A DNA stretch of 64,000 nucleotides from Bradyrhizobium barranii subsp. barranii (lineage in GTDB: Bacteria; Pseudomonadota; Alphaproteobacteria; Rhizobiales; Xanthobacteraceae): positions 2,122,001 through 2,186,000 of the forward strand of contig NZ_CP086136.1 of assembly GCF_017565645.3 (NCBI RefSeq), read 5' to 3'. Numbering within the stretch: the first letter of the stretch is position 1; each line of letters starts with the position of its first letter. Made by a program: the position numbers and the translations under genes. This document shows positions 1 through 64,000 of the stretch, piece by piece. Under the pieces are notes generated by a model. It did no database searches and was not told where the DNA came from. It saw nothing but the letters and a program-made list of their open reading frames with translations.

Positions 1-310
1 GATGCCAAGGAAAACATTGTGCATGACGCCGCATCTCCCATTCACCGCTCTCCCAGCCACCTCGTTGACGACGGGGACCGGATCACCAAATGGCCCCTCA
101 GCCGTCGGTCATTCGTTGCGCTTCAGTTCGACGACGAACCCCTCCGGCAGATCGTCAGGATCGGTGCGCTCGCAGGCTGGACAAGGCAGCCTCGTGCTGG
201 TGCAGTATCTCCTTCGAAGAGAACTCGCTCCCCAGGTGTCTCACCAGTCGTGTTCGCCATTCTCCAGGTGCGATCGCGGTCAGCCACAACGATGAAGTTG
301 GGGAATAGCA

Positions 311-850
311 TCATCGCCGTGTCTCGAGCTGGGACTTCGAAGCAGTGGTAGTCAAGGGTTCGAGGCTTGCCATCAGTTTTGCCTGCGCTTGCCCCAACCC
401 TTCCTTCAAGCTGTCCAACAAAGACAATTCAGCGACTGCAGGTGGAGTCGTGGCTTTGTCGTTCCTCGAGGGTTCGATATTCGTCTTTGACGCTGCATGA
501 TGAACAGCAACCTTCCTCGAATGTTCTCGGTTTGCGAGATTCGGCTTCATCGGTCCGTTACCAACTGGCGTCGAAGTAGCCGTCCTGGGAGGAGGGACGA
601 CAGCTGCAACAGGTGCTTGTGGCCACCGTTCAGCAAACTCCAGTACGCTCGGCGGCGAGACGATCGTCGGCAAACTCGTGTCGATAATGACCCGCTCGGG
701 CAACCGTTCGGCCGAGGCTATCCTTATGGCTGGCCTGTCGGTCGAGCCACCGGTAGGTTGCGCCACTTGCTGCGGCAAACACCACCCCAATCCGATCAGC
801 AATAGGACAAGGGCGCTGCCGACAAACCCGAAATATTTGATCAACGGCAT
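311..850 (-). CDS. Membrane-anchored hypothetical protein
   Basis: The function is not recognised. The 179-residue product begins with a short positive N-terminus and one hydrophobic segment (about residues 8-25, rich in L, V, I and G). It probably anchors the protein in the inner membrane, or acts as an uncleaved signal. The rest is Pro/Ala/Thr-rich and low in complexity, as expected of a periplasmic or extracytoplasmic tail. A GGGAGG ribosome site lies 7 bases before the ATG at 850, which fixes the start. The gene stands alone on the minus strand, with no close partner. The overlapping plus-strand frames have no ribosome site and look like shadows. Confidence 0.7.
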   Translation of the reverse strand: MPLIKYFGFVGSALVLLLIGLGWCLPQQVAQPTGGSTDRPAIRIASAERLPERVIIDTSLPTIVSPPSVLEFAERWPQAPVAAVVPPPRTATSTPVGNGPMKPNLANREHSRKVAVHHAASKTNIEPSRNDKATTPPAVAELSLLDSLKEGLGQAQAKLMASLEPLTTTASKSQLETRR

Positions 851-1364
851 GGGTCGCCTCCCATTCGAGACGACCTTGAAACCGGAATTCTTAGTAGATC
901 GCTAAAGATAGATTAAAAGCGGAAACATGGTTATCAGCGATGTTGCGATGCAGAGAAGCGAGGCCATTTGACCGAGGATAGAGCCGAGCCTTTAGCCCGT
1001 TGAGAGGATTAGCTCTCTCGCAGAGGTCGACGCCACCTCCGCTCACTTGCAAATTAATGGCTTCGATATCGTACAAATGCGAACGTTGCGCTGCTTGCGT
1101 GTGCGGCTTTTTGAGCGAGCCTAGTCACCCGAAGGCCGACGTCTTCCATAACATTGGATATCCCGCCCGTTCGGTATCAGCAGTCGAGCGTACTGCCTCG
1201 TGGTCATGCAATAGCCCAGGCCGCGTGGCCTCGAAGTTGGATCAAGCGTTTAGGCGGACCGTCTCGACAACATCTCCTTTCGGCGTGTGGGTCCGGCCCC
1301 TTGATCAAACAAGTTATGAAGGCAAGTCTGATTCGAATACACTTCCCGGAGCAGGTAGTCGATC
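851..1364. other. Intergenic, no gene recognised
   Basis: About 510 bases between the membrane-anchored protein and the end of the AraC gene. Short open frames occur on both strands, but none has a ribosome site or a recognisable family. Confidence 0.5.
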
Positions 1365-2369
1365 TCATGATCGCACGAAATGAACGCGGCGCCATCGAAG
1401 TGGCGTTAGACCGGAGAGACGTTTGAAGACCACCGTAAAGTGCGCCTGAGAACTGAATCCAACCGTCAAGGCCAGCTCAACAATAGGCATATCTGTTGTC
1501 GCCAACATGGTCTGCGCCCTCGCGATGCGGCGGCGTAGCAGATATTCATGGGGGCGAATGCCAGTGGCTGCGCGAAACTGCGCAGCGAAATGCATGGAGC
1601 TTAGGCCGGCGGAGCCAGCGAGATCCGCGAGCGCCACCGGTGTGTCGAGGTGCGTCTCAATGAATTCGACTACGCGTTTCAACCGCCATTTGGAAAGTGC
1701 GATGGTCCTTCGAGTTCTTGAAGGTGAGGCCTCGCCGTAAAGGCCGAGAAGGTGCGTAATAATCGCTAGGCTCAAAAAATCAGCAAACAGACGGCCGTTC
1801 GGAAGATCGTCAATCGATGTTAGTGTCGTTCCGAGTTTCTGCAGTAGTACGTCCCGAGCATGCAGAGGATCTCGGAGAGCAACTCCATCCGGCGGCCATT
1901 TGCCGTGAGACCACTCGAAGCACTCCATTAGAAGCATGTTCGGAATGTGAAGGTGGAGGGTATCATAAGGTTGGGAGTAGACGGCACGCGCCGGGAGTCC
2001 TGGCGGCGTAATCTGGATCATGCCGGGAACTATCTCTTGGCGCGGGAACAGTTTTGGTCCGAGCTGTAGCGAGAGCTGTGAAGGCTGAAGAGCAATTGCA
2101 AGGATGTGATACTCGCCGGAAACTTCAAATGAATGTTCATTTCGACTCGTCCCTTGCCAACGTGAGATGACCAATCTCGGGTTTCGTAGATTCATGTCCT
2201 CCAAAATGTCGGGCAGCCGCCACCTCGTCTCCTGGTGTATGATGGCGAGACTGGGCCGGAGCCTCTCTAGCGAAATCAGGATCCGGGATTGCCTCTGCGT
2301 GGTGTTCCACGTAGCCGGCGACACAGCCCGTTCGTTGCTGGATAATCGAAGGGTCTTGTCGTTTGTCAA
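1365..2369 (-). CDS. AraC family transcriptional regulator
   Basis: A 334-residue DNA-binding regulator. The last ~100 residues form a classical AraC/XylS double helix-turn-helix: the first helix pair lies around LADLAGSAGLSSMHFAAQF, and the second around VELALTVGFSSQAHFTVVFK, followed by the family's G-x-x-P-x-x-[WY]R ending. The N-terminal two thirds resemble the variable ligand-sensing half of regulators that recognise small organic compounds; the ligand cannot be told from sequence. The gene lies 106 bases downstream of the large LuxR-type regulator on the same strand. It may control the plus-strand hydrolase and oxidoreductase genes that follow at 6-11 kb, but that is inference. The family call is firm; the first ATG is assumed to be the start. 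Confidence 0.93.
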   Translation of the reverse strand: MTNDKTLRLSSNERAVSPATWNTTQRQSRILISLERLRPSLAIIHQETRWRLPDILEDMNLRNPRLVISRWQGTSRNEHSFEVSGEYHILAIALQPSQLSLQLGPKLFPRQEIVPGMIQITPPGLPARAVYSQPYDTLHLHIPNMLLMECFEWSHGKWPPDGVALRDPLHARDVLLQKLGTTLTSIDDLPNGRLFADFLSLAIITHLLGLYGEASPSRTRRTIALSKWRLKRVVEFIETHLDTPVALADLAGSAGLSSMHFAAQFRAATGIRPHEYLLRRRIARAQTMLATTDMPIVELALTVGFSSQAHFTVVFKRLSGLTPLRWRRVHFVRS

Positions 2370-2475
2370 AGCTGCTATCCAAGTGCTCTGGTTGATCTTG
2401 AAGTGATAGCAGGAGTTCGGGTGGTGTCGCCTCAGTCGAATGACTGACCAGATGACTGGCCTCGCTCCGCTCCGA

Positions 2476-5286
2476 TCAGGCGGTGGATCGAGGAGAGCGG
2501 TTCAACGCCGCTTGTAGACCTGACCGCGTCGTGACGCCGAGTTTCGGAAAGATCCGGTACAGGTGAGAGCCGACGGTCCGATGAGATAAATAGAGCCGTG
2601 TGCCGATTTCCTTGTTCGAAAGTCCTCCGGCCGCGAGTTCCGCAATTTGCAGTTCCTGGGGCGTCAGCTCGTCGAGCATGAGGTTTTTCCGGGGGCGACT
2701 GGTTTCGCCTGCGGCGCGCAACTCCCGTCTTGCCCGATCGCTCCAGGGCGACGCTCCCAGCGCATCTAGGATGTCGCGCGCTGTTCGCAGAGGTGCTCGC
2801 GCCTCCATGACGCGCCGCTGACGCCGCAACCATTCGCCATAGGCAAGCAACAATCGCCCGCGCGAAAACGGCCAGTTCTGCCCGATGGCGCCGAGGCCCT
2901 CCTGAAAGAACGTCTCCGCGCGGGCCGGTGAGGCAAGCAGGGCCTTGCCATGGGCGAGCATCATCCGGACCCACGGCACGGCTATGGGCGCCGTACGTCG
3001 CTCAACCACATCGATGACGGCGGCGGCCGCGGCTTCTTGGCCGCATGACACGGCAGCCTCGACGTAGTCAACGAGCCAGTAAAACTGCAAGCTAGTGTTG
3101 AACGCGGGATCCGCGGGCATGTGCACGCGCTGTAGGTGTTCGAAAGCCTCAGCGGGCCGGCCGGCCCCGAGCGCGGCGATACCGCGTACATTCTGCAACA
3201 TTGCCAGCCAAAAACTGGCGCCCGGCAACCGCACTAGCCGCTCCGCGTTTTTCGCGAGAGCCTCCGCGGCATCGAGATTGCCCCGCATCGCAGCGAGTCG
3301 CGCTTGCACTATCGTCGCCGCCACGACCCAGGCCGTTCGACCCGTTTCCTCCCCCAACCGTATCGACTCCGCAGAACTTTTTAATGCGCCCATCCAGTCG
3401 CCCGTCTCGGTCTCTGCGAAGCTTCGCGCGAAAAGCACCCGTGCCAGCGCTCCGAGCCGTCCCTGCTCACGCAACGCAGTACTCGCCTCGGTCAGCCAAC
3501 TGACGCCGAAGTCGAACGCGCCGATCGTATTGGCCGCAAGACCCAGAGTCCACGCCGCCACCGGGTTCGCAACACCTGCAGGGGCGTACGCCGAAAGCTG
3601 CTGATACACATGATGCCCGTGCTTTAGCGGTTCGGCATAGCCGGCGATAGCAATCATGCGCGGATCGGTCGGTGGAGATCCCAGTTCATTCGCGGCCGCG
3701 AGGATACTCGTGCGCACTGTATCGTTCGCATTGCCCCACCAGCAGCGCTCACTAGCACGCCACAGCAGATTGAGCGCCAAGCCGTTGGCGCCGTCCGTCC
3801 GCGCATCCTCGGCAAAGCGGACCAGCGCGAGGGTCCGCCCAGGGTCGTTGACCAGCAGAGGCTGGCCAATCTCTCGGAGCCAGGCAAACCGCGCCCGCAG
3901 GCGCGGCTGCGTCTGATCCAGGTCCGCCTCGTGTATCAAGCGCTCCACCGTTTCCGGCTGCCCGAGGTCGGCGGCAAACCCGGCCGCGCGCAGCAGCCGT
4001 TCGGTTCTTGCCACGCGTGTGCTGCTCAGTCGCGCCGCATTCTCCAGCGCGAGTATTGCCATCGCCAAGGCGCCGCGACGTTGCGATCGCGCGGCAGCTT
4101 CGTCGAGCTGCTCCGCCAGAGTATTGTCGGGTCCGACGGTCGACGCCATCCGATGCCAAATTGCACGATCTGATTGGTCCTTGATGACGCGGGCCAGTGC
4201 GGCATGGACATCGTGGCGCATCTTTGGGTCCGCTGACTGATGCACCGCTGAACGAATGAGAGGGTGACGAAATCGCGCTTCAATGTTGTCGATCTCAATC
4301 AGCATCGCTGATACCGCCGGCGCGAGGGCGTCAAGCCCGACGCTGTCGTTAAGCAGCACTTCGCCCGCGTCAAATACCTCGCGCAGCGATCTGCTGTCGT
4401 TCTCTGCGATCACGAGCAGCAGAGTGCGGGTGGCTATCGGAAGACCCGAGACCCTGCTCAGGAAGGCGCGCTCCAGGCGGTCGGTAAGCGGCAGCCACGT
4501 CGTCTCGCCGATCATCGACCTGCGCTCGCCGCGCGGTAACTCAACGAGCGCGAGCGGATTGCCTGCCGCCTCGTCCAGAAAACGACGACGCAGATCTAGC
4601 GAGAGATCGGGCGCTTGGGCGTCGAGCAGGCGTTCGGCCGCGGTCATGCTGAGCCTTGACAGTCGATGACGCGACTCGTCCGAATATGGAAAAGATCGGT
4701 TCGAGCCTTCCCGAATCGCCATTAGAAGAACGATTGGATCAGAGCTCAGTCGGCGGGAGATGAACGCGAGTACGTCATGGCTGGGCTGGTCGAGCCACTG
4801 GACGTCGTCCGCGAGCAGCAGGATGGGTTTGCGCGCAGCACTCGCGGTCAGAAGATTGAGCGTCGCCAGACCGATGAGGAATAAATCTGGCGTGGTCATA
4901 ACATCGCTCAGGCCGAATGCGGCCTGCAAAGCCGAGCGCTGGCGCGCCGGCAGCGATCTCGTCTGCTTCAGCATCGGTCCAACAGCCTGGTGAAGCGCCG
5001 CAAAGGGCAAATGGGCCTCGGACGTTACCCCGCAGAGGCGGAGTACGCGCATTCCATGCGACTGAGCGCGGTCCTGCGCAACTTCAAGCAATGCAGATTT
5101 TCCGATACCTGGTTCGCCGCTGACGGCCAGTGCGGCTCCGCCGTCACGGACCCGCTCGATCAGCGCGTCAATAAGTGCAATATCGTCCTCGCGCCCATAG
5201 AGAACGGGTGACGCGGTACGCCCCCGATTTCCGTCAGCTTGTTGCCGTCGCTTCGACCGCGGCGCCTTTATCGGGCGTCCTGTCAT
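2476..5286 (-). CDS. Large ATP-binding LuxR-type regulator (LAL)
   Basis: A 936-residue signal-transduction regulator. It has an N-terminal AAA/NTPase module with Walker A GEPGIGKS at about residues 57-64 and Walker B LLLADDVQWLD about 90 residues later. A long helical, TPR-like middle follows, then a C-terminal LuxR/GerE helix-turn-helix in the last ~63 residues (LTPQELQIAELAAGGLSNKE onward). Such LAL proteins bind an inducer in the central repeats and activate transcription in an ATP-dependent way. The frame is open for 138 more codons upstream, but the ATG at 5286 is preceded by AGGGGA at good spacing and begins just before the conserved VLYGREDDIALI region, so the shorter start is chosen. 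The HTH sequence reads SHLYRIFPKLGV, where most members have HLYRIYRKLGV. The target genes are unknown. Confidence 0.92.
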   Translation of the reverse strand: MTGRPIKAPRSKRRQQADGNRGRTASPVLYGREDDIALIDALIERVRDGGAALAVSGEPGIGKSALLEVAQDRAQSHGMRVLRLCGVTSEAHLPFAALHQAVGPMLKQTRSLPARQRSALQAAFGLSDVMTTPDLFLIGLATLNLLTASAARKPILLLADDVQWLDQPSHDVLAFISRRLSSDPIVLLMAIREGSNRSFPYSDESRHRLSRLSMTAAERLLDAQAPDLSLDLRRRFLDEAAGNPLALVELPRGERRSMIGETTWLPLTDRLERAFLSRVSGLPIATRTLLLVIAENDSRSLREVFDAGEVLLNDSVGLDALAPAVSAMLIEIDNIEARFRHPLIRSAVHQSADPKMRHDVHAALARVIKDQSDRAIWHRMASTVGPDNTLAEQLDEAAARSQRRGALAMAILALENAARLSSTRVARTERLLRAAGFAADLGQPETVERLIHEADLDQTQPRLRARFAWLREIGQPLLVNDPGRTLALVRFAEDARTDGANGLALNLLWRASERCWWGNANDTVRTSILAAANELGSPPTDPRMIAIAGYAEPLKHGHHVYQQLSAYAPAGVANPVAAWTLGLAANTIGAFDFGVSWLTEASTALREQGRLGALARVLFARSFAETETGDWMGALKSSAESIRLGEETGRTAWVVAATIVQARLAAMRGNLDAAEALAKNAERLVRLPGASFWLAMLQNVRGIAALGAGRPAEAFEHLQRVHMPADPAFNTSLQFYWLVDYVEAAVSCGQEAAAAAVIDVVERRTAPIAVPWVRMMLAHGKALLASPARAETFFQEGLGAIGQNWPFSRGRLLLAYGEWLRRQRRVMEARAPLRTARDILDALGASPWSDRARRELRAAGETSRPRKNLMLDELTPQELQIAELAAGGLSNKEIGTRLYLSHRTVGSHLYRIFPKLGVTTRSGLQAALNRSPRSTA

Positions 5287-5993
5287 CGGCGTTCCCCTGG
5301 ACTTAGAAATTGTGAAGCAGCACCACCAGGCGCAGATCTGCACCCTGCTAGCGCATCCCGCCATGCGAGGTCGCCAGTTTTCCGCCAGGGGCTTCTGTGG
5401 CGGGATGGGAACCTGGTAGTTTCGCAACCCGGTTGCGCCGGCGCAACGGTGAGGTTCGCCGCCTCGTCCACCCAGACTGCGTCGACGGTTGGGATACCGA
5501 CGTCTGCGGGTAACAGGGCTACTGTGAAGTGAGCTGTGTCCATTGCCGATCGAAGCATCGGACCGGCGTCCCGTTTGGCGCACCAAGATGAGTGGATGGC
5601 GCTTGCCGAGCGAGGTGAGGATCTGCTGCCAGGTGACGAGCAAAGCGGCGACGCGTATCGTGCTCGATGAGCCGAATGTCCTAGAGACTTCCCGCAGCAT
5701 CGTATCGCCATTGGGATCTCCACCCCCTCAGGCGGCCGGCCGAGCGCATCGCCGGTAAGTCGCCTTCGATCGTCTAGGCTGGTTCTTCAGCACAAAAATT
5801 GGCATGCAGGAGAATATCCGGGACGACCGGATCTTCTACTCAAATGGAACGTTCCTGGCGAGATCGTGCGAATTTCATAATCCGGCACTTTGATTTGAAA
5901 TCCTCCAGACGAAGACCGGTAGAGATTCAAGCCGACACAATACCGGCCAAGGCGGTCCGCGCTGAAGCGCACGCTACGATGAAGGAGGAGATC
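5287..5993. other. Divergent intergenic region
   Basis: About 700 bases between the divergent LAL regulator and the DUF4331 gene. Open frames here are extensions or shadows without ribosome sites. Promoters for both directions must lie here, but no clear -35/-10 pair was seen. Confidence 0.45.
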
Positions 5994-7028
5994 ATGTCCC
6001 ACCACCTTGATTCGCCGCTTGCGCGACAGGACATCCGGCTCGACATTACTGATCTGTACCTATTTCGGGGCGAGATCGGCACTGTCTTCGTGATTAACGT
6101 CTGCCACTCGATCGCCGGCCCGGTACCGGAACCGGGCTATCATCCGGAGGGCATGTACGAGTTTAAGGTCGACAGCGACGGCGATGCTGTCGAGGATATG
6201 ACCTATCGCATAACATTCGACGCGCGCGACGAGCGCGGCAATCAAGCGTATGTCCTTCGCTGTCTCAGGGGGGCAAACGCCGCCGATCCTGATGCGGCTG
6301 GTACGGTCGTCGCGCGCGGAACGACGGGCGAGATGGTCACGACCTCAGAGGGGTTGCGCATCTGGGCCGGCCATGCCGGCGATCCCTTCTGGATTGAACC
6401 CGAGGTGCTTCACGCCGTGGGACATGCGTTTCAGGACGGCACCCCGGTCAATCTTGCCGGATGGGATCCGAGCCAAGCCAGGAATCTTTTCGCCGGCCAT
6501 ACCGTTTATTCCATCGTGCTGGAGGTGCCAGACACTGTGCTGCTCGTCGACGCGCCCGGCCGCCGCCGCATCGGCGTCTGGGCCGTGGCCACGCTTGCCA
6601 CCGACGCGGGCGGATGGCGTCCGATCAATCGGGTGGGCCTGCCAATGATCCACCCGCTCTTCACCCAATACAACGAGTTGCTTGGCAACCGGCTCAATGC
6701 CGGTTGTCCGGCCGACGACTTTGCGACCTATGGCAAAATTGTTGCTAAAGCGATCGCCGCTACGGTGACCGCCACCGGCACTGCCGAGAGCCCGAACGCC
6801 TATGCCGAAATGCTTGTCCAACGCCTTTTCCCGAACATTCTTCCGTATGTTATCGGAACGTCAGCAGTGTTCGGATTCGCTGATTGGAATGGGCGGTCGC
6901 TCATAGACAACGCGCCCGACGTCATGTTTTCGATCGCTGCGAATACGCCCATCCGGCTCGGTATCGGCAAAGAATCGGTCACATCCAAACCGTCGTCAAC
7001 CTTCCCATATGTTCCAAAGGTTAGTTGA
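5994..7028 (+). CDS. DUF4331 family protein
   Basis: A 344-residue protein of the DUF4331 family, whose biochemical role is not established. Typical family features are visible: an early HHLDSPLARQDIRLDITDLY block (here the window starts MSHHLDSP), a fingerprint around YEFKVDSDGDAVEDMTYRI and a C-terminal NGRSLIDNAPDVMFSI segment. An AAGGAGGAG ribosome site directly before the ATG at 5994 sets the start; 65 more codons are open upstream but lack a site. No signal peptide is evident. It is the first gene of a plus-strand stretch of hydrolases and oxidoreductases and is divergent from the LAL regulator, which makes it a plausible target of that regulator. Confidence 0.85.
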   Translation: MSHHLDSPLARQDIRLDITDLYLFRGEIGTVFVINVCHSIAGPVPEPGYHPEGMYEFKVDSDGDAVEDMTYRITFDARDERGNQAYVLRCLRGANAADPDAAGTVVARGTTGEMVTTSEGLRIWAGHAGDPFWIEPEVLHAVGHAFQDGTPVNLAGWDPSQARNLFAGHTVYSIVLEVPDTVLLVDAPGRRRIGVWAVATLATDAGGWRPINRVGLPMIHPLFTQYNELLGNRLNAGCPADDFATYGKIVAKAIAATVTATGTAESPNAYAEMLVQRLFPNILPYVIGTSAVFGFADWNGRSLIDNAPDVMFSIAANTPIRLGIGKESVTSKPSSTFPYVPKVS

Positions 7029-7338
7029 CTTCCCCCCACGCGATCATTGGTCTCGAACCGTCCGTCATCGGATCAGTCATTTGACAGAAGCGAGCCGGCC
7101 GCTTTCTGAGCTACTTCCAGCGCGTCCGCCCCACAGAGAAAGCGACCATAAAGAATTTAGTGGCCCGCAGCTCTCAGCCCACGAGCAACGTCCAGCGCGC
7201 AACCGGCGATGTAATTGGCCCTGATAAATCGAAATGCGATCGCTAAAAAAATCGCGCGCGTATTCGAAATATCACCTCCGGACGGACAGCTAAGGTTCTC
7301 GCGCAAGACCAATGATGGTCGCTAAGAAAGGGTTTTCG
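7029..7338. other. Intergenic, no gene recognised
   Basis: About 310 bases between the DUF4331 gene and the esterase. No supported gene or clear terminator was seen. Confidence 0.45.
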
Positions 7339-8441
7339 ATGGCTCGACTCAAGTATCTGCTGCTTGGGACATGTATGCTGCCTGTCCTGGCGATGACGAC
7401 CGCGTTCGCCCAGGATGAGGGCAACGCAAAAGCTCCCTTCAAGCCCAAGGCGTGCTCGGAGCACGTGACACCGGCAACATCAGATATCGCTGACGACCTT
7501 GAACTAGAGCCGGCCGTCCGAAAATTCCTCGTCAAGCTTAACAAGAATTCCTCTCTATTCTGGGAGCTGCCGCAGCCCAAGCCGCAGGACACTCTGACGG
7601 CGTTACAGAACGAGACCAAGGTCGATATGTCTGGCGTTAACACCACGGAACAGTTGCTCACGGTCGATGGCCGTGACGTCAAGCTGTTCCTTATGAAACC
7701 CGACCACTTGGAAGGACATCCCGGCGTCATCCTGTTTCTGCACGGCGGCGTCTGGATCGTCGGGGACTTCGAGAACCATAAACGTCTCTTGCGCGATATC
7801 GTCGTCGAGTCCGGACAGCCGGCGGTTTTCCTGCAATATACCACCCTGCCGGAGGCCAGGTACCCCGTTCAAATGAATCAGGCTTACGCCGCTCTTGAAT
7901 GGACGGCCAAACATGCCGAAGAGCTCGGTGCTGATCCAAGCCGCATTGCGGTCGCTGGCAATTCGGTCGGTGGCGATATGACCGCGGCGCTCACGCTCAT
8001 GGCCAAGGATCGGAAGGGACCAAAGATCAGTTATCAGGCGCTACTTGGCCGGCCACGGACGCCGGAGTCGATACCTGTTCCTATGAGAGGTTTGCCAACA
8101 ATCGCTTTTTGACCCGCGCCTTCATGAAGTATGGCTGGGATCTCTATGCTCCCACCAAGGCCGAACGGGACAATCCCTATGTTTCACCATTGCGCGCTAG
8201 TCTAGACCAACTCAACGGACTTCCGCCGGCCCTGGTGGTTACGGACGAGAACGATGTTCTGCGTGACGAAGGCGAGGCCTACGCGCATCGTCTTCAGGAC
8301 GCCGGTGTGCCCACGGTCTCTGCGCGCTACGACGGAACAATCCACGACTTTGGGCTGCTGAATGCGCTTGCCGACCTCCCGACTACTAAAGCGATGATAC
8401 TGCAGGTCGCAAACGGCATCCGCGATCACATCGGGCATTGA
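7339..8441 (+). pseudogene. Secreted alpha/beta-hydrolase (acetyl-esterase type), frameshifted
   Basis: Two overlapping frames together make one exported esterase/lipase of the HSL-like alpha/beta-hydrolase fold. The first frame has a signal peptide (MARLKYLLLGTCMLPVLA...AFA|QDEG), the oxyanion-hole HGG (LFLHGGVWIVGD) and the nucleophile elbow GNSVG. It ends at 8112. The second frame supplies the acid (VVTDENDVLRDEG) and the His (GTIHDF). Reading across, the natural sequence would be ALLWPATDAGVDTCSYERF; one T is missing in CTTGG near 8046. Every catalytic residue is therefore present, but split. An AAAGGG site precedes the ATG at 7339. This is either a recent pseudogene or a sequence error; the indel sits in a T run, which favours caution. 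Confidence 0.85.
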
Positions 8442-8607
8442 GATAATGCAGGGAAGCGAGGCGGATGGCTCCGCTTCGCGCTCCTGATCCACGTCGTCGA
8501 GAGATGGCGTAGCGCCGCGTGGTCGATGTCGCGCCGTGCCTTGTAGCGCGAGCACTCGATCTCAAGCCACGGGTGGCCAACAGCTTCTCATCGAAAGGAC
8601 TCTCGTA

Positions 8608-9471
8608 GTGAGCTCCATTCTACTCCCGATCCCCAGCCGCGATTTCGATCCCACGGAAGTCGCGGTGAGCTGGAAAATACTGACCCAGCACGGCCATCGG
8701 GTCGTTTTCGTGACGCCCGACGGCAGGCCGGGCTCCTGCGACCCGATCATGCTCTCTGGTATCGGACTAGACCCCTGGAGCGGCATCCCGGTGCTCCGCA
8801 ATATCCGTATCCTGGGCCTCCTGCTGAGCGCCAATGCTGATGCCCGGAATGCGTATACCGAGATGTTGCGCGATCCGGCCTTCGACGGCCCGATACGCTG
8901 GGACCGGGTTGCGTCAAAGGACTTCGACGCTCTGCTGCTCGGCGGTGGACACCGGGCGCGCGGCATGCGCGAATATCTCGAAAGTTCTGTTCTTCAGCGG
9001 ATCACCGCCGAGTTCTTCGCCGATGAAAAGCCGGTGGCCGCGATCTGTCATGGCGTGCTGCTGGCCGCCCGCAGCAAGCGGGTCGATGGCCGGTCCGTGC
9101 TATATGGAAGAAAGACCACGGCGCTCCCTTGGGCACTGGAACGCAAGGGTAGTGCTCTCGCTCATGTCGGACGTTTCTGGGACCGCGACTATTATCGCAC
9201 GTACACTGAGGCGGCGGGGCAACCCAAAGGATACATGTCCGTGCAGCAGGAGGTTACCCGCGCACTCGCGAGTTCTGCGGATTTCATCGACGTTCCCGAG
9301 AGTGATCCCGACTTCAAGCGAAAGACAAGCGGCACATCGCGCGACACGTTGACGAACGATCGCCCTGCCTGGGTGGTGCGGGATGAAAATTATGTCTCGG
9401 CACGCTGGCCCGGCGACACCCATAGCTTTGCCCGCACATTCGCCGAGGTACTCCAGGCGAGGACAGCGTGA
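8608..9471 (+). CDS. DJ-1/PfpI-type class I glutamine amidotransferase-like protein
   Basis: A 287-residue protein of the DJ-1/PfpI superfamily, whose members include Hsp31-type glyoxalases/deglycases and proteases. The core shows a beta-strand leading into LLLGGGHRARGMREYL and the nucleophile elbow VAAICHGVLLAA, with the reactive Cys followed by His. The N-terminal part (FDPTEVAVSWKIL, VVFVTPDG) matches the family opening that carries the conserved Glu. A GTG at 8608 is preferred because GAAAGGA lies 8 bases upstream; the upstream ATG at 8536 has no site. The C-terminal ~90 residues (RPAWVVRDENYVSARWPGDT) are also typical. The substrate is unknown. Its stop overlaps a possible 44-codon frame at 9468. 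Confidence 0.85.
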   Translation: MSSILLPIPSRDFDPTEVAVSWKILTQHGHRVVFVTPDGRPGSCDPIMLSGIGLDPWSGIPVLRNIRILGLLLSANADARNAYTEMLRDPAFDGPIRWDRVASKDFDALLLGGGHRARGMREYLESSVLQRITAEFFADEKPVAAICHGVLLAARSKRVDGRSVLYGRKTTALPWALERKGSALAHVGRFWDRDYYRTYTEAAGQPKGYMSVQQEVTRALASSADFIDVPESDPDFKRKTSGTSRDTLTNDRPAWVVRDENYVSARWPGDTHSFARTFAEVLQARTA

Positions 9472-9602
9472 CCGATCACGATGCGCGGACCGCGGACCTG
9501 CCGACCGGCAGCAATTACCCGTTCAAGCAGCGCATTCCCCCGCCGCGGTACTTGGCGAACGATCATAATGATGCACTGCGGTCGACTCGACTTCAGACTT
9601 AG
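9468..9602 (+). CDS. Possible small coupled ORF
   Basis: A 44-residue frame whose GTG overlaps the stop of the DJ-1-like gene (GTGA). It ends 15 bases before the alpha/beta-hydrolase gene. The product is Asp/Pro/Arg-rich (TADLPTGSNYPFKQRIPPPR) with no recognised family. It could be a translational coupler, the remnant of a longer gene, or chance. Confidence 0.3.
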   Translation: MTDHDARTADLPTGSNYPFKQRIPPPRYLANDHNDALRSTRLQT

Positions 9603-9617
9603 CGAACGAGAACGATC

Positions 9618-10511
9618 ATGGTTAGTCAAAATGAGTTCGACTATACGCTCCGCTGGTGGCCTGATCAGAAACCGGAGTTTCTGTCGTTAACCCCCACCGG
9701 TCCAAAGGTCCGCTATTTGCGGGCCGGCCAGGGCCCGGCGTTGGTGCTGCTGCATTCGATCCGTACACAGCTCGACTTGTTTCAACGGGTGATCCCAAAA
9801 CTCACCGATCACTTTACCGTATACGCGTTCGACTATCCGGGATTTGGCTGGTCGGAAATCGTTCCGAGCGCCGATTATCGAGAACCGGCGATGCGAGAGC
9901 ATATCGTCAATTTCATCGAACGGCTCGACCTGCGCGACGTCACTCTGGCTGGCGAGTCGTTGGGCGCCACACTGGCATTGACGACGGCAGCGGTGCTTGG
10001 TGATCGCGTGAAACAGGTCGTCGCCTTCAATGCCTACGACTATTTGCCGGGCGTGGAGCGGGCGAACCTCCTCGCGTCGGTCATTATTAAAAACGTTCGT
10101 GCGCCCCTCATCGGGCCGATTTTCGCCGCTATGGAGAGCCGGGCCAGTCTGGCTGGTATCCTGAAAGGCGGCTTTCGTGACCCGCGCAGCCTGCCGCCGG
10201 ACTTCATCGACGAGTTAGTGAAGGGTGGCAGACGGCCGGGCTATTCCACCGTTGCACGTGGCGTTTATAAAGGCCTTCCGAGCTACGTCGCGGCGAGATC
10301 GTATTACGGTCGAATCGACGTCCCGGTGACGCTTGTCTATGGCGATCATGATTGGTCACGCCCGGCCGAGCGCGAAGCGAACCGGGCTTGGATCAAGCGT
10401 GCGAAGATGATTGTCCTAAAGGACACCGGACATATTGCTTCGCTGGAGTGTCCGGAAGAATTCGTCCGAATTCTCATTGAGACCCTATCAACAACCCGCT
10501 CCGCCGCTTGA
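9618..10511 (+). CDS. Alpha/beta-hydrolase fold protein
   Basis: A 297-residue cytoplasmic hydrolase. The nucleophile elbow AGESLGATLA places Ser114, the acid is in YGDHDWSRPAER (Asp243 or Asp245), and the base is His272 in KDTGHIASLE, so the whole triad is present in canonical order. An ALVLLHS strand precedes the oxyanion-hole position. There is no signal peptide. The family includes esterases, C-C bond hydrolases, dehalogenases and epoxide hydrolases; the sequence alone does not separate them. It sits 146 bases after the DJ-1-like gene and before the SDR gene, in the same direction. This could be a catabolic group under the nearby regulators. The ribosome site is weak. Confidence 0.88.
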   Translation: MVSQNEFDYTLRWWPDQKPEFLSLTPTGPKVRYLRAGQGPALVLLHSIRTQLDLFQRVIPKLTDHFTVYAFDYPGFGWSEIVPSADYREPAMREHIVNFIERLDLRDVTLAGESLGATLALTTAAVLGDRVKQVVAFNAYDYLPGVERANLLASVIIKNVRAPLIGPIFAAMESRASLAGILKGGFRDPRSLPPDFIDELVKGGRRPGYSTVARGVYKGLPSYVAARSYYGRIDVPVTLVYGDHDWSRPAEREANRAWIKRAKMIVLKDTGHIASLECPEEFVRILIETLSTTRSAA

Positions 10512-10670
10512 GGTGTAATTGGCAATGCGCGCTCAGCGAAGTGCGACGCAACCTTTTGGTGAGCAGGCGTTTCGATTCGCCGGCCGCGTTGAAACGTGGC
10601 ACCTCGAGCGCTTCCTTGCGTCGACCGAAGATGAACACGTGGGGTTGTCCCATTATCGAGGAGGTAGATC

Positions 10671-11327
10671 ATGAAGACGTTTCTTAGCATTGGCACTGGT
10701 CCGGGTATGGGCTTGGCGACAGCCGAGCGGTTTGCCAGCGAAGGATTCCGGGTCATCTTGAGCGCTCGGAATGAGACCAAGACAAAGGAGCTTGCGGGGC
10801 AACTCGAGGCGAAGGGTCATAAGGTCGGCGTGCGCACGGTCGATGCGGCTGAACCGTCGAGCGTCGCAGCGCTCGTATCGCAGGTTGAAAGCGAGTTCAC
10901 CGGAATAGATGTTCTCCACTTCAATGCGGCCTCGCTGCGAAAGGCCACGTTGGCAGATCAACCGCGCGATACGTTCAACTATGATCTCGCCGTCAATATC
11001 GGTGGCGCGATGGTCGCTGCGCAAGCTGCGGCGCCTAACATGATCGCACGCGGCTCAGGTTCCATCTTGTTCACAGGCGGTGGCTTCGCCCTTCAGCCGC
11101 ACCCGGATTATCTCTCTCTGAGCATCGGGAAGGCCGGTATTCGCGCGCTGGCGCAAGGCATCTTCAAGCCGCTCCAGGAAAACGGCGTCCACGTCGCGAC
11201 CGTTACCGTCGCAGGCCTCGTCATGAACAGCAAAGACGCCAATGCCGTTGCCGAAGAGTTCTGGCAACTGCACAGCCAGCCTCCCGGTTCGTGGCAGGTG
11301 GAGACGGTATATACGCCCGCCGGCTGA
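10671..11327 (+). CDS. SDR-family oxidoreductase with atypical active site
   Basis: A 218-residue short-chain dehydrogenase/reductase-like protein with a Rossmann fold. The dinucleotide-binding glycines are in IGTGPGMGLATAERF, NAD(P) contacts in SARNETK, and the NAG-like strand motif is altered to FNAASLR. The normal catalytic Tyr-x-x-x-Lys is not present: the Lys is in YLSLSIGKAGIR, but the residue four before it is Leu, and the Tyr is seven before it. Reductase activity by the standard mechanism is therefore doubtful. A GAGGAGG site precedes the ATG. The product is also shorter than typical SDRs (about 250). It probably belongs to the preceding plus-strand enzyme group. Confidence 0.85.
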   Translation: MKTFLSIGTGPGMGLATAERFASEGFRVILSARNETKTKELAGQLEAKGHKVGVRTVDAAEPSSVAALVSQVESEFTGIDVLHFNAASLRKATLADQPRDTFNYDLAVNIGGAMVAAQAAAPNMIARGSGSILFTGGGFALQPHPDYLSLSIGKAGIRALAQGIFKPLQENGVHVATVTVAGLVMNSKDANAVAEEFWQLHSQPPGSWQVETVYTPAG

Positions 11328-11341
11328 GAACCAGGGAACGG

Positions 11342-11431
11342 TTGATCGCGGCCCCCCAGCGCGCCGCAAAAGCGATCGGCATTGCAGTGTCTCCAGAGTT
11401 GCTGGTGCGCGCCGACGAGGTGATCGAGTAG
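11342..11431 (+). pseudogene. C-terminal remnant of ABC transporter substrate-binding protein
   Basis: A 29-codon tail, reading LIAAPQRAAKAIGIAVSPEL then LVRADEVIE and a stop. It matches the end of the ABC_sub_bind family (KTAKALGL-x-VPP-x-LLARADEVIE), which is abundant in Bradyrhizobium. No upstream part of the gene is present; the SDR gene ends 14 bases before. It is interpreted as the scar of a deletion. The match is from memory of the family, not from a search. Confidence 0.65.
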
Positions 11432-11938
11432 CAGGCCGATTGCCGCGCGTATAAATCCGCTTCTGGCCGATTCCGTTGAAAGAGGCGGCAGTAATCCGAT
11501 GTATTGGCGCGAGCGCCGATGCGGCCAACGGCTTTACCGGCTTCTATGCCGGCTCTAGGCTAGGCATCGGGATCAGCTTGGCCATCATCCCTCGCGTCGC
11601 AACAGCCGGAGCGCAATGAAGTCGGAGGCGAGATTAGTAGCACGAGCTTCTGGGAGTGTAAGTCGAGTGCTGACCGCAACCAAGCAGGTAACCGATAGCG
11701 CCATTGAAATGTCAGATCGATGGTATGGCGCTTGGGCAAGCGAGAGGGACGGCGGCGCAAAATAGAGCTCGCCGGCGAGCATTTTTTTGACGCTCCGTTT
11801 TCATCGCTCGCTCCTGTGGAATCCCGCGTCGCGGGGTAAGAACGTCGGCGTGAAACGTTTGATCCCCGTGCCGCGCCTTTGCATTCACAGCCGGTGACGA
11901 ACTGCTCGCGCGCTTCGCTGGCGGGCGCTGCTGCCCGC
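11432..11938. other. Intergenic, no gene recognised
   Basis: About 500 bases. Short frames occur on both strands with no ribosome sites or recognised families. Confidence 0.4.
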
Positions 11939-14029
11939 TCAGGCAGGAGACGCCGTTCCGTCCGTCGCCGTGGGCCCGGCACGCTCGTCATCCGAACACG
12001 GTTGCTTCGGCACCGGCAACAGCCAGTCTACGACTGAGGACGTTTGAGCAGCAAAGGCCCAAATTGGAATGAGCATGCCCGATGCCAACAGCCAGGCGCC
12101 GGGATCGGAAAGCAGCGAGGTCGCTTCGGCCTCCAGGCCAAGAGCGAGCGAAACAGCCAGCCAGCCGAGCAGCCAGAGGATGATCATCTGGCCGCTGAAC
12201 GGGTCGGCTCGCTCGCCAACATCCTCCGCCGACTTTCGAGCCAGCACGGCCTCCTGATCCGCATGCACCCAGGCGCTCCAGCGCCAACGCAGGAGGCCGG
12301 CCGTGATCCATGCCCCCAGGACGACCGAACCTGCGAGCGTGATGAACTGCTCGACCCCGGAACCCCAGTCCCAGAACCATGAGGGAAGGCTGAAGGGTAC
12401 GGGCAGGCGCGTGCCGTATCGTCTCCAGAGGACGAAAAAGATGACTGCCCAGGGCACCAGGTTGAGCCGTAGTGTCCACCGCAGAATGCGGACCCGTCGC
12501 GCGGCGCACTGATCGCGCCACGTTTCCTGCGTTGAAGGCGCGAGCTTGTCCTGCCATCGGCTCCCGGCCGTCTCGGCGCACACGCGCGCCACCCGGAGCA
12601 CAAATCCGTCCAGGTTTTCCCAGTAGGTCGTATGGTCGGACAGGGCCGCGCCGCGATTCCAGACCTGCACCGATGTCAAATTGGCGTTTGCCTTTTCGAT
12701 CCTGGTCGGTCCGTTCGGCACCGGATCCTTTGACGCGTAGATATCGAGCCACCGGGACAATCCCCTGGGGTAACGCACCGGACTTGTCACCGCAGCCTGT
12801 GTGATGGGCGACAGGATCGTTCGCATCGCATAGACCAAGCTCGCCAGGAGAACACCGAGGAGGCCGACCTGAGCAACCGGCAGGTTCATGACGGCCTGGT
12901 ACGCTTTCCTGAAATAGATGCTGACGAATGTCAGAAGCACGGTGACGAGGATCATGGCCGTCCATTTGGCGGTCTTCTTGACCCCGTCCCGCACGCCGTC
13001 GAGCAGCCTCAGGATATAACCGAGCGCCAGGCCCAGGACGCCAGCCCCCGCCATGACCAAAGAGGCCTGGACCAACTGTCCGATGCTGATGGCGTGCGAG
13101 TGAGAGCCCGCGAAGAGCATAACGAGCAATGCGATTACGCCCAGTGTCGTCATGGCAGCCACGGACGCCGCGTTGATACCTGAGTCTTTCTCCAGGGCTC
13201 CGGCCGCGAGGACCTTCAGACTGACGAGCTGGTTGACCCCCGACCCGAACGTCACCAGCGCATCGGGGAGCGGGGAGCTCTTGGACGGCCCCATGCTTTC
13301 GGCCGTTTCGTCACGGTCGACGATGCCGCCGAGCGCATCGAGGGTGACAGCCGCGCCCTGCGAGTGCGCAACGATCACGGTGCGTTCGCAGCGGTCCTTC
13401 AGTCGCGCGAGACCGTCCAGAATCGGGGCGCGTATGAGCGCGGCGCGCAGCGGGCTCTCGACGAAGGCAAGGCTGTCTCCGATCGTGCCCAGGAGCAGGG
13501 TTTGGGCTGACAGCATCAGGGACCGCAGTTGCGGAACCAGGCCTAGGATCAGCGTCAAGGCCGGCAGGACCATCAGGATCGGCATCAATGCCATGGCAAT
13601 GAGCAGTCGTAGAACGGCGTCTGCGAACGCCAATGAAAATGCAATCCTGGACGCCTTCGGATTGCACTGCCAGAATCGTTGCGCAATGTGCAGCGCGATG
13701 GCCCACGGCACCGCGCGAAGACTCCATGACACGAGCTCCGAATAAGTCGGCAAAGGAAAGCTCTCCGCCCACCAGCCTTCGGCGATGAGCCATTTTTCGC
13801 CGTCAACCCTGTCCTTGCAGCGAAACTCGACGACCGCCTCGGCGGGCTTGTCGCCTGACCGGTCGCCGCGATCCGCCCGGGTCACGAACGACGTGGTGCG
13901 GCCTGGATCCTCCGCCGTTGCCCGCCTGATGACCTTGAGCAGCGCGTCGCCCCAGCGAACCAGCGTATCGCGCGCCGGCTGGGTGCCGATCCCGTGGACG
14001 AAGAGAATGCCGAGCTGGAATTCCTTCAT
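11939..14029 (-). CDS. Multi-pass membrane protein with lipase-like N-terminal domain
   Basis: A 696-residue protein. The N-terminus (LGILFVHGIGTQPARDTLVR) and a later VIVAHSQGAAVTLDALGG match an alpha/beta-hydrolase with the oxyanion loop HG-x-G and nucleophile elbow A-H-S-Q-G. Two hydrophobic segments lie between these motifs. After the elbow the protein becomes strongly hydrophobic, with about eight more segments (for example VIALLVMLFAG, MILVTVLLTFVSIYF, VGLLGVLLASLVYAM, and LVPWAVIFFVLW near the end). It is probably an inner-membrane serine hydrolase with a cytoplasmic active site, perhaps acting on lipids. No partner genes are close. The ribosome site before the ATG at 14029 is weak. 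Confidence 0.8.
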   Translation of the reverse strand: MKEFQLGILFVHGIGTQPARDTLVRWGDALLKVIRRATAEDPGRTTSFVTRADRGDRSGDKPAEAVVEFRCKDRVDGEKWLIAEGWWAESFPLPTYSELVSWSLRAVPWAIALHIAQRFWQCNPKASRIAFSLAFADAVLRLLIAMALMPILMVLPALTLILGLVPQLRSLMLSAQTLLLGTIGDSLAFVESPLRAALIRAPILDGLARLKDRCERTVIVAHSQGAAVTLDALGGIVDRDETAESMGPSKSSPLPDALVTFGSGVNQLVSLKVLAAGALEKDSGINAASVAAMTTLGVIALLVMLFAGSHSHAISIGQLVQASLVMAGAGVLGLALGYILRLLDGVRDGVKKTAKWTAMILVTVLLTFVSIYFRKAYQAVMNLPVAQVGLLGVLLASLVYAMRTILSPITQAAVTSPVRYPRGLSRWLDIYASKDPVPNGPTRIEKANANLTSVQVWNRGAALSDHTTYWENLDGFVLRVARVCAETAGSRWQDKLAPSTQETWRDQCAARRVRILRWTLRLNLVPWAVIFFVLWRRYGTRLPVPFSLPSWFWDWGSGVEQFITLAGSVVLGAWITAGLLRWRWSAWVHADQEAVLARKSAEDVGERADPFSGQMIILWLLGWLAVSLALGLEAEATSLLSDPGAWLLASGMLIPIWAFAAQTSSVVDWLLPVPKQPCSDDERAGPTATDGTASPA

Positions 14030-14256
14030 GGCTGCCGGGCACTAATAGAGGATGCTCGCTGTATCGAGCAGGATACCTGTCAGTTGAGGCAAGGCAAGCG
14101 ATTCCGCAATCGAGAGTTAGGCGTCGAGTCATTTCTCAAGAGCACCCGGTGACATTTAACTCAGGTCACCGCCGCACCCGCGACTTCTGATTTTCAAAAA
14201 TAGCGGTTGATCCGTCGGGCAAATCGCAAGCCGATGAGTGTGCAATCCTTTCGGAT

Positions 14257-14661
14257 ATGATGAAAAATTCCGTCAAAACCTTCATAGAGTTCGGGTTTCA
14301 TCCGATTGAGTTCAATTGCATCGAACTCGCCAGAAGACCTGATTGGTCGGGCTTGCTGATCGACGGAACCACCAGGCAAGTGGAAGATGCTCGCGCACTT
14401 TGGCCATCTCGCATCGAGTTGGTCCAGAAGTTCCTCACATTGGACAATCTCGACTTCATCCGTAAGAAATTCCTGAAAGTGGGCGTCTTATCCATTGACG
14501 TGGATGGCAATGATTTCTGGTTTCTCAAGGCGCTGGCCTCGGGTCCTGAGCAAGGGCCTCTTATGCTCGTCGCCGCAGTGGACAACTTTCGTTACCCCCC
14601 AACAAGCCGCCCCACGAGATTACGTGCGAAAGTCGAGCCGCACCTGTCGCACCTCGTGTAG
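14257..14661 (+). pseudogene. Fragment of FkbM-type methyltransferase-like gene
   Basis: A 134-residue frame. Its first ~95 residues read like the SAM-dependent methyltransferase core of FkbM-related proteins: FIEFGFHPIEFNCIELA, then DWSGLLIDG, then LSIDVDGNDFWFLKAL. The normal continuation with a V-x-V-E-Y-N-type strand and the C-terminal half is missing. After FLKALA the sequence turns into an unrelated Arg/Pro-rich tail and stops. No good ribosome site lies before it. It is best read as a 3'-truncated remnant; a short functional protein is unlikely. Confidence 0.65.
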
Positions 14662-15178
14662 GGGCCGTTTCGCAACAGCTCGAAACCGGTATCCAACAAT
14701 GATCGGGCTAATGCTCGAACCCTTGTGTTGAAAGGTACTTGAGCGCAGGAAGTGCACCTATCTCGAAGCCCATTCTGGTAAATTGTTGAAATTGCAGAAA
14801 ATGCGAACGCCCTCCGAGCGCACTATAAACCCAAAGCGGCGATACGTCGTCGCAATGGGCAAATATCCAGTTCAGAAAGTTCTTTGCTACCACAACGCTC
14901 GAGACGCACCTCGCTGATGCGCCTGAGCGATAGCGAGAAAAGGTCTGGAAGCTAAGCTACATGTCTGCTTATCGAGCGGCAGGAGACAGCCGTCTCTTGG
15001 TCGGACACCGTCAGCTTTTGACCCGCTGCGGACATTGATCGGCTCATAAGACAACATTGCTGTCACACCAAATCTCGTTTTTCTAAGTACCATTCCAGGA
15101 ATGTTTGAGATAAGCCGGAGTTAACATGTTCGGCTGGAGTGGGAGCTCGAAGGCGTAGCTTGCTTGCAGGAGGCTTCT
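14662..15178. other. Intergenic with a dispersed-repeat copy
   Basis: About 515 bases without a supported gene. A CTTTTGACCCGCTGCGGACA element at 15015-15034 recurs in variant form elsewhere in the window (see the repeat entries). Confidence 0.45.
15015..15037 (+). repeat. Dispersed GACCC-x-CGGACAT motif, copy 1
   Basis: CTTTTGACCC-GCTGCGGACATTG. Related intergenic copies occur at 22165-22189, 29073-29095 and, in shortened form, at 50142-50157. The similarity was seen by eye. Confidence 0.5.
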
Positions 15179-15793
15179 ATGGCCAACTTGATGATCAGGA
15201 TTGCGACGCTGGCAACGTGTTCGATTGCGCTGATCGGTGCGTTCTCGGTCACTTCGGCTGTTGCGGCCCCGGGCACTGAGCCAGGTGGCAGCGATGCAGA
15301 CTATAGCGGGATGGGGCAACGCTCCGCTTATCCGCCTTCGTCATACCCGAAGCGGTCGGGCGCCAAGGCCACTCACGCGCCCAAGGCCAAAAAAGCCAAG
15401 CAGTCCCTGTTCGACGCCCCCGCCTTTGCTCATGGGTATCGCGCAGCTTATTCGGCGATCTACGACCGCACTGACTATGCCTCTGCGATTGAGCAATTGA
15501 AAACGCTCGGCCACGACGACAATCCAAACGTCGCCAACCTCATCGGCTACTCCTACCGCAAGCTCGGTGACTACGAGCAGTCGCAGGTCTGGTACGAGCG
15601 CGCGCTCAAGGCCGATCCGAACCACGTGCTGACGTGGCAGTATTATGGACTGTGGCAGCTCGAGCGGGGCAACCGCGAGCAAGCGCTCTATCATCTCGGC
15701 CGGATTGCATCCATTTGCGGGACTGGCTGCGAGGAGTACCGGTCGTTGGCCGCCGCGCTAGAGAAGCCGCCCGGCACTAGCCTGGTTTATTAG
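15179..15793 (+). CDS. Exported tetratricopeptide-repeat protein
   Basis: A 204-residue protein with an N-terminal signal peptide (MANLMIRIATLATCSIALIG...AVAA|PG). A Pro/Ser/Lys-rich linker (AKATHAPKAKKAKQSLF) and a C-terminal half with two to three TPR units follow. The clearest is NVANLIGYSYRKLGDYEQSQ with VWYERALKADPNHVLTW. It is probably a periplasmic scaffold. The ATG at 15179 has AGGAGG six bases upstream; an in-frame upstream start is unnecessary. An almost identical architecture recurs in Bradyrhizobium as small TPR proteins of unknown role. It stands alone. Confidence 0.85.
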   Translation: MANLMIRIATLATCSIALIGAFSVTSAVAAPGTEPGGSDADYSGMGQRSAYPPSSYPKRSGAKATHAPKAKKAKQSLFDAPAFAHGYRAAYSAIYDRTDYASAIEQLKTLGHDDNPNVANLIGYSYRKLGDYEQSQVWYERALKADPNHVLTWQYYGLWQLERGNREQALYHLGRIASICGTGCEEYRSLAAALEKPPGTSLVY

Positions 15794-16201
15794 GACAGCA
15801 GCGGTCAGAGCTCGGCGCTAACGCGACAGGTGAGGCCATGTCTGTTCGTGGCCCTTAGCCGCACAAGACCGAGGCTATTGCGATGTCGACTATCGGCGGC
15901 GGACCGGACGCGGGGCCGCGCTTGCCTCGACCGCCGCTTGTGACCCGAAGCCGAGATCGGCGAGCACAAAGTAGTGCGCTATTTGGTCGGTCCTCCCGGT
16001 GGTCGAATGAGGACATCAGATGGTGGACGTCTGCGTTTTGGGCCCATCGAAAAGCTTTCTTCAGGAATCGCTTGTGGGGGATCCGCACCCGCGCACGCAA
16101 CAAGGCGGCGATGACGTCGTGTTCGATTTCTCCAAAAGGGTACGGCACGCCGTCACGTCGGATGACGTCGGGGACGCTTCGCGGCCATGGACCCGTCCTA
16201 A
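15794..16201. other. Intergenic, no intact gene
   Basis: About 400 bases. It may hold more of the decayed catalase-like gene, because the frames stay open here, but no motif could be assigned. Confidence 0.4.
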
Positions 16202-16385
16202 AGTGCGCCCAGGAAGCACTGCCATTTCAAGAGTTTGACGCAGAATGCGCTGTACGACTGCGAGCACATGGTATTCAATCCCTGGAACTGTCTGCCTGGG
16301 CACGGGCCGCTCGGCAGCGTCAACTGGATGCGGCTCGCCGTCTATCTTGCCTCGCGGCGGGTACGGCGGAAAGTGAACTTGGTGG
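16202..16385 (+). pseudogene. C-terminal remnant of catalase-family protein
   Basis: The frame reads CEHMVFNPWNCLPGHGPLGS and then VNWMRLAVYLASRRVRRK. It matches the end of catalase-like haem proteins (consensus SFNPWHALPEHRPLGGINRAR-x-x-VY). The His of the LPEHRP motif survives, but the Glu and Arg of that motif have become Gly (LPGHGP). An in-frame TAA at 16199 closes the frame upstream, and no start or haem-binding core is visible. The remnant runs directly into the cyclase gene. Confidence 0.65.
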
Positions 16386-16388
16386 GTC

Positions 16389-19300
16389 ATGAGCAGCGAG
16401 CCGAAGCCCGATCGTTTGGGCGGACTTCAGCGGACACAGGGGCCGCCGAATGTCGAGAATGAGGCTCCGCATGCCGAACGCCGCCAGCTCACCGTGACAT
16501 TTATCGACATTGTCGGTTCGACACCCCTGAGCGAGCGGATCGATCCCGAGGAGTTCTTCGCGATTATCAGAACTTACCGCGATATCTGCGACGAACAGAT
16601 TCGCCGCTACGGCGGTCATATCGCCAGAATGATTGGTGACGGGCTGCTCGCATTTTTTGGCGTCCCGCAAGCCCATGAAAATGATCCTGAGCGCGCGGTC
16701 CGCGCCTCTCTGGCGATTGCCGGGGCGATCAAGGAACACAAGTTTCTGCTGTCGGACGGCAGCTTCGTTCGCCTGGGCGTGCGCATCGGGGTCAACACCG
16801 GGGTCGTCGTCGTCGGCAGCGTGCCCGGCGAGCCCCCCGATCGACGGGAAGTGTTCGGCAGTACGGCGCATGTCGCTGCCCGCCTGCAAGGACTCGCGAG
16901 TGAGAACGGTATCGTAGTCGGCTCGAGCACTTACGATCTGACCCGCAGAACCTTCAGCTATGCGCCGCTTGGCCGACAAGCTCTCAAGGGCGTGGAGGAG
17001 CCGGTCGAGGCTTGGCGTGCAGAGGCGCTTGGGTCAAACGAAAGCAGGTTCGACCGCGCGCGGAGGTCGCCTCTTGCCCCGATGATAAATCGAACCAGCG
17101 AAAGTGCGTTACTTGCCGAGATGTGGCAGCAGACTCTCGCCGGCTCGGGACAAGTTGGCGTCATCTCCGGCGAGCCCGGCATCGGCAAGTCACGTTTGAT
17201 CCGCCAGTTCCGCAGTTCGCTCGGAGCGTCTCCGCGTGATGTTCTGTCGCTGCAATGTTCACCGTTCCACATCAACACGCCGCTTGCCCCGGAGATCGAG
17301 CGCCTCATACGCGCGACTGGCATCCACGAGACCGACAACGCGGAACTCGCGCTGGCAAAACTGCAAGCGCTGTTGGCGAGCGCCGTCACCGATCTCAAGC
17401 AGGCGCTTCGTTACTACGGGGCGGTGCTATCGATTCCCGCATGCGCGGGATACGAGCCCGCGGATTTCGGATCTCCCCTGGAGCGCGAGCGCGCGTTTCA
17501 GGTGTTCGTCGACGCTCTTGTCGCCGCCTCGCGCAAGCAGCCGATCCTCGGGATCGTCGAGGACGTCCAGTGGATGGACCCGACCACCATCGAACTGCTG
17601 GTACGCGTGATGGCTCGCTGTCCTGGCGAGCGGATCATGGTCCTGATCACGCATCGCGATGATTACAAGGCCGACTGGTTGCCAAGCACGGCAATTAGAC
17701 GGATCCCCCTCCGGAAGCTGGCAGCGCATGAATGCGAGCAGATGGTCGCAGCCGTCGCGGGCAGCGATTTCGTGCCGCGCCAGATTACCAGCCAGATCGT
17801 GGAAAGGACCGACGGCGTGCCACTCTTTGTCGAGGAGTTCACGCGGGCCGTCGTCGATGCCGGTGCGGTCCCGCCGGCCGCCGAAAGCCCAGTGCCGAAG
17901 TTGCCGGAACCCCTGGTGCCGTCAAGTATTCACGATTCCCTGATGGAGCGCCTTGATCGTCTCGGTCCTGCCAAGCGCGTCGCCCAGATCGCCTCCGTTT
18001 TCGGAAGGCGTTTCGACTATGAAGGCATTTTCAACGTGTTTCCGGATAAGAGCCAAACGCTGCCACAGGCGTTGCGAGCTCTCGAGAGAGCGGGGATCGT
18101 GTATCGCAGCAAGGAACCTCAAGGCGAGGTCTTCACGTTCAAACATGCGATGATACAGGAAGTCGCCTACTCCTCGTTGCTCATGGAGGAAAGGCGTGAA
18201 CTCCATGCGCGCGTGGCATCGTGGCTGCTCCAGGAAGCCTCCATTGAAGAAAGCGGCCAGCCGGCGGTATTAGGCTATCATTATGCGCGCGCAGGCAACA
18301 TTCCGGAGGCGATCGAGGCCTGGCTCCAGGCTGGAAAATCCGCGCTGCGCAGATCTGCCACCAAGGAAGCCGTGGCTCACCTTCGCGAAGGCCTCTCGCT
18401 GATATCCAAGATGCCGGCGTCGCCACGGCGCTTCGAGGCTGAAATCGGACTGCAATCCAATCTGGCGATGGCGTACACGGCCAACGCCGGATGGTCCGAC
18501 CCGAACGTCTATGGCCCCTACAGTCGTGCACTCGAGCTTTGCGCGAGCCATGGCACCATTCGCGAGAAGGCGACGGTGCTGTGGGGAAGTACCATAGCCA
18601 AGCTGGTCAACTGCGAGCTCACCAAGGGCCTCGAACACGCGGAAAATTTCGTCCGGCGGGCAGAAGAGTGGCGCAACGACGAGGCCGCCCTCATGGCCTA
18701 CACCGCCGCCGTGATCGCCAATTTCTTCCTCGGTCGTTTGCAGCAGGCGAGTGAGCTCGCGGCTCTGGTCAGCGCTCGCTACAATCCGCGCGAGCACGGC
18801 AAGCTGGTCCAGATCTATCAGCATGATCCATTAATTGTATCGCTCGTCTATTCCGGACACATTGAATGGCTGTTGGGCCGGCCCGGCCGGGCCAGAGAGT
18901 GCTGCGTGACGGCGCGGCAGCTTGCGAACGAGATCGGACATCCGTTCATGGTGGCTTTTGCCTCCATTCTCGGCGTCGCCGATCACTGGTATGAGGGTGA
19001 CCTTGCGGAGAACCTTGCCAGCGTGAAGCGTGGTCTGAAGGTCGCTGACGAGTATGGCTATCCGATGTACCGGGTCATCGGTCCATTGTGGGCAACCGCA
19101 GCGTTGGCGGCACGAGGCCCCGCGCCGGACGCGCTCGAGAAGCTATGCGGCCTGCTCGATAAGCTGCCCGCCGAGAACCGGTGCATCCAGATGCCGCTCT
19201 ATCGAATTCTGCTTGCCACGGAATTCGGACGGATCGGGCAGATGGGCAGGGCTCGAAACTTCGCTGCCTCGGCTGAGGCCCTGGTGAAGCAAACCGGCGA

Positions 19301-19604
19301 GCGCTGGGCAGCTCCCGAGATCTACCGGATCCACGGCTCGCTGCTGTGTCGCGATCCATCGCGGGACGACCGGGCCGCCATGCGCTTGTTCAAGCGCTCG
19401 CTTGCCACTGCCAGGAAGTTCGGGGCGGTCGGTTGGGAATTGCGCACGGCGATCAGCATCGCGCGCCTGGTCAGCGCAGGCGAGAGCGCATCCGGACGCA
19501 CTGAGGCACGAGACCTGCTAATATCGACCCGGGCGAAATTCGCATCCGCGGAAACTTCCCGCGATCTGCGCGAGGCTGATGATCTGGTGAGAGTGTTGAA
19601 CTAG
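16389..19604 (+). CDS. Class III adenylate/guanylate cyclase with AAA ATPase and TPR region
   Basis: A 1071-residue cytoplasmic signalling protein. A cyclase catalytic domain covers about residues 33-210. The metal-binding Asp is in TFIDIVGST (Asp40) and in MIGDGLLAF (Asp84), and VFGSTAHVAARLQ carries the Asn/Arg region, here with His-Val in place of the usual N-x-A-A-R. An AAA/STAND-like ATPase has Walker A GEPGIGKS at 261-268 and Walker B LGIVEDVQWMD. The C-terminal ~450 residues are helical and TPR-like. The family is greatly expanded in Bradyrhizobium; inputs and targets are mostly unknown. In VNTG and VVGSV the catalytic loop looks intact. It has no close partner and no transmembrane part. 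Confidence 0.92.
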   Translation: MSSEPKPDRLGGLQRTQGPPNVENEAPHAERRQLTVTFIDIVGSTPLSERIDPEEFFAIIRTYRDICDEQIRRYGGHIARMIGDGLLAFFGVPQAHENDPERAVRASLAIAGAIKEHKFLLSDGSFVRLGVRIGVNTGVVVVGSVPGEPPDRREVFGSTAHVAARLQGLASENGIVVGSSTYDLTRRTFSYAPLGRQALKGVEEPVEAWRAEALGSNESRFDRARRSPLAPMINRTSESALLAEMWQQTLAGSGQVGVISGEPGIGKSRLIRQFRSSLGASPRDVLSLQCSPFHINTPLAPEIERLIRATGIHETDNAELALAKLQALLASAVTDLKQALRYYGAVLSIPACAGYEPADFGSPLERERAFQVFVDALVAASRKQPILGIVEDVQWMDPTTIELLVRVMARCPGERIMVLITHRDDYKADWLPSTAIRRIPLRKLAAHECEQMVAAVAGSDFVPRQITSQIVERTDGVPLFVEEFTRAVVDAGAVPPAAESPVPKLPEPLVPSSIHDSLMERLDRLGPAKRVAQIASVFGRRFDYEGIFNVFPDKSQTLPQALRALERAGIVYRSKEPQGEVFTFKHAMIQEVAYSSLLMEERRELHARVASWLLQEASIEESGQPAVLGYHYARAGNIPEAIEAWLQAGKSALRRSATKEAVAHLREGLSLISKMPASPRRFEAEIGLQSNLAMAYTANAGWSDPNVYGPYSRALELCASHGTIREKATVLWGSTIAKLVNCELTKGLEHAENFVRRAEEWRNDEAALMAYTAAVIANFFLGRLQQASELAALVSARYNPREHGKLVQIYQHDPLIVSLVYSGHIEWLLGRPGRARECCVTARQLANEIGHPFMVAFASILGVADHWYEGDLAENLASVKRGLKVADEYGYPMYRVIGPLWATAALAARGPAPDALEKLCGLLDKLPAENRCIQMPLYRILLATEFGRIGQMGRARNFAASAEALVKQTGERWAAPEIYRIHGSLLCRDPSRDDRAAMRLFKRSLATARKFGAVGWELRTAISIARLVSAGESASGRTEARDLLISTRAKFASAETSRDLREADDLVRVLN

Positions 19605-20051
19605 TATTGGCGCCTGAGATCGGACCGTTGGAGCCGGTGATGCGCAGAGCCTGGAGGCCAAGATTCAGCCCAATCGCAGGACATAGCCTCGAACTTGGCG
19701 CCGACGCACAAAGTTAGCCGAATGAAGCGCCGCGCAATTCGAATCGAATTGCAAGGTTCGACTACCGATGGTACTCGCGCGCACTGACAAAGTGATCGGC
19801 TGAGTGCGTATCTTGTTGCGCTGCATGAGTCCGGATGTGACCCTTCGCGGACCTGAACCGCGGATCCGGTGATGTCCGCTCACAGTGGCAGAGCAGACCA
19901 TCTACCATGGACCCGCCGACTTCAGAGCTTGACCCGAAGCTGACGATGGGCAGTGCACCGGCTGAGGGCAGCTTTTGGGTAGTGGGTCGGTTTGATTATG
20001 GCAGCCGGACGGGCTGGAAACGGGGCGACTCCAAGCGCATATTGATAGGAC
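19605..20051. other. Intergenic, no gene recognised
   Basis: About 445 bases between the cyclase and a small membrane ORF. Frames here lack ribosome sites and recognised motifs. Confidence 0.4.
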
Positions 20052-20210
20052 ATGACGCGGAGCAACCCCGTGGCCTTGATCAGATGGGTGTTAGGCGCAG
20101 CCTTGGTTGGAATTACATTCGGTGGCTACCCCGCTAAATGGTGGTCCGCCTCCATTGCCGTCGCGCTCTGTGTCGCGGCTGCCTTTGCCCTTCACTTCGT
20201 CGCGCCCTAG
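20052..20210 (+). CDS. Small two-helix membrane protein
   Basis: A 52-residue frame starting at an ATG preceded by GATAGGA. The product MTRSNPVALIRWVLGAALVG continues through a Trp-Trp turn to a second hydrophobic stretch (IAVALCVAAAFALHFVAP). Two short transmembrane helices with a positive N-terminus suggest an inner-membrane protein. No family is recognised. The composition is too hydrophobic and regular to look like noise, but there is no other support. Confidence 0.5.
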   Translation: MTRSNPVALIRWVLGAALVGITFGGYPAKWWSASIAVALCVAAAFALHFVAP

Positions 20211-20404
20211 TCCCCGCAACAAACTTGTTTCAGTTGACTTGAGCCGGACGCCCGCTGTTAGAATTTGCAAGCATGCATTCCTGCCGCCTAGCCTGGCGAA
20301 CTTCCTGTGCAAGACGCTGCCGAAGGTCGCCACGGAGATGGCGCGGTGTGCGCTGACCTACAATCGCGGGTGCTCAACATCGTTGGCGTCGAGCCTCTGG
20401 TCCG

Positions 20405-21723
20405 TTATTTGCGCAATGATCTGAAGGCTGCGCGTACCTCATCTGAAAACAGTTTCGGCTCCTCCCAGGCGGCGAAATGTCCGCCACGTTCGACCTCGCT
20501 GAAGTAGGCGAGGCCGGGGTACATAATCTCGACCCAACTTCGGGGCGCAGCAAAGATTTCGCCGGGGAACGTCGAAAATCCCACGGGAACCGCGACCGCA
20601 GGAGGAGACTTGCCGGCCGCACGGGCTGCGGCCTGTCCGGCCTCCCAGTACCACCGTGCGGCCGAGGCCCCAGTGCCCGTCAGCCAGTACAGCGTGATGT
20701 GAGGATGCTGTCCCGGGTGAGATTGCCCGCGGGCTTACCCTCCACGAACGCTTGCGAAATCTTGTAGTAGCTGTCCGTGTCATGGTCGAGCATCCAGCTC
20801 GCGAGCCCGAGGGGTGAATCCAGCAGGGAGTAGCCGATCGTCTGTGGCCGCGTCGACTGCTCCAGGAAGTAGCCAAAGCCACTCGCCCTAAACGTCGCGG
20901 CCGCCTTCTGCGCCGCGCGTTCCTTCTCGGATTCCGCGGGCAGCTTGTCGGACATTGCCGCCACACCCGCGAGCAAGTTGACGTGGATGCCGAGAAGTCC
21001 CTTGGGTGCCTGGCGCCCCATCGCATCCGTTACTGCCGCTCCTACGTCGCCACCCTGGGCGACGTAGCGCGTGTAGCCGAGGCGATCCATCAGCACCGCC
21101 CACGCACGCGCGATGCGGGCGGTGTCCCAGCCGAGTTCGGTCGGCTCACCCGAGAAACCGTAGCCAGGCAAGGACGGCAGCACCAGGTCGAATGCATCGT
21201 CGGGAGTGCCACCATACTTGGTCGGGTCAGTCAGGGGACCGACGGTATCGAGGAGCTCGATGACCGAGCCAGGCCAACCGTGCGTCATGATCAGCGGCAG
21301 CGCGTTCTCATGCCGGGACTTGACGTGGACGAAATGGATCTTCACCCCGTCGACCACGGTCGTGAACTGTGGCAGCGCGTTCAGCCGTGCCTCGCACTTG
21401 CGCCAGTCGTACTCAGTCGACCAGTAGCGGGCGAGCGCCCGCAGCGTCGCCAGCTGCACACCCTGCGACCGATCCTCAACGAGCTCTTTGGTGGGCCAGC
21501 GCGTGGACGCGAGGCGCCGGCGGAGATTGGCGAGGTCTTCACCCCGGACATTGACGCGGAAGGGAAGAATTGCGTCGGCTTTGGTCGTACCAAACGGGGA
21601 CCCTCCTTGCTTCGATTGCGCGCGTGCGGCGACGAAATGTATTGGAAGCAAGTTGACGGCACCAGTTGCGGCTGCCCCTGCGAGGAGGCTGCGCCGGGTC
21701 GGTGAAGAGGAGATTGCAGTCAT
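20405..21723 (-). pseudogene. Tat-exported epoxide hydrolase, frameshifted near its 3' end
   Basis: An epoxide hydrolase with the N-terminal EHN domain and alpha/beta-hydrolase fold. The first frame (347 codons to 20680) carries a Tat-type signal (TRRSLLAGAAATGAV), the EHN region (PFRVNVRGEDLANLRRRLAS), HGWPGS and the nucleophile Asp in AQGGDVGAAV. It stops in SILTSRCTG. A second frame then continues with ITLYWLTGTGASAARWYWEA, GFSTFPGEIFAAPRSWVE, and VERGGHFAAWEEP, which holds the catalytic His, and ends at 20405. A net loss of one (or four) bases near 20700 explains the break. All catalytic residues remain. It is either newly inactivated or a sequence error. Confidence 0.85.
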
Positions 21724-22344
21724 GTTCGGCCTCCTCGTTTACAAGCCCGCTCCTAGACTAGTGAACTGCGATGCGTCGCTCTGACCCACAAAAGGTTGGC
21801 CGAGACATAGGCCGGTAGGCTCGCACATACTCGCGGAACTCTCGAACCCACTCACGCACAGGGCTCTAACGCCTGATGTTTGCCGCTCGCCTTGACGATT
21901 TTACTCCACTTGCGAACGGCACGCCGCCAAATTCAGCGATCCTTGCTCGGCGCAGCTTGTTGAACCAGGGCCCCAGCGCTCGGCCATCGAAGTGATCCGC
22001 GATTAGCGCGCGACCTCCCTGTGATGCCCCAGGTTCGTCAGGGATGGTAGTCGGCGAAAGTGAACTCATGGTCGGTATTGGCCCAAATGCGAAGTGACAA
22101 ACTCCTCACTGAGGTCCGCTTAGTGGGGCGGAGCGGACTGGATTTGCTCACTCTGAGTTCTTCGCTTTTTGACCCGATTCGGACATTGGTCGTGCAGCAA
22201 ATGCCGCACCCGCTCCCCCTTCCGGAATGCTAGTATTTGCCAACACGATGCTTTCCAACGTGGCGCTGACATGAGGCGGGGCGAGTTCAGGTGCGTGGCG
22301 TGGCGGCGGCGTGGCCGCAAGAGAAGCAAAGGAGAACGAGTACA
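21724..22344. other. Intergenic with repeated motifs
   Basis: About 620 bases without a supported gene. It holds CTGACCCACAAAAGGTTGGC at 21781, whose near copy lies at 23009, and a copy of the GACCC-x-CGGACAT repeat at 22165. Confidence 0.45.
22165..22189 (+). repeat. Dispersed GACCC-x-CGGACAT motif, copy 2
   Basis: CTTTTTGACCC-GATTCGGACATTGG, close to the copies at 15015 and 29073. Confidence 0.5.
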
Positions 22345-22991
22345 ATGAATATCAGATTCCGTGCGCTGCTGTCGCCATAGCGACCGCAATGCCTGCTGCT
22401 GCTGAAGACGGCGAAACTGTCACGCCGTACTTCAATCTGGCGATATCCAATATTCCCGGCAAATCACTGTTCGTCCAATTCGTTGACCAGTGCCGGGGGG
22501 GAGCGTCGGCTTCGCACGCCCATGCAAAATCGGCTTTCGTCTTTGCGTACGTTCTATCTGGAGAAATCGACTCACAGGTGAATGAGTTCTTCTACGGCCC
22601 CGGCACCTGGTACCCGCGCGAGGGCGATATTGGTGATCAGGTGCGGCAACAGCAGGTTCCGATTATCGGTGAGGGCCAGGGCGTCTACAGCTTCGTGCAT
22701 ATTGACGATGCGGCTGGGGCGACCGCTGCCGCGCTGGACTGTCCGCCGGGAGCGTACAACATCGTCGACGGAAACCCGTCGCCTCAGCACTTGTGGTTGA
22801 CGGCGTTCGCGCGTGCTGCAGGAGCACCTGCGCCACCTCGCGTCAGCGAAGAAGAGGCGCTTCGGGCGTCAGGCCGCGACGCAGTCTATTACGCGACGAG
22901 GCTTAGGGGCGCTTCGAACGAGAAAGCCAGGCGCGAGCTTGACTTCCGTCCGCGCCCGCTCGAGTGGATTCTAGATCAAAGATCGGACTGA
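22345..22991 (+). pseudogene. Chimera: cupin N-half fused to epimerase C-half
   Basis: The first ~75 codons of homology match a secreted cupin (PYFNLAISNIPGKSLFV, then SHAHAKSAFVFAYVLSGEID). From EFFYGPGTWYPREGDIGDQ onward the frame matches the C-terminal half of an NAD-dependent epimerase/dehydratase (YSFVHIDDAAGATAAALD, GAYNIVDGNPSPQHLWL, ASNEKARRELDFRPRPLEW). Neither domain is complete: the cupin lacks its second metal-ligand half and the epimerase lacks its NAD-binding half. The likely original start is the ATG at 22345, with AAAGGAG upstream. That frame (MNIRFRALLS) stops at 22378 unless a 1-base shift joins it to the IATAMPAAA signal-peptide end. The gene is therefore broken twice. A deletion between two neighbouring genes would produce this. 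Confidence 0.75.
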
Positions 22992-23218
22992 ATAAGTGCG
23001 CTGCGCGTCTGACATACAAAAGGTTGGCGTAATGGCCGCCCCCGCACATTGCCGTCTGTCCGCACCGGGGGAGGTACGCGCTGAATTTTCGGCGCAAGCT
23101 ACGATGCCGCGATTGCGGTCGGCTCGCGCGAGGGCGGTCGAAACAGCGATGCATTTGCTGCGGTGTAGAGTCAGGCGGCGAGACTCCTTGGGCGAAACGG
23201 GGACGTCGAGGATCGTGC

Positions 23219-23302
23219 CCTGCGATCAGCAATGCGATCTTTGCGGCGACGGGCAAGCGGCTGCGCAAGATGCCGGTCGATCCGTCCATCCTGAAGACAT
23301 GA
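23219..23302 (+). pseudogene. C-terminal remnant of xanthine-dehydrogenase-type molybdenum subunit
   Basis: Reads PAISNAIFAATGKRLRKMPV then DPSILKT and a stop. It matches the last ~25 residues of the molybdopterin-binding subunit of the xanthine dehydrogenase/aldehyde oxidase family (PA-x-x-NA-x-FAATGKR-x-R-x-x-P). No catalytic part is present upstream. Its stop lies 7 bases before the next gene's ATG, so that gene may once have been its operon partner. Confidence 0.65.
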
Positions 23303-23309
23303 GGTATCC

Positions 23310-24014
23310 ATGAGCACGTTGCTTGGCCAAGTCCTCGAAGCGCACGGCGGTCTGGAACGCTGGCGGCGACACAGCAAGGTTGAGGCCACCATCGTCACCG
23401 GTGGTGGCCTCTTCCCGCTGAAAGGCCTGATGCAGGATCGCAATCCGCGGCGCATGACTGTGTGGCTGCACGAGGAGCGCTCTTCCATCACGCCTTTCGG
23501 AGCTTCCGATCAGCGCACGATGTTCACGCCGGACCGGATCGCCATCGAAAAGCTTGACGGTGCGTTGGTCGCCGAGCGCTACGCGCCCCGGGATTCCTTT
23601 GCCGGACACCAGATGCACACGCCCTGGGATCCCCTGCACCGCGCCTACTTCAACGGCGAAGCCGTGTGGACCTATCTCACGACGCCATTCCTGGTCCGTG
23701 TCGAAGAGACCGATGCCTGGCGGGACGGGGCAGAGCCATGGCGCGTGCTGCGCGCCTACTTCCCCGGCTGGATGGAAACCCACTGCGCGGTCCAGGACTT
23801 CTTTTTCGGCGAGGACATGATGCTGCGCCGTCACGATTACAGTGTGAACATCGCGGGAGGTCTTCCGGCCGCCCAACTCACATTTGGCTATATCGAAGCG
23901 GATGGCATTCGTCTGCCGAGCATACGGCGCGCCTACGCGCGCGGTCCTGATCGCAGGCCCATCACGGACATGCTGCTGGTCTCGATCGATTTCAGCGAGG
24001 TCGCCTTCCGGTAA
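23310..24014 (+). CDS. Conserved hypothetical protein
   Basis: A 234-residue soluble protein with no signal peptide and no family I can name. The composition is balanced, with many aromatic residues (AYFNGEAVWTYLTTPFLVRV, RAYFPGWMETHCAVQDFFF). Alternating hydrophobic positions suggest a beta-rich fold, perhaps like lipoprotein-carrier or outer-membrane lipid-binding proteins that sense a substrate in a barrel. Recurring features are an early EAHGGLERWRRHSKVEAT and a late GYIEADGIRLPSIRRAYARG. The ATG at 23310 follows a decayed molybdenum-subunit tail by 7 bases. No catalytic motif is seen. Confidence 0.75.
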   Translation: MSTLLGQVLEAHGGLERWRRHSKVEATIVTGGGLFPLKGLMQDRNPRRMTVWLHEERSSITPFGASDQRTMFTPDRIAIEKLDGALVAERYAPRDSFAGHQMHTPWDPLHRAYFNGEAVWTYLTTPFLVRVEETDAWRDGAEPWRVLRAYFPGWMETHCAVQDFFFGEDMMLRRHDYSVNIAGGLPAAQLTFGYIEADGIRLPSIRRAYARGPDRRPITDMLLVSIDFSEVAFR

Positions 24015-24637
24015 TCATCCGCCGCTCTGGCGGGCCCCGGCGACACAACAACCGAGACATTTTCGTAATCGCGAAACTTGAGGCTGACGAGATAGGCATC
24101 CTCGGAAGGAAACGAGCCGGAAAGACCCGGCAGGGGGTTGTCATCTCGAGTTTCGGTAACCGCGAGTTCGGCGCTACGCAGGGAGCGCGTGATCAGCGAG
24201 GGCGCGTCCTTCAGATGCAACGTCTGCCCGAGCTTCTGTCCGTACATACTTACTAATGTCATTGGGCCGGCCCATCCGTCGGGTTGGATCGGACAAATCA
24301 CTCGTCTCGCCGCGAGGTCGCCGCCCATTATCCGGGATCGGCGAGCGGCGGTCTAGACTCGGAAGGGGATGCGCGGCTGTTGGTGAGAGCCCTGTGGTAG
24401 GATGATTTTCAGAGTGATTTCAACGCCCGGATGCGAATGTGCCAGTGCATCGTTCAGCGAGCCTGACCAAAAAATCCGGCACAGAATAAAATATCGCATT
24501 CGGAAGCTTGCAGCAGGATCAGGCAAAGCACAGCTGCTTCGGGAAAGAACCCGTAATTCTGGGCACCTAGAATGCGGACCGAAAACTCGCGGCACTCTCA
24601 CTTTCCGCCTTCCAGTCGTTAACAAGGGAGGGTGATC
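24015..24637. other. Intergenic, no gene recognised
   Basis: About 620 bases upstream of the NmrA-like gene. The frames seen are shadows. The promoter of the following genes probably lies here, but no clear boxes were identified. Confidence 0.4.
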
Positions 24638-25390
24638 ATGAAGATCGTCGTCATCGGCGGCACCGGCCTGATCGGCTCGAAGACCGTCGCGATTCTGCGT
24701 CAGGGTGGCCACGAAGTCCTCGCCGCCTCGCCCAACAGCGGTATCAACACCATCACCGGCGAGGGTCTCAAGGAGTCAACGGCCGGCGCGGAGGTGGTGG
24801 TCGACCTCGCCAATTCGCCCTCATTTGAAGACAAGGCGGTGCTGGAATTCTTCGAGACGTCTGGCCGTAACCTTCTCGCGGCGGAGGCGGCAGCGAACGT
24901 CCGGCACCATGTCGCACTATCAATCGTCGCAATCGACCGGACAGACAATGGCTATTTCCGCGCCAAGGTCGCCCAGGAGAAATTGATCAAGTCCTCCGGT
25001 ATCCCATACACCATCGTCCGTTCGACCCAGTTCCTGGAATTCCTTCGCGGCATTGCCGATCTAAGCGCAGTTGGAAACAGAGTCAGGCTCCCGCCGGTCC
25101 TGTTCCAACCCATCGCGGCGGACGACGTTGCTGCCAACGTCGCCGAAGTGGCGCTCGCGGCGCCGCGAAATGGCATCGTCGAGATCGCCGGCCCGGAACG
25201 AGCACCGTTCAACGAAATCGTCGCCCGCTATCTGAAGGCGATCGGCGACCCGCGCGAGGTCGTGAGCGACCCCGAGGCGCGGTATGGCGGCGGTCGGGTC
25301 GAGGAGAAATCGCTGGTGCCACTCGGCGAGGCGCGCCTCGGGCGCATCGGTCTGGACGAATGGCTTCGCCGCTCGCAAGCAAAAGCCTGA
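24638..25390 (+). CDS. NmrA-like SDR-family NAD(P)-binding protein
   Basis: A 250-residue atypical short-chain dehydrogenase with one Rossmann domain. The N-terminus MKIVVIGGTGLIGSKTVAIL carries the G-x-x-G-x-x-G dinucleotide motif. Downstream come VVDLANSPSFED, HHVALSIVAIDRTDNGYFRA with its K of YFRAKVAQE, and a C-terminal substrate region. Such proteins act as NAD(P)H-dependent reductases or redox sensors. The ATG at 24638 follows GGGAGGG; a GTG six bases earlier is also possible. A cupin gene follows after 66 bases, and the metallo-hydrolase and nitroreductase genes after that, all in the same direction. They may form a detoxification or aromatic-compound operon. Confidence 0.88.
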   Translation: MKIVVIGGTGLIGSKTVAILRQGGHEVLAASPNSGINTITGEGLKESTAGAEVVVDLANSPSFEDKAVLEFFETSGRNLLAAEAAANVRHHVALSIVAIDRTDNGYFRAKVAQEKLIKSSGIPYTIVRSTQFLEFLRGIADLSAVGNRVRLPPVLFQPIAADDVAANVAEVALAAPRNGIVEIAGPERAPFNEIVARYLKAIGDPREVVSDPEARYGGGRVEEKSLVPLGEARLGRIGLDEWLRRSQAKA

Positions 25391-25456
25391 TCCCACATCG
25401 GAGGCAAGCCCAGTCTGTCGCGAGCGGATCCCCGGCAACGAAGAAAAGAGGCGACC

Positions 25457-25846
25457 ATGACGATCAAACTCGTTGCGTTGGTTCTTCTGTGCCTCATGAT
25501 CGGCACGGCCGTGGCTCAGGAGCCCAAGGTCACGTCACTCATGTCTAAGGATCTTCCGGAGAATCCTGGAAGGGAAGCTCTGATGATCATTGTCGAGCAT
25601 GCGCCCGGCGGGTCGAGCACTATCCACCGACACAATGCACATGCGTTTGTATACGTGCTGGAGGGCTCCGTCGTGATGCAGCTGAAGGGTGGACAACCGG
25701 TGACACTGACACCGGGACAGTCCTTCTATGAAGGCCCTGCTGATGTTCATGTCGTCGACCGGAACGCGAGCAGCACCCAGCCGGCGAAATTCCTGGTGCT
25801 CATGATCAAGGACAAAGGTGCCCCGGCGGTCGTGCCCGCGCAGTGA
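25457..25846 (+). CDS. Secreted cupin-domain protein
   Basis: A 129-residue small beta-barrel protein with a cleavable signal peptide (MTIKLVALVLLCLMIGTAVA|Q). Cupin motif 1 is visible in HRHNAHAFVYVLEGSVVMQL, with both metal-ligand His residues. Motif 2 lies around PGQSFYEGPADVHVVDRN, with Pro-Gly and a later His. It is predicted to be periplasmic and metal-binding; the activity is unknown. The broken cupin half at 22345 belongs to the same kind of protein and shows what the complete form looks like. The ATG follows AGAGGCGACC. It lies between the NmrA-like and metallo-hydrolase genes. Confidence 0.88.
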   Translation: MTIKLVALVLLCLMIGTAVAQEPKVTSLMSKDLPENPGREALMIIVEHAPGGSSTIHRHNAHAFVYVLEGSVVMQLKGGQPVTLTPGQSFYEGPADVHVVDRNASSTQPAKFLVLMIKDKGAPAVVPAQ

Positions 25847-25899
25847 TTGTTACGGCAACGCAAGTCCACGAAAGGTAAGGCGAACAACAGGAGACAAAT

Positions 25900-26874
25900 A
25901 TGAGCCTGGACACAAACACGAGCTTGGGCAACACCCCACATCCCTCGGTCAAATCCTGCGCCGACAAGGTAAGCGAGAAGTACATCCACGGTCGACCGGA
26001 GCCCGAGTTGGTTCCGTCGCGCTACGCGCTGAAGGTCGGTAACATTGACGTGCTGGTGGTCAGCGATGGGGTGCTATCGCTGCCAGGCGCGATGTTGGGC
26101 CACAACGTTGATCCGGCCGTCCGGGCGGCCTGGCTGGAGGACATGTTTCTGCCGGTGGATGTGCTCGAGTGGGCGCTGAACGTTGTCGTGGTGCGTAGCG
26201 GCGACCGGACCATACTCGTCGACGCGGGGATGGGAGCGGAGTTTCCGGACTTGCCACGGGCCGGGCACACGGTCCAACGATTGGAGGCCGCCGGCATCGA
26301 TCTCGCATCCGTGACCGACGTGGTGCTCACCCACCTGCACATGGACCACGTTGGCGGGTTGCTCATCGACGGAGTGAGGGAGCGGCTGCGTCCGGAACTG
26401 CGGGTCCACGTGGCGGCCGCCGAAACCAAGTTCTGGGAGTCGCCCGATTTCTCCCACGTCTCCATGCCGCCGGGGTTCCCGGACGCGCTTCGGCGGACGG
26501 CCAAGCGGTTCTTGAAAGAGTACGAGAGTCAGTTGCGGACGTTCGAGGAACAGCACGAAGTGGTGCCGGGGGTGCTCGTCACACGCACCGGCGGCCACAC
26601 CCCCGGGCACAGCGTGGTCCGTCTGGCATCCGGCAGCGACCGGCTGACGTTCGCCGGCGACGCCGTGTTCCAGGTCGGGTTCGAGCATCCCGACTGGTAC
26701 AACGGCTTCGAACACGATCCGGAGGAGGCGGCCCGCGTCCGGGTCCGTCTTTTGCGGGAGCTGGCGGCGAACCGCGAGTCGCTGGTGGCCACTCACCTTT
26801 CGTTCCCATCCGTCTGCCATGTGGCAGTCGACGGCGACGTCTTTCGTTGGGTACCGGGCCCCTGGGAGTACTGA
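25900..26874 (+). CDS. Metallo-beta-lactamase-fold hydrolase
   Basis: A 324-residue protein with the MBL signature H-x-H-x-D-H (THLHMDHVGG, His145, His147, Asp149, His150). A third-motif His lies in GGHTPGHSVV, the bridging Asp in TFAGDAVFQ, and a late His near ATHLSFPSVC. All the zinc or iron ligands expected for a di-metal hydrolase are present. Related proteins include N-acyl homoserine lactonases and methyl-parathion hydrolases; the specificity cannot be told. There is no signal peptide. An AGGAGACAAAT ribosome site precedes the start. Third positions appear more GC-rich than in the cupin gene before it, and the nitroreductase that follows shares this, which hints at separate acquisition. 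Confidence 0.9.
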   Translation: MSLDTNTSLGNTPHPSVKSCADKVSEKYIHGRPEPELVPSRYALKVGNIDVLVVSDGVLSLPGAMLGHNVDPAVRAAWLEDMFLPVDVLEWALNVVVVRSGDRTILVDAGMGAEFPDLPRAGHTVQRLEAAGIDLASVTDVVLTHLHMDHVGGLLIDGVRERLRPELRVHVAAAETKFWESPDFSHVSMPPGFPDALRRTAKRFLKEYESQLRTFEEQHEVVPGVLVTRTGGHTPGHSVVRLASGSDRLTFAGDAVFQVGFEHPDWYNGFEHDPEEAARVRVRLLRELAANRESLVATHLSFPSVCHVAVDGDVFRWVPGPWEY

Positions 26875-26955
26875 CCGCTTATTGGGTTAGGGCCGAACCA
26901 GACGACCGCATGCGTTTGAACGAAACGGATGCCCAACGGCAGGGAGGCGAACATC

Positions 26956-27621
26956 ATGGATGTATATGAGGCAGTCACAAGCCGACGGGCGGTACGCGGA
27001 TTCAAAGACGAGCCTGTGTCGAGGGAGGTGCTTGAGCGCGTGCTGTCCGCCGCGGCTTGGTCGCCGTCCGGATCGAACATCCAGCCGTGGAACATCTACG
27101 TGTTGACCGGCGCGCCGCTGTCCGAGCTCAAGACGCGCGCCGTCGAGCGCGTGTGCCACGGCGACCCCTGGGACGAGCGGCAGTACGAGATGTACCCGCC
27201 CGCGCTGAAGTCCCCGTACGGGGAGCGCCGATCCGCCTTTGGCAAGGAGCGCTACAGCGCGCTCGGCATTGCGCGCGAGGACTGGGAGGCGCGCCAGCGG
27301 GCGGCCATCGGCAACTGGAACTGTTTCGGCGCGGCCGCCGCCCTGTTCTGCTACATCGACCGCGACCTGGGCCGGCCCCAATGGGCCGACGTCGGCATGT
27401 ATCTGCAGACCGTCATGCTGCTGCTCCGCGCCGAAGGGCTGCACAGCTGCCCACAGATGGCGTGGTCGCAAGTTCGCGAGACGGTCGCGGAGGTCCTGTC
27501 ACCCTCGGACGGGCTCATCCTCTTCTGCGGCATGTCGATCGGGTACGTGGACCCCACGGTGAGTTACGCCCGTACGGGCCGCGCCCCGCTCGACGAGACG
27601 GTCACGTTCGTCGGCGGTTAG
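26956..27621 (+). CDS. Nitroreductase family protein
   Basis: A 221-residue FMN-dependent oxidoreductase. The N-terminus AVTSRRAVRGFKDEPV carries the Ser-Arg-Arg FMN-phosphate contact. AAAWSPSGSNIQPWNIYVLT is the family's second conserved block, and a C-terminal SIGYVDP with a terminal Arg region completes it. Members reduce nitro groups, quinones or enones using NAD(P)H. The ATG at 26956 follows GGGAGG, whereas the frame opens nine codons earlier. It lies 81 bases after the MBL gene. A similar GC-rich composition suggests the two genes moved together. Confidence 0.9.
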   Translation: MDVYEAVTSRRAVRGFKDEPVSREVLERVLSAAAWSPSGSNIQPWNIYVLTGAPLSELKTRAVERVCHGDPWDERQYEMYPPALKSPYGERRSAFGKERYSALGIAREDWEARQRAAIGNWNCFGAAAALFCYIDRDLGRPQWADVGMYLQTVMLLLRAEGLHSCPQMAWSQVRETVAEVLSPSDGLILFCGMSIGYVDPTVSYARTGRAPLDETVTFVGG

Positions 27622-27897
27622 TTACTTGCGCTCGGAGACGAGAGGTCCCTTCCATGGAGGTGTAGGGGCTCTGCTTCGGATCGATCCGACATCTCAAGCG
27701 GCGCGTTATCGGCGGCATGTAGGGCGTCCCAACGTCGTGCTTCTTTTCGGCCGCAACCCTCCAATCAACCATTGTCCGGTCTCATAAGATAGTTCGCCGC
27801 ATCTGCTCGCGGCAGCAAGTGGCCCATCTCATCCCGTCAGTCAGCGCTGTGGAGCGTCAGGTCTGAAATCAAAGGCAGACCGGAAGTAGCTGACCGA

Positions 27898-28119
27898 TTG
27901 AAAAAGCGACGCGATAACCCTCAACGGACGTTCGGTTCGCATCATTCCTTCCACTGTCCCGGTACGGGGCGGATTGTACCGACTGGATTTGGCGCGAAAA
28001 CTGTCATTTTTGAAACTTTGCCCGATATTGCAATCCCTCTCAAATGCCCGCGATGTGGTCACCCCCATGTTTGGAAACCGAAGGATGCTTGGGTCAGTCG
28101 CCCCAATGAACCGCCATAA
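27898..28119 (+). CDS. Small putative zinc-ribbon protein
   Basis: A frame of up to 73 residues. The conserved part begins about HCPGTGRIVPTGFG and continues through ETLPDIAIPLKCPRCGHPHV to WKPKDAWV. The C-P-x-T-G and C-P-R-C-G-x-x-H motifs look like a zinc ribbon, as in small uncharacterised rhizobial proteins with the same C-P-x-T-G ... C-P-x-C-G layout. No ATG is available; the frame opens with TTG at 27898, and no ribosome site is evident. The true start is uncertain and may be internal. Role unknown. Confidence 0.55.
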   Translation: MKKRRDNPQRTFGSHHSFHCPGTGRIVPTGFGAKTVIFETLPDIAIPLKCPRCGHPHVWKPKDAWVSRPNEPP

Positions 28120-28240
28120 GGACAAATCAAAAGACGACATTCTATGGGCGCGATGCCGTCATAAATCCGCAATCTATGGCAATGAACCTTTCCGCGATTC
28201 CAGATTTCTGTAATTTGTGGCGTTAGTTCGGGAGCAAGTG

Positions 28241-28408
28241 ATGACGCAGCATAACCAACAAGGAATGACGCCGCGAGACCATCTCTTGGAGGAAGTTCGG
28301 AAGGAGCTAATTAAATTCGAGCGGCGAGAAGTGGAGTTCCGCAAGAAGGACCGAGAGGAGCGCGCTGTGGAGTTGCGGCTTCCCTTGGAGGAAATTAAGA
28401 TTCACTAA
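28241..28408 (+). CDS. Small charged hypothetical protein
   Basis: A 55-residue, highly charged, probably helical product (HLLEEVRKELIKFERREVEF, then RKKDREERAVELR). GGGAG lies 6 bases before the ATG at 28241. No family is recognised. The amphipathic pattern suggests a short coiled coil. Confidence 0.5.
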   Translation: MTQHNQQGMTPRDHLLEEVRKELIKFERREVEFRKKDREERAVELRLPLEEIKIH

Positions 28409-28641
28409 TTCCAGAGGCCGGCTAGATGGCGGTCTCTGTCGTTTCGAATGTCACCTATTGGCCCAAGGCCAACATGCAGTCATGTCGGCTTCAACGTCGC
28501 CTCTGTGAGCAAAGCGGACGTGAGACTTGCAAGGGTTCCTTCACCTTGATCTAGGGATACATCCGAAGGGGCAATAGCCGGAGATCGCTTCGTGCTGAAG
28601 AGTGAGACCAGCTGCTGCTGGGGGCCAACCGGAGATGTCCG

Positions 28642-28806
28642 ATGGGTGCGGCAGGCTCGCGCTTTGCGCATATGAAGAGAACTCTCCGCGTCCGGGCGGT
28701 CGTTATTGGCGTGCTGGAAGAGCTGCCGTTTATCTGCCCGTTGGCGGTCGCAGTCGGCTCACTGATCATGCTCGGCATCACGCTCTACAAGGATTGGCCG
28801 CAGTGA
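28642..28806 (+). CDS. Small single-pass membrane protein
   Basis: A 54-residue frame with GGAG 7 bases before the ATG. An alternative ATG at 28672 would give 44 residues. The core VLEELPFICPLAVAVGSLIM is hydrophobic, followed by LGITLYKDWPQ. It is a plausible inner-membrane helix with a Lys/Asp tail. No family is recognised. Confidence 0.5.
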   Translation: MGAAGSRFAHMKRTLRVRAVVIGVLEELPFICPLAVAVGSLIMLGITLYKDWPQ

Positions 28807-29221
28807 GGCGCGCCTCCCTCCTGCGAACAGGCTTTTTTTCTATCCGCGTCCCGCGTACCCCGTCAGTGCTGCTGTTCGGATGTCTGTCTGCTCGGCCCGC
28901 ATTGCGCGCTCGATTCGCTCCGCCAAATCCCGCGAGGTCCGCGGCGACAGGAAGTGCAAGTTGTTGGTCTCCTTTCACTCCTCAACGATCTTGAGAAGGC
29001 GAGGGGCGTGCGCTCATAACGCCAGCTTCCGAGGGTAAAACACAAATCGCCCGGCATAGTCGGCATCGACTGCTTTTGACCCACAGCGGCCATGCACCGT
29101 TGCATCGGACCCATTTCGCAACGCGCAAATCCATGCTCTAATCATGCTCTTCGTGAGAAACGGTCGGCGCAGTCCTTGTCGATCGTCATCTGCCGCTAAA
29201 CCGTGTGAGGGAGAAGCGACA
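28807..29221. other. Intergenic with repeat copy
   Basis: About 415 bases with no supported gene. It contains the third copy of the GACCC-x-CGG-x-CAT motif at 29073. Confidence 0.45.
29073..29095 (+). repeat. Dispersed GACCC-x-CGGACAT motif, copy 3
   Basis: CTTTTGACCC-ACAGCGGCCATGC; it differs from copy 1 in a few positions. Confidence 0.45.
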
Positions 29222-29779
29222 ATGAAAAGAGCCACGCTGATCAGTCTAAGTATTTCGCTGTCGATCGCGGTCTTGGCGGCTGGTGTCGCGATTTCCGCAC
29301 AGGACAAGTACACTGTGCAGGTACCGAATGGGCTCGCCTTCTCTGAGTTTAGGGGATACGAGGACTGGCCAGTGATCGCGATCAGTGAGAACGGAGGCAA
29401 GGTCGCGGTGATCGTGGGGAATGCGGCAATGATCGACGCCTACAAGCAAGGCGTGCCTGACAACGGCAAGCCTTTCCCAGACGGCGCCAAGATGGCGAAA
29501 ATTCATTGGAACCCGAAGAAGCAAGAAGCCTACCCCGGTCAGCCAACCGTGCCAGGTACTCAGCATGATGTTGATTTCATGGTGAAGGACAGCAAGAGGT
29601 TCGCGGACAGCGGCGGATGGGGATGGGGCGCGTTCGAGTATGACGCGGCGTCCGACGCGTTCAGGCCCGCCACCTTAGCGGATAGTCCGCCGCAGGAAAA
29701 CGACGCAAAGTGCGGGTTCGCATGCCACACGGTGGTGCAGAACCGCGACTACGTTTTCACCGAGTACGGAAAGAGGTGA
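29222..29779 (+). CDS. Cytochrome P460 family protein
   Basis: A 185-residue exported protein. A signal peptide (about residues 1-26, ending AGVAISA|QDK) leads into the P460 domain: FSEFRGYEDWPVIAISENGG, NGKPFPDGAKMAKIHW, and the haem-attachment tail KCGFACHTVVQNRDYVFTEY. The haem motif is Cys164-GFA-Cys168-His169, that is C-x3-C-H rather than the usual C-x2-C-H. P460 cytochromes oxidise hydroxylamine or bind NO using a Lys-cross-linked haem, and Lys residues in the KMAKIHW region are candidates. The gene stands alone after GAGGGAGAAG. It is probably periplasmic, acting in nitrogen-oxide or hydroxylamine detoxification. Confidence 0.9.
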   Translation: MKRATLISLSISLSIAVLAAGVAISAQDKYTVQVPNGLAFSEFRGYEDWPVIAISENGGKVAVIVGNAAMIDAYKQGVPDNGKPFPDGAKMAKIHWNPKKQEAYPGQPTVPGTQHDVDFMVKDSKRFADSGGWGWGAFEYDAASDAFRPATLADSPPQENDAKCGFACHTVVQNRDYVFTEYGKR

Positions 29780-30989
29780 GTTTCGAGTAGCGCGAGCTCT
29801 CCGCTCTCCTGGAAGATAAATTCGAGCCTGCGAAATCCGGCTCCGCATCCCGGACAAATTGCATCGTCCCTTTTTCATTCGCCCGTTCCGCTGCTCTGAG
29901 TCTGGACTGAACTAAGCGGAACTAGGAGGGCATATGTCTTAGGCCGGGCCGCAGGGCCGAGGAAGGGAGGAAGTGACGCAACTCCAAAGAGAGGCGCAAG
30001 TGCGTTATCGATGTAGGGAGATAATTCAACCGGACGAAGCCCTGCGGAGGGCATAAGGCAGCATTGAGTTAGGAGGCCTCGCGGGCCGTGGACTTCAAAG
30101 AGACCCCGTCAGCGCTCGAAAGAAAGGCCGCCTGCGTTGCCACAAGCGGCCCAAGTCTAGGGAGGAAACGCCCAAGGAGGGCAGCGATAGCGGGAGCGCT
30201 ACCGCATGCCCTAGCCAAGACGATTGCGATCAGCGGTTCAACTGAACGTTGGTAAACGTCGGGCATCTAAAGGGGGCACGGACCGATACGAAGGTTTATG
30301 GCGCTCGCCCTGGTCGGTTCGCAGCCGCTGCGAGCCATGCGGTTAGGAGCGGCGGTTCGCGAAGTTAAAAGCGCGGGGTGAGAGAGGTCGAACCGACTAG
30401 CCACTTCGAAGCACGTCACGGCCCGTTGACTGATCAGCGTCCCGCCGAACGAGCTCGTTCGTGGCGAACATTTTTGGAAGCTACCCGGCTTGTATATTCT
30501 CCATCTTGTTTGGACACGGAGCGGGAGTGGACCGCCATTCAGGGCATGCGGATCCTCGCGGGCACGGCGACCTGGATCGAACGGCATACCCTGCCTGACA
30601 GGCTTAGAACGTGGATGAGCTACCATCGGATGGGCCATTGGCTGGTAGCCAAGACCGTAGGTTCCCACATGCTAGAATGAAAAACAGTTTATATATCAAT
30701 GGGGATTGACTGACACTCTCTCCGCCACTGCCTTTGTTTCTGCACCGTTCACACCAACGAGATACCGCGTGCAGACCCATTGGGGCCGGCTATGCGCGCG
30801 TCGTAGATTTGGATATTGGGGCGAGCAAATCGGACATCTGCGCGATCAGAGTGGTCACCCTACTGCCTCGCACGACAACCAAGACTGCGATTCGGTAGAT
30901 AAAGCCACCTGTCTGTCTCCTTGGTTCGGTGGTGGATTGCTGCGTGGCTGCCCACGTTGTTCTAGCCGTTGACCCAACAGGCCTGTGCC
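29780..30989. other. Long intergenic region, no gene recognised
   Basis: About 1.2 kb. Several frames of 65-133 codons are open but lack ribosome sites, codon bias and recognisable motifs. The base composition is mixed and there is no tandem repeat. It is probably decayed DNA. Confidence 0.45.
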
Positions 30990-32136
30990 TCACCTGGTTG
31001 AGGCACGACCTCGATCGTCTATCTCAATCGTGGCAGTCATGCCGGCCGTGAGCACGACGCCCGGGGGCACCTCATCGATATGGATGCGAACCGGGATGCG
31101 TTGGGCCAGGCGTACCCACGTGAATATGGGATTGACGGTCGCAACGCCTTGACCGTTGGGGCTGCGCGTTCGCGACGTTGATTGCGCGGGCGATGCTGTC
31201 GACGTGACCACGCACGATTTGAGCGTGACCCATCAGCTTGATTTGAGTCGGATCGCCCACGCGGATAGGAGCAAGGTTCGTCTCCTCGAAATATCCGTCG
31301 ACCCAGAATGAATCGGCGTCGACAAGAGAAATGGTGTTTACGCCGACATTGATGTAGTCGCCAAGCTGCGCCAGCAAGTTCGTCACGTAACCGTCGACGG
31401 GAGCGAGAATGCGCGTGCGTTCGAGGTTCACCTGCGCCTGGTTGAGCTGGGCTTTGGCTTGCGCAAGACCTGCCTCGGCACTCAGGCGCTGCGCTTTCAG
31501 CGTCTCGACCTGCCGCAGCGCCTGATTGAGGCTGTCCTGCGCAGACTGCACCGTCGCCTCCTGCTGATGCAGCTGGGACGTAAACTGCTCGGCATTCTGA
31601 ACGGTGCCATAACCGTCCTTCGCCAGTTTTTGGTAACGTTGGGCCTGTTGCTGTGCAAATACGAGCGCGGCGCGCCCCAGCCGTAATTGTGCCTTGCTTG
31701 CATTGATCTGTGCCTGCTGGACGTTCATTTGAGCGTCGATGCTATGCACGTTCGCCTGCGCCTGCTGCACCGCTGCCTCGGATTGGCTGACCGCGATCCT
31801 GTAGTTGGTGGGATCGATCACCAGCAGCAGATCACCCCTGTGAACGTATTTGTTGTCGACCACATGTAGCTCGACGATGCGCCCGGCGACCTCGGGGGCC
31901 ATCGTCACCACATAGGCGCGCACGGTCGCGTCGCGCGTCCACGGTGCTCCCATGTAGGCGTCCCACATCTTCCAACCGAGCAGCCCGGCAAGCACGACCG
32001 CTGCCAGCGTGATCAGAAATGGACCCATCGTTATGCGCTGCCTGACAGCGCGCGATTCCGGCGGAGGCGACGGGGCGGTCTTGTCGTGGTCGTCGCCCGT
32101 TTCGGTACGCTTTGATGTGACTTCAGCTACGGTCAT
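30990..32136 (-). pseudogene. HlyD/EmrA-type efflux adaptor, frameshifted near its 3' end
   Basis: A membrane-fusion adaptor of a tripartite efflux pump. An N-terminal cytoplasmic tail and one transmembrane helix (ITLAAVVLAGLLGWKMW) lead to the biotinyl-lipoyl half (VRAYVVTMAPEVAGRIVELH). A long Gln/Ala-rich coiled-coil hairpin and the second lipoyl half (RILAPVDGYVTNLLAQLGDY) follow. The frame then turns into an Arg-rich tail at NAQPQRSRR. The natural end (QPNGQGVATVNPIFTWVRLA and IPVRIHIDEVPPG) is found in another frame ending at 30990. One extra C (a G run at 31158-31161 on the plus strand) explains the shift. It follows DUF1656 by 6 bases. It is a pseudogene or a sequence error. Confidence 0.85.
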
Positions 32137-32142
32137 GACAAC

Positions 32143-32346
32143 TCACTCGGCAAGGATCAGGATCGAGGACGCGAGAACCATGATGTACACGGCAAACACG
32201 AACAGCGCGGGATGCCAGACATGCCGCAGCAAACCCGCGCGGTTAGCGATCCGACGGAGTATGACGGTGATGATCCAGGCTCCGATCATCAAGATTGAGA
32301 CCGGCGCAACGTAGACACCGAACAGGTTGATTTCGGTAAATCTCAT
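32143..32346 (-). CDS. DUF1656 (AaeX-like) small membrane protein
   Basis: A 67-residue protein with two transmembrane helices (LFGVYVAPVSILMIGAWIIT and HPALFVFAVYIMVLASSILI). DUF1656 proteins sit between the FUSC-type inner-membrane component and the HlyD adaptor in fusaric-acid/aromatic-acid efflux operons. The same order is kept here: its ATG overlaps the stop of a FUSC remnant (ATGA), and the adaptor gene begins 6 bases downstream. Because the FUSC gene is truncated and the adaptor is frameshifted, the pump is probably non-functional. Confidence 0.88.
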   Translation of the reverse strand: MRFTEINLFGVYVAPVSILMIGAWIITVILRRIANRAGLLRHVWHPALFVFAVYIMVLASSILILAE

Positions 32347-32480
32347 GCAGAAACTCCTGCGTCGAAGTAACGGCCATGCTCGGCAAGTGCCTCGCAGATG
32401 AGCAGGACGCGACCGCGCGCCCGAAGCGCCTCCAGCCCGGTTTCAGGTGCGGAAGCGAGCCGGTCGTCGAGTTCTCGCAA
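32343..32480 (-). pseudogene. C-terminal remnant of FUSC-family efflux protein
   Basis: About 45 codons (LRELDDRLASAPETGLEALR, then VLLICEALAEHGRYFDAG and a stop). They match the extreme C-terminus of FUSC/aromatic-acid exporter proteins. The stop overlaps the DUF1656 start as in an intact operon. Upstream of about 32480 the homology is lost, so the membrane part is deleted. Confidence 0.7.
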
Positions 32481-32901
32481 CCTCAGAAGGTCGTGATGCG
32501 TCTACATGAGAGGAGGGGCCTTTATGAAACTGCCTTTTTCTCGCGCCGTTCTCCGCAGCGTGGGATTTTCGAACGACCGACGCCGAGGCGATCCGAATAT
32601 TTTAATAAGGCCTCGACATGCGGCGCGGCCCGCACGACCCGTACGAACTGCGCGACCTGAAGATCGCGTTGGCTGCAGCGCTTGGCCGATCGAAATTCCG
32701 CGCATGTCCACTTGGTCGCGGGCCACGGTGTCGCTGATCGGTTGCGACAAGGAGCCGGTCGAGGTTGAGCTGGAGTTGAGGGCGCGGCTGAGACTGCCGT
32801 CGGGAAAGCCGACGGCCGATTTAAGTTATCTCGGATTGATCTGTCGCAAATGCTGACACCGGACCAAAGACTATGTTGAGAGCGGTTTATGGAGCTCTGC
32901 C
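32481..32901. other. Region around a deletion breakpoint
   Basis: About 420 bases between the FUSC remnant and the hemerythrin gene. One plus-strand frame (32506-32856) has GGAGG upstream (32511-32515), but no recognisable protein and an Arg-rich, shifting composition. I do not call it a gene. Confidence 0.4.
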
Positions 32902-33466
32902 ATGATCATAGAGCGCTTATCCAAAGAGCATCTCAACATTGAGAAGCTGCTGGCCATCCTCGAGCGGGAACTCGAGGTATTCGACCGCGGCGACCGTGCT
33001 GACTACGAAGTCATTCACGCGGTTATCAGTTACTTCGAAGTCTACCCAGAAGTTTATCATCATCCTCAGGAAGACTTGGTATTTGCCAAGCTGAGGGGCA
33101 CGAGATCCGGCTGCTGCTGCGAAGGTCGGCGATCTAGCTCGCGAACACCAGAAAGGGGCCCAACTTTTACGCCGCGTCGCTCAGGCGGTCGACAGCGTTC
33201 TCGCGGAACGTGAGATTCTGCGCGAAGATGTGGATCTTATCGTTCGGGATTTTATCGCACACGAGCGCCGTCACATGAGGATGGAAGATCGCGATTTTTT
33301 TCCCGTGGCACTTAAGGTTCTCAAGCCTCAAGATTGGACTGAGATCGCTTCAGTCGCAACGAGTCACAATGACCCGCTATTCAGCGACGTTGCCGAGGAG
33401 CGGTTTGACACGCTGCGCGCACATATTGTGCGGCTTGAGCAGGAGGCTGACGCGGAGCGAAAGTAA
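32902..33466 (+). pseudogene. Hemerythrin-like domain protein, frameshifted
   Basis: A four-helix iron-binding domain (O2, NO or iron sensing). The first frame gives LSKEHLNIEKLLAILEREL with His10 and the H-x-x-x-E pair in VYHHPQEDLVFAKLR. It then runs into nonsense (GTRSGCCCEG). The continuation ARDPAAAAKVGDLAREHQKG, with FIAHERRHMRMEDRDFFPVA supplying the remaining His and Glu ligands, is in another frame to 33466. One extra G in the G4 run at 33095-33098 explains the break. Removing it gives 187 residues with all ligands. It is a pseudogene, a phase-variable tract, or a sequencing error. Confidence 0.85.
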
Positions 33467-33601
33467 TCGCTATGGCGTCGCGCAGTGCATTGTGCCGCGC
33501 GACGCTGAGGACGCCGAGGTCAAGCGCGCAAGGGAGAGTCAGAATTTAGCTGCGCCTTTGCTTGCGCGCTCACAGACGCTTGCGGCCCGAAGTAGGAGGC
33601 T

Positions 33602-33880
33602 ATGATGCCGCACCTCACCGACGATCTCGAATCGACCATGCGCTATGCATTGCTGACAACGCGTGCTATAGCATTCTGTCCTTTCCATCCAGAGGTCATG
33701 ATCCGCGTCGGAGACAGCGACGCCGAAACCCATGCTTATTACCGCGCCAGAAGCATCACCCGGAGTGACGGCACGTGTTGGGAGCGTGAAGATCTCATGG
33801 AGGAGATTGTGCGCCAACTCACGGATGCGGCCGACGGCGTGTGTCCTCGGTGTGCGCAGCTGGTTGCTTCCCATAACTGA
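33602..33880 (+). CDS. Hypothetical protein with Cys pairs
   Basis: A 92-residue product (ATG at 33602 or 33605, AGGAGG just upstream). Features are an early helix, FCPFHPEVMIRVGDSDAETH, and a C-terminal VCPRCAQLVASHN. Cys-x-x-His-like and C-P-x-C pairs could hold a metal. No family is recognised. It follows the hemerythrin gene by 135 bases in the same direction. Confidence 0.6.
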   Translation: MMPHLTDDLESTMRYALLTTRAIAFCPFHPEVMIRVGDSDAETHAYYRARSITRSDGTCWEREDLMEEIVRQLTDAADGVCPRCAQLVASHN

Positions 33881-34040
33881 CGGGCCGCGCCGTCAGGACA
33901 CCGGAAAAGGAAAACCGAGGCAAGAAACCTTAGTGTTGGCTAAATGAGGGAGGAACTGCCCGACAAGCGAAGGCGTGTGCCCAGCGGAAGAAGCCGATGA
34001 CCTGTTCGACTAACTTTCATGTCAAGACGCGAGGATCGGA

Positions 34041-34466
34041 CTAAATTACAAACGTCGTGCCAAGATTGAGGACCATCTTTACCATCCACTGGCCCTTGAT
34101 CGTAAAGGTCATGGAGCTCGGGTTTGGTATCTCGAAATTAAAAAAGACGCTTCCGCTCTTATTAAACGCCGCGCCCGACAACGCATCAGGAAAAAATGAC
34201 ACGTTTTGCGTGACGTCACCTCGGTGGCCCTTGACGTCCTTCAATGACCATGGACCGCTGATGTTGCGCATAAGTTGCGAATCTAGTTGGAAGTCCGTGT
34301 CCGAAACACCGCTTCCAGAGATTGGACCGGAGCAACCTAAAAGTGCTGCGATATTAGCTACTCTGCTGCCAATCTTAAACGATATCGATGCGGTGCCCGA
34401 CGACGTGCGTACCCTCAGCACGTGCGCAGCAATAAACCAGTCGTCCGCCTTTGTGTCTGCTGCCAC
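34041..34466 (-). CDS. Hypothetical beta-rich protein
   Basis: A 141-residue product. The GTG at 34466 is preceded by GGGAGG at good spacing, which supports this strand over the opposing frame at 34057-34488. Regular alternation (SVFFNFEIPNPSSMTFTIKG, QWMVKMVLNLGTTFVI) suggests a beta-sandwich. There is no signal peptide, no transmembrane segment and no recognised family. It stands alone. Confidence 0.55.
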   Translation of the reverse strand: MAADTKADDWFIAAHVLRVRTSSGTASISFKIGSRVANIAALLGCSGPISGSGVSDTDFQLDSQLMRNISGPWSLKDVKGHRGDVTQNVSFFPDALSGAAFNKSGSVFFNFEIPNPSSMTFTIKGQWMVKMVLNLGTTFVI

Positions 34467-34671
34467 GGCCGCCTCCCGCTGTAACTGAAACCTCTCGCCA
34501 GCGACTGGAGATTAACCGTCTTGATGTCATACCCATGTGAAGAGGTTCACACGACGTAAAACGACATCCTCGGCTCGCGTACACCTCCGGCGCATGAGCG
34601 CGGTTGCGACCAGCCTTTCTTTCGTCGAAATTCGGGCACTAGTTTTGCTTTTTGGAAAATGGAGAAGTTAA

Positions 34672-34875
34672 GTGGCAATGGGGACGGTAAAGTGGTTCAA
34701 CCCGACGAAGGGCTACGGGTTCATTCAACCTGACAACGGCGGCAAAGATGTGTTTGTCCATATCTCGGCAGTCGAGAAGGCTGGTTTCACCTCACTCGCA
34801 GAGGGAGCCAAGGTTAGTTTCGACGTCGTGAACAATCGCGGAAAAGACTCGGCGGAAAATCTACGAATCGGGTGA
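34672..34875 (+). CDS. Cold-shock protein
   Basis: A 67-residue CspA-family RNA chaperone. RNP1 is GYGFIQPD and RNP2 is VFVHIS, within [20 protein letters not shown], followed by [15 protein letters not shown]. It is a single OB-fold that binds single-stranded RNA/DNA. The GTG at 34672 is taken as start, as in related alphaproteobacterial genes, with GGAGA 8 bases upstream; the ATG two codons later is the alternative. The long leader and the hairpin after the stop (34902-34929) fit a monocistronic cold-shock gene. Confidence 0.95.
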
Positions 34876-34901
34876 TGCGCCCATTGTGTTGTTCAACAGA
34901 A

Positions 34902-34929
34902 AGGCCGCAGCGGCGAACCACTGCGGCCT
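34902..34929 (+). terminator. Hairpin downstream of the cold-shock gene
   Basis: AGGCCGCAG and CTGCGGCCT form a 9-bp stem with a 10-base loop. No clear T tract follows, so it may be a weak terminator or a 3'-end stabiliser. Confidence 0.6.
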
Positions 34930-35236
34930 GCTGCCGGGTTAAAATTTATAAGTGAAATATGGGTCCAGCCCCGGCGAGATGAAGCCTACAGCGCGGGGCG
35001 GGGCGCAATGTCGTCGATGTCACACTTTGAGACAATTAAATGCGTCAGCTGTTCTTACTGAGGAGGGCCCGCCGGGGCTGGGAAGGCGAGCCCTCAACCC
35101 AAAGGCCGCAAAAGCTCTCCGGCAGCCCTGACGGACGCAGCAGTCTGCACCTGATCGGCAGATGCGAGCGTTAAAACAATATCGAATTCTGGCGGGCTCG
35201 CTCAACGAACTTGGTGCGATCAAGCCAGCGGTCCAA
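34930..35236. other. Intergenic, no gene recognised
   Basis: About 305 bases with no supported gene on either strand. Confidence 0.4.
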
Positions 35237-35419
35237 TCACCGCTGATGGCCTAAACCAACTCCCAATACGAGCGCCTTCTGACGGAGCGCGCCCTCGGTT
35301 CGCTTGGTCATCTTGGCTATTTTGACGACAGGCGTCCGCGCCTTGGAGTGCGCCTTCAAGTCTCTGATATCGGCAGCAGTCCACTCGCGACGAACAGTCT
35401 TCTTTGTCTTCTTGGCCAA
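35237..35419 (-). CDS. Small Lys/Arg-rich conserved protein
   Basis: A 60-residue basic protein starting at TTG (GGAG 7 bases upstream): MAKKTKKTVRREWTAADIRD, then KMTKRTEGALRQKALVLGV. It is a small family I recall as widespread in Bradyrhizobium. The pattern R-x-W-T-x-x-D-[IV]-R-x-L-K is reminiscent of SANT/Myb-like helices, so nucleic-acid binding is possible but unproven. Confidence 0.75.
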   Translation of the reverse strand: MAKKTKKTVRREWTAADIRDLKAHSKARTPVVKIAKMTKRTEGALRQKALVLGVGLGHQR

Positions 35420-35809
35420 GGCGCCGCTCCATCAATGTTGATGGCGCGGTCTAGCACACGGAAGGTACGACCGTCACGCGGGATGGTGTGACGCAACGCG
35501 CGGTGCACACCTGGCCTGAGGATAGAGCGGGAAGGCCGGTGAGGCCGCGACGAGCGGTGAGGGCGAGGAGGGCGGCGCGCAAAGTTGGTCAATCCTGTCG
35601 GGAAATTAGGAAAGCCATCGGAACGCTAGAGAGATGGTGCTCGGAGCTAGACATCAGCAGAAGGCGATTAACGTTGTTATGTTGTATGCCGCCTGACGGA
35701 AACGCGCTGGTGATCTGCGAAGCGATCGGCCAATTCATTTTTTTCCCAAGCGATGCTTGTGCGGTCGAATGCAATCGCGAAAACCGCGCAGCGAGGCGAT
35801 CTTCCACTG
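35420..35809. other. Intergenic, no gene recognised
   Basis: About 390 bases between the small basic protein and the end of the glucosidase gene. The frames here are shadows. Confidence 0.4.
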
Positions 35810-38468
<2,659 letters not shown>

Positions 38469-38479
<11 letters not shown>

Positions 38480-40535
38480 TCGAGGGCTGCAACAGCGCCT
38501 TAACCGTTGCGATGATATGATCCACGGTGAATCCGAACTCCTGCTGCAACGCCTTCAGCGGAGCGGAAGCGCCAAAAGTGTGCATGCCAATGACTCGGCC
38601 AGTCCTCCCGACGTACCGCTCCCAGCCGAACGTGGACGCCTGCTCGACTGCGACGCGGGCCGTGACCTCAGGTGGCAAGACGGCATCGCGGTATTCCTGG
38701 GTCTCGCGTTCGAAGACATCCCAGGACGGCATCGAGACCACACGCGAGCGGATACCATCCAAGCGAAGTCTCTCATGAGCGTCGGCCGCGAGACTCAACT
38801 CGCTGCCGGTGGCAATCAAGATTATATCCGGCTTACCCTCAGGAGGATCGGCGAGCACGTAGGCGCCTCGCGCCGCCCCGGATGCCGATGCGTACTTGCT
38901 GCGATCGAGGATCGGTAATGGTTGGCGAGACAGCGCCAACAAGGCTGGCCGATGACGAAGCTGCATGATGTAGCGATAGGCCTCAACCACTTCGTTGGCA
39001 TCCCCGGGCCGGAACAGCGTCAGACCTGGCATTGCTCGCATTGAGGCGAGATGCTCGATCGGTTGGTGCGTTGGGCCATCTTCGCCATCGCCCATGGCAT
39101 CATGGGTAAAAACAAACACCACCGGTAATTCCATCAGCGCAGCGAGTCGCATCGCGGGCCGAGCGTAATCGCTGAAGATCAGGAATGTCGCGCCGAACGG
39201 CCGCAGTTTCGACAGTGCGAGACCGTTCAGGATTGCCGCCATCGCATGCTCGCGGATGCCGAAATGCAAATTTTTGCCATCCGGTGTGGCGGCCTGAAGA
39301 TCGCCTGCGCCTTCATAGGTCAAGAGCGTCTTGGTCGATGGACCCAGATCGGCCGAACCGCCGATTAACCAGGGAATGTTTTGCGCCAGAACGTTCAGGA
39401 CCTTTCCCGACGCCTCACGACCCGCAACGCCCTTCGAATCCGGCGGGAATACCGGCAGGTCGCGGTCCCAGCCTTGCGGAAGCGTGCGCTGTTGCATCTG
39501 GTCGATCTCAGTCGCCAGGGCTGGATACTTTGAACGGTAATCGGCGAACAGCTCCCGCCACTTGCGATGGGCTTCTGCGCCTCGCACCCCGACGCCGGCG
39601 GCGAATTGTTCGAGAACGCCGTCAGGCACCAGGAAATTCGATTCTTCGGGCCAACCATAAGCGCGTTTAGTGAGTTTGACTTCTTCAACACCGAGCGGCT
39701 CGCCATGTGCCGCAGCAGTATCGTGACGATGTGGCGAGCCATATCCGATGTGGCTACTGAGCATCACCAGCGTCGGCCGGCCTTTCGTGTCGCGGAACGT
39801 CGTCAAGGCCCGTTCGATGCCCGCGATATCGTTGGCATCACTGACGTACAGGATGTTCCAGCCATAGCCAGTGAAACGGACGGCTACATCTTCCGTGAAG
39901 GCCAGCCGTGTGCTGCCTTCTATCGTGATATGATTGTTGTCGTAGATCCAGCACAGGTTATCGAGGCCGAGGTGGGCGGCCAGCGACGCCGCTTCCGAGC
40001 TGATGCCTTCCATCAGGCAGCCGTCGCCGCATACGGCGTAAATATCGTAGTCGAAGATGGCAAAGTCCGGCTTGTTGTATCGCGCAGCGAGCCAGCGCTG
40101 CGCGATTGCCATACCGACGCTGGTCGCAATGCCTTGTCCGAGCGGGCCACTGGTCGTTTCCACGCCGGACACCAGGTGGTATTCGGGATGCCCCGGCGCG
40201 TGACTCCCAAGCTGGCGAAAGCGTCGGATATCGTCGAGGGTGACAGCGGGCCTGCCCAGCGTTTCGTACTCGGCATTCACGGCCTGCGTGCCCGTGAGGT
40301 GGAGCACCGACCACAGCAGCATCGACGCGTGGCCGTTCGACAGCACGAAGCGGTCGCGGCCGGGCCAGATCGGATCTTGTGGATCGAAACGCATGACCTG
40401 GTTCCAGAGCGTATAGACAAGTGGAGCAAGCGCCATCGGCGTGCCGGGATGACCGGAGTTCGCGGCCTGCACCGCATCGATCGACAGTGTGCGGATGGTG
40501 TTGATCGCGAGTTGGTCGAGTTCGACGTCGGTCAT
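38469..40535 (-). CDS. tkt: Transketolase
   Basis: A 688-residue thiamine-diphosphate enzyme of the non-oxidative pentose phosphate pathway and Calvin cycle. It exchanges C2 units between ketoses and aldoses. Conserved features: SGHPGTPMALAPL with the catalytic His near the start, the TPP motif CGDGCLMEGISSEAASLAAH ending in YDNNHIT, the HIGYGSPHRHDTAAAHGEPL loop, and the pyrimidine-binding FGIREHAMAAILNGLAL with its Glu. The RGAYVLAD segment leads the C-terminal domain. GGAGGAAA lies 7 bases before the ATG. It follows zwf by 140 bases and overlaps the glucosidase gene; the organism probably has a second cbb-type copy elsewhere. Confidence 0.96.
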
Positions 40536-40675
40536 GGTTGATTTCCTCCCGCGGGTGTCGATTACATGGCCGCTGGCGCGCCAACCGGCGTGCGTGCATC
40601 GTCAGCGAGCCGCCGCCATCGAGCAACAGAGCCGGGATCGAGGAGCGCTTCGATCTACATTCCTCACCCTCCGCG

Positions 40676-42055
40676 CTACAGTACCGTCGGGTTGTGCCAG
40701 CCGCCCGGCGGCGCGACATTCTTGTCCACTTCGTGAGGCCCCCAGCTTCCGGCATGGTATTCGTAGACGGGTGTCGTCTTCTTCAAGACCGGATCGACAA
40801 TCCGCCAGGCTTCTTCGACGTAGTCCTGTCGTGCAAACAGCGTCCGATCGCCGTTCATCGCGTCGCCGAGCACGCGTTCATATGCATCCATCTCCTCTGG
40901 GCCAGGGCGCCGGCTGGCCAGCAATTCGACAGGCTCCCCGATTTCTCGATCATCCTCGTCCATCACCATCGTGCCGAGAGCAATGGCCATGTCGGGATTG
41001 ATGCGAAACCGCAAGTAATTCGGTATTGCGGCGCAATGGGGGAAGATCCGCGGCGCCTCACGAAGGCGTACGATCACCTCCGTGCAAGTCACGGGAAGCG
41101 ATTTCCCGGCACGGATGTAAAATGGTACTCCCTGCCAGCGCCAGGAGTCGATCTCCAGCCGGAGCGCGGCGAACGTCTCCACCTGCGACTCCGGAGCAAC
41201 GCCCGGCTCCTGCCGGTAGCCGCGAAACTGTCCGCGCACCAATTCGTTCTCAGCGATCGGCGGGATCGATCTGAGAACCTTGGCCTTCTCGTCACGCAGC
41301 GATTCGCTGTCCGATCGCGCCGGTGGCTCCATCGCCAGATTGGCCAAAACCTGAAACAGATGATTTTGGATAACGTCGCGAATTGTGCCGGTTTGGTCAT
41401 AGAACGCGCCGCGACCCTGCACGCCGAAATTCTCCGCCATCGTGATCTGCACGCTACTCACGAACTTGCGGTCCCAGAACGACTCCAGGAACGCGTTTGC
41501 GAAGCGAAAGAAGACCATGTTGTGAACAGGTCGCTTTCCAAGATAGTGGTCGATGCGGAAGATGTGATCTTCGTCGAACCTGGCGAGCAGAATCCTGTTG
41601 AGGTTGCGTGCGGAGACGAGATCATGCCCGAATGGCTTCTCCACAATCACGCGCGCGCCGTTTGTGCAATCGGCAGTGTCGAGCCGCTCCACCACGGTTG
41701 CAAACAATGCGGGTGGGATCGCCAAATAATGTGCCGGCCGCTGCGCCGAACCGAGCTGCTTGCGAAGGGCGTCGAACGTAGTCGAATCGGCATAGTCGCC
41801 GTCTACGTAACGTAAAAGACCGGCTAGCTTGTCAAACGCAGCGGCGTCGAGGCCGCCGTGCTTTTCGAGGCTATCTCGTACTCGGGCCTTGAGCTGGTCG
41901 AGGGTCCAGCCGGCCTTCGCGACGCCGATGACGGGCACATCGAGGTGGCCCCGCTTCAGCATGGCTTGCAGCGACGGAAAAATCTTCTTGTAGGCAAGAT
42001 CGCCGGTTGCGCCGAAAAATACCAATGCGTCGGATCTGGGTTCGCTCAAGGCCAT
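40676..42055 (-). CDS. zwf: Glucose-6-phosphate dehydrogenase
   Basis: A 459-residue NAD(P)+-dependent dehydrogenase that converts glucose 6-phosphate to 6-phosphogluconolactone. The N-terminus FFGATGDLAYKKIFPSLQ holds the G-x-x-G-D-L coenzyme motif. VIVEKPFGHDL and RIDHYLGK (157-164) form the substrate-phosphate site with Lys164, and the catalytic His is nearby. It lies 9 bases after gnd and before tkt, a tight oxidative-branch pair. No 6-phosphogluconolactonase gene is present in the operon, so that step must be spontaneous or encoded elsewhere. Confidence 0.96.
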   Translation of the reverse strand: MALSEPRSDALVFFGATGDLAYKKIFPSLQAMLKRGHLDVPVIGVAKAGWTLDQLKARVRDSLEKHGGLDAAAFDKLAGLLRYVDGDYADSTTFDALRKQLGSAQRPAHYLAIPPALFATVVERLDTADCTNGARVIVEKPFGHDLVSARNLNRILLARFDEDHIFRIDHYLGKRPVHNMVFFRFANAFLESFWDRKFVSSVQITMAENFGVQGRGAFYDQTGTIRDVIQNHLFQVLANLAMEPPARSDSESLRDEKAKVLRSIPPIAENELVRGQFRGYRQEPGVAPESQVETFAALRLEIDSWRWQGVPFYIRAGKSLPVTCTEVIVRLREAPRIFPHCAAIPNYLRFRINPDMAIALGTMVMDEDDREIGEPVELLASRRPGPEEMDAYERVLGDAMNGDRTLFARQDYVEEAWRIVDPVLKKTTPVYEYHAGSWGPHEVDKNVAPPGGWHNPTVL

Positions 42056-42064
42056 CTGGGTCTC

Positions 42065-43084
42065 TCACTGGCTGCCTTTTTCCAGGTGTCCACCGAACTC
42101 GTAGCGCATCGCCGAAAGCAGCTTGTTCTGGAAATCGGCTTCGCCGCGAGAACTGAAGCGCTCGTAAAGCGCCGTCGTCAGCACCGGAGCGGGGACTGCC
42201 TCGTCGATCGCTGCTGCGATGGTCCAGCGTCCTTCGCCGGAGTCGGATACGCGCCCTGCGAATTTGGAAAGCGCTGGATCTTCCAGCAACGCCGTTGCTG
42301 TCAAGTCGAGAAGCCACGAGGCAACCACGCTGCCGCGCCGCCACACTTCTGCGATCTCGGGCAGATTCAGGTCATACTGGTAGTGCTCGGGAATGCGAAG
42401 CGGCGTTGTTTCGGCGTCCGATGCGTGCGTCTGCTTGCCAATGTTCGCCGCGCGCAGGATACCAAGCCCCTCGGCATACGCCGCCATCAGCCCGTACTCG
42501 ATACCGTTATGGACCATCTTGACGAAATGACCGGCTCCGTTCTGCCCGCTGTGGAGGTAGCCATGCTCGGAGGTGCCGCCGGCGGCGCGCTCTCGTCCCG
42601 GCGTGCGTGGGATTTCGCCGACACCCGGAGCAAGGGTCTTGAAGACCGAATCCAGCCGCTGCACTGCCTGGTCAGGGCCACCGATCATCATGCAGTAGCC
42701 GCGCTCAAGACCCCACACACCGCCGCTGGTACCGACATCTACATAATTGATGCCCTTCTGCGCCAGTTCCTTGGAACGCCTGATGTCATCGATGTAGTAG
42801 GAGTTGCCGCCGTCGATCAGCGTGTCGCCGGCTTCAATCAGCGGCAGCAGATCGCCGATCGATTTATCCACGACGGCCGCGGGAACCATCAACCAGATCG
42901 CGCGCGGCTTTTCGAGCTTCTTCACGAAATCCGAGAGCGAGGAGCTTCCCGTCGCGTTGTCTTTCACCAGTTCCGCAACGGCGTTCGGCGACATGTCGAA
43001 GACGACACATTGGTGACCATGCCGGACAAGTCTTCGCACCATATTGGCGCCCATTCGGCCGAGGCCGATCATTCCGAGTTGCAT
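42065..43084 (-). CDS. gnd: 6-phosphogluconate dehydrogenase, short (YqeC/GndA-like) form
   Basis: A 339-residue decarboxylating dehydrogenase that yields ribulose 5-phosphate. The Rossmann motif is [39 protein letters not shown] and [20 protein letters not shown] carry the substrate Ser/Asn and the G-T-S-G-G loop, and [19 protein letters not shown] carries the catalytic Lys and Asn. The ~340-residue length and sequence match the NAD+-preferring bacterial group rather than the 470-residue NADP+ enzyme; coenzyme preference is inferred. It lies 77 bases after pgi and 9 before zwf. Confidence 0.94.
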
Positions 43085-43161
43085 GAGTGGCTCCTGTTTT
43101 TTGCTGCGGCGTTATTATCTCTCCCCCGTGCGCTGTTAACGTGGCGTGTCGAGATCAGTGT

Positions 43162-44807
43162 CTAGTGCAACTTGTCCCTGAATGCGCGATGTCTGCGGAT
43201 CAACGCATTGGTCGAGCTGTCATGGCCGAATTTGGGTTCGGCTTCGCTGGTGAGTTCCGGAATGATGCGCTGCGCCAGCACCTTGCCGAGTTCGACGCCC
43301 CATTGGTCGAATGAATCGACTTGCCAAATTGCACCCTGAGTGAAGACGTTGTGCTCGTACAGTGCGACGAGTTTGCCGAGCGCCGCGGGTGTCAGCTGTT
43401 CCAGCAGTATCGTATTGGACGGTCGGTTTCCCTCGAACACGCGATGTGGAACGAGCCAATCGGCAGATCCCTCTGCCCTTACTTCGTCACGTGTCTTGCC
43501 GAATGCGAGCGCTTCGCCCTGCGCGAAGACGTTGGCGAGCAACATGTCGTGTCGCTCTCCAAGTTGGTTGAGGGTCGTGTGAAAGGCAATGAAGTCGCAG
43601 GGAATGAGGCGGGTGCCCTGGTGAATGAGTTGGTAGAACGAATGTTGACCGTTGGTCCCGGGCTCACCCCAATAAATCGGACCCGTGTCGTAGCTGAGAG
43701 GATGACCCTCGAGCGTGACGTGCTTGCCGTTGCTCTCCATCGCAACTGTTGGAGATAAGCAGGGAACCGTTTCAGGTATTGCTCGTAAGGCAACACCGCT
43801 ACGGTCTGCGCGCCGAAGAAATTATTATTCCAGATGGCAAGCAGCCCCATTAGTACCGGCAGGTTGCGCTCGAACGGCGCGGTGTGGAAATGCTCGTCTA
43901 TTTCATGGAAACCGCCGAGCATGGCGCGAAAGTTGTCGGGACCGATGGCAAGCATCGTCGAAAGTCCGATCGCCGAATCCATGGAGTATCGACCACCAAC
44001 CCAGTCCCAGAAGCCAAACATGCTGGAGGTGTCGATGCCGAACTTCGTCACTTCCTTCGCGTTTGTCGACACCGCAACGAAATGCTTCGCGACCGACTCC
44101 TCGTCGCCCCCAAGCCCCGCGAGCGACCAGCTGCGCGCGCTCCTGGCGTTGGTCATGGTCTCAAGGGTTGTGAAGGTTTTGGAAGAGATAATGAACAGCG
44201 TCTCCGCTGGATCGAGATCGCGGACCGCTTCCGCAAAATCGGTGCCGTCCACGTTGGAGACGAACCGGAACGTCATGGCGCGGTCGCTGTAATGCTTGAG
44301 CGCCTCGTAGGCCATCACCGGCCCCAGATCGGAGCCGCCGATGCCGATGCTGACGATGTTGCGGATTGGCTTCCCGGTGTGGCCGCGCCACGCACCGCCG
44401 CTTACGCGATTGGAAAAATCGGCCATGCGGTCGAGCACCGAATGGACCTGGGGCACAACGTCCTCGCCATCGACCGGGATCGATTGCCCCTTCGGCGCGC
44501 GGAGCGCGACGTGCAGGACGGGCCGCTTTTCGGAAACGTTGATCCTCTCGCCTGCGAACATCGCATCGATCCGCGCGCGGAGCCCGGACTGTTGGGCCAG
44601 TTGCAACAGCAGAGCCAGCGTTTCGTCGGTAATCCGGTTCTTCGAATAGTCGAGATAGAGTCCCGCTGCTTCGACCGTCAAGCGCTCGCCGCGTTTGGGG
44701 TCTTGAGCAAAGAGCTCGCGCAGATGCAAGCGGTCGATCTTCCGAAAATGGGCGGACAGGGCCTGCCAGGCAGGAAGCTCGGTGACCGTATTCGTGGCCG
44801 TTGCCAT
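43162..44807 (-). pseudogene. pgi: Glucose-6-phosphate isomerase, frameshifted
   Basis: A phosphoglucose isomerase interconverting glucose 6-phosphate and fructose 6-phosphate. The first frame covers about 356 codons with [20 protein letters not shown] and the second family block. It then shifts after FPAYLQQL into nonsense. The correct continuation [35 protein letters not shown] (active-site Glu and His of P-G-T-N-G-Q-H) and [11 protein letters not shown] is in another frame to 43162. One base is missing near 43743, where TTG-xCG-ATG is expected. The joined gene is about 549 codons, the usual length. Because it sits in an intact operon, a sequence error is quite possible. Confidence 0.88.
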
Positions 44808-44820
44808 TCATCGCTCCTGT

Positions 44821-45528
44821 CTAACGCGCCATCGCGGCTTGTGCAGTTTGTTTGCGCGAGCGAGTGATCTTTCCCTTTGGCGCACCGTCCCACAGCTGGA
44901 ATCCACCCTTGAATGCGTTGGCATTGTCGCCAAGCCGGCATAATGGCGGCAGTGTTTTCAATAGTTTGGCGTTGCCGCCGCCCAGCACGACGTCCTCCGG
45001 TTGGAGTGCCGCAACCAGATATTCAACGACATCTTCGACGTGCTTCCGCCATGCTTTCTTGCCAAGTTCCTCCAGCGCGTGCGCGCCGACATAGTCCTCA
45101 TAGATCCCCTTCTTGTACGGTAAGTGTCCAAGCTCCATCGGCTGCACGATGCCATCGACGATCATCGCCGAGCCGAGTCCCGTCCCTAGCCCGAGAAACA
45201 ACATTTTGCCGCTCTGGTAGCTGCCGAGTGCCTGCATCGCCGCATCGTTGATGACTTTCGTCGGTAGATTGAATGCCGCAGCGAAGTCGAAGCCCGTCCA
45301 GCCTTTTCCCAGATTGTGAGGCTCCGCCATAGGACGGTCATGCACGACCGGGCCCGGATAGCCAATCGAGATCAGGTCATATTCCCAGCCATCGGCCAGC
45401 TTTTTGACGCTCGATACCAACTGCCGGGCTGTCATAGTCGACCCGGAGTCAATTTCTCGCTTCACTTTTTCGCCGGAGGCAAGGATCTTGACGTGGGTGC
45501 CGCCCACGTCAATGACCAGTATGTTCAT
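44821..45528 (-). CDS. ppgK: Polyphosphate glucokinase (ROK family)
   Basis: A 235-residue sugar kinase that transfers phosphate to glucose, in this family from polyphosphate and often also ATP. The N-terminus MNILVIDVGGTHVKIL is the ROK/actin-fold phosphate-1 motif. SIGYPGPVVHDRPMAEPHNL, GWTGFDFAAAFNLPTKVINDA (catalytic Asp in N-D-A) and LGLGTGLGSAMIVDG follow, as in PPGK proteins. The start is taken at 45528 rather than the longer upstream frame, matching the family N-terminus. It lies 25 bases after tal and 13 before pgi. In the operon it would phosphorylate glucose freed by the glucosidases and pass it to pgi or zwf. Confidence 0.92.
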   Translation of the reverse strand: MNILVIDVGGTHVKILASGEKVKREIDSGSTMTARQLVSSVKKLADGWEYDLISIGYPGPVVHDRPMAEPHNLGKGWTGFDFAAAFNLPTKVINDAAMQALGSYQSGKMLFLGLGTGLGSAMIVDGIVQPMELGHLPYKKGIYEDYVGAHALEELGKKAWRKHVEDVVEYLVAALQPEDVVLGGGNAKLLKTLPPLCRLGDNANAFKGGFQLWDGAPKGKITRSRKQTAQAAMAR

Positions 45529-45553
45529 GGAAGACCTTTGTCCCGCTTGGAAT

Positions 45554-46639
45554 TTAGCTTGCCTTCTTGAGTACCTCGGTCTTGGCGGAGATGACACTCA
45601 TCAACTCGTTCCAGGATTTGACAAACGATTTGGCGCCCTCATCCTGCAATGTCGCTGCTAGCGCTTCGATGTCGACGCCGGCCTTCGCGAATTGCGAGAG
45701 TGCCTCTTCGGAATCGCCGCCATCGGACGGCAAAATCTCTCCAATCTCGCCGTGATCGGCCAGGGCCTTCACCGTACCTTCCGGCATGGTGTTCACCGTG
45801 AGCGGCGCCGCCAGCGCCTTGACGTACAAAACATCAGACGCTGCCGGATCCTTGGTTCCTGTGCTCGCCCATAACAGGCGTTGTGGCCGCCCACCCTCGT
45901 TGTAGATGCGCCGCGAACGAGCCGAGGAGAACAACTCGCAAGCCGACTTGTAGGTTCGTTTCGCGATTGCAATACCGAGCTGATTGCGCAATTGCGCGGG
46001 CACTTGGTTCACTACGGCGGCATCCCAGCGGCTGACGAAGACCGACGCAACGGATCCAACATTTGGAGTTAGACCGGCTGCGATCCGCCGCTCGACGCCG
46101 CGCAGATATGCCTCGGCGGCAGCGAGATAGTGCTCCCGGCTGAACAATAGCGTCACATTCACGGGCACGCCGGCAAAGATCGTTTCTTCGATGGCGGGCA
46201 ATCCTTCTCGTGTACCGGGTATCTTGATGAAGAGATTGGGGCGTTTCGCCTGGGCATGCAGTTCCTTGGCCGCCGCGATTGTGCTGGCCGTGTCATGCGC
46301 GAGAAGGGGCGAGACCTCGAGCGAGACCCACCCGTCTACACCGTTGGTGCGGTCCCAAATCGGACGGAACAGGTCTGCTGCCTGGGCTAGATCGTCGATT
46401 GCGAGTTCGAAGAATAACGTCTCGCCCGACTTTCCCTCCGAGAGCTTGCTGCGGATAGCTGAATCATAGTGAGAGCTGTTCTTGATCGCATGGTCGAAGA
46501 TTGTGGGGTTAGATGTGAGTCCCGTCAGCGACAAGTCGGTGATGTAGCGCCTCAACGTGCCGCTGTTCAGCAGGTCGCGGGTGATGTTGTCGAGCCAAAC
46601 GCTCTGTCCGAGTTCGTGGAGTTTTTGCGTTCCCTTCAT
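45554..46639 (-). CDS. tal: Transaldolase
   Basis: A 361-residue class I aldolase-fold enzyme of the non-oxidative pentose phosphate pathway that transfers a dihydroxyacetone unit. Recognisable blocks are WLDNITRDLLNSGTLRRYI, GLTSNPTIFDHAI, VSLEVSPLLAHDTASTI and RPNLFIKIPGTREGLPAIEE, with the Schiff-base Lys in I-K-I-P. GVPVNVTLLFSREHY and the S-T-x-x-K-x-P region (WASTGTKDPAASD) follow. Length and features fit the long Actinobacteria/alphaproteobacteria type. GGAGGTGAAG precedes the ATG at 46639. It lies 4 bases after the HAD gene and 25 before ppgK. Confidence 0.94.
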   Translation of the reverse strand: MKGTQKLHELGQSVWLDNITRDLLNSGTLRRYITDLSLTGLTSNPTIFDHAIKNSSHYDSAIRSKLSEGKSGETLFFELAIDDLAQAADLFRPIWDRTNGVDGWVSLEVSPLLAHDTASTIAAAKELHAQAKRPNLFIKIPGTREGLPAIEETIFAGVPVNVTLLFSREHYLAAAEAYLRGVERRIAAGLTPNVGSVASVFVSRWDAAVVNQVPAQLRNQLGIAIAKRTYKSACELFSSARSRRIYNEGGRPQRLLWASTGTKDPAASDVLYVKALAAPLTVNTMPEGTVKALADHGEIGEILPSDGGDSEEALSQFAKAGVDIEALAATLQDEGAKSFVKSWNELMSVISAKTEVLKKAS

Positions 46640-46643
46640 CGCT

Positions 46644-47336
46644 TCACCTCCGCATGGCTTCGAGTCGTGGGGCGGCCGCAAGCAGACGTCCCAGATCACA
46701 ATCGAGCAGATCTCCGATCCGGTCCACCGTCACGTCGGGTGTGGCGAAGGAGGCGAGGGCGTTCGCGTCATGCGCATATTGTCCTTGTCGGGGAAGGACG
46801 GTGGTGACGCGGTTGCCCCAAGCCTCTTTGACCGCGGCAAGGATTCGCGGCTTGTCATCAACCAGAACGTAGTGCAGCGCCGGATAGCGAGCCTCGACAT
46901 CATCGAGCGCGAGTTCCTTGTGGATGTAGATCAGCACGTGTGAGTTGACTGCCTCCAAAAGTCCGGAGCGCTCGACTTTCCGGGGTTGAAAGACGACGTC
47001 GCCATCGGTGAGAAGGACGGTTGGGCCCCACTGACGTAGTTGTTCGAGCACATCCAGGGATCCCGGGTACAACCGATTGGCGAACGGGTAATCGACCAGG
47101 AATGACGACATGGACAATAAGTGCATGTCCTGGGGGTGTTCGATGCGGTACCGCTGGAGCGCACCGAGATAGTCTCGATAGCCCAGTTCTTCGAACAACT
47201 CCTCGAGAATTGCCCAGTACCGATCGCGACAGGGGGCTCCGAACCGGCGCTCGAGGTAGGCCTTGATATCAGCCTGGATACGATCGTTATCGAGAAGCGT
47301 ATTGTCGACATCGACCAGAAAGACGACCTGGTTCAT
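46644..47336 (-). CDS. HAD-superfamily hydrolase
   Basis: A 230-residue phosphatase-like protein. Motif I is VFLVDVDNTLLDND (nucleophile and acid Asp), motif II is TVLLTDGD, motif III includes the Lys of FQPRKVERSG, and motif IV is HYVLVDDKPRILAAV. The cap is small and helical. The substrate is unknown; within this operon it could dephosphorylate a sugar or polyol phosphate. The ATG at 47336 is chosen because it directly starts the conserved NQVVFLVD strand. It is the second gene of the operon, 4 bases before tal. Confidence 0.88.
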   Translation of the reverse strand: MNQVVFLVDVDNTLLDNDRIQADIKAYLERRFGAPCRDRYWAILEELFEELGYRDYLGALQRYRIEHPQDMHLLSMSSFLVDYPFANRLYPGSLDVLEQLRQWGPTVLLTDGDVVFQPRKVERSGLLEAVNSHVLIYIHKELALDDVEARYPALHYVLVDDKPRILAAVKEAWGNRVTTVLPRQGQYAHDANALASFATPDVTVDRIGDLLDCDLGRLLAAAPRLEAMRR

Positions 47337-47436
47337 CGGTCTTACCCTTACGCTACTCTCTGCAATATGCTCACCCTGCGCGCCTTGCACGCACGCGCAT
47401 ATTCAAGTCTATGTTACTCCGACTGGCACTTCCATC

Positions 47437-48057
47437 TCAGTGCGCGAAGGCTGGTGGGAACCGACCTTCGACGTGCCCGGTGTCATTCCACAGTCGGACC
47501 GCTGGCTCTGACTGATCGTGTTCGTACCCGAGTATGCTCAGGCTTGCAGTGTCGAGCGTAAAGAGTCGTCCGGCCTCCGCATCGAGGCCTAACCAGCGTG
47601 CTGTCAAAACTCGGAGAAAATGTCCGCTCGAAAACAATAACACGTCACCTGGGACGTTGCGAACACGCTCCACAATGCGATCAGCCCGGGCGCCGACTTG
47701 ATTCGGTGCTTCTCCTCCTGGACAGCCGTCGCGAAACAATTGCCAGCCTGGACGCTCTTCATGGATTTCCTTTGTGCGACGCCCCTCGTATTGGCCGTAA
47801 TTCCATTCCAGCAGATCGCAGTCGGGCTCCGCCTCGACTCCGAAACCAGCTAACTCCGACGTCCGGACCGCTCGCTTCAGGGGGCTTGTGAACACTTTTG
47901 CGAAAGTGAAACCCAGCAACCGCGCGCCCAAACTCTGCGCATTGAGTTCGCCGCGCTCAGTGAGAGGCAAGTCTGTGAGGCCTGTATGCTGGCCTGAGAG
48001 GCTCCACGCCGTCTCGCCATGCCTTGCGAGGCAAATGATCGGAAGGACGGCGCTCAT
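47437..48057 (-). CDS. Histidine phosphatase (phosphoglycerate-mutase-like)
   Basis: A 206-residue branch-1 histidine phosphatase. The signature is CLARHGETAWSLSGQHTGLT with the phospho-accepting His of R-H-G. FTSPLKRAVRTSELA supplies the second Arg, LLEWNYGQYEG the Glu, and LLFSSGHFLRVLTARWLGL the second catalytic His. Members include phosphoglycerate mutases, fructose-2,6-bisphosphatases and sugar-phosphate phosphatases; the specificity is not decidable here. It is the first gene of the minus-strand carbon operon, 100 bases before the HAD gene. The gene ends at 47437 without overlap. Confidence 0.9.
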   Translation of the reverse strand: MSAVLPIICLARHGETAWSLSGQHTGLTDLPLTERGELNAQSLGARLLGFTFAKVFTSPLKRAVRTSELAGFGVEAEPDCDLLEWNYGQYEGRRTKEIHEERPGWQLFRDGCPGGEAPNQVGARADRIVERVRNVPGDVLLFSSGHFLRVLTARWLGLDAEAGRLFTLDTASLSILGYEHDQSEPAVRLWNDTGHVEGRFPPAFAH

Positions 48058-48794
48058 GGTCTCGCCCCTTCAGCTTCGGCCTGCCACCGCGTGCGGTAAG
48101 AACCGAACTCGGGACACTTCGAAGGAAGGCATCTTTATCGTCAACGCCTTCAAGGTCCGTGCGCATACATGCCCACTGGTAGCGCGACTTCTTCGGAGAA
48201 GCAACGATCCCGCTCGCGTTATGACAGTTCGGCACTCGAACGGATGTGCGTCTGAAACGCTGACCTATTCGCTTAGGCATGTTCCACTATGGCGCCGGAG
48301 TTCTTTGAACCGGCCCGCCTTAGGAAGGAGCGCTGAATGCCACGGTCGGCGGAGGCGATCCGAATTCTGATTGAGATTGGCGCATACTGCGTCTGAGACG
48401 AAAGTGCGAAAGTTACTTCTAGGCAGCACTCCAGGACTTGAGCGAAACTCCTAGTTCGTCGCCGGCTCTCGCAAGAGCCTCGGCGAGCTCACGCGGGACG
48501 TGCTAGGATTGGTGGTACATCAACATCGAAACTGGCACGTTCGTGCCACGGGGCTGCCGATAATCGGGACCGGCGACCTTCGCCTGTCGAGCTATTGAAA
48601 GTGCGGAGCAGTTGATCTGGATGCAAACGACGTTCTTCGTCCATTTCAGCTGGTTCGGAAGTTAAGAAATGTTACTGGCGAGGGCCGCGCGCGAAATTGC
48701 GAGCAAAAGACGAATATCGTTGTGTCGTTTCGCTGCCTCAAGGGATTGATGATCGTGGGGCTCGATCAGCGTCGAGCGAGGAGGAGACGAGATC
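48058..48794. other. Divergent region upstream of operon and glucoamylase
   Basis: About 740 bases. It must hold promoters for the minus-strand carbon operon and the GH15 gene. A short minus-strand stretch (48422-48505) reads HVPRELAEALARAGDELGVS and then a stop; it may be a remnant of a gene, but it has an in-frame stop just upstream and no identity. Confidence 0.4.
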
Positions 48795-50108
48795 ATGGGC
48801 TACAAGCCGATCGAGTCCTACGGCGTCATCGGCGACCTGCACACCGTTGCCCTGGTTGGCATCGACGGGTCCATCGACTGGTGTTGCCTGCCGCACTTTG
48901 ACTCGCCAAGCGTTTTCGCGGCGATCCTCGACGATCAGAAAGGGGGCTCATTCCGCATCGCTAGTCTCTACGAGGCGCAGCACAAACAGATGTACATGCC
49001 TGACAGCAACGTCCTGGTGACGCGCTTTCTTAGCGACCAGGGCGTCGGTGAAGTCGTGGACTTCATGCCGGTCCAGGGCCCGTGCGAGATCAGAAAAATC
49101 CACCAGATCGTCCGAGTAGTGCGAGCGGTTCGCGGGTCTGTCCGTTTCCGCCTCGACTGCCGGCCGGCTTTCGATTTCGCCCGCCGGCCCCATCAGGTCA
49201 TCCTGGAGGGCTGGGGAGCGATCTTCGAGGCGCAAGGCATGAAAGTCTCGCTGGTCAGCCGCTTCCCGCTTGGTCGGCAAGGCGACGGCGTCGCTGCCGA
49301 GTTCGTCCTCAACCCCGGCGAGACGACCACGTTCATCCTCCGCCAGGTGGAGGAGAACGGCCACGGCAGCGTTCATGATGGGGTCCTGCTCGAGGCGCGG
49401 CTGGTCGGCACGGAGGCGCTGACGCAGACCCTGGCTTTTTGGCGGCAGTGGCTGAGGAAGTGCAGCTATTCAGGTCGCTGGCGGGAGATGGTCCACCGCT
49501 CGGCGCTGGTGTTGAAGCTGCTGACGTTCGCGCCGACCGGCGCGATCGTGGCGGCGCCGACCTGCGGGCTGCCGGAGGAGATCGGCGGGGTGCGCAACTG
49601 GGACTATCGTTATACTTGGGTGCGCGACGCCGCTTTCACCAATTACGCCTTCCTGCGCCTGGGGCTGACGTCGGAGACGGAGCAGTTCATGGCCTGGTTG
49701 GAGCAGCGGGCCGTCGAGGGCGCCCGGGGCGACCCGTTGCAGACTATGTATCGCATCGACGGTGGCCGCGAGCTGCCCGAGGAGATCCTCGACCACCTCG
49801 ATGGCTACCGCGGGTCGCGTCCAGTGCGAGTCGGTAACGCCGCTGCCGACCAGCTGCAGCTGGACATCTATGGCGAACTGATGGATGCGGTTTACCTGTA
49901 CGACAAGTACGGGACGCCGATCGCCTATGACTCCTGGCGCCACGTGCGCAAGATGCTGGACTGGGTGGCGAGCAACTGGGAGCGAGCCGACGATGGCATC
50001 TGGGAGGTGCGCGGTGGACAACAGCAGTTCGTGTACTCCAAGGTGCAGTGCTGGGTGGCGCTGATGGGTCTCGGAGCCGCACCAGGAAGAGCAAGCTACG
50101 GCATGTAG
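48795..50108 (+). pseudogene. GH15 glucoamylase-type glycoside hydrolase, 3'-truncated
   Basis: A 437-residue product of a family whose members are usually about 600 residues. The N-terminal beta-domain begins [30 protein letters not shown] (given in two parts). The catalytic barrel begins [20 protein letters not shown], then [20 protein letters not shown], the family signature. The barrel breaks after VQCWVAL, where [14 protein letters not shown] and a stop replace the expected D-R-G-x-x-L-A continuation. The C-terminal third, which holds the second catalytic Glu, is absent from any frame nearby. It is probably inactive. GAGGAGACGAG precedes the ATG. It is divergent from the carbon operon and was presumably its partner. 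Confidence 0.85.
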
Positions 50109-50141
50109 TTGTCACGTGGCGAGATCTCGGCATGTCGCCGT

Positions 50142-50157
50142 GTGACCCAAAGCGGAT
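50142..50157 (+). repeat. Dispersed GACCC-x-CGGA motif, partial copy
   Basis: GTGACCCAAAGCGGAT, a shortened relative of the copies at 15015, 22165 and 29073, lying just after the truncated GH15 gene. Confidence 0.4.
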
Positions 50158-50313
50158 CTAGCCGCCCCTACCTCATCCCGGTTAGATGAAGCGAGACGCG
50201 ACGTCTTCGGCCTCTAGGACGGGATGGCTTAAAGGATGTACCCACTATAGTTGGTTCGCTGGCCTGACGAAACAGCCTAAGATTGTATTGGATGCAGCCG
50301 AGGAGGACTTCCG

Positions 50314-51873
50314 ATGCGCAGGCAGCCTGTTCCGCTTACCCCGGGTGACCTGGTCAATCATCAATTCGGCACCGACGACAACCTGATAGGCACCCCAGGC
50401 GCACCGACCTCGTTCGGTGATGCTGGTGGCAGCATGTTCGACTTCTCGAAGGGAGGGAACGACACTTTCGATGAAATCGGACCTTCCAACTACACATTCT
50501 ATGGGGACGTGGTCGGCAGCATTTTCGATTCTGCTCAGGGCGGCGATGACATTTTTAACGGACTCACCGCGACCAGTGTCACTGCCTACGGCGACGCGGG
50601 TGCCGACATGTCGGACCAAAGTAAGGGCGGCAACGATACCTTCTTGAGTGGTACCGGCAGACAGCAAATCAATACGTTCTTCGGCGACGCTGGCGGCGCC
50701 ATGTCGGGTCATGCTCAGGGCGGCGATGACAGTTTCATAACCCAGACGGTACAGGGCGGCACCCACACCTTTTACGGTGACGCGGGCGGCGACATGTCTG
50801 GCCATAGCAAGGGCGGGGACGACAGCTTTCAGGGCTCTAGGCAGGCTGGAAACATCTTTTTTGGTGATAGCGGAAGCAACATGTCCGGTCACGCCCAGGG
50901 CGGCGATGACTCATTCACCGCCAGAACGGACTCAGGCAACACATTCTACGGGGATGCCGGCGGTGACATGACCGGCCACAGCAAAGGTGGCAACGACACC
51001 TTCAACGGGGCCTTGTTCGCAACGCAGGTGTTCTACGGTGATGCCGGAGGCAACATGTCCGGCCATGCTGAGGGAGGCGACGACCGTTTCACGGGCTCCG
51101 GTGGGGCGATCATGTCAAAGACCTTCTATGGCGATGCCGGCGGTGACATCTCCGGCTTTGCCAAGGGTGGCAACGATACTTTCATAAACGAGGGCGGCTC
51201 CACGGTGTCTTTTTACGGGGACGCCGGCGCCACAATGTCCGGCCATGCGCAAGGCGGGAACGACCTTGCGACGTTGCAGGGTACCAAGAACTTCGCCGTT
51301 GGCGATGCTGTTACGATGCTCGACGCTACCAGCGGAGGTAATGACAGTCTCAGCGGCGGCGACAGTTCGTTGACGGATGTTGTGAGCCAGCTCTATGGAG
51401 ACGCGCAAGTCATGGGCGGGGCGACCCAAGGAGGCGATGATCTTATCTTCGGGGGCCACGCCGTTGACAGCGGCCGGGTCGACAACTTCTTATGGGGCGA
51501 TGCGGCGCAAATTTCAGGTCGTGCTAAGGGCGGCAGCGATGTCCTATACGCGGGGACGGCTGGGCAAGGTTGCACAGTCAGCAATGAGATGTGGGGAGAT
51601 GGTGAACTGAGCGGTAATGCTCATGGAGGTTCCGATACGTTTGTATTCAAGGACAATGGTCTAATGACTGTTGGAGCCAACAATCTCATCCAAGATTTCA
51701 GCCAATGCCAGGATGATAGGATCGCTTTCATTGACGTTTCGGGTGTGCACTCGTTTGGTGACCTTGTCATCACCCAGAGCGGAACTAGCACCATTATCAT
51801 GGCGGGAGCTGATCAGGTAACGCTTGCAAACTTCACCGACTTGATGACGGCGAATGACTTTTTGTTTGTTTGA
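50314..51873 (+). CDS. RTX-like calcium-binding repeat protein
   Basis: A 519-residue protein built from about 14 related units, with no signal peptide. A typical unit reads FYGDAGGDMSGHSKGGDDSF, and units alternate between S-K-G-G-N-D-T-F and A-Q-G-G-D-D-S-F endings, separated by 10-25 variable residues. The G-G-[ND]-D-x-[FL] ends resemble RTX nonapeptides but are spaced singly. The last ~60 residues (LIQDFSQCQDDRIAFIDVSG onward) look like the C-terminal domain of type I secreted RTX proteins. AGGAGG lies 7 bases before the ATG. It is likely a secreted, Ca2+-folded surface or matrix protein. No type I secretion genes are nearby. Confidence 0.85.
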   Translation: MRRQPVPLTPGDLVNHQFGTDDNLIGTPGAPTSFGDAGGSMFDFSKGGNDTFDEIGPSNYTFYGDVVGSIFDSAQGGDDIFNGLTATSVTAYGDAGADMSDQSKGGNDTFLSGTGRQQINTFFGDAGGAMSGHAQGGDDSFITQTVQGGTHTFYGDAGGDMSGHSKGGDDSFQGSRQAGNIFFGDSGSNMSGHAQGGDDSFTARTDSGNTFYGDAGGDMTGHSKGGNDTFNGALFATQVFYGDAGGNMSGHAEGGDDRFTGSGGAIMSKTFYGDAGGDISGFAKGGNDTFINEGGSTVSFYGDAGATMSGHAQGGNDLATLQGTKNFAVGDAVTMLDATSGGNDSLSGGDSSLTDVVSQLYGDAQVMGGATQGGDDLIFGGHAVDSGRVDNFLWGDAAQISGRAKGGSDVLYAGTAGQGCTVSNEMWGDGELSGNAHGGSDTFVFKDNGLMTVGANNLIQDFSQCQDDRIAFIDVSGVHSFGDLVITQSGTSTIIMAGADQVTLANFTDLMTANDFLFV

Positions 51874-51914
51874 GAGCGCTCCTCTTCGTTACCATGGTCG
51901 CGATCGGCCGACGG

Positions 51915-52125
51915 CGCAAGCGGCTAGGGATGCGACAGGTCCAGCCCGTGGCCGCACCGCGTGAAGACCTTGACGACTTCGTGGGCATCTGGACCTGCGC
52001 CCGATAGCCGTCGAACTTGATTTCGTGAATCCATCGCTCGATCGCGGAGGCGAGTGCCGGCTGCACGAAACGGGAAACGGCGCCTTGATGCCATGCGCTT
52101 CCAGCTTTTTCCGTTGGAAGGCCAT
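51915..52125 (-). pseudogene. Remnant of ATP-dependent DNA ligase (LigD type)
   Basis: Across several frames the minus strand gives AHGIKAPFP, then FVQPALASAI, then ERWIHEIKFDGYRAQVQ, then VKVFTRCGHGLDLS. These match the start of the ligase domain of non-homologous-end-joining DNA ligases, including the active-site Lys of E-x-K-F-D-G-Y-R. At least two frameshifts and the loss of everything downstream show decay. Confidence 0.65.
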
Positions 52126-52127
52126 CG

Positions 52128-52311
52128 CTATACGAGGCGCAGGCTTATGAACTCCTGAGATACGACGGGACGTCGCTCAGTTGCAGATTGCAGCGATGCA
52201 ACATCCCTCTCGGACCAGCGCTCTCCATGTTGACGGCGACGACCATCGACCTGCAATATCGCCGACGAGGAGATCTTGAATGACGGTTTCGAGATTCGTA
52301 GTCTCAAGGTC
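52128..52311 (-). pseudogene. Remnant of a small conserved rhizobial hypothetical protein
   Basis: Minus-strand frames give DLETTNLETVIQDLLVGDIA, then ERWSERDVA, then RCNLQLSDVPSYL and QEFISL in different frames. I recall similar proteins with the pattern D-W-D-L-E-T-V-x-x-D-x-x-x-G ... A-E-x-W-S-x-D-V-x ... D-V-P-x-x-L-x-x-F. The broken frames indicate decay. Confidence 0.45.
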
Positions 52312-53468
52312 GGCTTCGCGCCAGGCACGGCCAGCCTGTCCAAAGTCGTTGGCGACCAGCCTGCATGAGGTGCAGCGACAGGGCCTGGTTTCGGCAGCTT
52401 CATCGAGACGGCGGGATCTTGGTCGGCTATGTCCGCGCGTGTTCGCGACACCTTCGCCGCCTTCACCGGCGCCGGCATCTAGGAGCAGATCCGAGTAGAG
52501 TCGGGCGTAGGAGCCGGGTTCAAGCAGGGGGCAGCATGAAGCGGCGGCGCTGAACGCACAGGAAGCGTGACTGGGAGCGACTGACGGCATGCTAGGAGAA
52601 GAAGGAAGCAGAGAAGGAAATACGCCACCGGGCTCAAATACATGTCCCGGCGGCGGTGTTCATTTCCAGCCCCGAGATGGGACCTAACAAAAACCTCGGA
52701 TATAGGTCCTACGCACGAAACCTAGGAAGGTTTCAGGGGCCACCAGTGCACCCTGGCGGGCCTAGCACTCCCGGGAGCCCACCAGTGGATGATGACGCAT
52801 GGCTGGCTGTCCCACTAGTCTCAAAATAGAACGCTGCCGAGCTCGAAATACATGTCCCGGCAGCGCCTCATTCTCAAACTGAGCACTGAAATCCCAGTTA
52901 GCGCTAATTTTGCAATGGGCGTGCCACAGGTTTGTGACTGCGCTCGCCGGTTCACGCTGGCGGGCCTTCTCATCACGTAAGGCAGGAGACAATCGCTAGG
53001 ACAACGTCAGCGCCCAGGTCTGAGGCATATGTCGAAAGCAGAACGCCGGCGGAAAGTGCGACAGCAATCACTTCGAAAATCGTCATTTGGAACTCCCCCT
53101 CTTCAACTCCAAGCGGGGAGCGTTAGGCCTGGCCTGTTTCCACTGTGTTTCGTGGGCTCACCAAAGAATTTCGTGCACGTGGTTGTGATACACCGGGAAA
53201 AACAGGCAGTTTGTTAAATGCACGTGCTGAAGGATGGCTCCGCTTAGCTGCCAGAGAAGCTTCTTGATTGCACACCGTGCCCGACGACAAGTCGGGACAA
53301 TGTGGTAACAGGGTGCGTCAAAAAGGATCGTGCAAATTTGCAAGGTCGGTTCTCGACGGCCGCCCTGATGCCACTAGAGTAACTGTTGTGAAGGTCTCTA
53401 GTTAATCTCGCCAATGGAGCCCCAAATGTCCGAGAGCCGCCCCCCTTTCCCCCGTTCACACGTGAAAC
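52312..53468. other. Non-coding region with a short direct repeat
   Basis: About 1.15 kb left of the IS element. No supported gene. It carries two near-identical 16-base cores (AAATACATGTCCCGGC) at about 52636 and 52846. Confidence 0.45.
52632..52861 (+). repeat. Two copies of a 20-base direct repeat
   Basis: GCTCAAATACATGTCCCGGC at 52632-52651, and the same with one inserted G at 52841-52861, about 210 bases apart. The core contains the palindrome ACATGT. Confidence 0.6.
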
Positions 53469-53614
53469 AGAGCTGGCCCCGGTTGTTTGGACAGCGCCCC
53501 GCTGGATTTAAGTGGATTCCTGCCGGGTTATGCTGAACGCGGGGCTTTACGGTTTTGTCGTTGCGTCGGGAGGGCGTAGCCCGACCAGAGCGACGACAAA
53601 ACCGTCGGCGACGG

Positions 53615-54442
53615 TCATGCGGCCATCACCATAGCTTGCGTGCCGAAGTAAGCCTCGTCGGGCGTGCGCCCGTCAAGGCTCGAGTGAGGGCGTCCCTGAT
53701 TGTAGAAGGCCAGATACTTGGCAATTGACGCTCGCGCCTCGGACACGCTGTCGTAGGCGCGGAGATATACTTCTTCGTATTTGACCGTGCGCCAGAGCCG
53801 CTCGACAAACACGTTGTCGCGCCAGGCGCCCTTGCCGTCCATGCTGATGGCGATCTTCGCGTCCAGCAGCACATCGGTGAACTCGAGGCTGGTGAACTGG
53901 CTGCCCTGATCCGTGTTGAAAATCTCGGGCCTGCCGTGCTTCGCCAACGCCTCCTGGACCGCTTCGACGCAGAAGGCCGCCTCCATTGTGATCGAGACGC
54001 GATGGGCCAGGACCCGTCGGCTGAACACATCGACGACCGCCGCGAGATAGACGAAGCCACGCCGCATCGGAATGTAGGTGATGTCCATTGCCCACGCATG
54101 GTCGGGCCGCTCGATCTTCAATCCGCGCAACAGGTACGGGTAGATCTTGTGACCCGGAGCCGGCTTGCTCGTGTTCGGGCGACGATAGACCGCCTCGATC
54201 CGCATGCGCTTCATCAGCGTCGCGATGTGGCGGCGACCGGCGTATACGCCCTCCCGCCGCAGCAACGATCGCAGCATACGCGCTCCCGCGAAGGGATAAT
54301 CGAGATGCAGCTCATCGAGCCGACGCATCAAGGCAAGGTCCTCGGCCGAAACTGGCCGAGGTTCATAGTAGACCGTGCTGCGAGCCAGCTTCAGGACCTT
54401 CGCCTGGCGCACGATAGAAAGATCATGATCGCGGTCGATCAT
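53615..54442 (-). CDS. IS3-family transposase, orfB (DDE integrase)
   Basis: A 275-residue catalytic protein of IS3-type transposition. The DDE triad is visible: Asp in AWAMDITYIPM, Asp in FNTDQGSQFTS, and Glu in DNVFVERLWRTVKYEEVYLR. An N-terminal helix-rich region (LYEPRPVS-like YYEPRPVSAEDLALMRRLDE) is the HTH_21-type domain. Its ATG overlaps the orfA stop by 4 bases (ATGA). In this family a fusion OrfAB is normally made by ribosomal frameshifting in the overlap; no clear slippery run was identified here. Confidence 0.93.
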   Translation of the reverse strand: MIDRDHDLSIVRQAKVLKLARSTVYYEPRPVSAEDLALMRRLDELHLDYPFAGARMLRSLLRREGVYAGRRHIATLMKRMRIEAVYRRPNTSKPAPGHKIYPYLLRGLKIERPDHAWAMDITYIPMRRGFVYLAAVVDVFSRRVLAHRVSITMEAAFCVEAVQEALAKHGRPEIFNTDQGSQFTSLEFTDVLLDAKIAISMDGKGAWRDNVFVERLWRTVKYEEVYLRAYDSVSEARASIAKYLAFYNQGRPHSSLDGRTPDEAYFGTQAMVMAA

Positions 54443-54744
54443 CGCTTTGCGCTCAGCAGGCCCGCCTTGGTGAGCGCGCCGGACAAAAAATCGTTTTCCA
54501 ACGCCAGCTCGCCGATCTTGGCATGTAACGCCTTCAAATCGACCGGCGTCTCGGCCGATGTCTTGTCATGCCCAAACACGCCGGCGGCGCCTTCCAGGAG
54601 CTGGTTTTTCCAGATCGTGATCTGGTTCGGATGAACATCAAACAGTTGCGCCAGCTCCGCCAGTGTCTTGTCGCCTTTGACCGCAGCCAAAGCAACCTTC
54701 GCCTTGAATGCCGGAGAATGCGTCCGGCGGCTCTTCTTCGTCAT
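54439..54744 (-). CDS. IS3-family transposase, orfA (DNA-binding)
   Basis: A 101-residue DNA-binding subunit. A helix-turn-helix of the HTH_Tnp_1 type lies in SPAFKAKVALAAVKGDKTLA then ELAQLFDVHPNQITIWK, followed by a leucine-rich coiled region (LKALHAKIGELALENDFLSG) used for multimerisation. The ATG at 54744 has AGGAG 6 bases upstream; the longer frame is upstream read-through. The stop overlaps orfB. Confidence 0.93.
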   Translation of the reverse strand: MTKKSRRTHSPAFKAKVALAAVKGDKTLAELAQLFDVHPNQITIWKNQLLEGAAGVFGHDKTSAETPVDLKALHAKIGELALENDFLSGALTKAGLLSAKR

Positions 54745-54832
54745 CTTCGCTCCTGATTCGCAGCAAGAATCCTCGCCGCTGTCAGGCAGAAAATCCACTC
54801 AAGCTACTGTCCGAATTTGCGGGGCCAGCTCT

Positions 54833-55280
54833 AAGAAGCTCTGGGAGCCGGCGCACAGCAGGCAAGTGCCTTCCCTATTAGATGGTCGTGAAGCTTCAGT
54901 GCCAGTCGTGCTCCGGCTACGTCGAGCTTCTCAAGAATACAAAAACACGCTACAAAAGCCGATCTTTGGCGAGCAAAAAAGCTAGGTTTATCAAAGACAA
55001 AGTTGAGCGGCGGCAGTACCCACCCAACTGTACCAATAGTCCCTTGGCCGGCCCGACATCGTAACTCAGTGTGGTTCTCGGCCGCGCCCAGTAGGTCGAT
55101 TTGGCCTCTGGCTCCTTTCGCTACCTTTCCTTGCCAACCAGCCACCCATCAACCAGTATTGCGGTCTTCCTCAATCGAGAGGAAAAAGGCGATCATTCCA
55201 AGGTGGCAAGACATTCGGCCGCTCTGAATTTGTTCTCTATGGCCTCAAGCCCCTCGATATCGAAGTAGGGCTTCTTATTG
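54833..55280. other. Intergenic between IS and the TIR gene
   Basis: About 450 bases, lower in GC than the surroundings by eye. No supported gene. A plus-strand frame at 54882-55064 is open but has no recognisable features. The promoter of the TIR/transglutaminase module should lie here. Confidence 0.4.
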
Positions 55281-56822
55281 ATGCAAGTTTACTTTAGCCA
55301 CAGCTACCGCGACGTTGCGGTCAACGGGTACTTCATCGACAAGTTCGCGAACGAGGATCTCCCGTTACGAGCGGACCAAAAGACTGACATCTGGTGCGTC
55401 GCGAAACTTGAACGCTACCTCTCCGAGATGGGGGGCTTCATCTCGGTCATTCCCTGTCGACCCACCGACGCGGACCTAGGTGGTTACTCACCTTACATCG
55501 GTAGGGAGCTGGACCTCGCCCGTCGCGCGCGTGTCCCTCGCCTGCTCTTCGTCGATGAACGGGTCCTTCGTCACCATCAACTCGAATTTCCTGAGGATGC
55601 CGTTTCATTCAAGGCTGATGAGCCGGCGGAGGCTGCAGGCCAACATGATGAGGCTATAAGAGCATTTAGGCTTGCGCTTGAAACCACAGTGAGACCTGAG
55701 CGGCAATTATCCAAAGAAGCAATTGTGGTTGCGGCGGGCACTGGGACGCTGAGGGACGCGGCTCGAGACGTAGTTGAGATACTCCGGCGACATAATTTCC
55801 GCGTTACGCCGTTGATCGGCAAGTTCAATGATCGAGGTCTTGATGACATCCGCCTTCTCGAAGCGATCTGGCGTTCGGAGCTTTGCATATTCCTACTTGG
55901 CGAGAGGTTATCCGACACTCACTTGGCGCTGGCACTTGCGCACGCCCATTGCATACCTTCGATTCGCTTGCAGCACTCTCCAACCGCGGATCAATGTGCA
56001 CCGACCATTTCCGGTACGATTCACTGGCGGGATCGCGGAGAGATGCTGGTAGAGCTCGAGCGTCAGGTATCTAGCTATCGCGAGGGGCTCGTGCGGCCTG
56101 TCGAGATCGCCCAAGGATTAGGCGCAACCGATGCCGCTCGTGCCATTGGAACGATGCGCTGGCGCCATCGTCCTGAAAACCTCTGGGATGTCGACGACGG
56201 TGGGGCGATCTTGTCACATGTCCGTCCGGATCTAGCCTTCATCCAAGACGAGGTAAACCGCGCTCGCCGTGCATATGGAGCTTCCTTTGCCAATGCGCGT
56301 GGGCGTGAGGCGATGATGCAAATCTGCCGGCACATATACGATGGAATCCGTCGCCACCGGTTTGGATTTGAACTCGAGCCAAAAGGTCCAGAACCCAGCG
56401 TTCAGATCGTGCGAAGTCCTTTGCAGATCGAGACTCACCGCACAGCAAACTGCTTAGACTTGGCATGCCTTTTCGCGAGTTTAATCGAGGCCGCTGGCCA
56501 AGCGCCAATCATCGTCATCGTGGACGGTGACGGCTTTGCGCATGCTTTGGTTGGGGCGCGTGGCTTCAGCGAGCCCGCATGGCGCAACTCCCAACTCGGG
56601 GATCTCCGCCGTGCGTTGAGCCTTGGAGATGCGTTGTTCTTTGAGCCGACAGGTGCAGTCGAGGCGGACGCTCCTGTGGCAGACGAACTTGAACAAGATC
56701 GTTGCGACAAGCTTCTCGACTTTGCAACGGCAAGGCTGGCAGCGGAGCGGACGATTAAGAGAGACGATATCCGCGTTCGGCACGTTGTGGACATTCTGTA
56801 TCTTAGGCAACGGCAGAGTTAG
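55281..56822 (+). CDS. TIR-like / transglutaminase-like multidomain protein
   Basis: A 513-residue cytoplasmic protein with no family name known to me. Residues ~1-105 look TIR-like: QVYFSHSYRDVAVNGYFIDK, then LERYLSEMGGFISVIP, with a possible catalytic Glu in YIGRELDLARRARVPRLLFV. Residues ~147-235 look like a second Rossmann/TIR-like or SLOG-like unit (AIVVAAGTGTLRDAARDVVE, LCIFLLGERLSDTHLALALA). Residues ~340-470 form a transglutaminase-like peptidase: Cys391 in RTANCLDLACLFASLIEAAG, His421 in GDGFAHALVGA and an acid near FFEPTGA (Glu455). The ATG at 55281 (after a TTG) is chosen; the ribosome site is weak. A second gene follows after 4 bases. Next to an IS and with lower GC than neighbours, it resembles a mobile defence-type module. 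Domain calls are by eye. Confidence 0.75.
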   Translation: MQVYFSHSYRDVAVNGYFIDKFANEDLPLRADQKTDIWCVAKLERYLSEMGGFISVIPCRPTDADLGGYSPYIGRELDLARRARVPRLLFVDERVLRHHQLEFPEDAVSFKADEPAEAAGQHDEAIRAFRLALETTVRPERQLSKEAIVVAAGTGTLRDAARDVVEILRRHNFRVTPLIGKFNDRGLDDIRLLEAIWRSELCIFLLGERLSDTHLALALAHAHCIPSIRLQHSPTADQCAPTISGTIHWRDRGEMLVELERQVSSYREGLVRPVEIAQGLGATDAARAIGTMRWRHRPENLWDVDDGGAILSHVRPDLAFIQDEVNRARRAYGASFANARGREAMMQICRHIYDGIRRHRFGFELEPKGPEPSVQIVRSPLQIETHRTANCLDLACLFASLIEAAGQAPIIVIVDGDGFAHALVGARGFSEPAWRNSQLGDLRRALSLGDALFFEPTGAVEADAPVADELEQDRCDKLLDFATARLAAERTIKRDDIRVRHVVDILYLRQRQS

Positions 56823-56826
56823 AAAA

Positions 56827-57558
56827 ATGGCGAGCCCCGTAAAGACGTACCAAACTGAAATGCATACGAATCTCGGGTTCTTCGCGACTTGGTTGCCGGG
56901 GGATCCGATTGATATCGGCGATGTAGGCACCATGGTCGACGGACGTTTCCGGCGGCTCTCGTCACTGGCCGAGATCGACGTTGTTTGCGAAGCAAGTGAT
57001 CCAGGTCCTGCACAAAGCGTGCAATATACCTCGGCAAGAGGCACGAAGGTGGAAACCAAGGCGGCGGCAGACTTGGTAGGCGTTGCCAATGCCGAGGTCG
57101 CGATTAATTTCTCGACCGAAGGTGCATTCGTATTTCATGCAAGCGGTTTACGAGCACGCCAACTCAAGAACTTGCCGGCTATAGAGAGAGGCGTTCTCAA
57201 GGCCTACGAGAAGGGCAAGTGGCAAAAGGATTGGTTCATCATAGACGCGGTTCAAGAGTCAAGCTGCACCACGATCATTGTCTCTCAAGATACGGCGGCG
57301 AGCCTTGTGCTTACAGCGAAGCTTGCGGGGGGCTTAGCCGCGCTTTCTCTGGCTGATCCAAAGCTGGGCCTGCGCGTCTCCGCAAGTAGCGGCAAGTTAC
57401 TGCACGTTGTCGGCGGGCGATCTCTCAAACCACTCTATTCTTGTCTGAGAGTTCAGAGTCGTCTTTTTGGACCCGCTTCGCTCAAGCCGGTCCTGGGAGG
57501 AACAGATCATTCGTCAGGATTTGAACGTGCGAGTCTAGGTGATCTCGTCGAACACTGA
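56827..57558 (+). CDS. Unrecognised 243-residue partner of the TIR/transglutaminase protein
   Basis: The start is 4 bases after the preceding stop, so the two genes are translated from one message and probably act together. The N-terminus MASPVKTYQTEMHTNLGFFA and then TWLPGDPIDIGDVGTMVDGR reads like a small ordered domain. The middle (VAINFSTEGAFVFHASGLRA, DWFIIDAVQESSCTTIIVSQ) alternates polar and hydrophobic residues as in membrane-inserting beta-hairpins. A C-terminal amphipathic part (KLAGGLAALSLADPKLGLRV) follows. I do not recognise a family. The pattern of an effector next to a protease-like sensor recalls gasdermin-type pore-formers, but the sequence similarity is too weak to claim. 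There is no signal peptide. Confidence 0.7.
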   Translation: MASPVKTYQTEMHTNLGFFATWLPGDPIDIGDVGTMVDGRFRRLSSLAEIDVVCEASDPGPAQSVQYTSARGTKVETKAAADLVGVANAEVAINFSTEGAFVFHASGLRARQLKNLPAIERGVLKAYEKGKWQKDWFIIDAVQESSCTTIIVSQDTAASLVLTAKLAGGLAALSLADPKLGLRVSASSGKLLHVVGGRSLKPLYSCLRVQSRLFGPASLKPVLGGTDHSSGFERASLGDLVEH

Positions 57559-57908
57559 AGGTTAGCGCTCCGCTCATCCTTGTCGAAGGTTGGCGACTCC
57601 ATGTCCCGTAGCAATGATAGTTCGCGTCGCAGCAGAGGACTCCGGTCGAACGCAACGCGACTGCCGCCGTCGCCAACAGCTTGAGCGCGCCCATCACTGC
57701 GATGCTGCTCGCCTTTGAACTCGAAGCGGAGAACTGCGCAGAGTGATCGGCTGCGTCAACATTTCTGGCTTGGTTTGCTCGTCCTCCGCGATGTAGCCTG
57801 ATTACGCATTGCGATCTGCGTCGATGGCCGTTCTCATCCCAATGACCTCGGCCGCATCACGTCTAGCCTTCCCGAGGAAATTCGAGCGCAACAATCGTTG
57901 GGGATCTC
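57559..57908. other. Intergenic containing a transporter remnant
   Basis: About 350 bases upstream of the DUF4126 gene; part of it is homologous to the AEC transporter gene at 58.5-59.5 kb (separate entry). Confidence 0.5.
57600..57740 (-). pseudogene. Remnant of an AEC-type transporter gene
   Basis: The plus strand reads GCCAACAGCTTGAGCGCGCC and continues to CTCGCCTTTGAACTCGAAGC. It aligns almost base for base with GCCAGCAGCTTCAGCGCGCT and CTCGCCTTTGACCTCGAACC inside the intact AEC gene (about 58742-58803). Translated on the minus strand it gives MGALKLLATAAVAL, against MSALKLLAMPAAAF in the intact protein. Only this ~100-base core is kept. A decayed paralogue or partial duplication is inferred. 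Confidence 0.6.
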
Positions 57909-58496
57909 ATGTCGAACTCCGATCTCGCGTTGTCGATTGCGCTCGGTGTCGGTCTTGCGGCCGCGACGGGCTTCCGGGTGTTCCTGCCGATGCTGGTTGC
58001 CAGCGTGGCCGCTTACTCGGGTTCGCTTCCTTTGGGCGACGGTTTCGCGTGGCTTGGAACACCTGCTGCAATGCTCATGCTTGGCGTGGCCGCGCTCCTG
58101 GAGGTTGGTGCGTATTTCATTCCCGGCGTGGATAATGTGCTCGATGTCATCGCCGCGCCTGTCGCGGTGATCGCCGGAGCCATGCTGTCAGCGGCGACCA
58201 TGGCAGACCTTCCGCCGATGATGAAATGGACGGCCGCCATCGTCGCGGGCGGCGGCGCGGCCGGCATCGTGCATGGCGTCACCGCGGTCGTGCGGGCCAA
58301 ATCGACGGTCCTGACGGCTGGCCTCGGCAACTCAACCGTTGCGACCGCCGAATTGGGCGGTGCACTCCTCGTATCGCTTCTCGCCCTGGCTGCGCCGGTT
58401 GCCGCATTCGCGATCGTCATTCTGATGCTCTGGCTGGCGATACGTTTGATCCTGCGCTTGCGGAGGTCAGCTCCTCGCACGGATCAACCGGGATGA
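57909..58496 (+). CDS. DUF4126 family membrane protein
   Basis: A 195-residue inner-membrane protein with five or six transmembrane helices, Gly/Ala-rich. It begins MSNSDLALSIALGVGLAAAT and includes TGFRVFLPMLVASVAAYSGS, EVGAYFIPGVDNVLDVIAAP and KWTAAIVAGGGAAGIVHGVT. It matches DUF4126, whose role is unknown. The ATG is set by the family N-terminus; the ribosome site TTGGGGA is weak. High GC and codon use fit the chromosomal backbone, and this gene marks the end of the variable region. Confidence 0.88.
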   Translation: MSNSDLALSIALGVGLAAATGFRVFLPMLVASVAAYSGSLPLGDGFAWLGTPAAMLMLGVAALLEVGAYFIPGVDNVLDVIAAPVAVIAGAMLSAATMADLPPMMKWTAAIVAGGGAAGIVHGVTAVVRAKSTVLTAGLGNSTVATAELGGALLVSLLALAAPVAAFAIVILMLWLAIRLILRLRRSAPRTDQPG

Positions 58497-58516
58497 CCGC
58501 GTGACCGCTCGTGCGG

Positions 58517-59461
58517 CTACCTCGCCCCCGCCACGATCACCACCACCACCGGCAACGTCACCGCCGCCAGCAACGTCCCCAGCGCCACCGCCCCCGACAC
58601 CGGGTTCACCAGCCGCTGATACTGGGCCGCGAAGATGTACGCGTTGGCGCCGGTCGGCATCGCCGCGAACAGCACGATGACGCCGGCTGCGACCGGAGGC
58701 AAACCGAGCAGTTTGGCCAGCACGAACGCCGCCGCCGGCATCGCCAGCAGCTTCAGCGCGCTCATCGCGGCGACGCTCAGCATCTCGCCTTTGACCTCGA
58801 ACCGAAACAGATTGATGCCGAGCGCGATCAGCGCCGCCGGCGATCCCGCCTGTGCGAGCAACTCGATCGTCCTGTCGACGACGGGGTTGAGGCCGAGTCC
58901 CGTAAAGCGCCAGACCACGCCAAAACCGATCGCCAGCATCAGCGGATTGCGCGCGAGATCCGCGAGCACGGGGCGGATGACCGACAGGACCGAGCCCGTC
59001 CGCTTGCGGCTGACAAGCTCCATCTGCAGGATGCCGCAGAGCCAGAGCAGCGGCGTGTTCACCGACAGGATCAGCGACATCGGGCCTGCGGCCTCGTTGC
59101 CGAGCGCCGAGAGCACGAGGGGAATGCCGAGCATCACGATGTTGCCGTAGACCGAGCCGATCGCGAACACGACGCCGTCCTCGCGGTCCTCGCGCCGTTC
59201 GCGCAAGCATGCCGAGAGCGCCAGCGCCGCGATCCAGGTGATGGCCAGCGCGCCGTAATAGGCGCCCCACATCCGCCAGGGGCTGACATCGGGGAATTCC
59301 GACACGACGATGGTGCGGAACAGCAGCGCCGGGATCGCGATGCTGAAGGCGAACTCGGAGATGCCCTTGTGCGCGGTCTCCGAGACGAAGCGAAACAGCA
59401 CCGACGCGTAGCCGGCCGCGATCAGGGCGAACACCGGCGCGACGATCAACACTGTGGCCAT
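58517..59461 (-). CDS. AEC (auxin efflux carrier) family transporter
   Basis: A 314-residue, ten-helix transporter of the AEC family; bacterial members include malonate and other organic-acid carriers. Helix 1 is VLIVAPVFALIAAGYASVLF. The family's GIPLVLSALG-x-EAAGPMSL region is GNIVMLGIPLVLSALGNEAA, and helix turns such as NPLMLAIGFGVVWRF and PLVDRT-like NPVVDRTIELLAQAG fit the 5+5 repeat. The last helix is VALGTLLAAVTLPVVVVIV. The substrate is unknown. It lies convergent with DUF4126 (20 bases apart). A decayed fragment of a related gene lies at 57.6-57.74 kb. Confidence 0.92.
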   Translation of the reverse strand: MATVLIVAPVFALIAAGYASVLFRFVSETAHKGISEFAFSIAIPALLFRTIVVSEFPDVSPWRMWGAYYGALAITWIAALALSACLRERREDREDGVVFAIGSVYGNIVMLGIPLVLSALGNEAAGPMSLILSVNTPLLWLCGILQMELVSRKRTGSVLSVIRPVLADLARNPLMLAIGFGVVWRFTGLGLNPVVDRTIELLAQAGSPAALIALGINLFRFEVKGEMLSVAAMSALKLLAMPAAAFVLAKLLGLPPVAAGVIVLFAAMPTGANAYIFAAQYQRLVNPVSGAVALGTLLAAVTLPVVVVIVAGAR

Positions 59462-59833
59462 GCGCCCCTCATCTCACGGGGACATCACACGACCACCCCA
59501 CGTTCTCGATCATGCCATCATGCCGCTGTTTTGCCCGACGAGTCAAATCGATTTCGTAAAATCCGTAAATGGCCGCCGTGGCCTGGCTACTGTGCATGGG
59601 GTTGTTTTCGCGTTTTTTGGCTGGACGGAAGCTGAAGCCGCGCGCGGTCCCGATCTCGCCAGCTCTGCCAAAGGCTTAGCCTGATATTGCGACATCGTGC
59701 CCGGGATGGGCCCCCGCCGGGCCGATCGGCCTGTTGCCCGGAGCGCACAGGTGGCCGTTTTCGCTTCAGGCCTCGTTGCCAACGAACGGCCGTTCACCCA
59801 CTATTCCCTCTGACTCGACATTTGGGGGGATCG

Positions 59834-60169
59834 ATGCCGGCGCTCCGTTTTAAAAAATCCTTGGCTGCTGCGATCTCGGGCATTGCGCTCGCCGTCCTGG
59901 TCCATCCCGGCGCCGGCTTCGCCTACACGCAGGAGGAGCAGCAGGCCTGCTCGCCGGACGCGATGCGGCTGTGCGGCGAGTTCGTTCCGAACGTTGATGC
60001 CATCACCGCCTGCATGATCCAGAAGAAATCGCAGCTCTCGCCGCAGTGCAAAGTGTTCTTCCGCCAGGGACCCGAGCCCGGCGAGGCCCGCGCCGGCAAG
60101 CCGACGGCCAAGAAGAGCACCAAGCCTTCGCAGAAGGCGGCCAAGAAGAAGAAATCCAGCGAAAGCTGA
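59834..60169 (+). CDS. Small secreted Cys-containing protein
   Basis: A 111-residue exported protein. It has a signal peptide (LAAAISGIALAVLVHPGAGF|AYTQ) and a four-Cys middle: ACSPDAMRLCGEFVPNVDAI, then ACMIQKKSQLSPQCKVFFR, which would form two disulphides. A Lys-rich low-complexity tail (KKSTKPSQKAAKKKK) follows. Similar small proteins are common in Bradyrhizobium and are sometimes called cysteine-rich; the function is unknown. GGGGGGA precedes the ATG at 59834. Confidence 0.8.
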   Translation: MPALRFKKSLAAAISGIALAVLVHPGAGFAYTQEEQQACSPDAMRLCGEFVPNVDAITACMIQKKSQLSPQCKVFFRQGPEPGEARAGKPTAKKSTKPSQKAAKKKKSSES

Positions 60170-60601
60170 GTGCGGGACCTGCGTTCTTTCTTTGAAGCTC
60201 GTCATGTCAGGGCAAACGCGCGAAGCGCCGTCGCGTCGGCTTCCCCTGCATGTGCGTTGCCGGCATCAGCTGCGCGCCAGCCTCCGGACTCCTTTTGTTC
60301 GCCTCGCCGTGCGGACGCCTGCGACAATTACCAGCGCGTTCGATGGAAAAGAGTCGCGAGAGGGTTTGCGCGGCGAGGTTGCATTCCGTTTTTCCCGCGT
60401 TGCTGCCGAAAAAGCGTGGGATTGCCGGCGTGAAGGGCGTTTCGTTGCGATTGGTATCCTGGTCGCGCGAAGCAGTGTGACTCAAAAGCCAACACGTCTT
60501 GTTATTTCGTGGCTCTGAGGCAACTGCCGGTAAATTTTTCTTTCCCGAATCAGCGCGGTGATTCATTTTCGTGATCTGGGGTCAATCTGGAGGCCAGAGG
60601 T
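60170..60601. other. Intergenic, no gene recognised
   Basis: About 430 bases before the ParA gene. No supported gene; the frames here are out of frame with known motifs. Confidence 0.4.
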
Positions 60602-61279
60602 ATGAACGTAATTGTTTTTGCATCGCGTAAAGGCGGCTCGGGCAAGAGTACCCTGGCCGCACATCTCGCCGCGCAGATCAAGGCGAGCAAGCAGGTGATG
60701 CTCGTGGACGCGGATCCGCAGGGCTCGCTCACGCTGTGGCACAAGCTGCGCGGCACCAACGAGCCGCCGATCAAGGCTGCGGTGAACTCGGTCAGCGGCA
60801 TCGTCTCCGCTGCCAAGCGCGACGGTTATGAATGGGTGTTGATCGACACGCCGCCGAATCTCTCGGCCGTCGTCGACGACGCGATCAAGAACGCGACCAT
60901 GGTGGTCATTCCGGCGCGTCCCGGCGTGTTCGACGTCAACGCGGTGCAGGAAACCATCCAGATGTGCCGCGCGGCGCGCAAGCCCTACGCGGTCGTGCTC
61001 AACGGTGCGCCGGCGCGCCGCGACGAGTCCGAAAGCCCGATCGTCACCATCGCCCGCGAGGCGCTGGCGAAATTCCGCGCGCCGGTGTGGGGCGGCCAGA
61101 TCACCAACCGTTCGGATTTGCTGATGGCGCTCAGCCACGGCGAAGGCGCGCGCGAGTATCAGGCCGAGAGCCGTGCGGCCCAGGAAATCGCAAGGCTGTG
61201 GGCGGCGATCGAGCGTTCAGTGAAGGCTATTCGCGGCACGGCGTCGGCATCCGGCGCAATGCACAAGCAGGCGGCATAA
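60602..61279 (+). CDS. ParA-family ATPase
   Basis: A 225-residue MinD/ParA-type deviant Walker ATPase. The N-terminus ASRKGGSGKSTLAAHLAAQ has the K-G-G-x-G-K-S signature Lys, VMLVDADPQGSLTLWHKLR is the switch I/Walker A' region, and WVLIDTPPNLSAVVDDAIKN is Walker B. No ParB or site is adjacent, so it is an orphan ParA-like protein, perhaps positioning another cargo in the cell. Its length and sequence suit the short chromosomal group. A strong hairpin with a T tract follows at 61309. Confidence 0.92.
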   Translation: MNVIVFASRKGGSGKSTLAAHLAAQIKASKQVMLVDADPQGSLTLWHKLRGTNEPPIKAAVNSVSGIVSAAKRDGYEWVLIDTPPNLSAVVDDAIKNATMVVIPARPGVFDVNAVQETIQMCRAARKPYAVVLNGAPARRDESESPIVTIAREALAKFRAPVWGGQITNRSDLLMALSHGEGAREYQAESRAAQEIARLWAAIERSVKAIRGTASASGAMHKQAA

Positions 61280-61308
61280 TTTTCATAAATCATTCCCCGG
61301 ACGGAAAG

Positions 61309-61330
61309 CGCGCGGAAGTCCGCGCGTTTT
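61309..61330 (+). terminator. Rho-independent terminator after the ParA gene
   Basis: CGCGCGG (61309-61315), loop AAGT, CCGCGCG (61320-61326), then TTTT. It begins 30 bases after the stop. Confidence 0.8.
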
Positions 61331-61354
61331 GCGTTTTGGCCCGGTGGAGATGCG

Positions 61355-61501
61355 TTACGCCACCATCAGCATGTAGAACACGATGACCGGCGACAGCGTC
61401 AGGATCACCGACCAGATGCCGGCGGCCCAGAGAATGTCCTCGGTGGTAAAGCTCTGCTGTCCGGCGTCGTAATGCGACGCCACTTCATTCTGGATATTCA
61501 C
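61355..61501 (-). CDS. Small single-pass membrane protein
   Basis: A 48-residue frame, GTG start at 61501 with a G-rich site (CGGGGGCG) upstream. The product VNIQNEVASHYDAGQQSFTT continues as EDILWAAGIWSVILTLSPVI and VFYMLMVA. One transmembrane helix lies near the C-terminus. Convergent to ParA. Its regular amphipathic-to-hydrophobic layout suggests a real gene; no family is recognised. Confidence 0.6.
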   Translation of the reverse strand: MNIQNEVASHYDAGQQSFTTEDILWAAGIWSVILTLSPVIVFYMLMVA

Positions 61502-61665
61502 AAAACGCCCCCGCGATTTCTTCGCTTATGGGCGCCAGTGATAGCCGCGATGTTTTAACATTCCGGATCGCAATTTCGGGCGCATTCGAACACAGGTGCT
61601 ACCACGGATTAACCATGCCGGCGCGGTGCGCGCGTTCGCGCGGGGGAACTACGGGGCATGTTCTT

Positions 61666-61824
61666 ACCCTCCCCTGGAGGGGGAGGGTCGCTACGCATTG
61701 CGCGAAGCGAAATGCGTAGCGGGGCGGGGTGACGGTGCCTCCGCAGCCAACAGTGCCCGAGTGGAGAGATCACCGCACCCCGCTCGCGCTTCGCGCGATC
61801 GACCCTCCCCCTCCAGGGGAGGGT
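61666..61824. repeat. Palindromic repeat element with a perfect 25-base inverted repeat
   Basis: The arms at 61666-61690 and 61800-61824 are exact inverted complements (first arm begins ACCCTCCCCTGGAGGGG). Inside lie a second hairpin, CTACGCATT with AATGCGTAG (61691-61719), and GCGGGGT/ACCCCGC pairing. About 160 bases of nested palindromes fit the intergenic palindromic elements of rhizobia. Copy number elsewhere is unknown. Confidence 0.85.
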
Positions 61825-61842
61825 GAAGGACTCGCGCCGCCG

Positions 61843-62013
61843 CTAAACCCACTCACTGTATTTCCTTCTGATCTCGTCGATGTAGTCCGCGCGCGATTTC
61901 ACCTCATCCGCGGTCAACCCGATATCGCGCCGCAGCCAGTCGGATAACTCGCTCGCATATGAAACGCGTTGCCATGCCGCCTTCAGCGCATCGCGCCACT
62001 GACGAATGTCCAT
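61843..62013 (-). CDS. Small conserved hypothetical protein
   Basis: A 56-residue product: MDIRQWRDALKAAWQRVSYA, SELSDWLRRDIGLTADEVKS, then RADYIDEIRRKYSEWV. The W-x-x-R-D-I-G-L-T core resembles the small DUF1127-like proteins of alphaproteobacteria, but the fit is loose. GGAAAGAG lies 9 bases before the ATG; a longer upstream start is not supported. Confidence 0.65.
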   Translation of the reverse strand: MDIRQWRDALKAAWQRVSYASELSDWLRRDIGLTADEVKSRADYIDEIRRKYSEWV

Positions 62014-62127
62014 AGGTCGATCTCTTTCCGGATTGAGATGGTGTCGAGCGGACACGATGCTGCGTTCCCTCTCCCGCGCGGGGAGAAGGGGGTGGCAGCA
62101 TGCGTGTGAAGAAAGGAAGTGGAAGCT

Positions 62128-63035
62128 CTACGCCGCGACTTTCATCCGTCGCTCGATCTCGCGGTCGATCTGGGCTGCGAGCTCGCTGCTCACTTCGACC
62201 ATCGGCAGGCGCACTTCGGGGCTGTCGATGAGGCCGCACCGCCACAGCCAGTACTTCGCCGGCGCCGGGCTCGGCTCGGTGAACAACAGGCGCGTCAGCT
62301 CGGCGACCTCGTGCCAGCGCGCCTGCGCCGCGTCGTGTTGCCTCGCTTCACCTCGGCGTACACGGCCGCAAACGTCGCGGTCTCGACATGGGCGGACAGC
62401 ACGATGCCGCCGTCGGCGCCGTCGGTGAGCGCCTCAAGGTAGTTCGCGTCCTCGCCGGTGAGCACGCGAAAGCCCTTCGGTCTGTCGCGCAGGAGCGCGA
62501 TGGATTGCTCGCGGTTCGCGCCGCAATCCTTCAGCCCGACGATGTTCCGATGCTCGGCAAGCCGCAGCAGCGTCTGGTTGGTGATGTTGACCGAGGTGCG
62601 ATAGGGGATGTTGTAGAGCGCGATCGGCCACGCGGCGTGATCGGCAAGGGCTTCGAAATGAGCCAGCAGCCCGCGCTGCGAGGGCCGCACATAATAGGGG
62701 CTCGCGATCAGATAACAGTCGATCGGCCAGTCCGCGGTCTCGTCGAGGCGTTCCTTTAGCCGCGAAGTGTCCGCGCCCGACAGTCCGAGGCAGATCGGCA
62801 GCGTGCGACGCCCCGCCGCCATCTCGTCGCGCACGATGGCGACGAGGCGCTCGAGCTCGGCCGCGCGCAGCGTCATGCCCTCGCCTGAGGTCGCCCCCAG
62901 GATGAAGCCGTCGACGGCCTGTCCGCTGTAATGTCGCGTCAGCCGCCGCAACGACCTCTCGTCGAGAGCGCCGTCGCGAAACGGCGTCACCAGCGGCAGC
63001 CAGAGTCCGTGCAAATGATCTTGTAGACCGGTCAT
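62128..63035 (-). pseudogene. DapA-family (dihydrodipicolinate synthase-like) lyase, frameshifted
   Basis: A TIM-barrel class I aldolase/lyase of the DHDPS/N-acetylneuraminate lyase family. LVTPFRDGALDERSLRRL, GATSGEGMTLRAAE, the proton-relay Tyr in IALYNIPYRTSVNITN and the Schiff-base Lys in NIVGLKDCGANREQSIALL are all present. The frame derails after EVKRGN into TTRRRRAG. The natural C-terminal part (ARWHEVAELTRLLFTEPSPA, then YWLWRCGLIDSPEVRLPMVE) is in another frame, ending at 62128. A single C lost near 62337 explains it. AAGGAGATGG precedes the ATG at 63035. Function may be a specialised keto-acid lyase; it is a pseudogene or a sequence error. Confidence 0.88.
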
Positions 63036-63083
63036 GTTCCATCTCCTTCTCGGGAAAAAACCTGAGACGGAGGGCACATGAAA

Positions 63084-63108
63084 AAACCCCGTCCAGGCGG
63101 CGGGGTTT
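63084..63108 (-). terminator. Hairpin in the leader of the DapA-like gene
   Basis: On the minus strand AAACCCCG pairs with CGGGGTTT over a 9-base loop, followed by a run of T (the plus strand shows AAAAAA at 63081-63086). It lies 46 bases upstream of the DapA-like start, in the direction of that gene, as an attenuator or leader terminator would. Confidence 0.6.
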
Positions 63109-63158
63109 CGGGATTTGCTTGCGATGACGAAGCTGTGTTAGCGCGCGCAAAAATCCGA

Positions 63159-63182
63159 GGTCCCCGGATGGGGGCCTTTTTT
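63159..63182 (+). terminator. Second hairpin with T run
   Basis: GGTCCCC (63159-63165), loop GGAT, GGGGGCC (63170-63176), then TTTTTT. It forms a good terminator on the plus strand, and the same hairpin sits in the minus-strand leader of the DapA-like gene. No plus-strand gene ends just before it, so its role is unclear. Confidence 0.5.
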
Positions 63183-63299
63183 CGAGGCGACTGCCTTGAA
63201 CGAGATTGCGCACGACTTCGTGATCATTCGCAAATGATGCGGGGTGTACGTGGAACTGTCAATACACGCGGAACGTGAAACCCGAATGGGACAGAAAAA

Positions 63300-63325
63300 A
63301 AGCCGGGCTCAAGCGAGCCCGGCTT
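63300..63325 (-). terminator. Rho-independent terminator for the LysR gene
   Basis: AAGCCGGGCTC pairs with GAGCCCGGCTT (11 bp) over an AAGC loop. On the minus strand it is followed by TTTTTTT. It lies about 175 bases after the stop of the LysR-type gene. Confidence 0.85.
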
Positions 63326-63498
63326 AAGGTATTGGCCACGTGAGGCCGACACAATCACCTTCCAAGAGGGATTACTGAACTCCCGCGCCACTGGAGGAGG
63401 GGGACAAATGCGCAACGCGAAGGCTCAGCGTGCAAACATTATGGGCTTGCCGAGCGCCATGCAGCAACCGTTCAGGTCGCATGTCAGACATGCGGAAA

Positions 63499-64000
63499 TC
63501 AGGAAGGCCAGCGCTGCGCCTTGCTCACCACGAAGTCGCGGAACACCTGCACGCGCGCGACCGTCTTCAACTCCTCGGGATAGACGAAATAAGTGTCGAG
63601 CTGGATCGAATCCGATTCTCCGAACAGCTGCACCAGGCGGCTCTGTTCTTCGATCAGATAGTCCGGCAGCGCCGCGATGCCGAGGCCCTGCTGGCAGGCG
63701 CGGACAAGGCCGAGGATGTTGTTCACTCTGAAATAGGCCTCGCGCGGACCAGAGCCGTTGCGGCCGGCTTCGACCAGCCAGTTGCGGTTCTGAAGATGTG
63801 GCGCGAAGTTGCCGTCGGAGAGCGTGATGATGCGGTGGGAGTCGAGCTCCTCGAGCGTGCGCGGCGTGCCGAAGCGCTTGATGTAATCCGGCGAGCAATA
63901 GGCGTGGAAGCCCATCGCGAACAGCTTGCGCTGGATGAGATCCGGCTGCGTCGGCTTGCGGGTGCGGATCGCGACGTCCGCCTCGCGCATCGACAGGTCG
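63499..64000 (-). CDS. LysR-family regulator, C-terminal part
   Basis: The gene runs off the window edge; about 167 residues of the effector-binding domain are visible. DLSMREADVAIRTRKPTQPD is the family strand/helix after the first subdomain, FHAYCSPDYIKRFGTPRTLE and NILGLVRACQQGLGIAALPD are the typical LysR_substrate elements, and DTYFVYPEELKTVARVQVFR closes it. The DNA-binding domain lies beyond 64000. A strong terminator follows at 63300. The adjacent DapA-like gene, on the same strand, is separated by that terminator and so is probably not in its operon. Confidence 0.93.
   Translation of the reverse strand, partial: DLSMREADVAIRTRKPTQPDLIQRKLFAMGFHAYCSPDYIKRFGTPRTLEELDSHRIITLSDGNFAPHLQNRNWLVEAGRNGSGPREAYFRVNNILGLVRACQQGLGIAALPDYLIEEQSRLVQLFGESDSIQLDTYFVYPEELKTVARVQVFRDFVVSKAQRWPS

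What the first reader, a model, noticed from the sequence alone, without database searches (positions are those of the whole stretch)
55281..57558. Candidate two-gene defence-type module: TIR-like/transglutaminase-like protein with an unknown partner
Seen: two genes 4 bases apart, right after an IS3 element. The first combines a TIR-like N-terminus, a second Rossmann/TIR-like unit and a transglutaminase-like C-H-E region; the second has no recognised family. Known: TIR and transglutaminase-like domains occur in bacterial immune and effector systems. Inference: the first protein senses or processes, and the second is the effector. GC is lower than in the flanking backbone by eye.
Basis: partly seen in the sequence, partly recalled or inferred. 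Interest (0 to 1): 0.75.

Follow-up and report, generated by a model that had tools for sequence, protein, structure and literature searches.

The report
TIR-protease gene with gasdermin-like partner
Two adjacent bacterial genes appear to encode a sensor-protease and a gasdermin-like pore protein that it probably switches on by cutting, a bacterial version of the "cut a gasdermin, punch the membrane, kill the cell" trick, here with a kind of protease that the papers we could search do not link to gasdermins.

Summary
Both genes are real: A = 55281-56822 (513 aa), B = 56827-57558 (243 aa), same strand, four bases apart. A folds as TIR + TIR-like unit + transglutaminase-like cysteine protease with conserved Cys391, His421, Glu455. 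B matches no family library, but its model's twelve best PDB matches are all gasdermins, and one of three profiles built around it hits a single PDB sequence, a bacterial gasdermin, at E 0.0017. Most relatives of B carry Arg (here Leu) then Gly 20 residues from the C-terminus, then a conserved end: the place where published bacterial gasdermins are cut. A and B are adjacent in 8 of 8 other loci. Three of three distant B relatives on annotated plasmids have a caspase-like CHAT gene nearby (no control). Best explanation: a TIR-gated transglutaminase-fold protease cuts and activates a gasdermin that kills the cell, perhaps against phages. Cleavage, pores, TIR chemistry and defence are inferred; a weak neighbour scan found no defence genes. 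New variant of a known kind.

The parts
55281..56822 (+). Gene A: TIR / TIR-like / transglutaminase-like cysteine protease, 513 aa
   Evidence: ORF; at least 230 relatives; AlphaFold2 model mean pLDDT 91; domain folds
55281..55694 (+). TIR domain 1 (residues 1-138), candidate catalytic Glu76
55710..56090 (+). Second TIR/DNPH1-like domain (residues about 144-270), no conserved acidic residue in the stretch judged equivalent to Glu76
56187..56795 (+). Transglutaminase-like cysteine protease domain (residues about 303-505): Cys391, His421, Glu455
56827..57558 (+). Gene B: gasdermin-like pore-forming protein, 243 aa
57484..57498 (+). Candidate cleavage site in B: residues 220-224, between Leu223 and Gly224, leaving 20 residues
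   Evidence: Position 223: Arg 110, Leu 4, Gln 3, Lys 1, gap 2 of 120; position 224: Gly 113 of 120; the one stretch with pLDDT below 50 is 220-230
57520..57555 (+). Conserved C-terminal end of B (residues 232-243), candidate autoinhibitory peptide
   Evidence: Phe/Leu232 118, Arg234 114, Leu240 118, Leu241 114 of 120; short helix 237-241 in model
53615..54798 (-). IS3-like transposase reading frames upstream (context, not part of the module)
   Evidence: ORFs of 275 and 119 aa with overlapping ends; label by eye

Best explanation
A and B form a two-gene, protease-activated gasdermin module. B is a gasdermin-fold protein held inactive by a short C-terminal tail. A is a single polypeptide that combines a sensing/signalling half (a TIR domain with the conserved glutamate, plus a second TIR-like domain that lacks it) and an executing half (a transglutaminase-fold cysteine protease, Cys391-His421-Glu455). 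On infection or another insult the TIR half changes state (makes or binds a nucleotide such as an NAD derivative, or oligomerises), the fused protease is released and cuts B after Leu223 (Arg in most relatives) next to Gly224; the tail falls away, B oligomerises into membrane pores and the cell dies. Shown by computation: predicted folds, conserved residues, conserved pairing, conserved tail motif. Inferred: the trigger, the cut, the pore, cell death and a role in phage defence.
Confidence: 0.68

Rival explanations
1. B is a gasdermin-like pore former, but A's transglutaminase-like domain does not cut it; A acts as a TIR NADase, as an acyl-transfer or deamidating enzyme on B or another protein, or as a scaffold that holds B until triggered.
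For: Transglutaminase-fold relatives that are not proteases (peptide:N-glycanase) are among the structural matches; TIR Glu76 is invariant in 117 of 117, so A could be an NADase effector itself.
Against: Known bacterial gasdermins are protease-activated and sit beside proteases (PMC9612521, passages); B's conserved Arg/Leu-Gly tail motif; B's distant relatives lie near CHAT genes.
Confidence: 0.17
2. The module is a regulated cell-death or lysis device with another purpose (for example gene-transfer-agent release, kin recognition or development), not phage defence.
For: No PADLOC match for A or B or among 51 neighbours; a CARD-NLR-like system that resembles immune gasdermin systems controls gene-transfer-agent release in Caulobacter (PMC13236601, passages).
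Against: Patchy spread across phyla: Tahibacter's A and B are closer to those of Gemmatirosa (51.0 and 52.9%) than to those of the Rhizobiales MAG (42.2 and 39.9%); lower GC; plasmid or transposase company in some loci. These fit conflict genes but are not proof.
Confidence: 0.3
3. B is not a gasdermin but another member of the wider MACPF/CDC/gasdermin-like pore-former fold, with its own activation.
Against: Gasdermins fill the first 20 VIA rows and the top 12 Foldseek rows; size, short tail and protease partner fit bacterial gasdermins.
Confidence: 0.1

Closest known systems
Bacterial gasdermin (bGSDM)-protease systems (Runella, Vitiosangium, Bradyrhizobium, Lysobacter)
   Same: Short single-domain gasdermin fold, about 20-residue tail after a Leu/Arg-Gly site, adjacent protease gene (PMC9612521 passages)
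   Different: Sequence-divergent family not caught by Pfam; no N-terminal cysteine; partner is a TIR-TIR-transglutaminase-fold protease, whereas the review's legend to four drawn operons names caspase-like (C14, CHAT), trypsin-like and peptidase U49
Fungal gasdermin + HET-Q2-like protease pairs
   Same: Two-gene gasdermin + protease clusters; CHAT is one of the protease types, as near B's distant relatives (PMC10989679 passages)
   Different: Fungal proteases there are mostly subtilases or CHAT; no TIR or transglutaminase-like unit in the passages read
Thoeris with a caspase-like effector (type IV, label recalled)
   Same: TIR logic coupled to a protease (only a title in a reference list was seen; details recalled)
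   Different: There TIR and a caspase-like protease are separate proteins; here TIR and a transglutaminase-fold protease are one protein with a gasdermin-like gene downstream
ProA anti-phage protein (NF058533); by inference the DUF4011/DUF3320 type
   Same: Homologous transglutaminase-like domain with the same Cys, His and Glu in 10 of 10 ProA loci aligned; A also matches annotated DUF4011/DUF3320 proteins
   Different: ProA is about 1900 residues; A shares only that domain (58 bits against a cut-off of 1500)
Transglutaminase-like peptidases in vWA-MoxR conflict systems (Kaur et al. 2020)
   Same: Transglutaminase-like thiol peptidase as a rare N-terminal domain of VMAP proteins (PMC7159879 passage)
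   Different: The word gasdermin does not occur in that text

Membership tests
Bacterial gasdermin (gene B) | Gasdermin N-domain fold | tested here: met
Bacterial gasdermin (gene B) | Detectable sequence homology to a characterised gasdermin | tested here: inconclusive
   A3 profile: only PDB hit is 7n50 gasdermin, E 0.0017; A2 and A4 profiles: 0 hits; Pfam none
Bacterial gasdermin (gene B) | Short protein with a roughly 20-residue C-terminal tail preceded by a Leu/Arg-Gly motif | tested here: met
   Arg/Leu223 in 114 of 120 and Gly224 in 113 of 120 aligned homologues, 20 residues from the end; cleavage itself untested
Bacterial gasdermin (gene B) | Protease gene next door | tested here: met
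   A, with a transglutaminase-like domain, adjacent in 8 of 8 other loci; CHAT gene adjacent (2) or 2.5 kb away (1) for 3 of 3 distant relatives
Bacterial gasdermin (gene B) | N-terminal palmitoylated cysteine (reported for the majority, not all; so not strictly defining) | tested here: not met
   Cys in first 12 residues in 1 of 120
Bacterial gasdermin (gene B) | Membrane pore formation after tail removal | not testable with these tools
   needs liposome leakage or microscopy
TIR domain (gene A, 1-138) | TIR fold with conserved glutamate | tested here: met
TIR domain (gene A, 1-138) | NAD+ cleavage or cyclic-ADPR production | not testable with these tools
   biochemistry needed
Transglutaminase-like cysteine protease (gene A, 303-505) | Transglutaminase-like fold with Cys-His-Asp/Glu | tested here: met
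Transglutaminase-like cysteine protease (gene A, 303-505) | Peptide-bond cleavage | not testable with these tools
   biochemistry needed
ProA anti-phage protein (NF058533) | Whole-protein score over the curated cut-off | tested here: not met
   58.4 bits against 1500
Thoeris with caspase-like effector | Caspase-like protease component | tested here: not met
   the protease domain of A is transglutaminase-like by sequence and fold; no caspase or CHAT match in A or B (where Pfam found nothing at all)
CARD-NLR gasdermin system | NLR-like ATPase and CARD components in the operon | tested here: inconclusive
   no third gene shared among the loci; A's and B's assigned folds are not ATPases; the neighbour test was coarse

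The most novel reading that the evidence does not exclude
A minimal 'one-protein inflammasome': signal generator (TIR), receiver (degenerate TIR-like domain) and executioner protease (transglutaminase fold, a class the papers searched do not tie to gasdermins) are fused in one polypeptide, which makes or senses its own nucleotide signal and then cuts a sequence-divergent gasdermin. Gasdermin activation would have been invented with yet another protease fold, on the same kind of Leu/Arg-Gly tail site.
Probability: 0.42. Interest if true: 0.85.

Novelty: new variant of a known kind. Interest (0 to 1): 0.72.

Why it matters
Gasdermins are the pore-forming executioners of inflammatory cell death from bacteria to humans. 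If this reading holds, a divergent gasdermin family is missed by the libraries used here (no Pfam, PADLOC or NCBIfam match for B), it pairs with a protease fold not known, in the papers searched, to activate gasdermins, and the TIR fusion gives a direct, testable link between TIR signalling and gasdermin pores in a two-gene system. B's distant relatives near CHAT genes suggest one gasdermin lineage that has changed its activating protease while keeping an Arg/Leu in the tail.

Tried and rejected
Family libraries: Pfam, PADLOC and NCBIfam gave nothing for B and only a ProA-domain match for A; single members of the A family gave weak Pfam transglutaminase hits (10 of 31, best E 0.0029). Single-sequence PDB searches gave nothing useful, nor did the A1 profile (best E 0.23). 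Foldseek of whole A gave unspecific Rossmann hits; the domain picture comes from the VIA second look. Viral origin: A1, A2 and A3 found no relative in viral contigs, A none in phage records, and B's model no match at E <= 0.001 in the viral structure library. Rarity: A2 and A3 each matched 1 of 398 genomes of the phylum, the window's own (the listed rows show at most 6 candidates scored a genome). Defence island: 51 of the 91 neighbour reading frames listed were scanned; 0 matched PADLOC at 1e-10, and the Pfam scan showed mobile-element and housekeeping families (25 of 32 families shown). This is a weak test: the frames were picked by length, some in GC-rich loci are probably not genes, and PADLOC-DB dates from 2023. 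The picker also missed A and B in L003; both are there. L003 and L004 are close relatives (A 87.5%), so the 8 loci are not 8 independent cases. Considered and dropped: that A is a ProA protein; that the pair is Thoeris or CARD-NLR. The window's own taxon was not determined. Whether the primary bacterial gasdermin papers (Johnson 2022, Wein 2025) already list this pair could not be checked: neither is held. No paper held all of 'bacterial gasdermin' + TIR + transglutaminase, gasdermin + transglutaminase + antiphage or DUF4011 + transglutaminase; the one paper with transglutaminase-like + phage defense + protease + TIR has no gasdermin. These searches cover open-licence PMC papers only.

Full report
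WHAT IS THERE. Gene A (55281-56822, 513 aa) and gene B (56827-57558, 243 aa) are clean ORFs on the plus strand with four bases between them, about 480 bases after an IS3-like pair of frames on the other strand (IS3 by eye). The pair has 56.2% GC against 58.9% on the left (45.0-53.5 kb) and 63.7% on the right (57.9-64 kb).

THE PAIR IS A UNIT. A scan of genome contigs with the A family gave 15 pattern matches, 7 of them relatives; all 7 (Hymenobacter, Larkinella, a Burkholderiales MAG, Paracidovorax, Tahibacter, a Rhodospirillales and a Rhizobiales MAG) have B directly downstream on the same strand. The Gemmatirosa kalamazoonensis plasmid makes it 8 of 8; two of the eight are close relatives of each other (L003, L004). 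Gaps are 13-35 bases to the start of the B profile match. Comparing neighbours across the loci finds only A and B in common (L003 lacked them there through the frame picker). Of the 120 listed A clusters, 35 share a longest-contig length with a listed B cluster; shifting the lengths gives 0.9 on average, 4 at most in 120 shifts, so many metagenome contigs carry both. Identities of A and B correlate at r 0.93 over nine loci and 0.82 without L003, with 0 of 10000 permutations as high in either test: they are inherited together. Spread is patchy: Tahibacter's genes are closer to Gemmatirosa's (A 51.0%, B 52.9%) than to the Rhizobiales MAG's (42.2%, 39.9%). It is rare: 1 of 398 sampled genomes of the phylum, the window's own.

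THE TAIL. In 120 aligned B homologues positions 221-224 read Pro (102), Val (93, Ala 23), Arg (110, Leu 4, Gln 3), Gly (113); 225-231 are variable; the end is conserved: Phe/Leu232 (84+34), Arg234 (114), Leu240 (118), Leu241 (114). Some residues just before (Phe214 94, Pro217 93) are conserved too. The window's B has Leu223-Gly224, with 20 residues left from Gly224 to the end, inside the one stretch of the model with pLDDT under 50 (220-230). A review states that bacterial gasdermins are cut after Leu or Arg about 20 residues from the C-terminus, that in one of them only the Leu and the adjacent Gly were essential, and that a peptide of about 20 residues is the inhibitor (PMC9612521, passages). 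The match of residue, neighbour and distance is the strongest functional hint. The N-terminal cysteine of most known members is missing (1 of 120).

PARTNERS OF DISTANT RELATIVES. tblastn of B against plasmids found 4 records: Gemmatirosa (43%, with A) and three at 22-26%, which B's own family profile finds at 8.7e-35 to 4.6e-20. All three have a CHAT-domain (caspase-like) gene: divergent neighbour in Streptomyces avidinii, upstream neighbour in Embleya, 2.5 kb away beyond three genes in Mesorhizobium (CHAT E 4.6e-62, 4.7e-14, 1.1e-11). No background rate of CHAT genes was measured. In a 26-row alignment around the Mesorhizobium and Embleya proteins an Arg 25 residues from the end is invariant and a conserved end follows. 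The review's legend names caspase-like including CHAT, trypsin-like and peptidase U49 partners. One lineage thus seems to keep the gasdermin and a basic or Leu tail site while changing the protease.

MECHANISM. Most likely A is trigger plus protease and B the pore. Shown by computation: folds, residues, pairing, tail motif. Inferred: a nucleotide or oligomerisation signal through the TIR half; cleavage of B after Leu223; pores; death. Anti-phage purpose is plausible from the class and the company of TIR and ProA-type domains, but the neighbourhood gives no support (0 of 51 scanned of 91 listed frames; weak test).

NOVELTY. New variant of a known kind: bacterial gasdermin-protease pair with a sequence-divergent gasdermin family and a TIR-TIR-transglutaminase-fold protease. 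No paper in the searched library combines these terms, but the primary papers with the published gasdermin lists are not held, so prior listing in a supplement cannot be excluded. A 2020 survey mentions transglutaminase-like peptidases as a rare domain of vWA-MoxR conflict proteins, without gasdermins (PMC7159879, passages).

Noticed in passing
L025:4415-10513 (Rhizobium johnstonii plasmid pRlX2): A NACHT/AAA protein with an N-terminal transglutaminase-like domain that scores best of the relatives tested against A's profile (E 4e-22) follows an LCAT/esterase-type lipase gene and precedes an 890-residue protein: a possible second case of this protease type beside a membrane-attacking effector.
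   Followed up: partly
L024:6001-7278 (Hymenobacter sp. YIM 151858-1 plasmid): A 425-residue protein carries A's TIR + TIR-like half with a different C-terminal part and no protease match; no B-like frame in the locus.
   Followed up: partly
L012:7382-16350 (Mesorhizobium sp. AR10 plasmid): The gasdermin-like gene lies among a SUMF1/FGE-type gene, ASCH, QueC-like and CHAT genes; FGE-type genes are also named near known bacterial gasdermins.
   Followed up: no
window genome G000:C1:1065406-1070037 and C1:518083-522930: The window's own genome has two further long relatives of the ProA family, below its cut-off.
   Followed up: no
NF058533 (ProA), loci L014-L023: ProA-family proteins pass the curated cut-off in 26 of 299 genomes of the phylum, and the ten loci aligned carry a transglutaminase-like domain with Cys-His-Glu; no paper found joins DUF4011 and transglutaminase.
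   Followed up: partly
window 35810-50108: A sugar-metabolism stretch: GH63/MGH1-like, transketolase, glucose-6-phosphate dehydrogenase, phosphoglucose isomerase, ROK family and a GH15/trehalase-like gene.
   Followed up: no
window 16389-19604 and 2476-5700: Two large signalling proteins: guanylate cyclase + AAA_16 and AAA_16 + LuxR.
   Followed up: no
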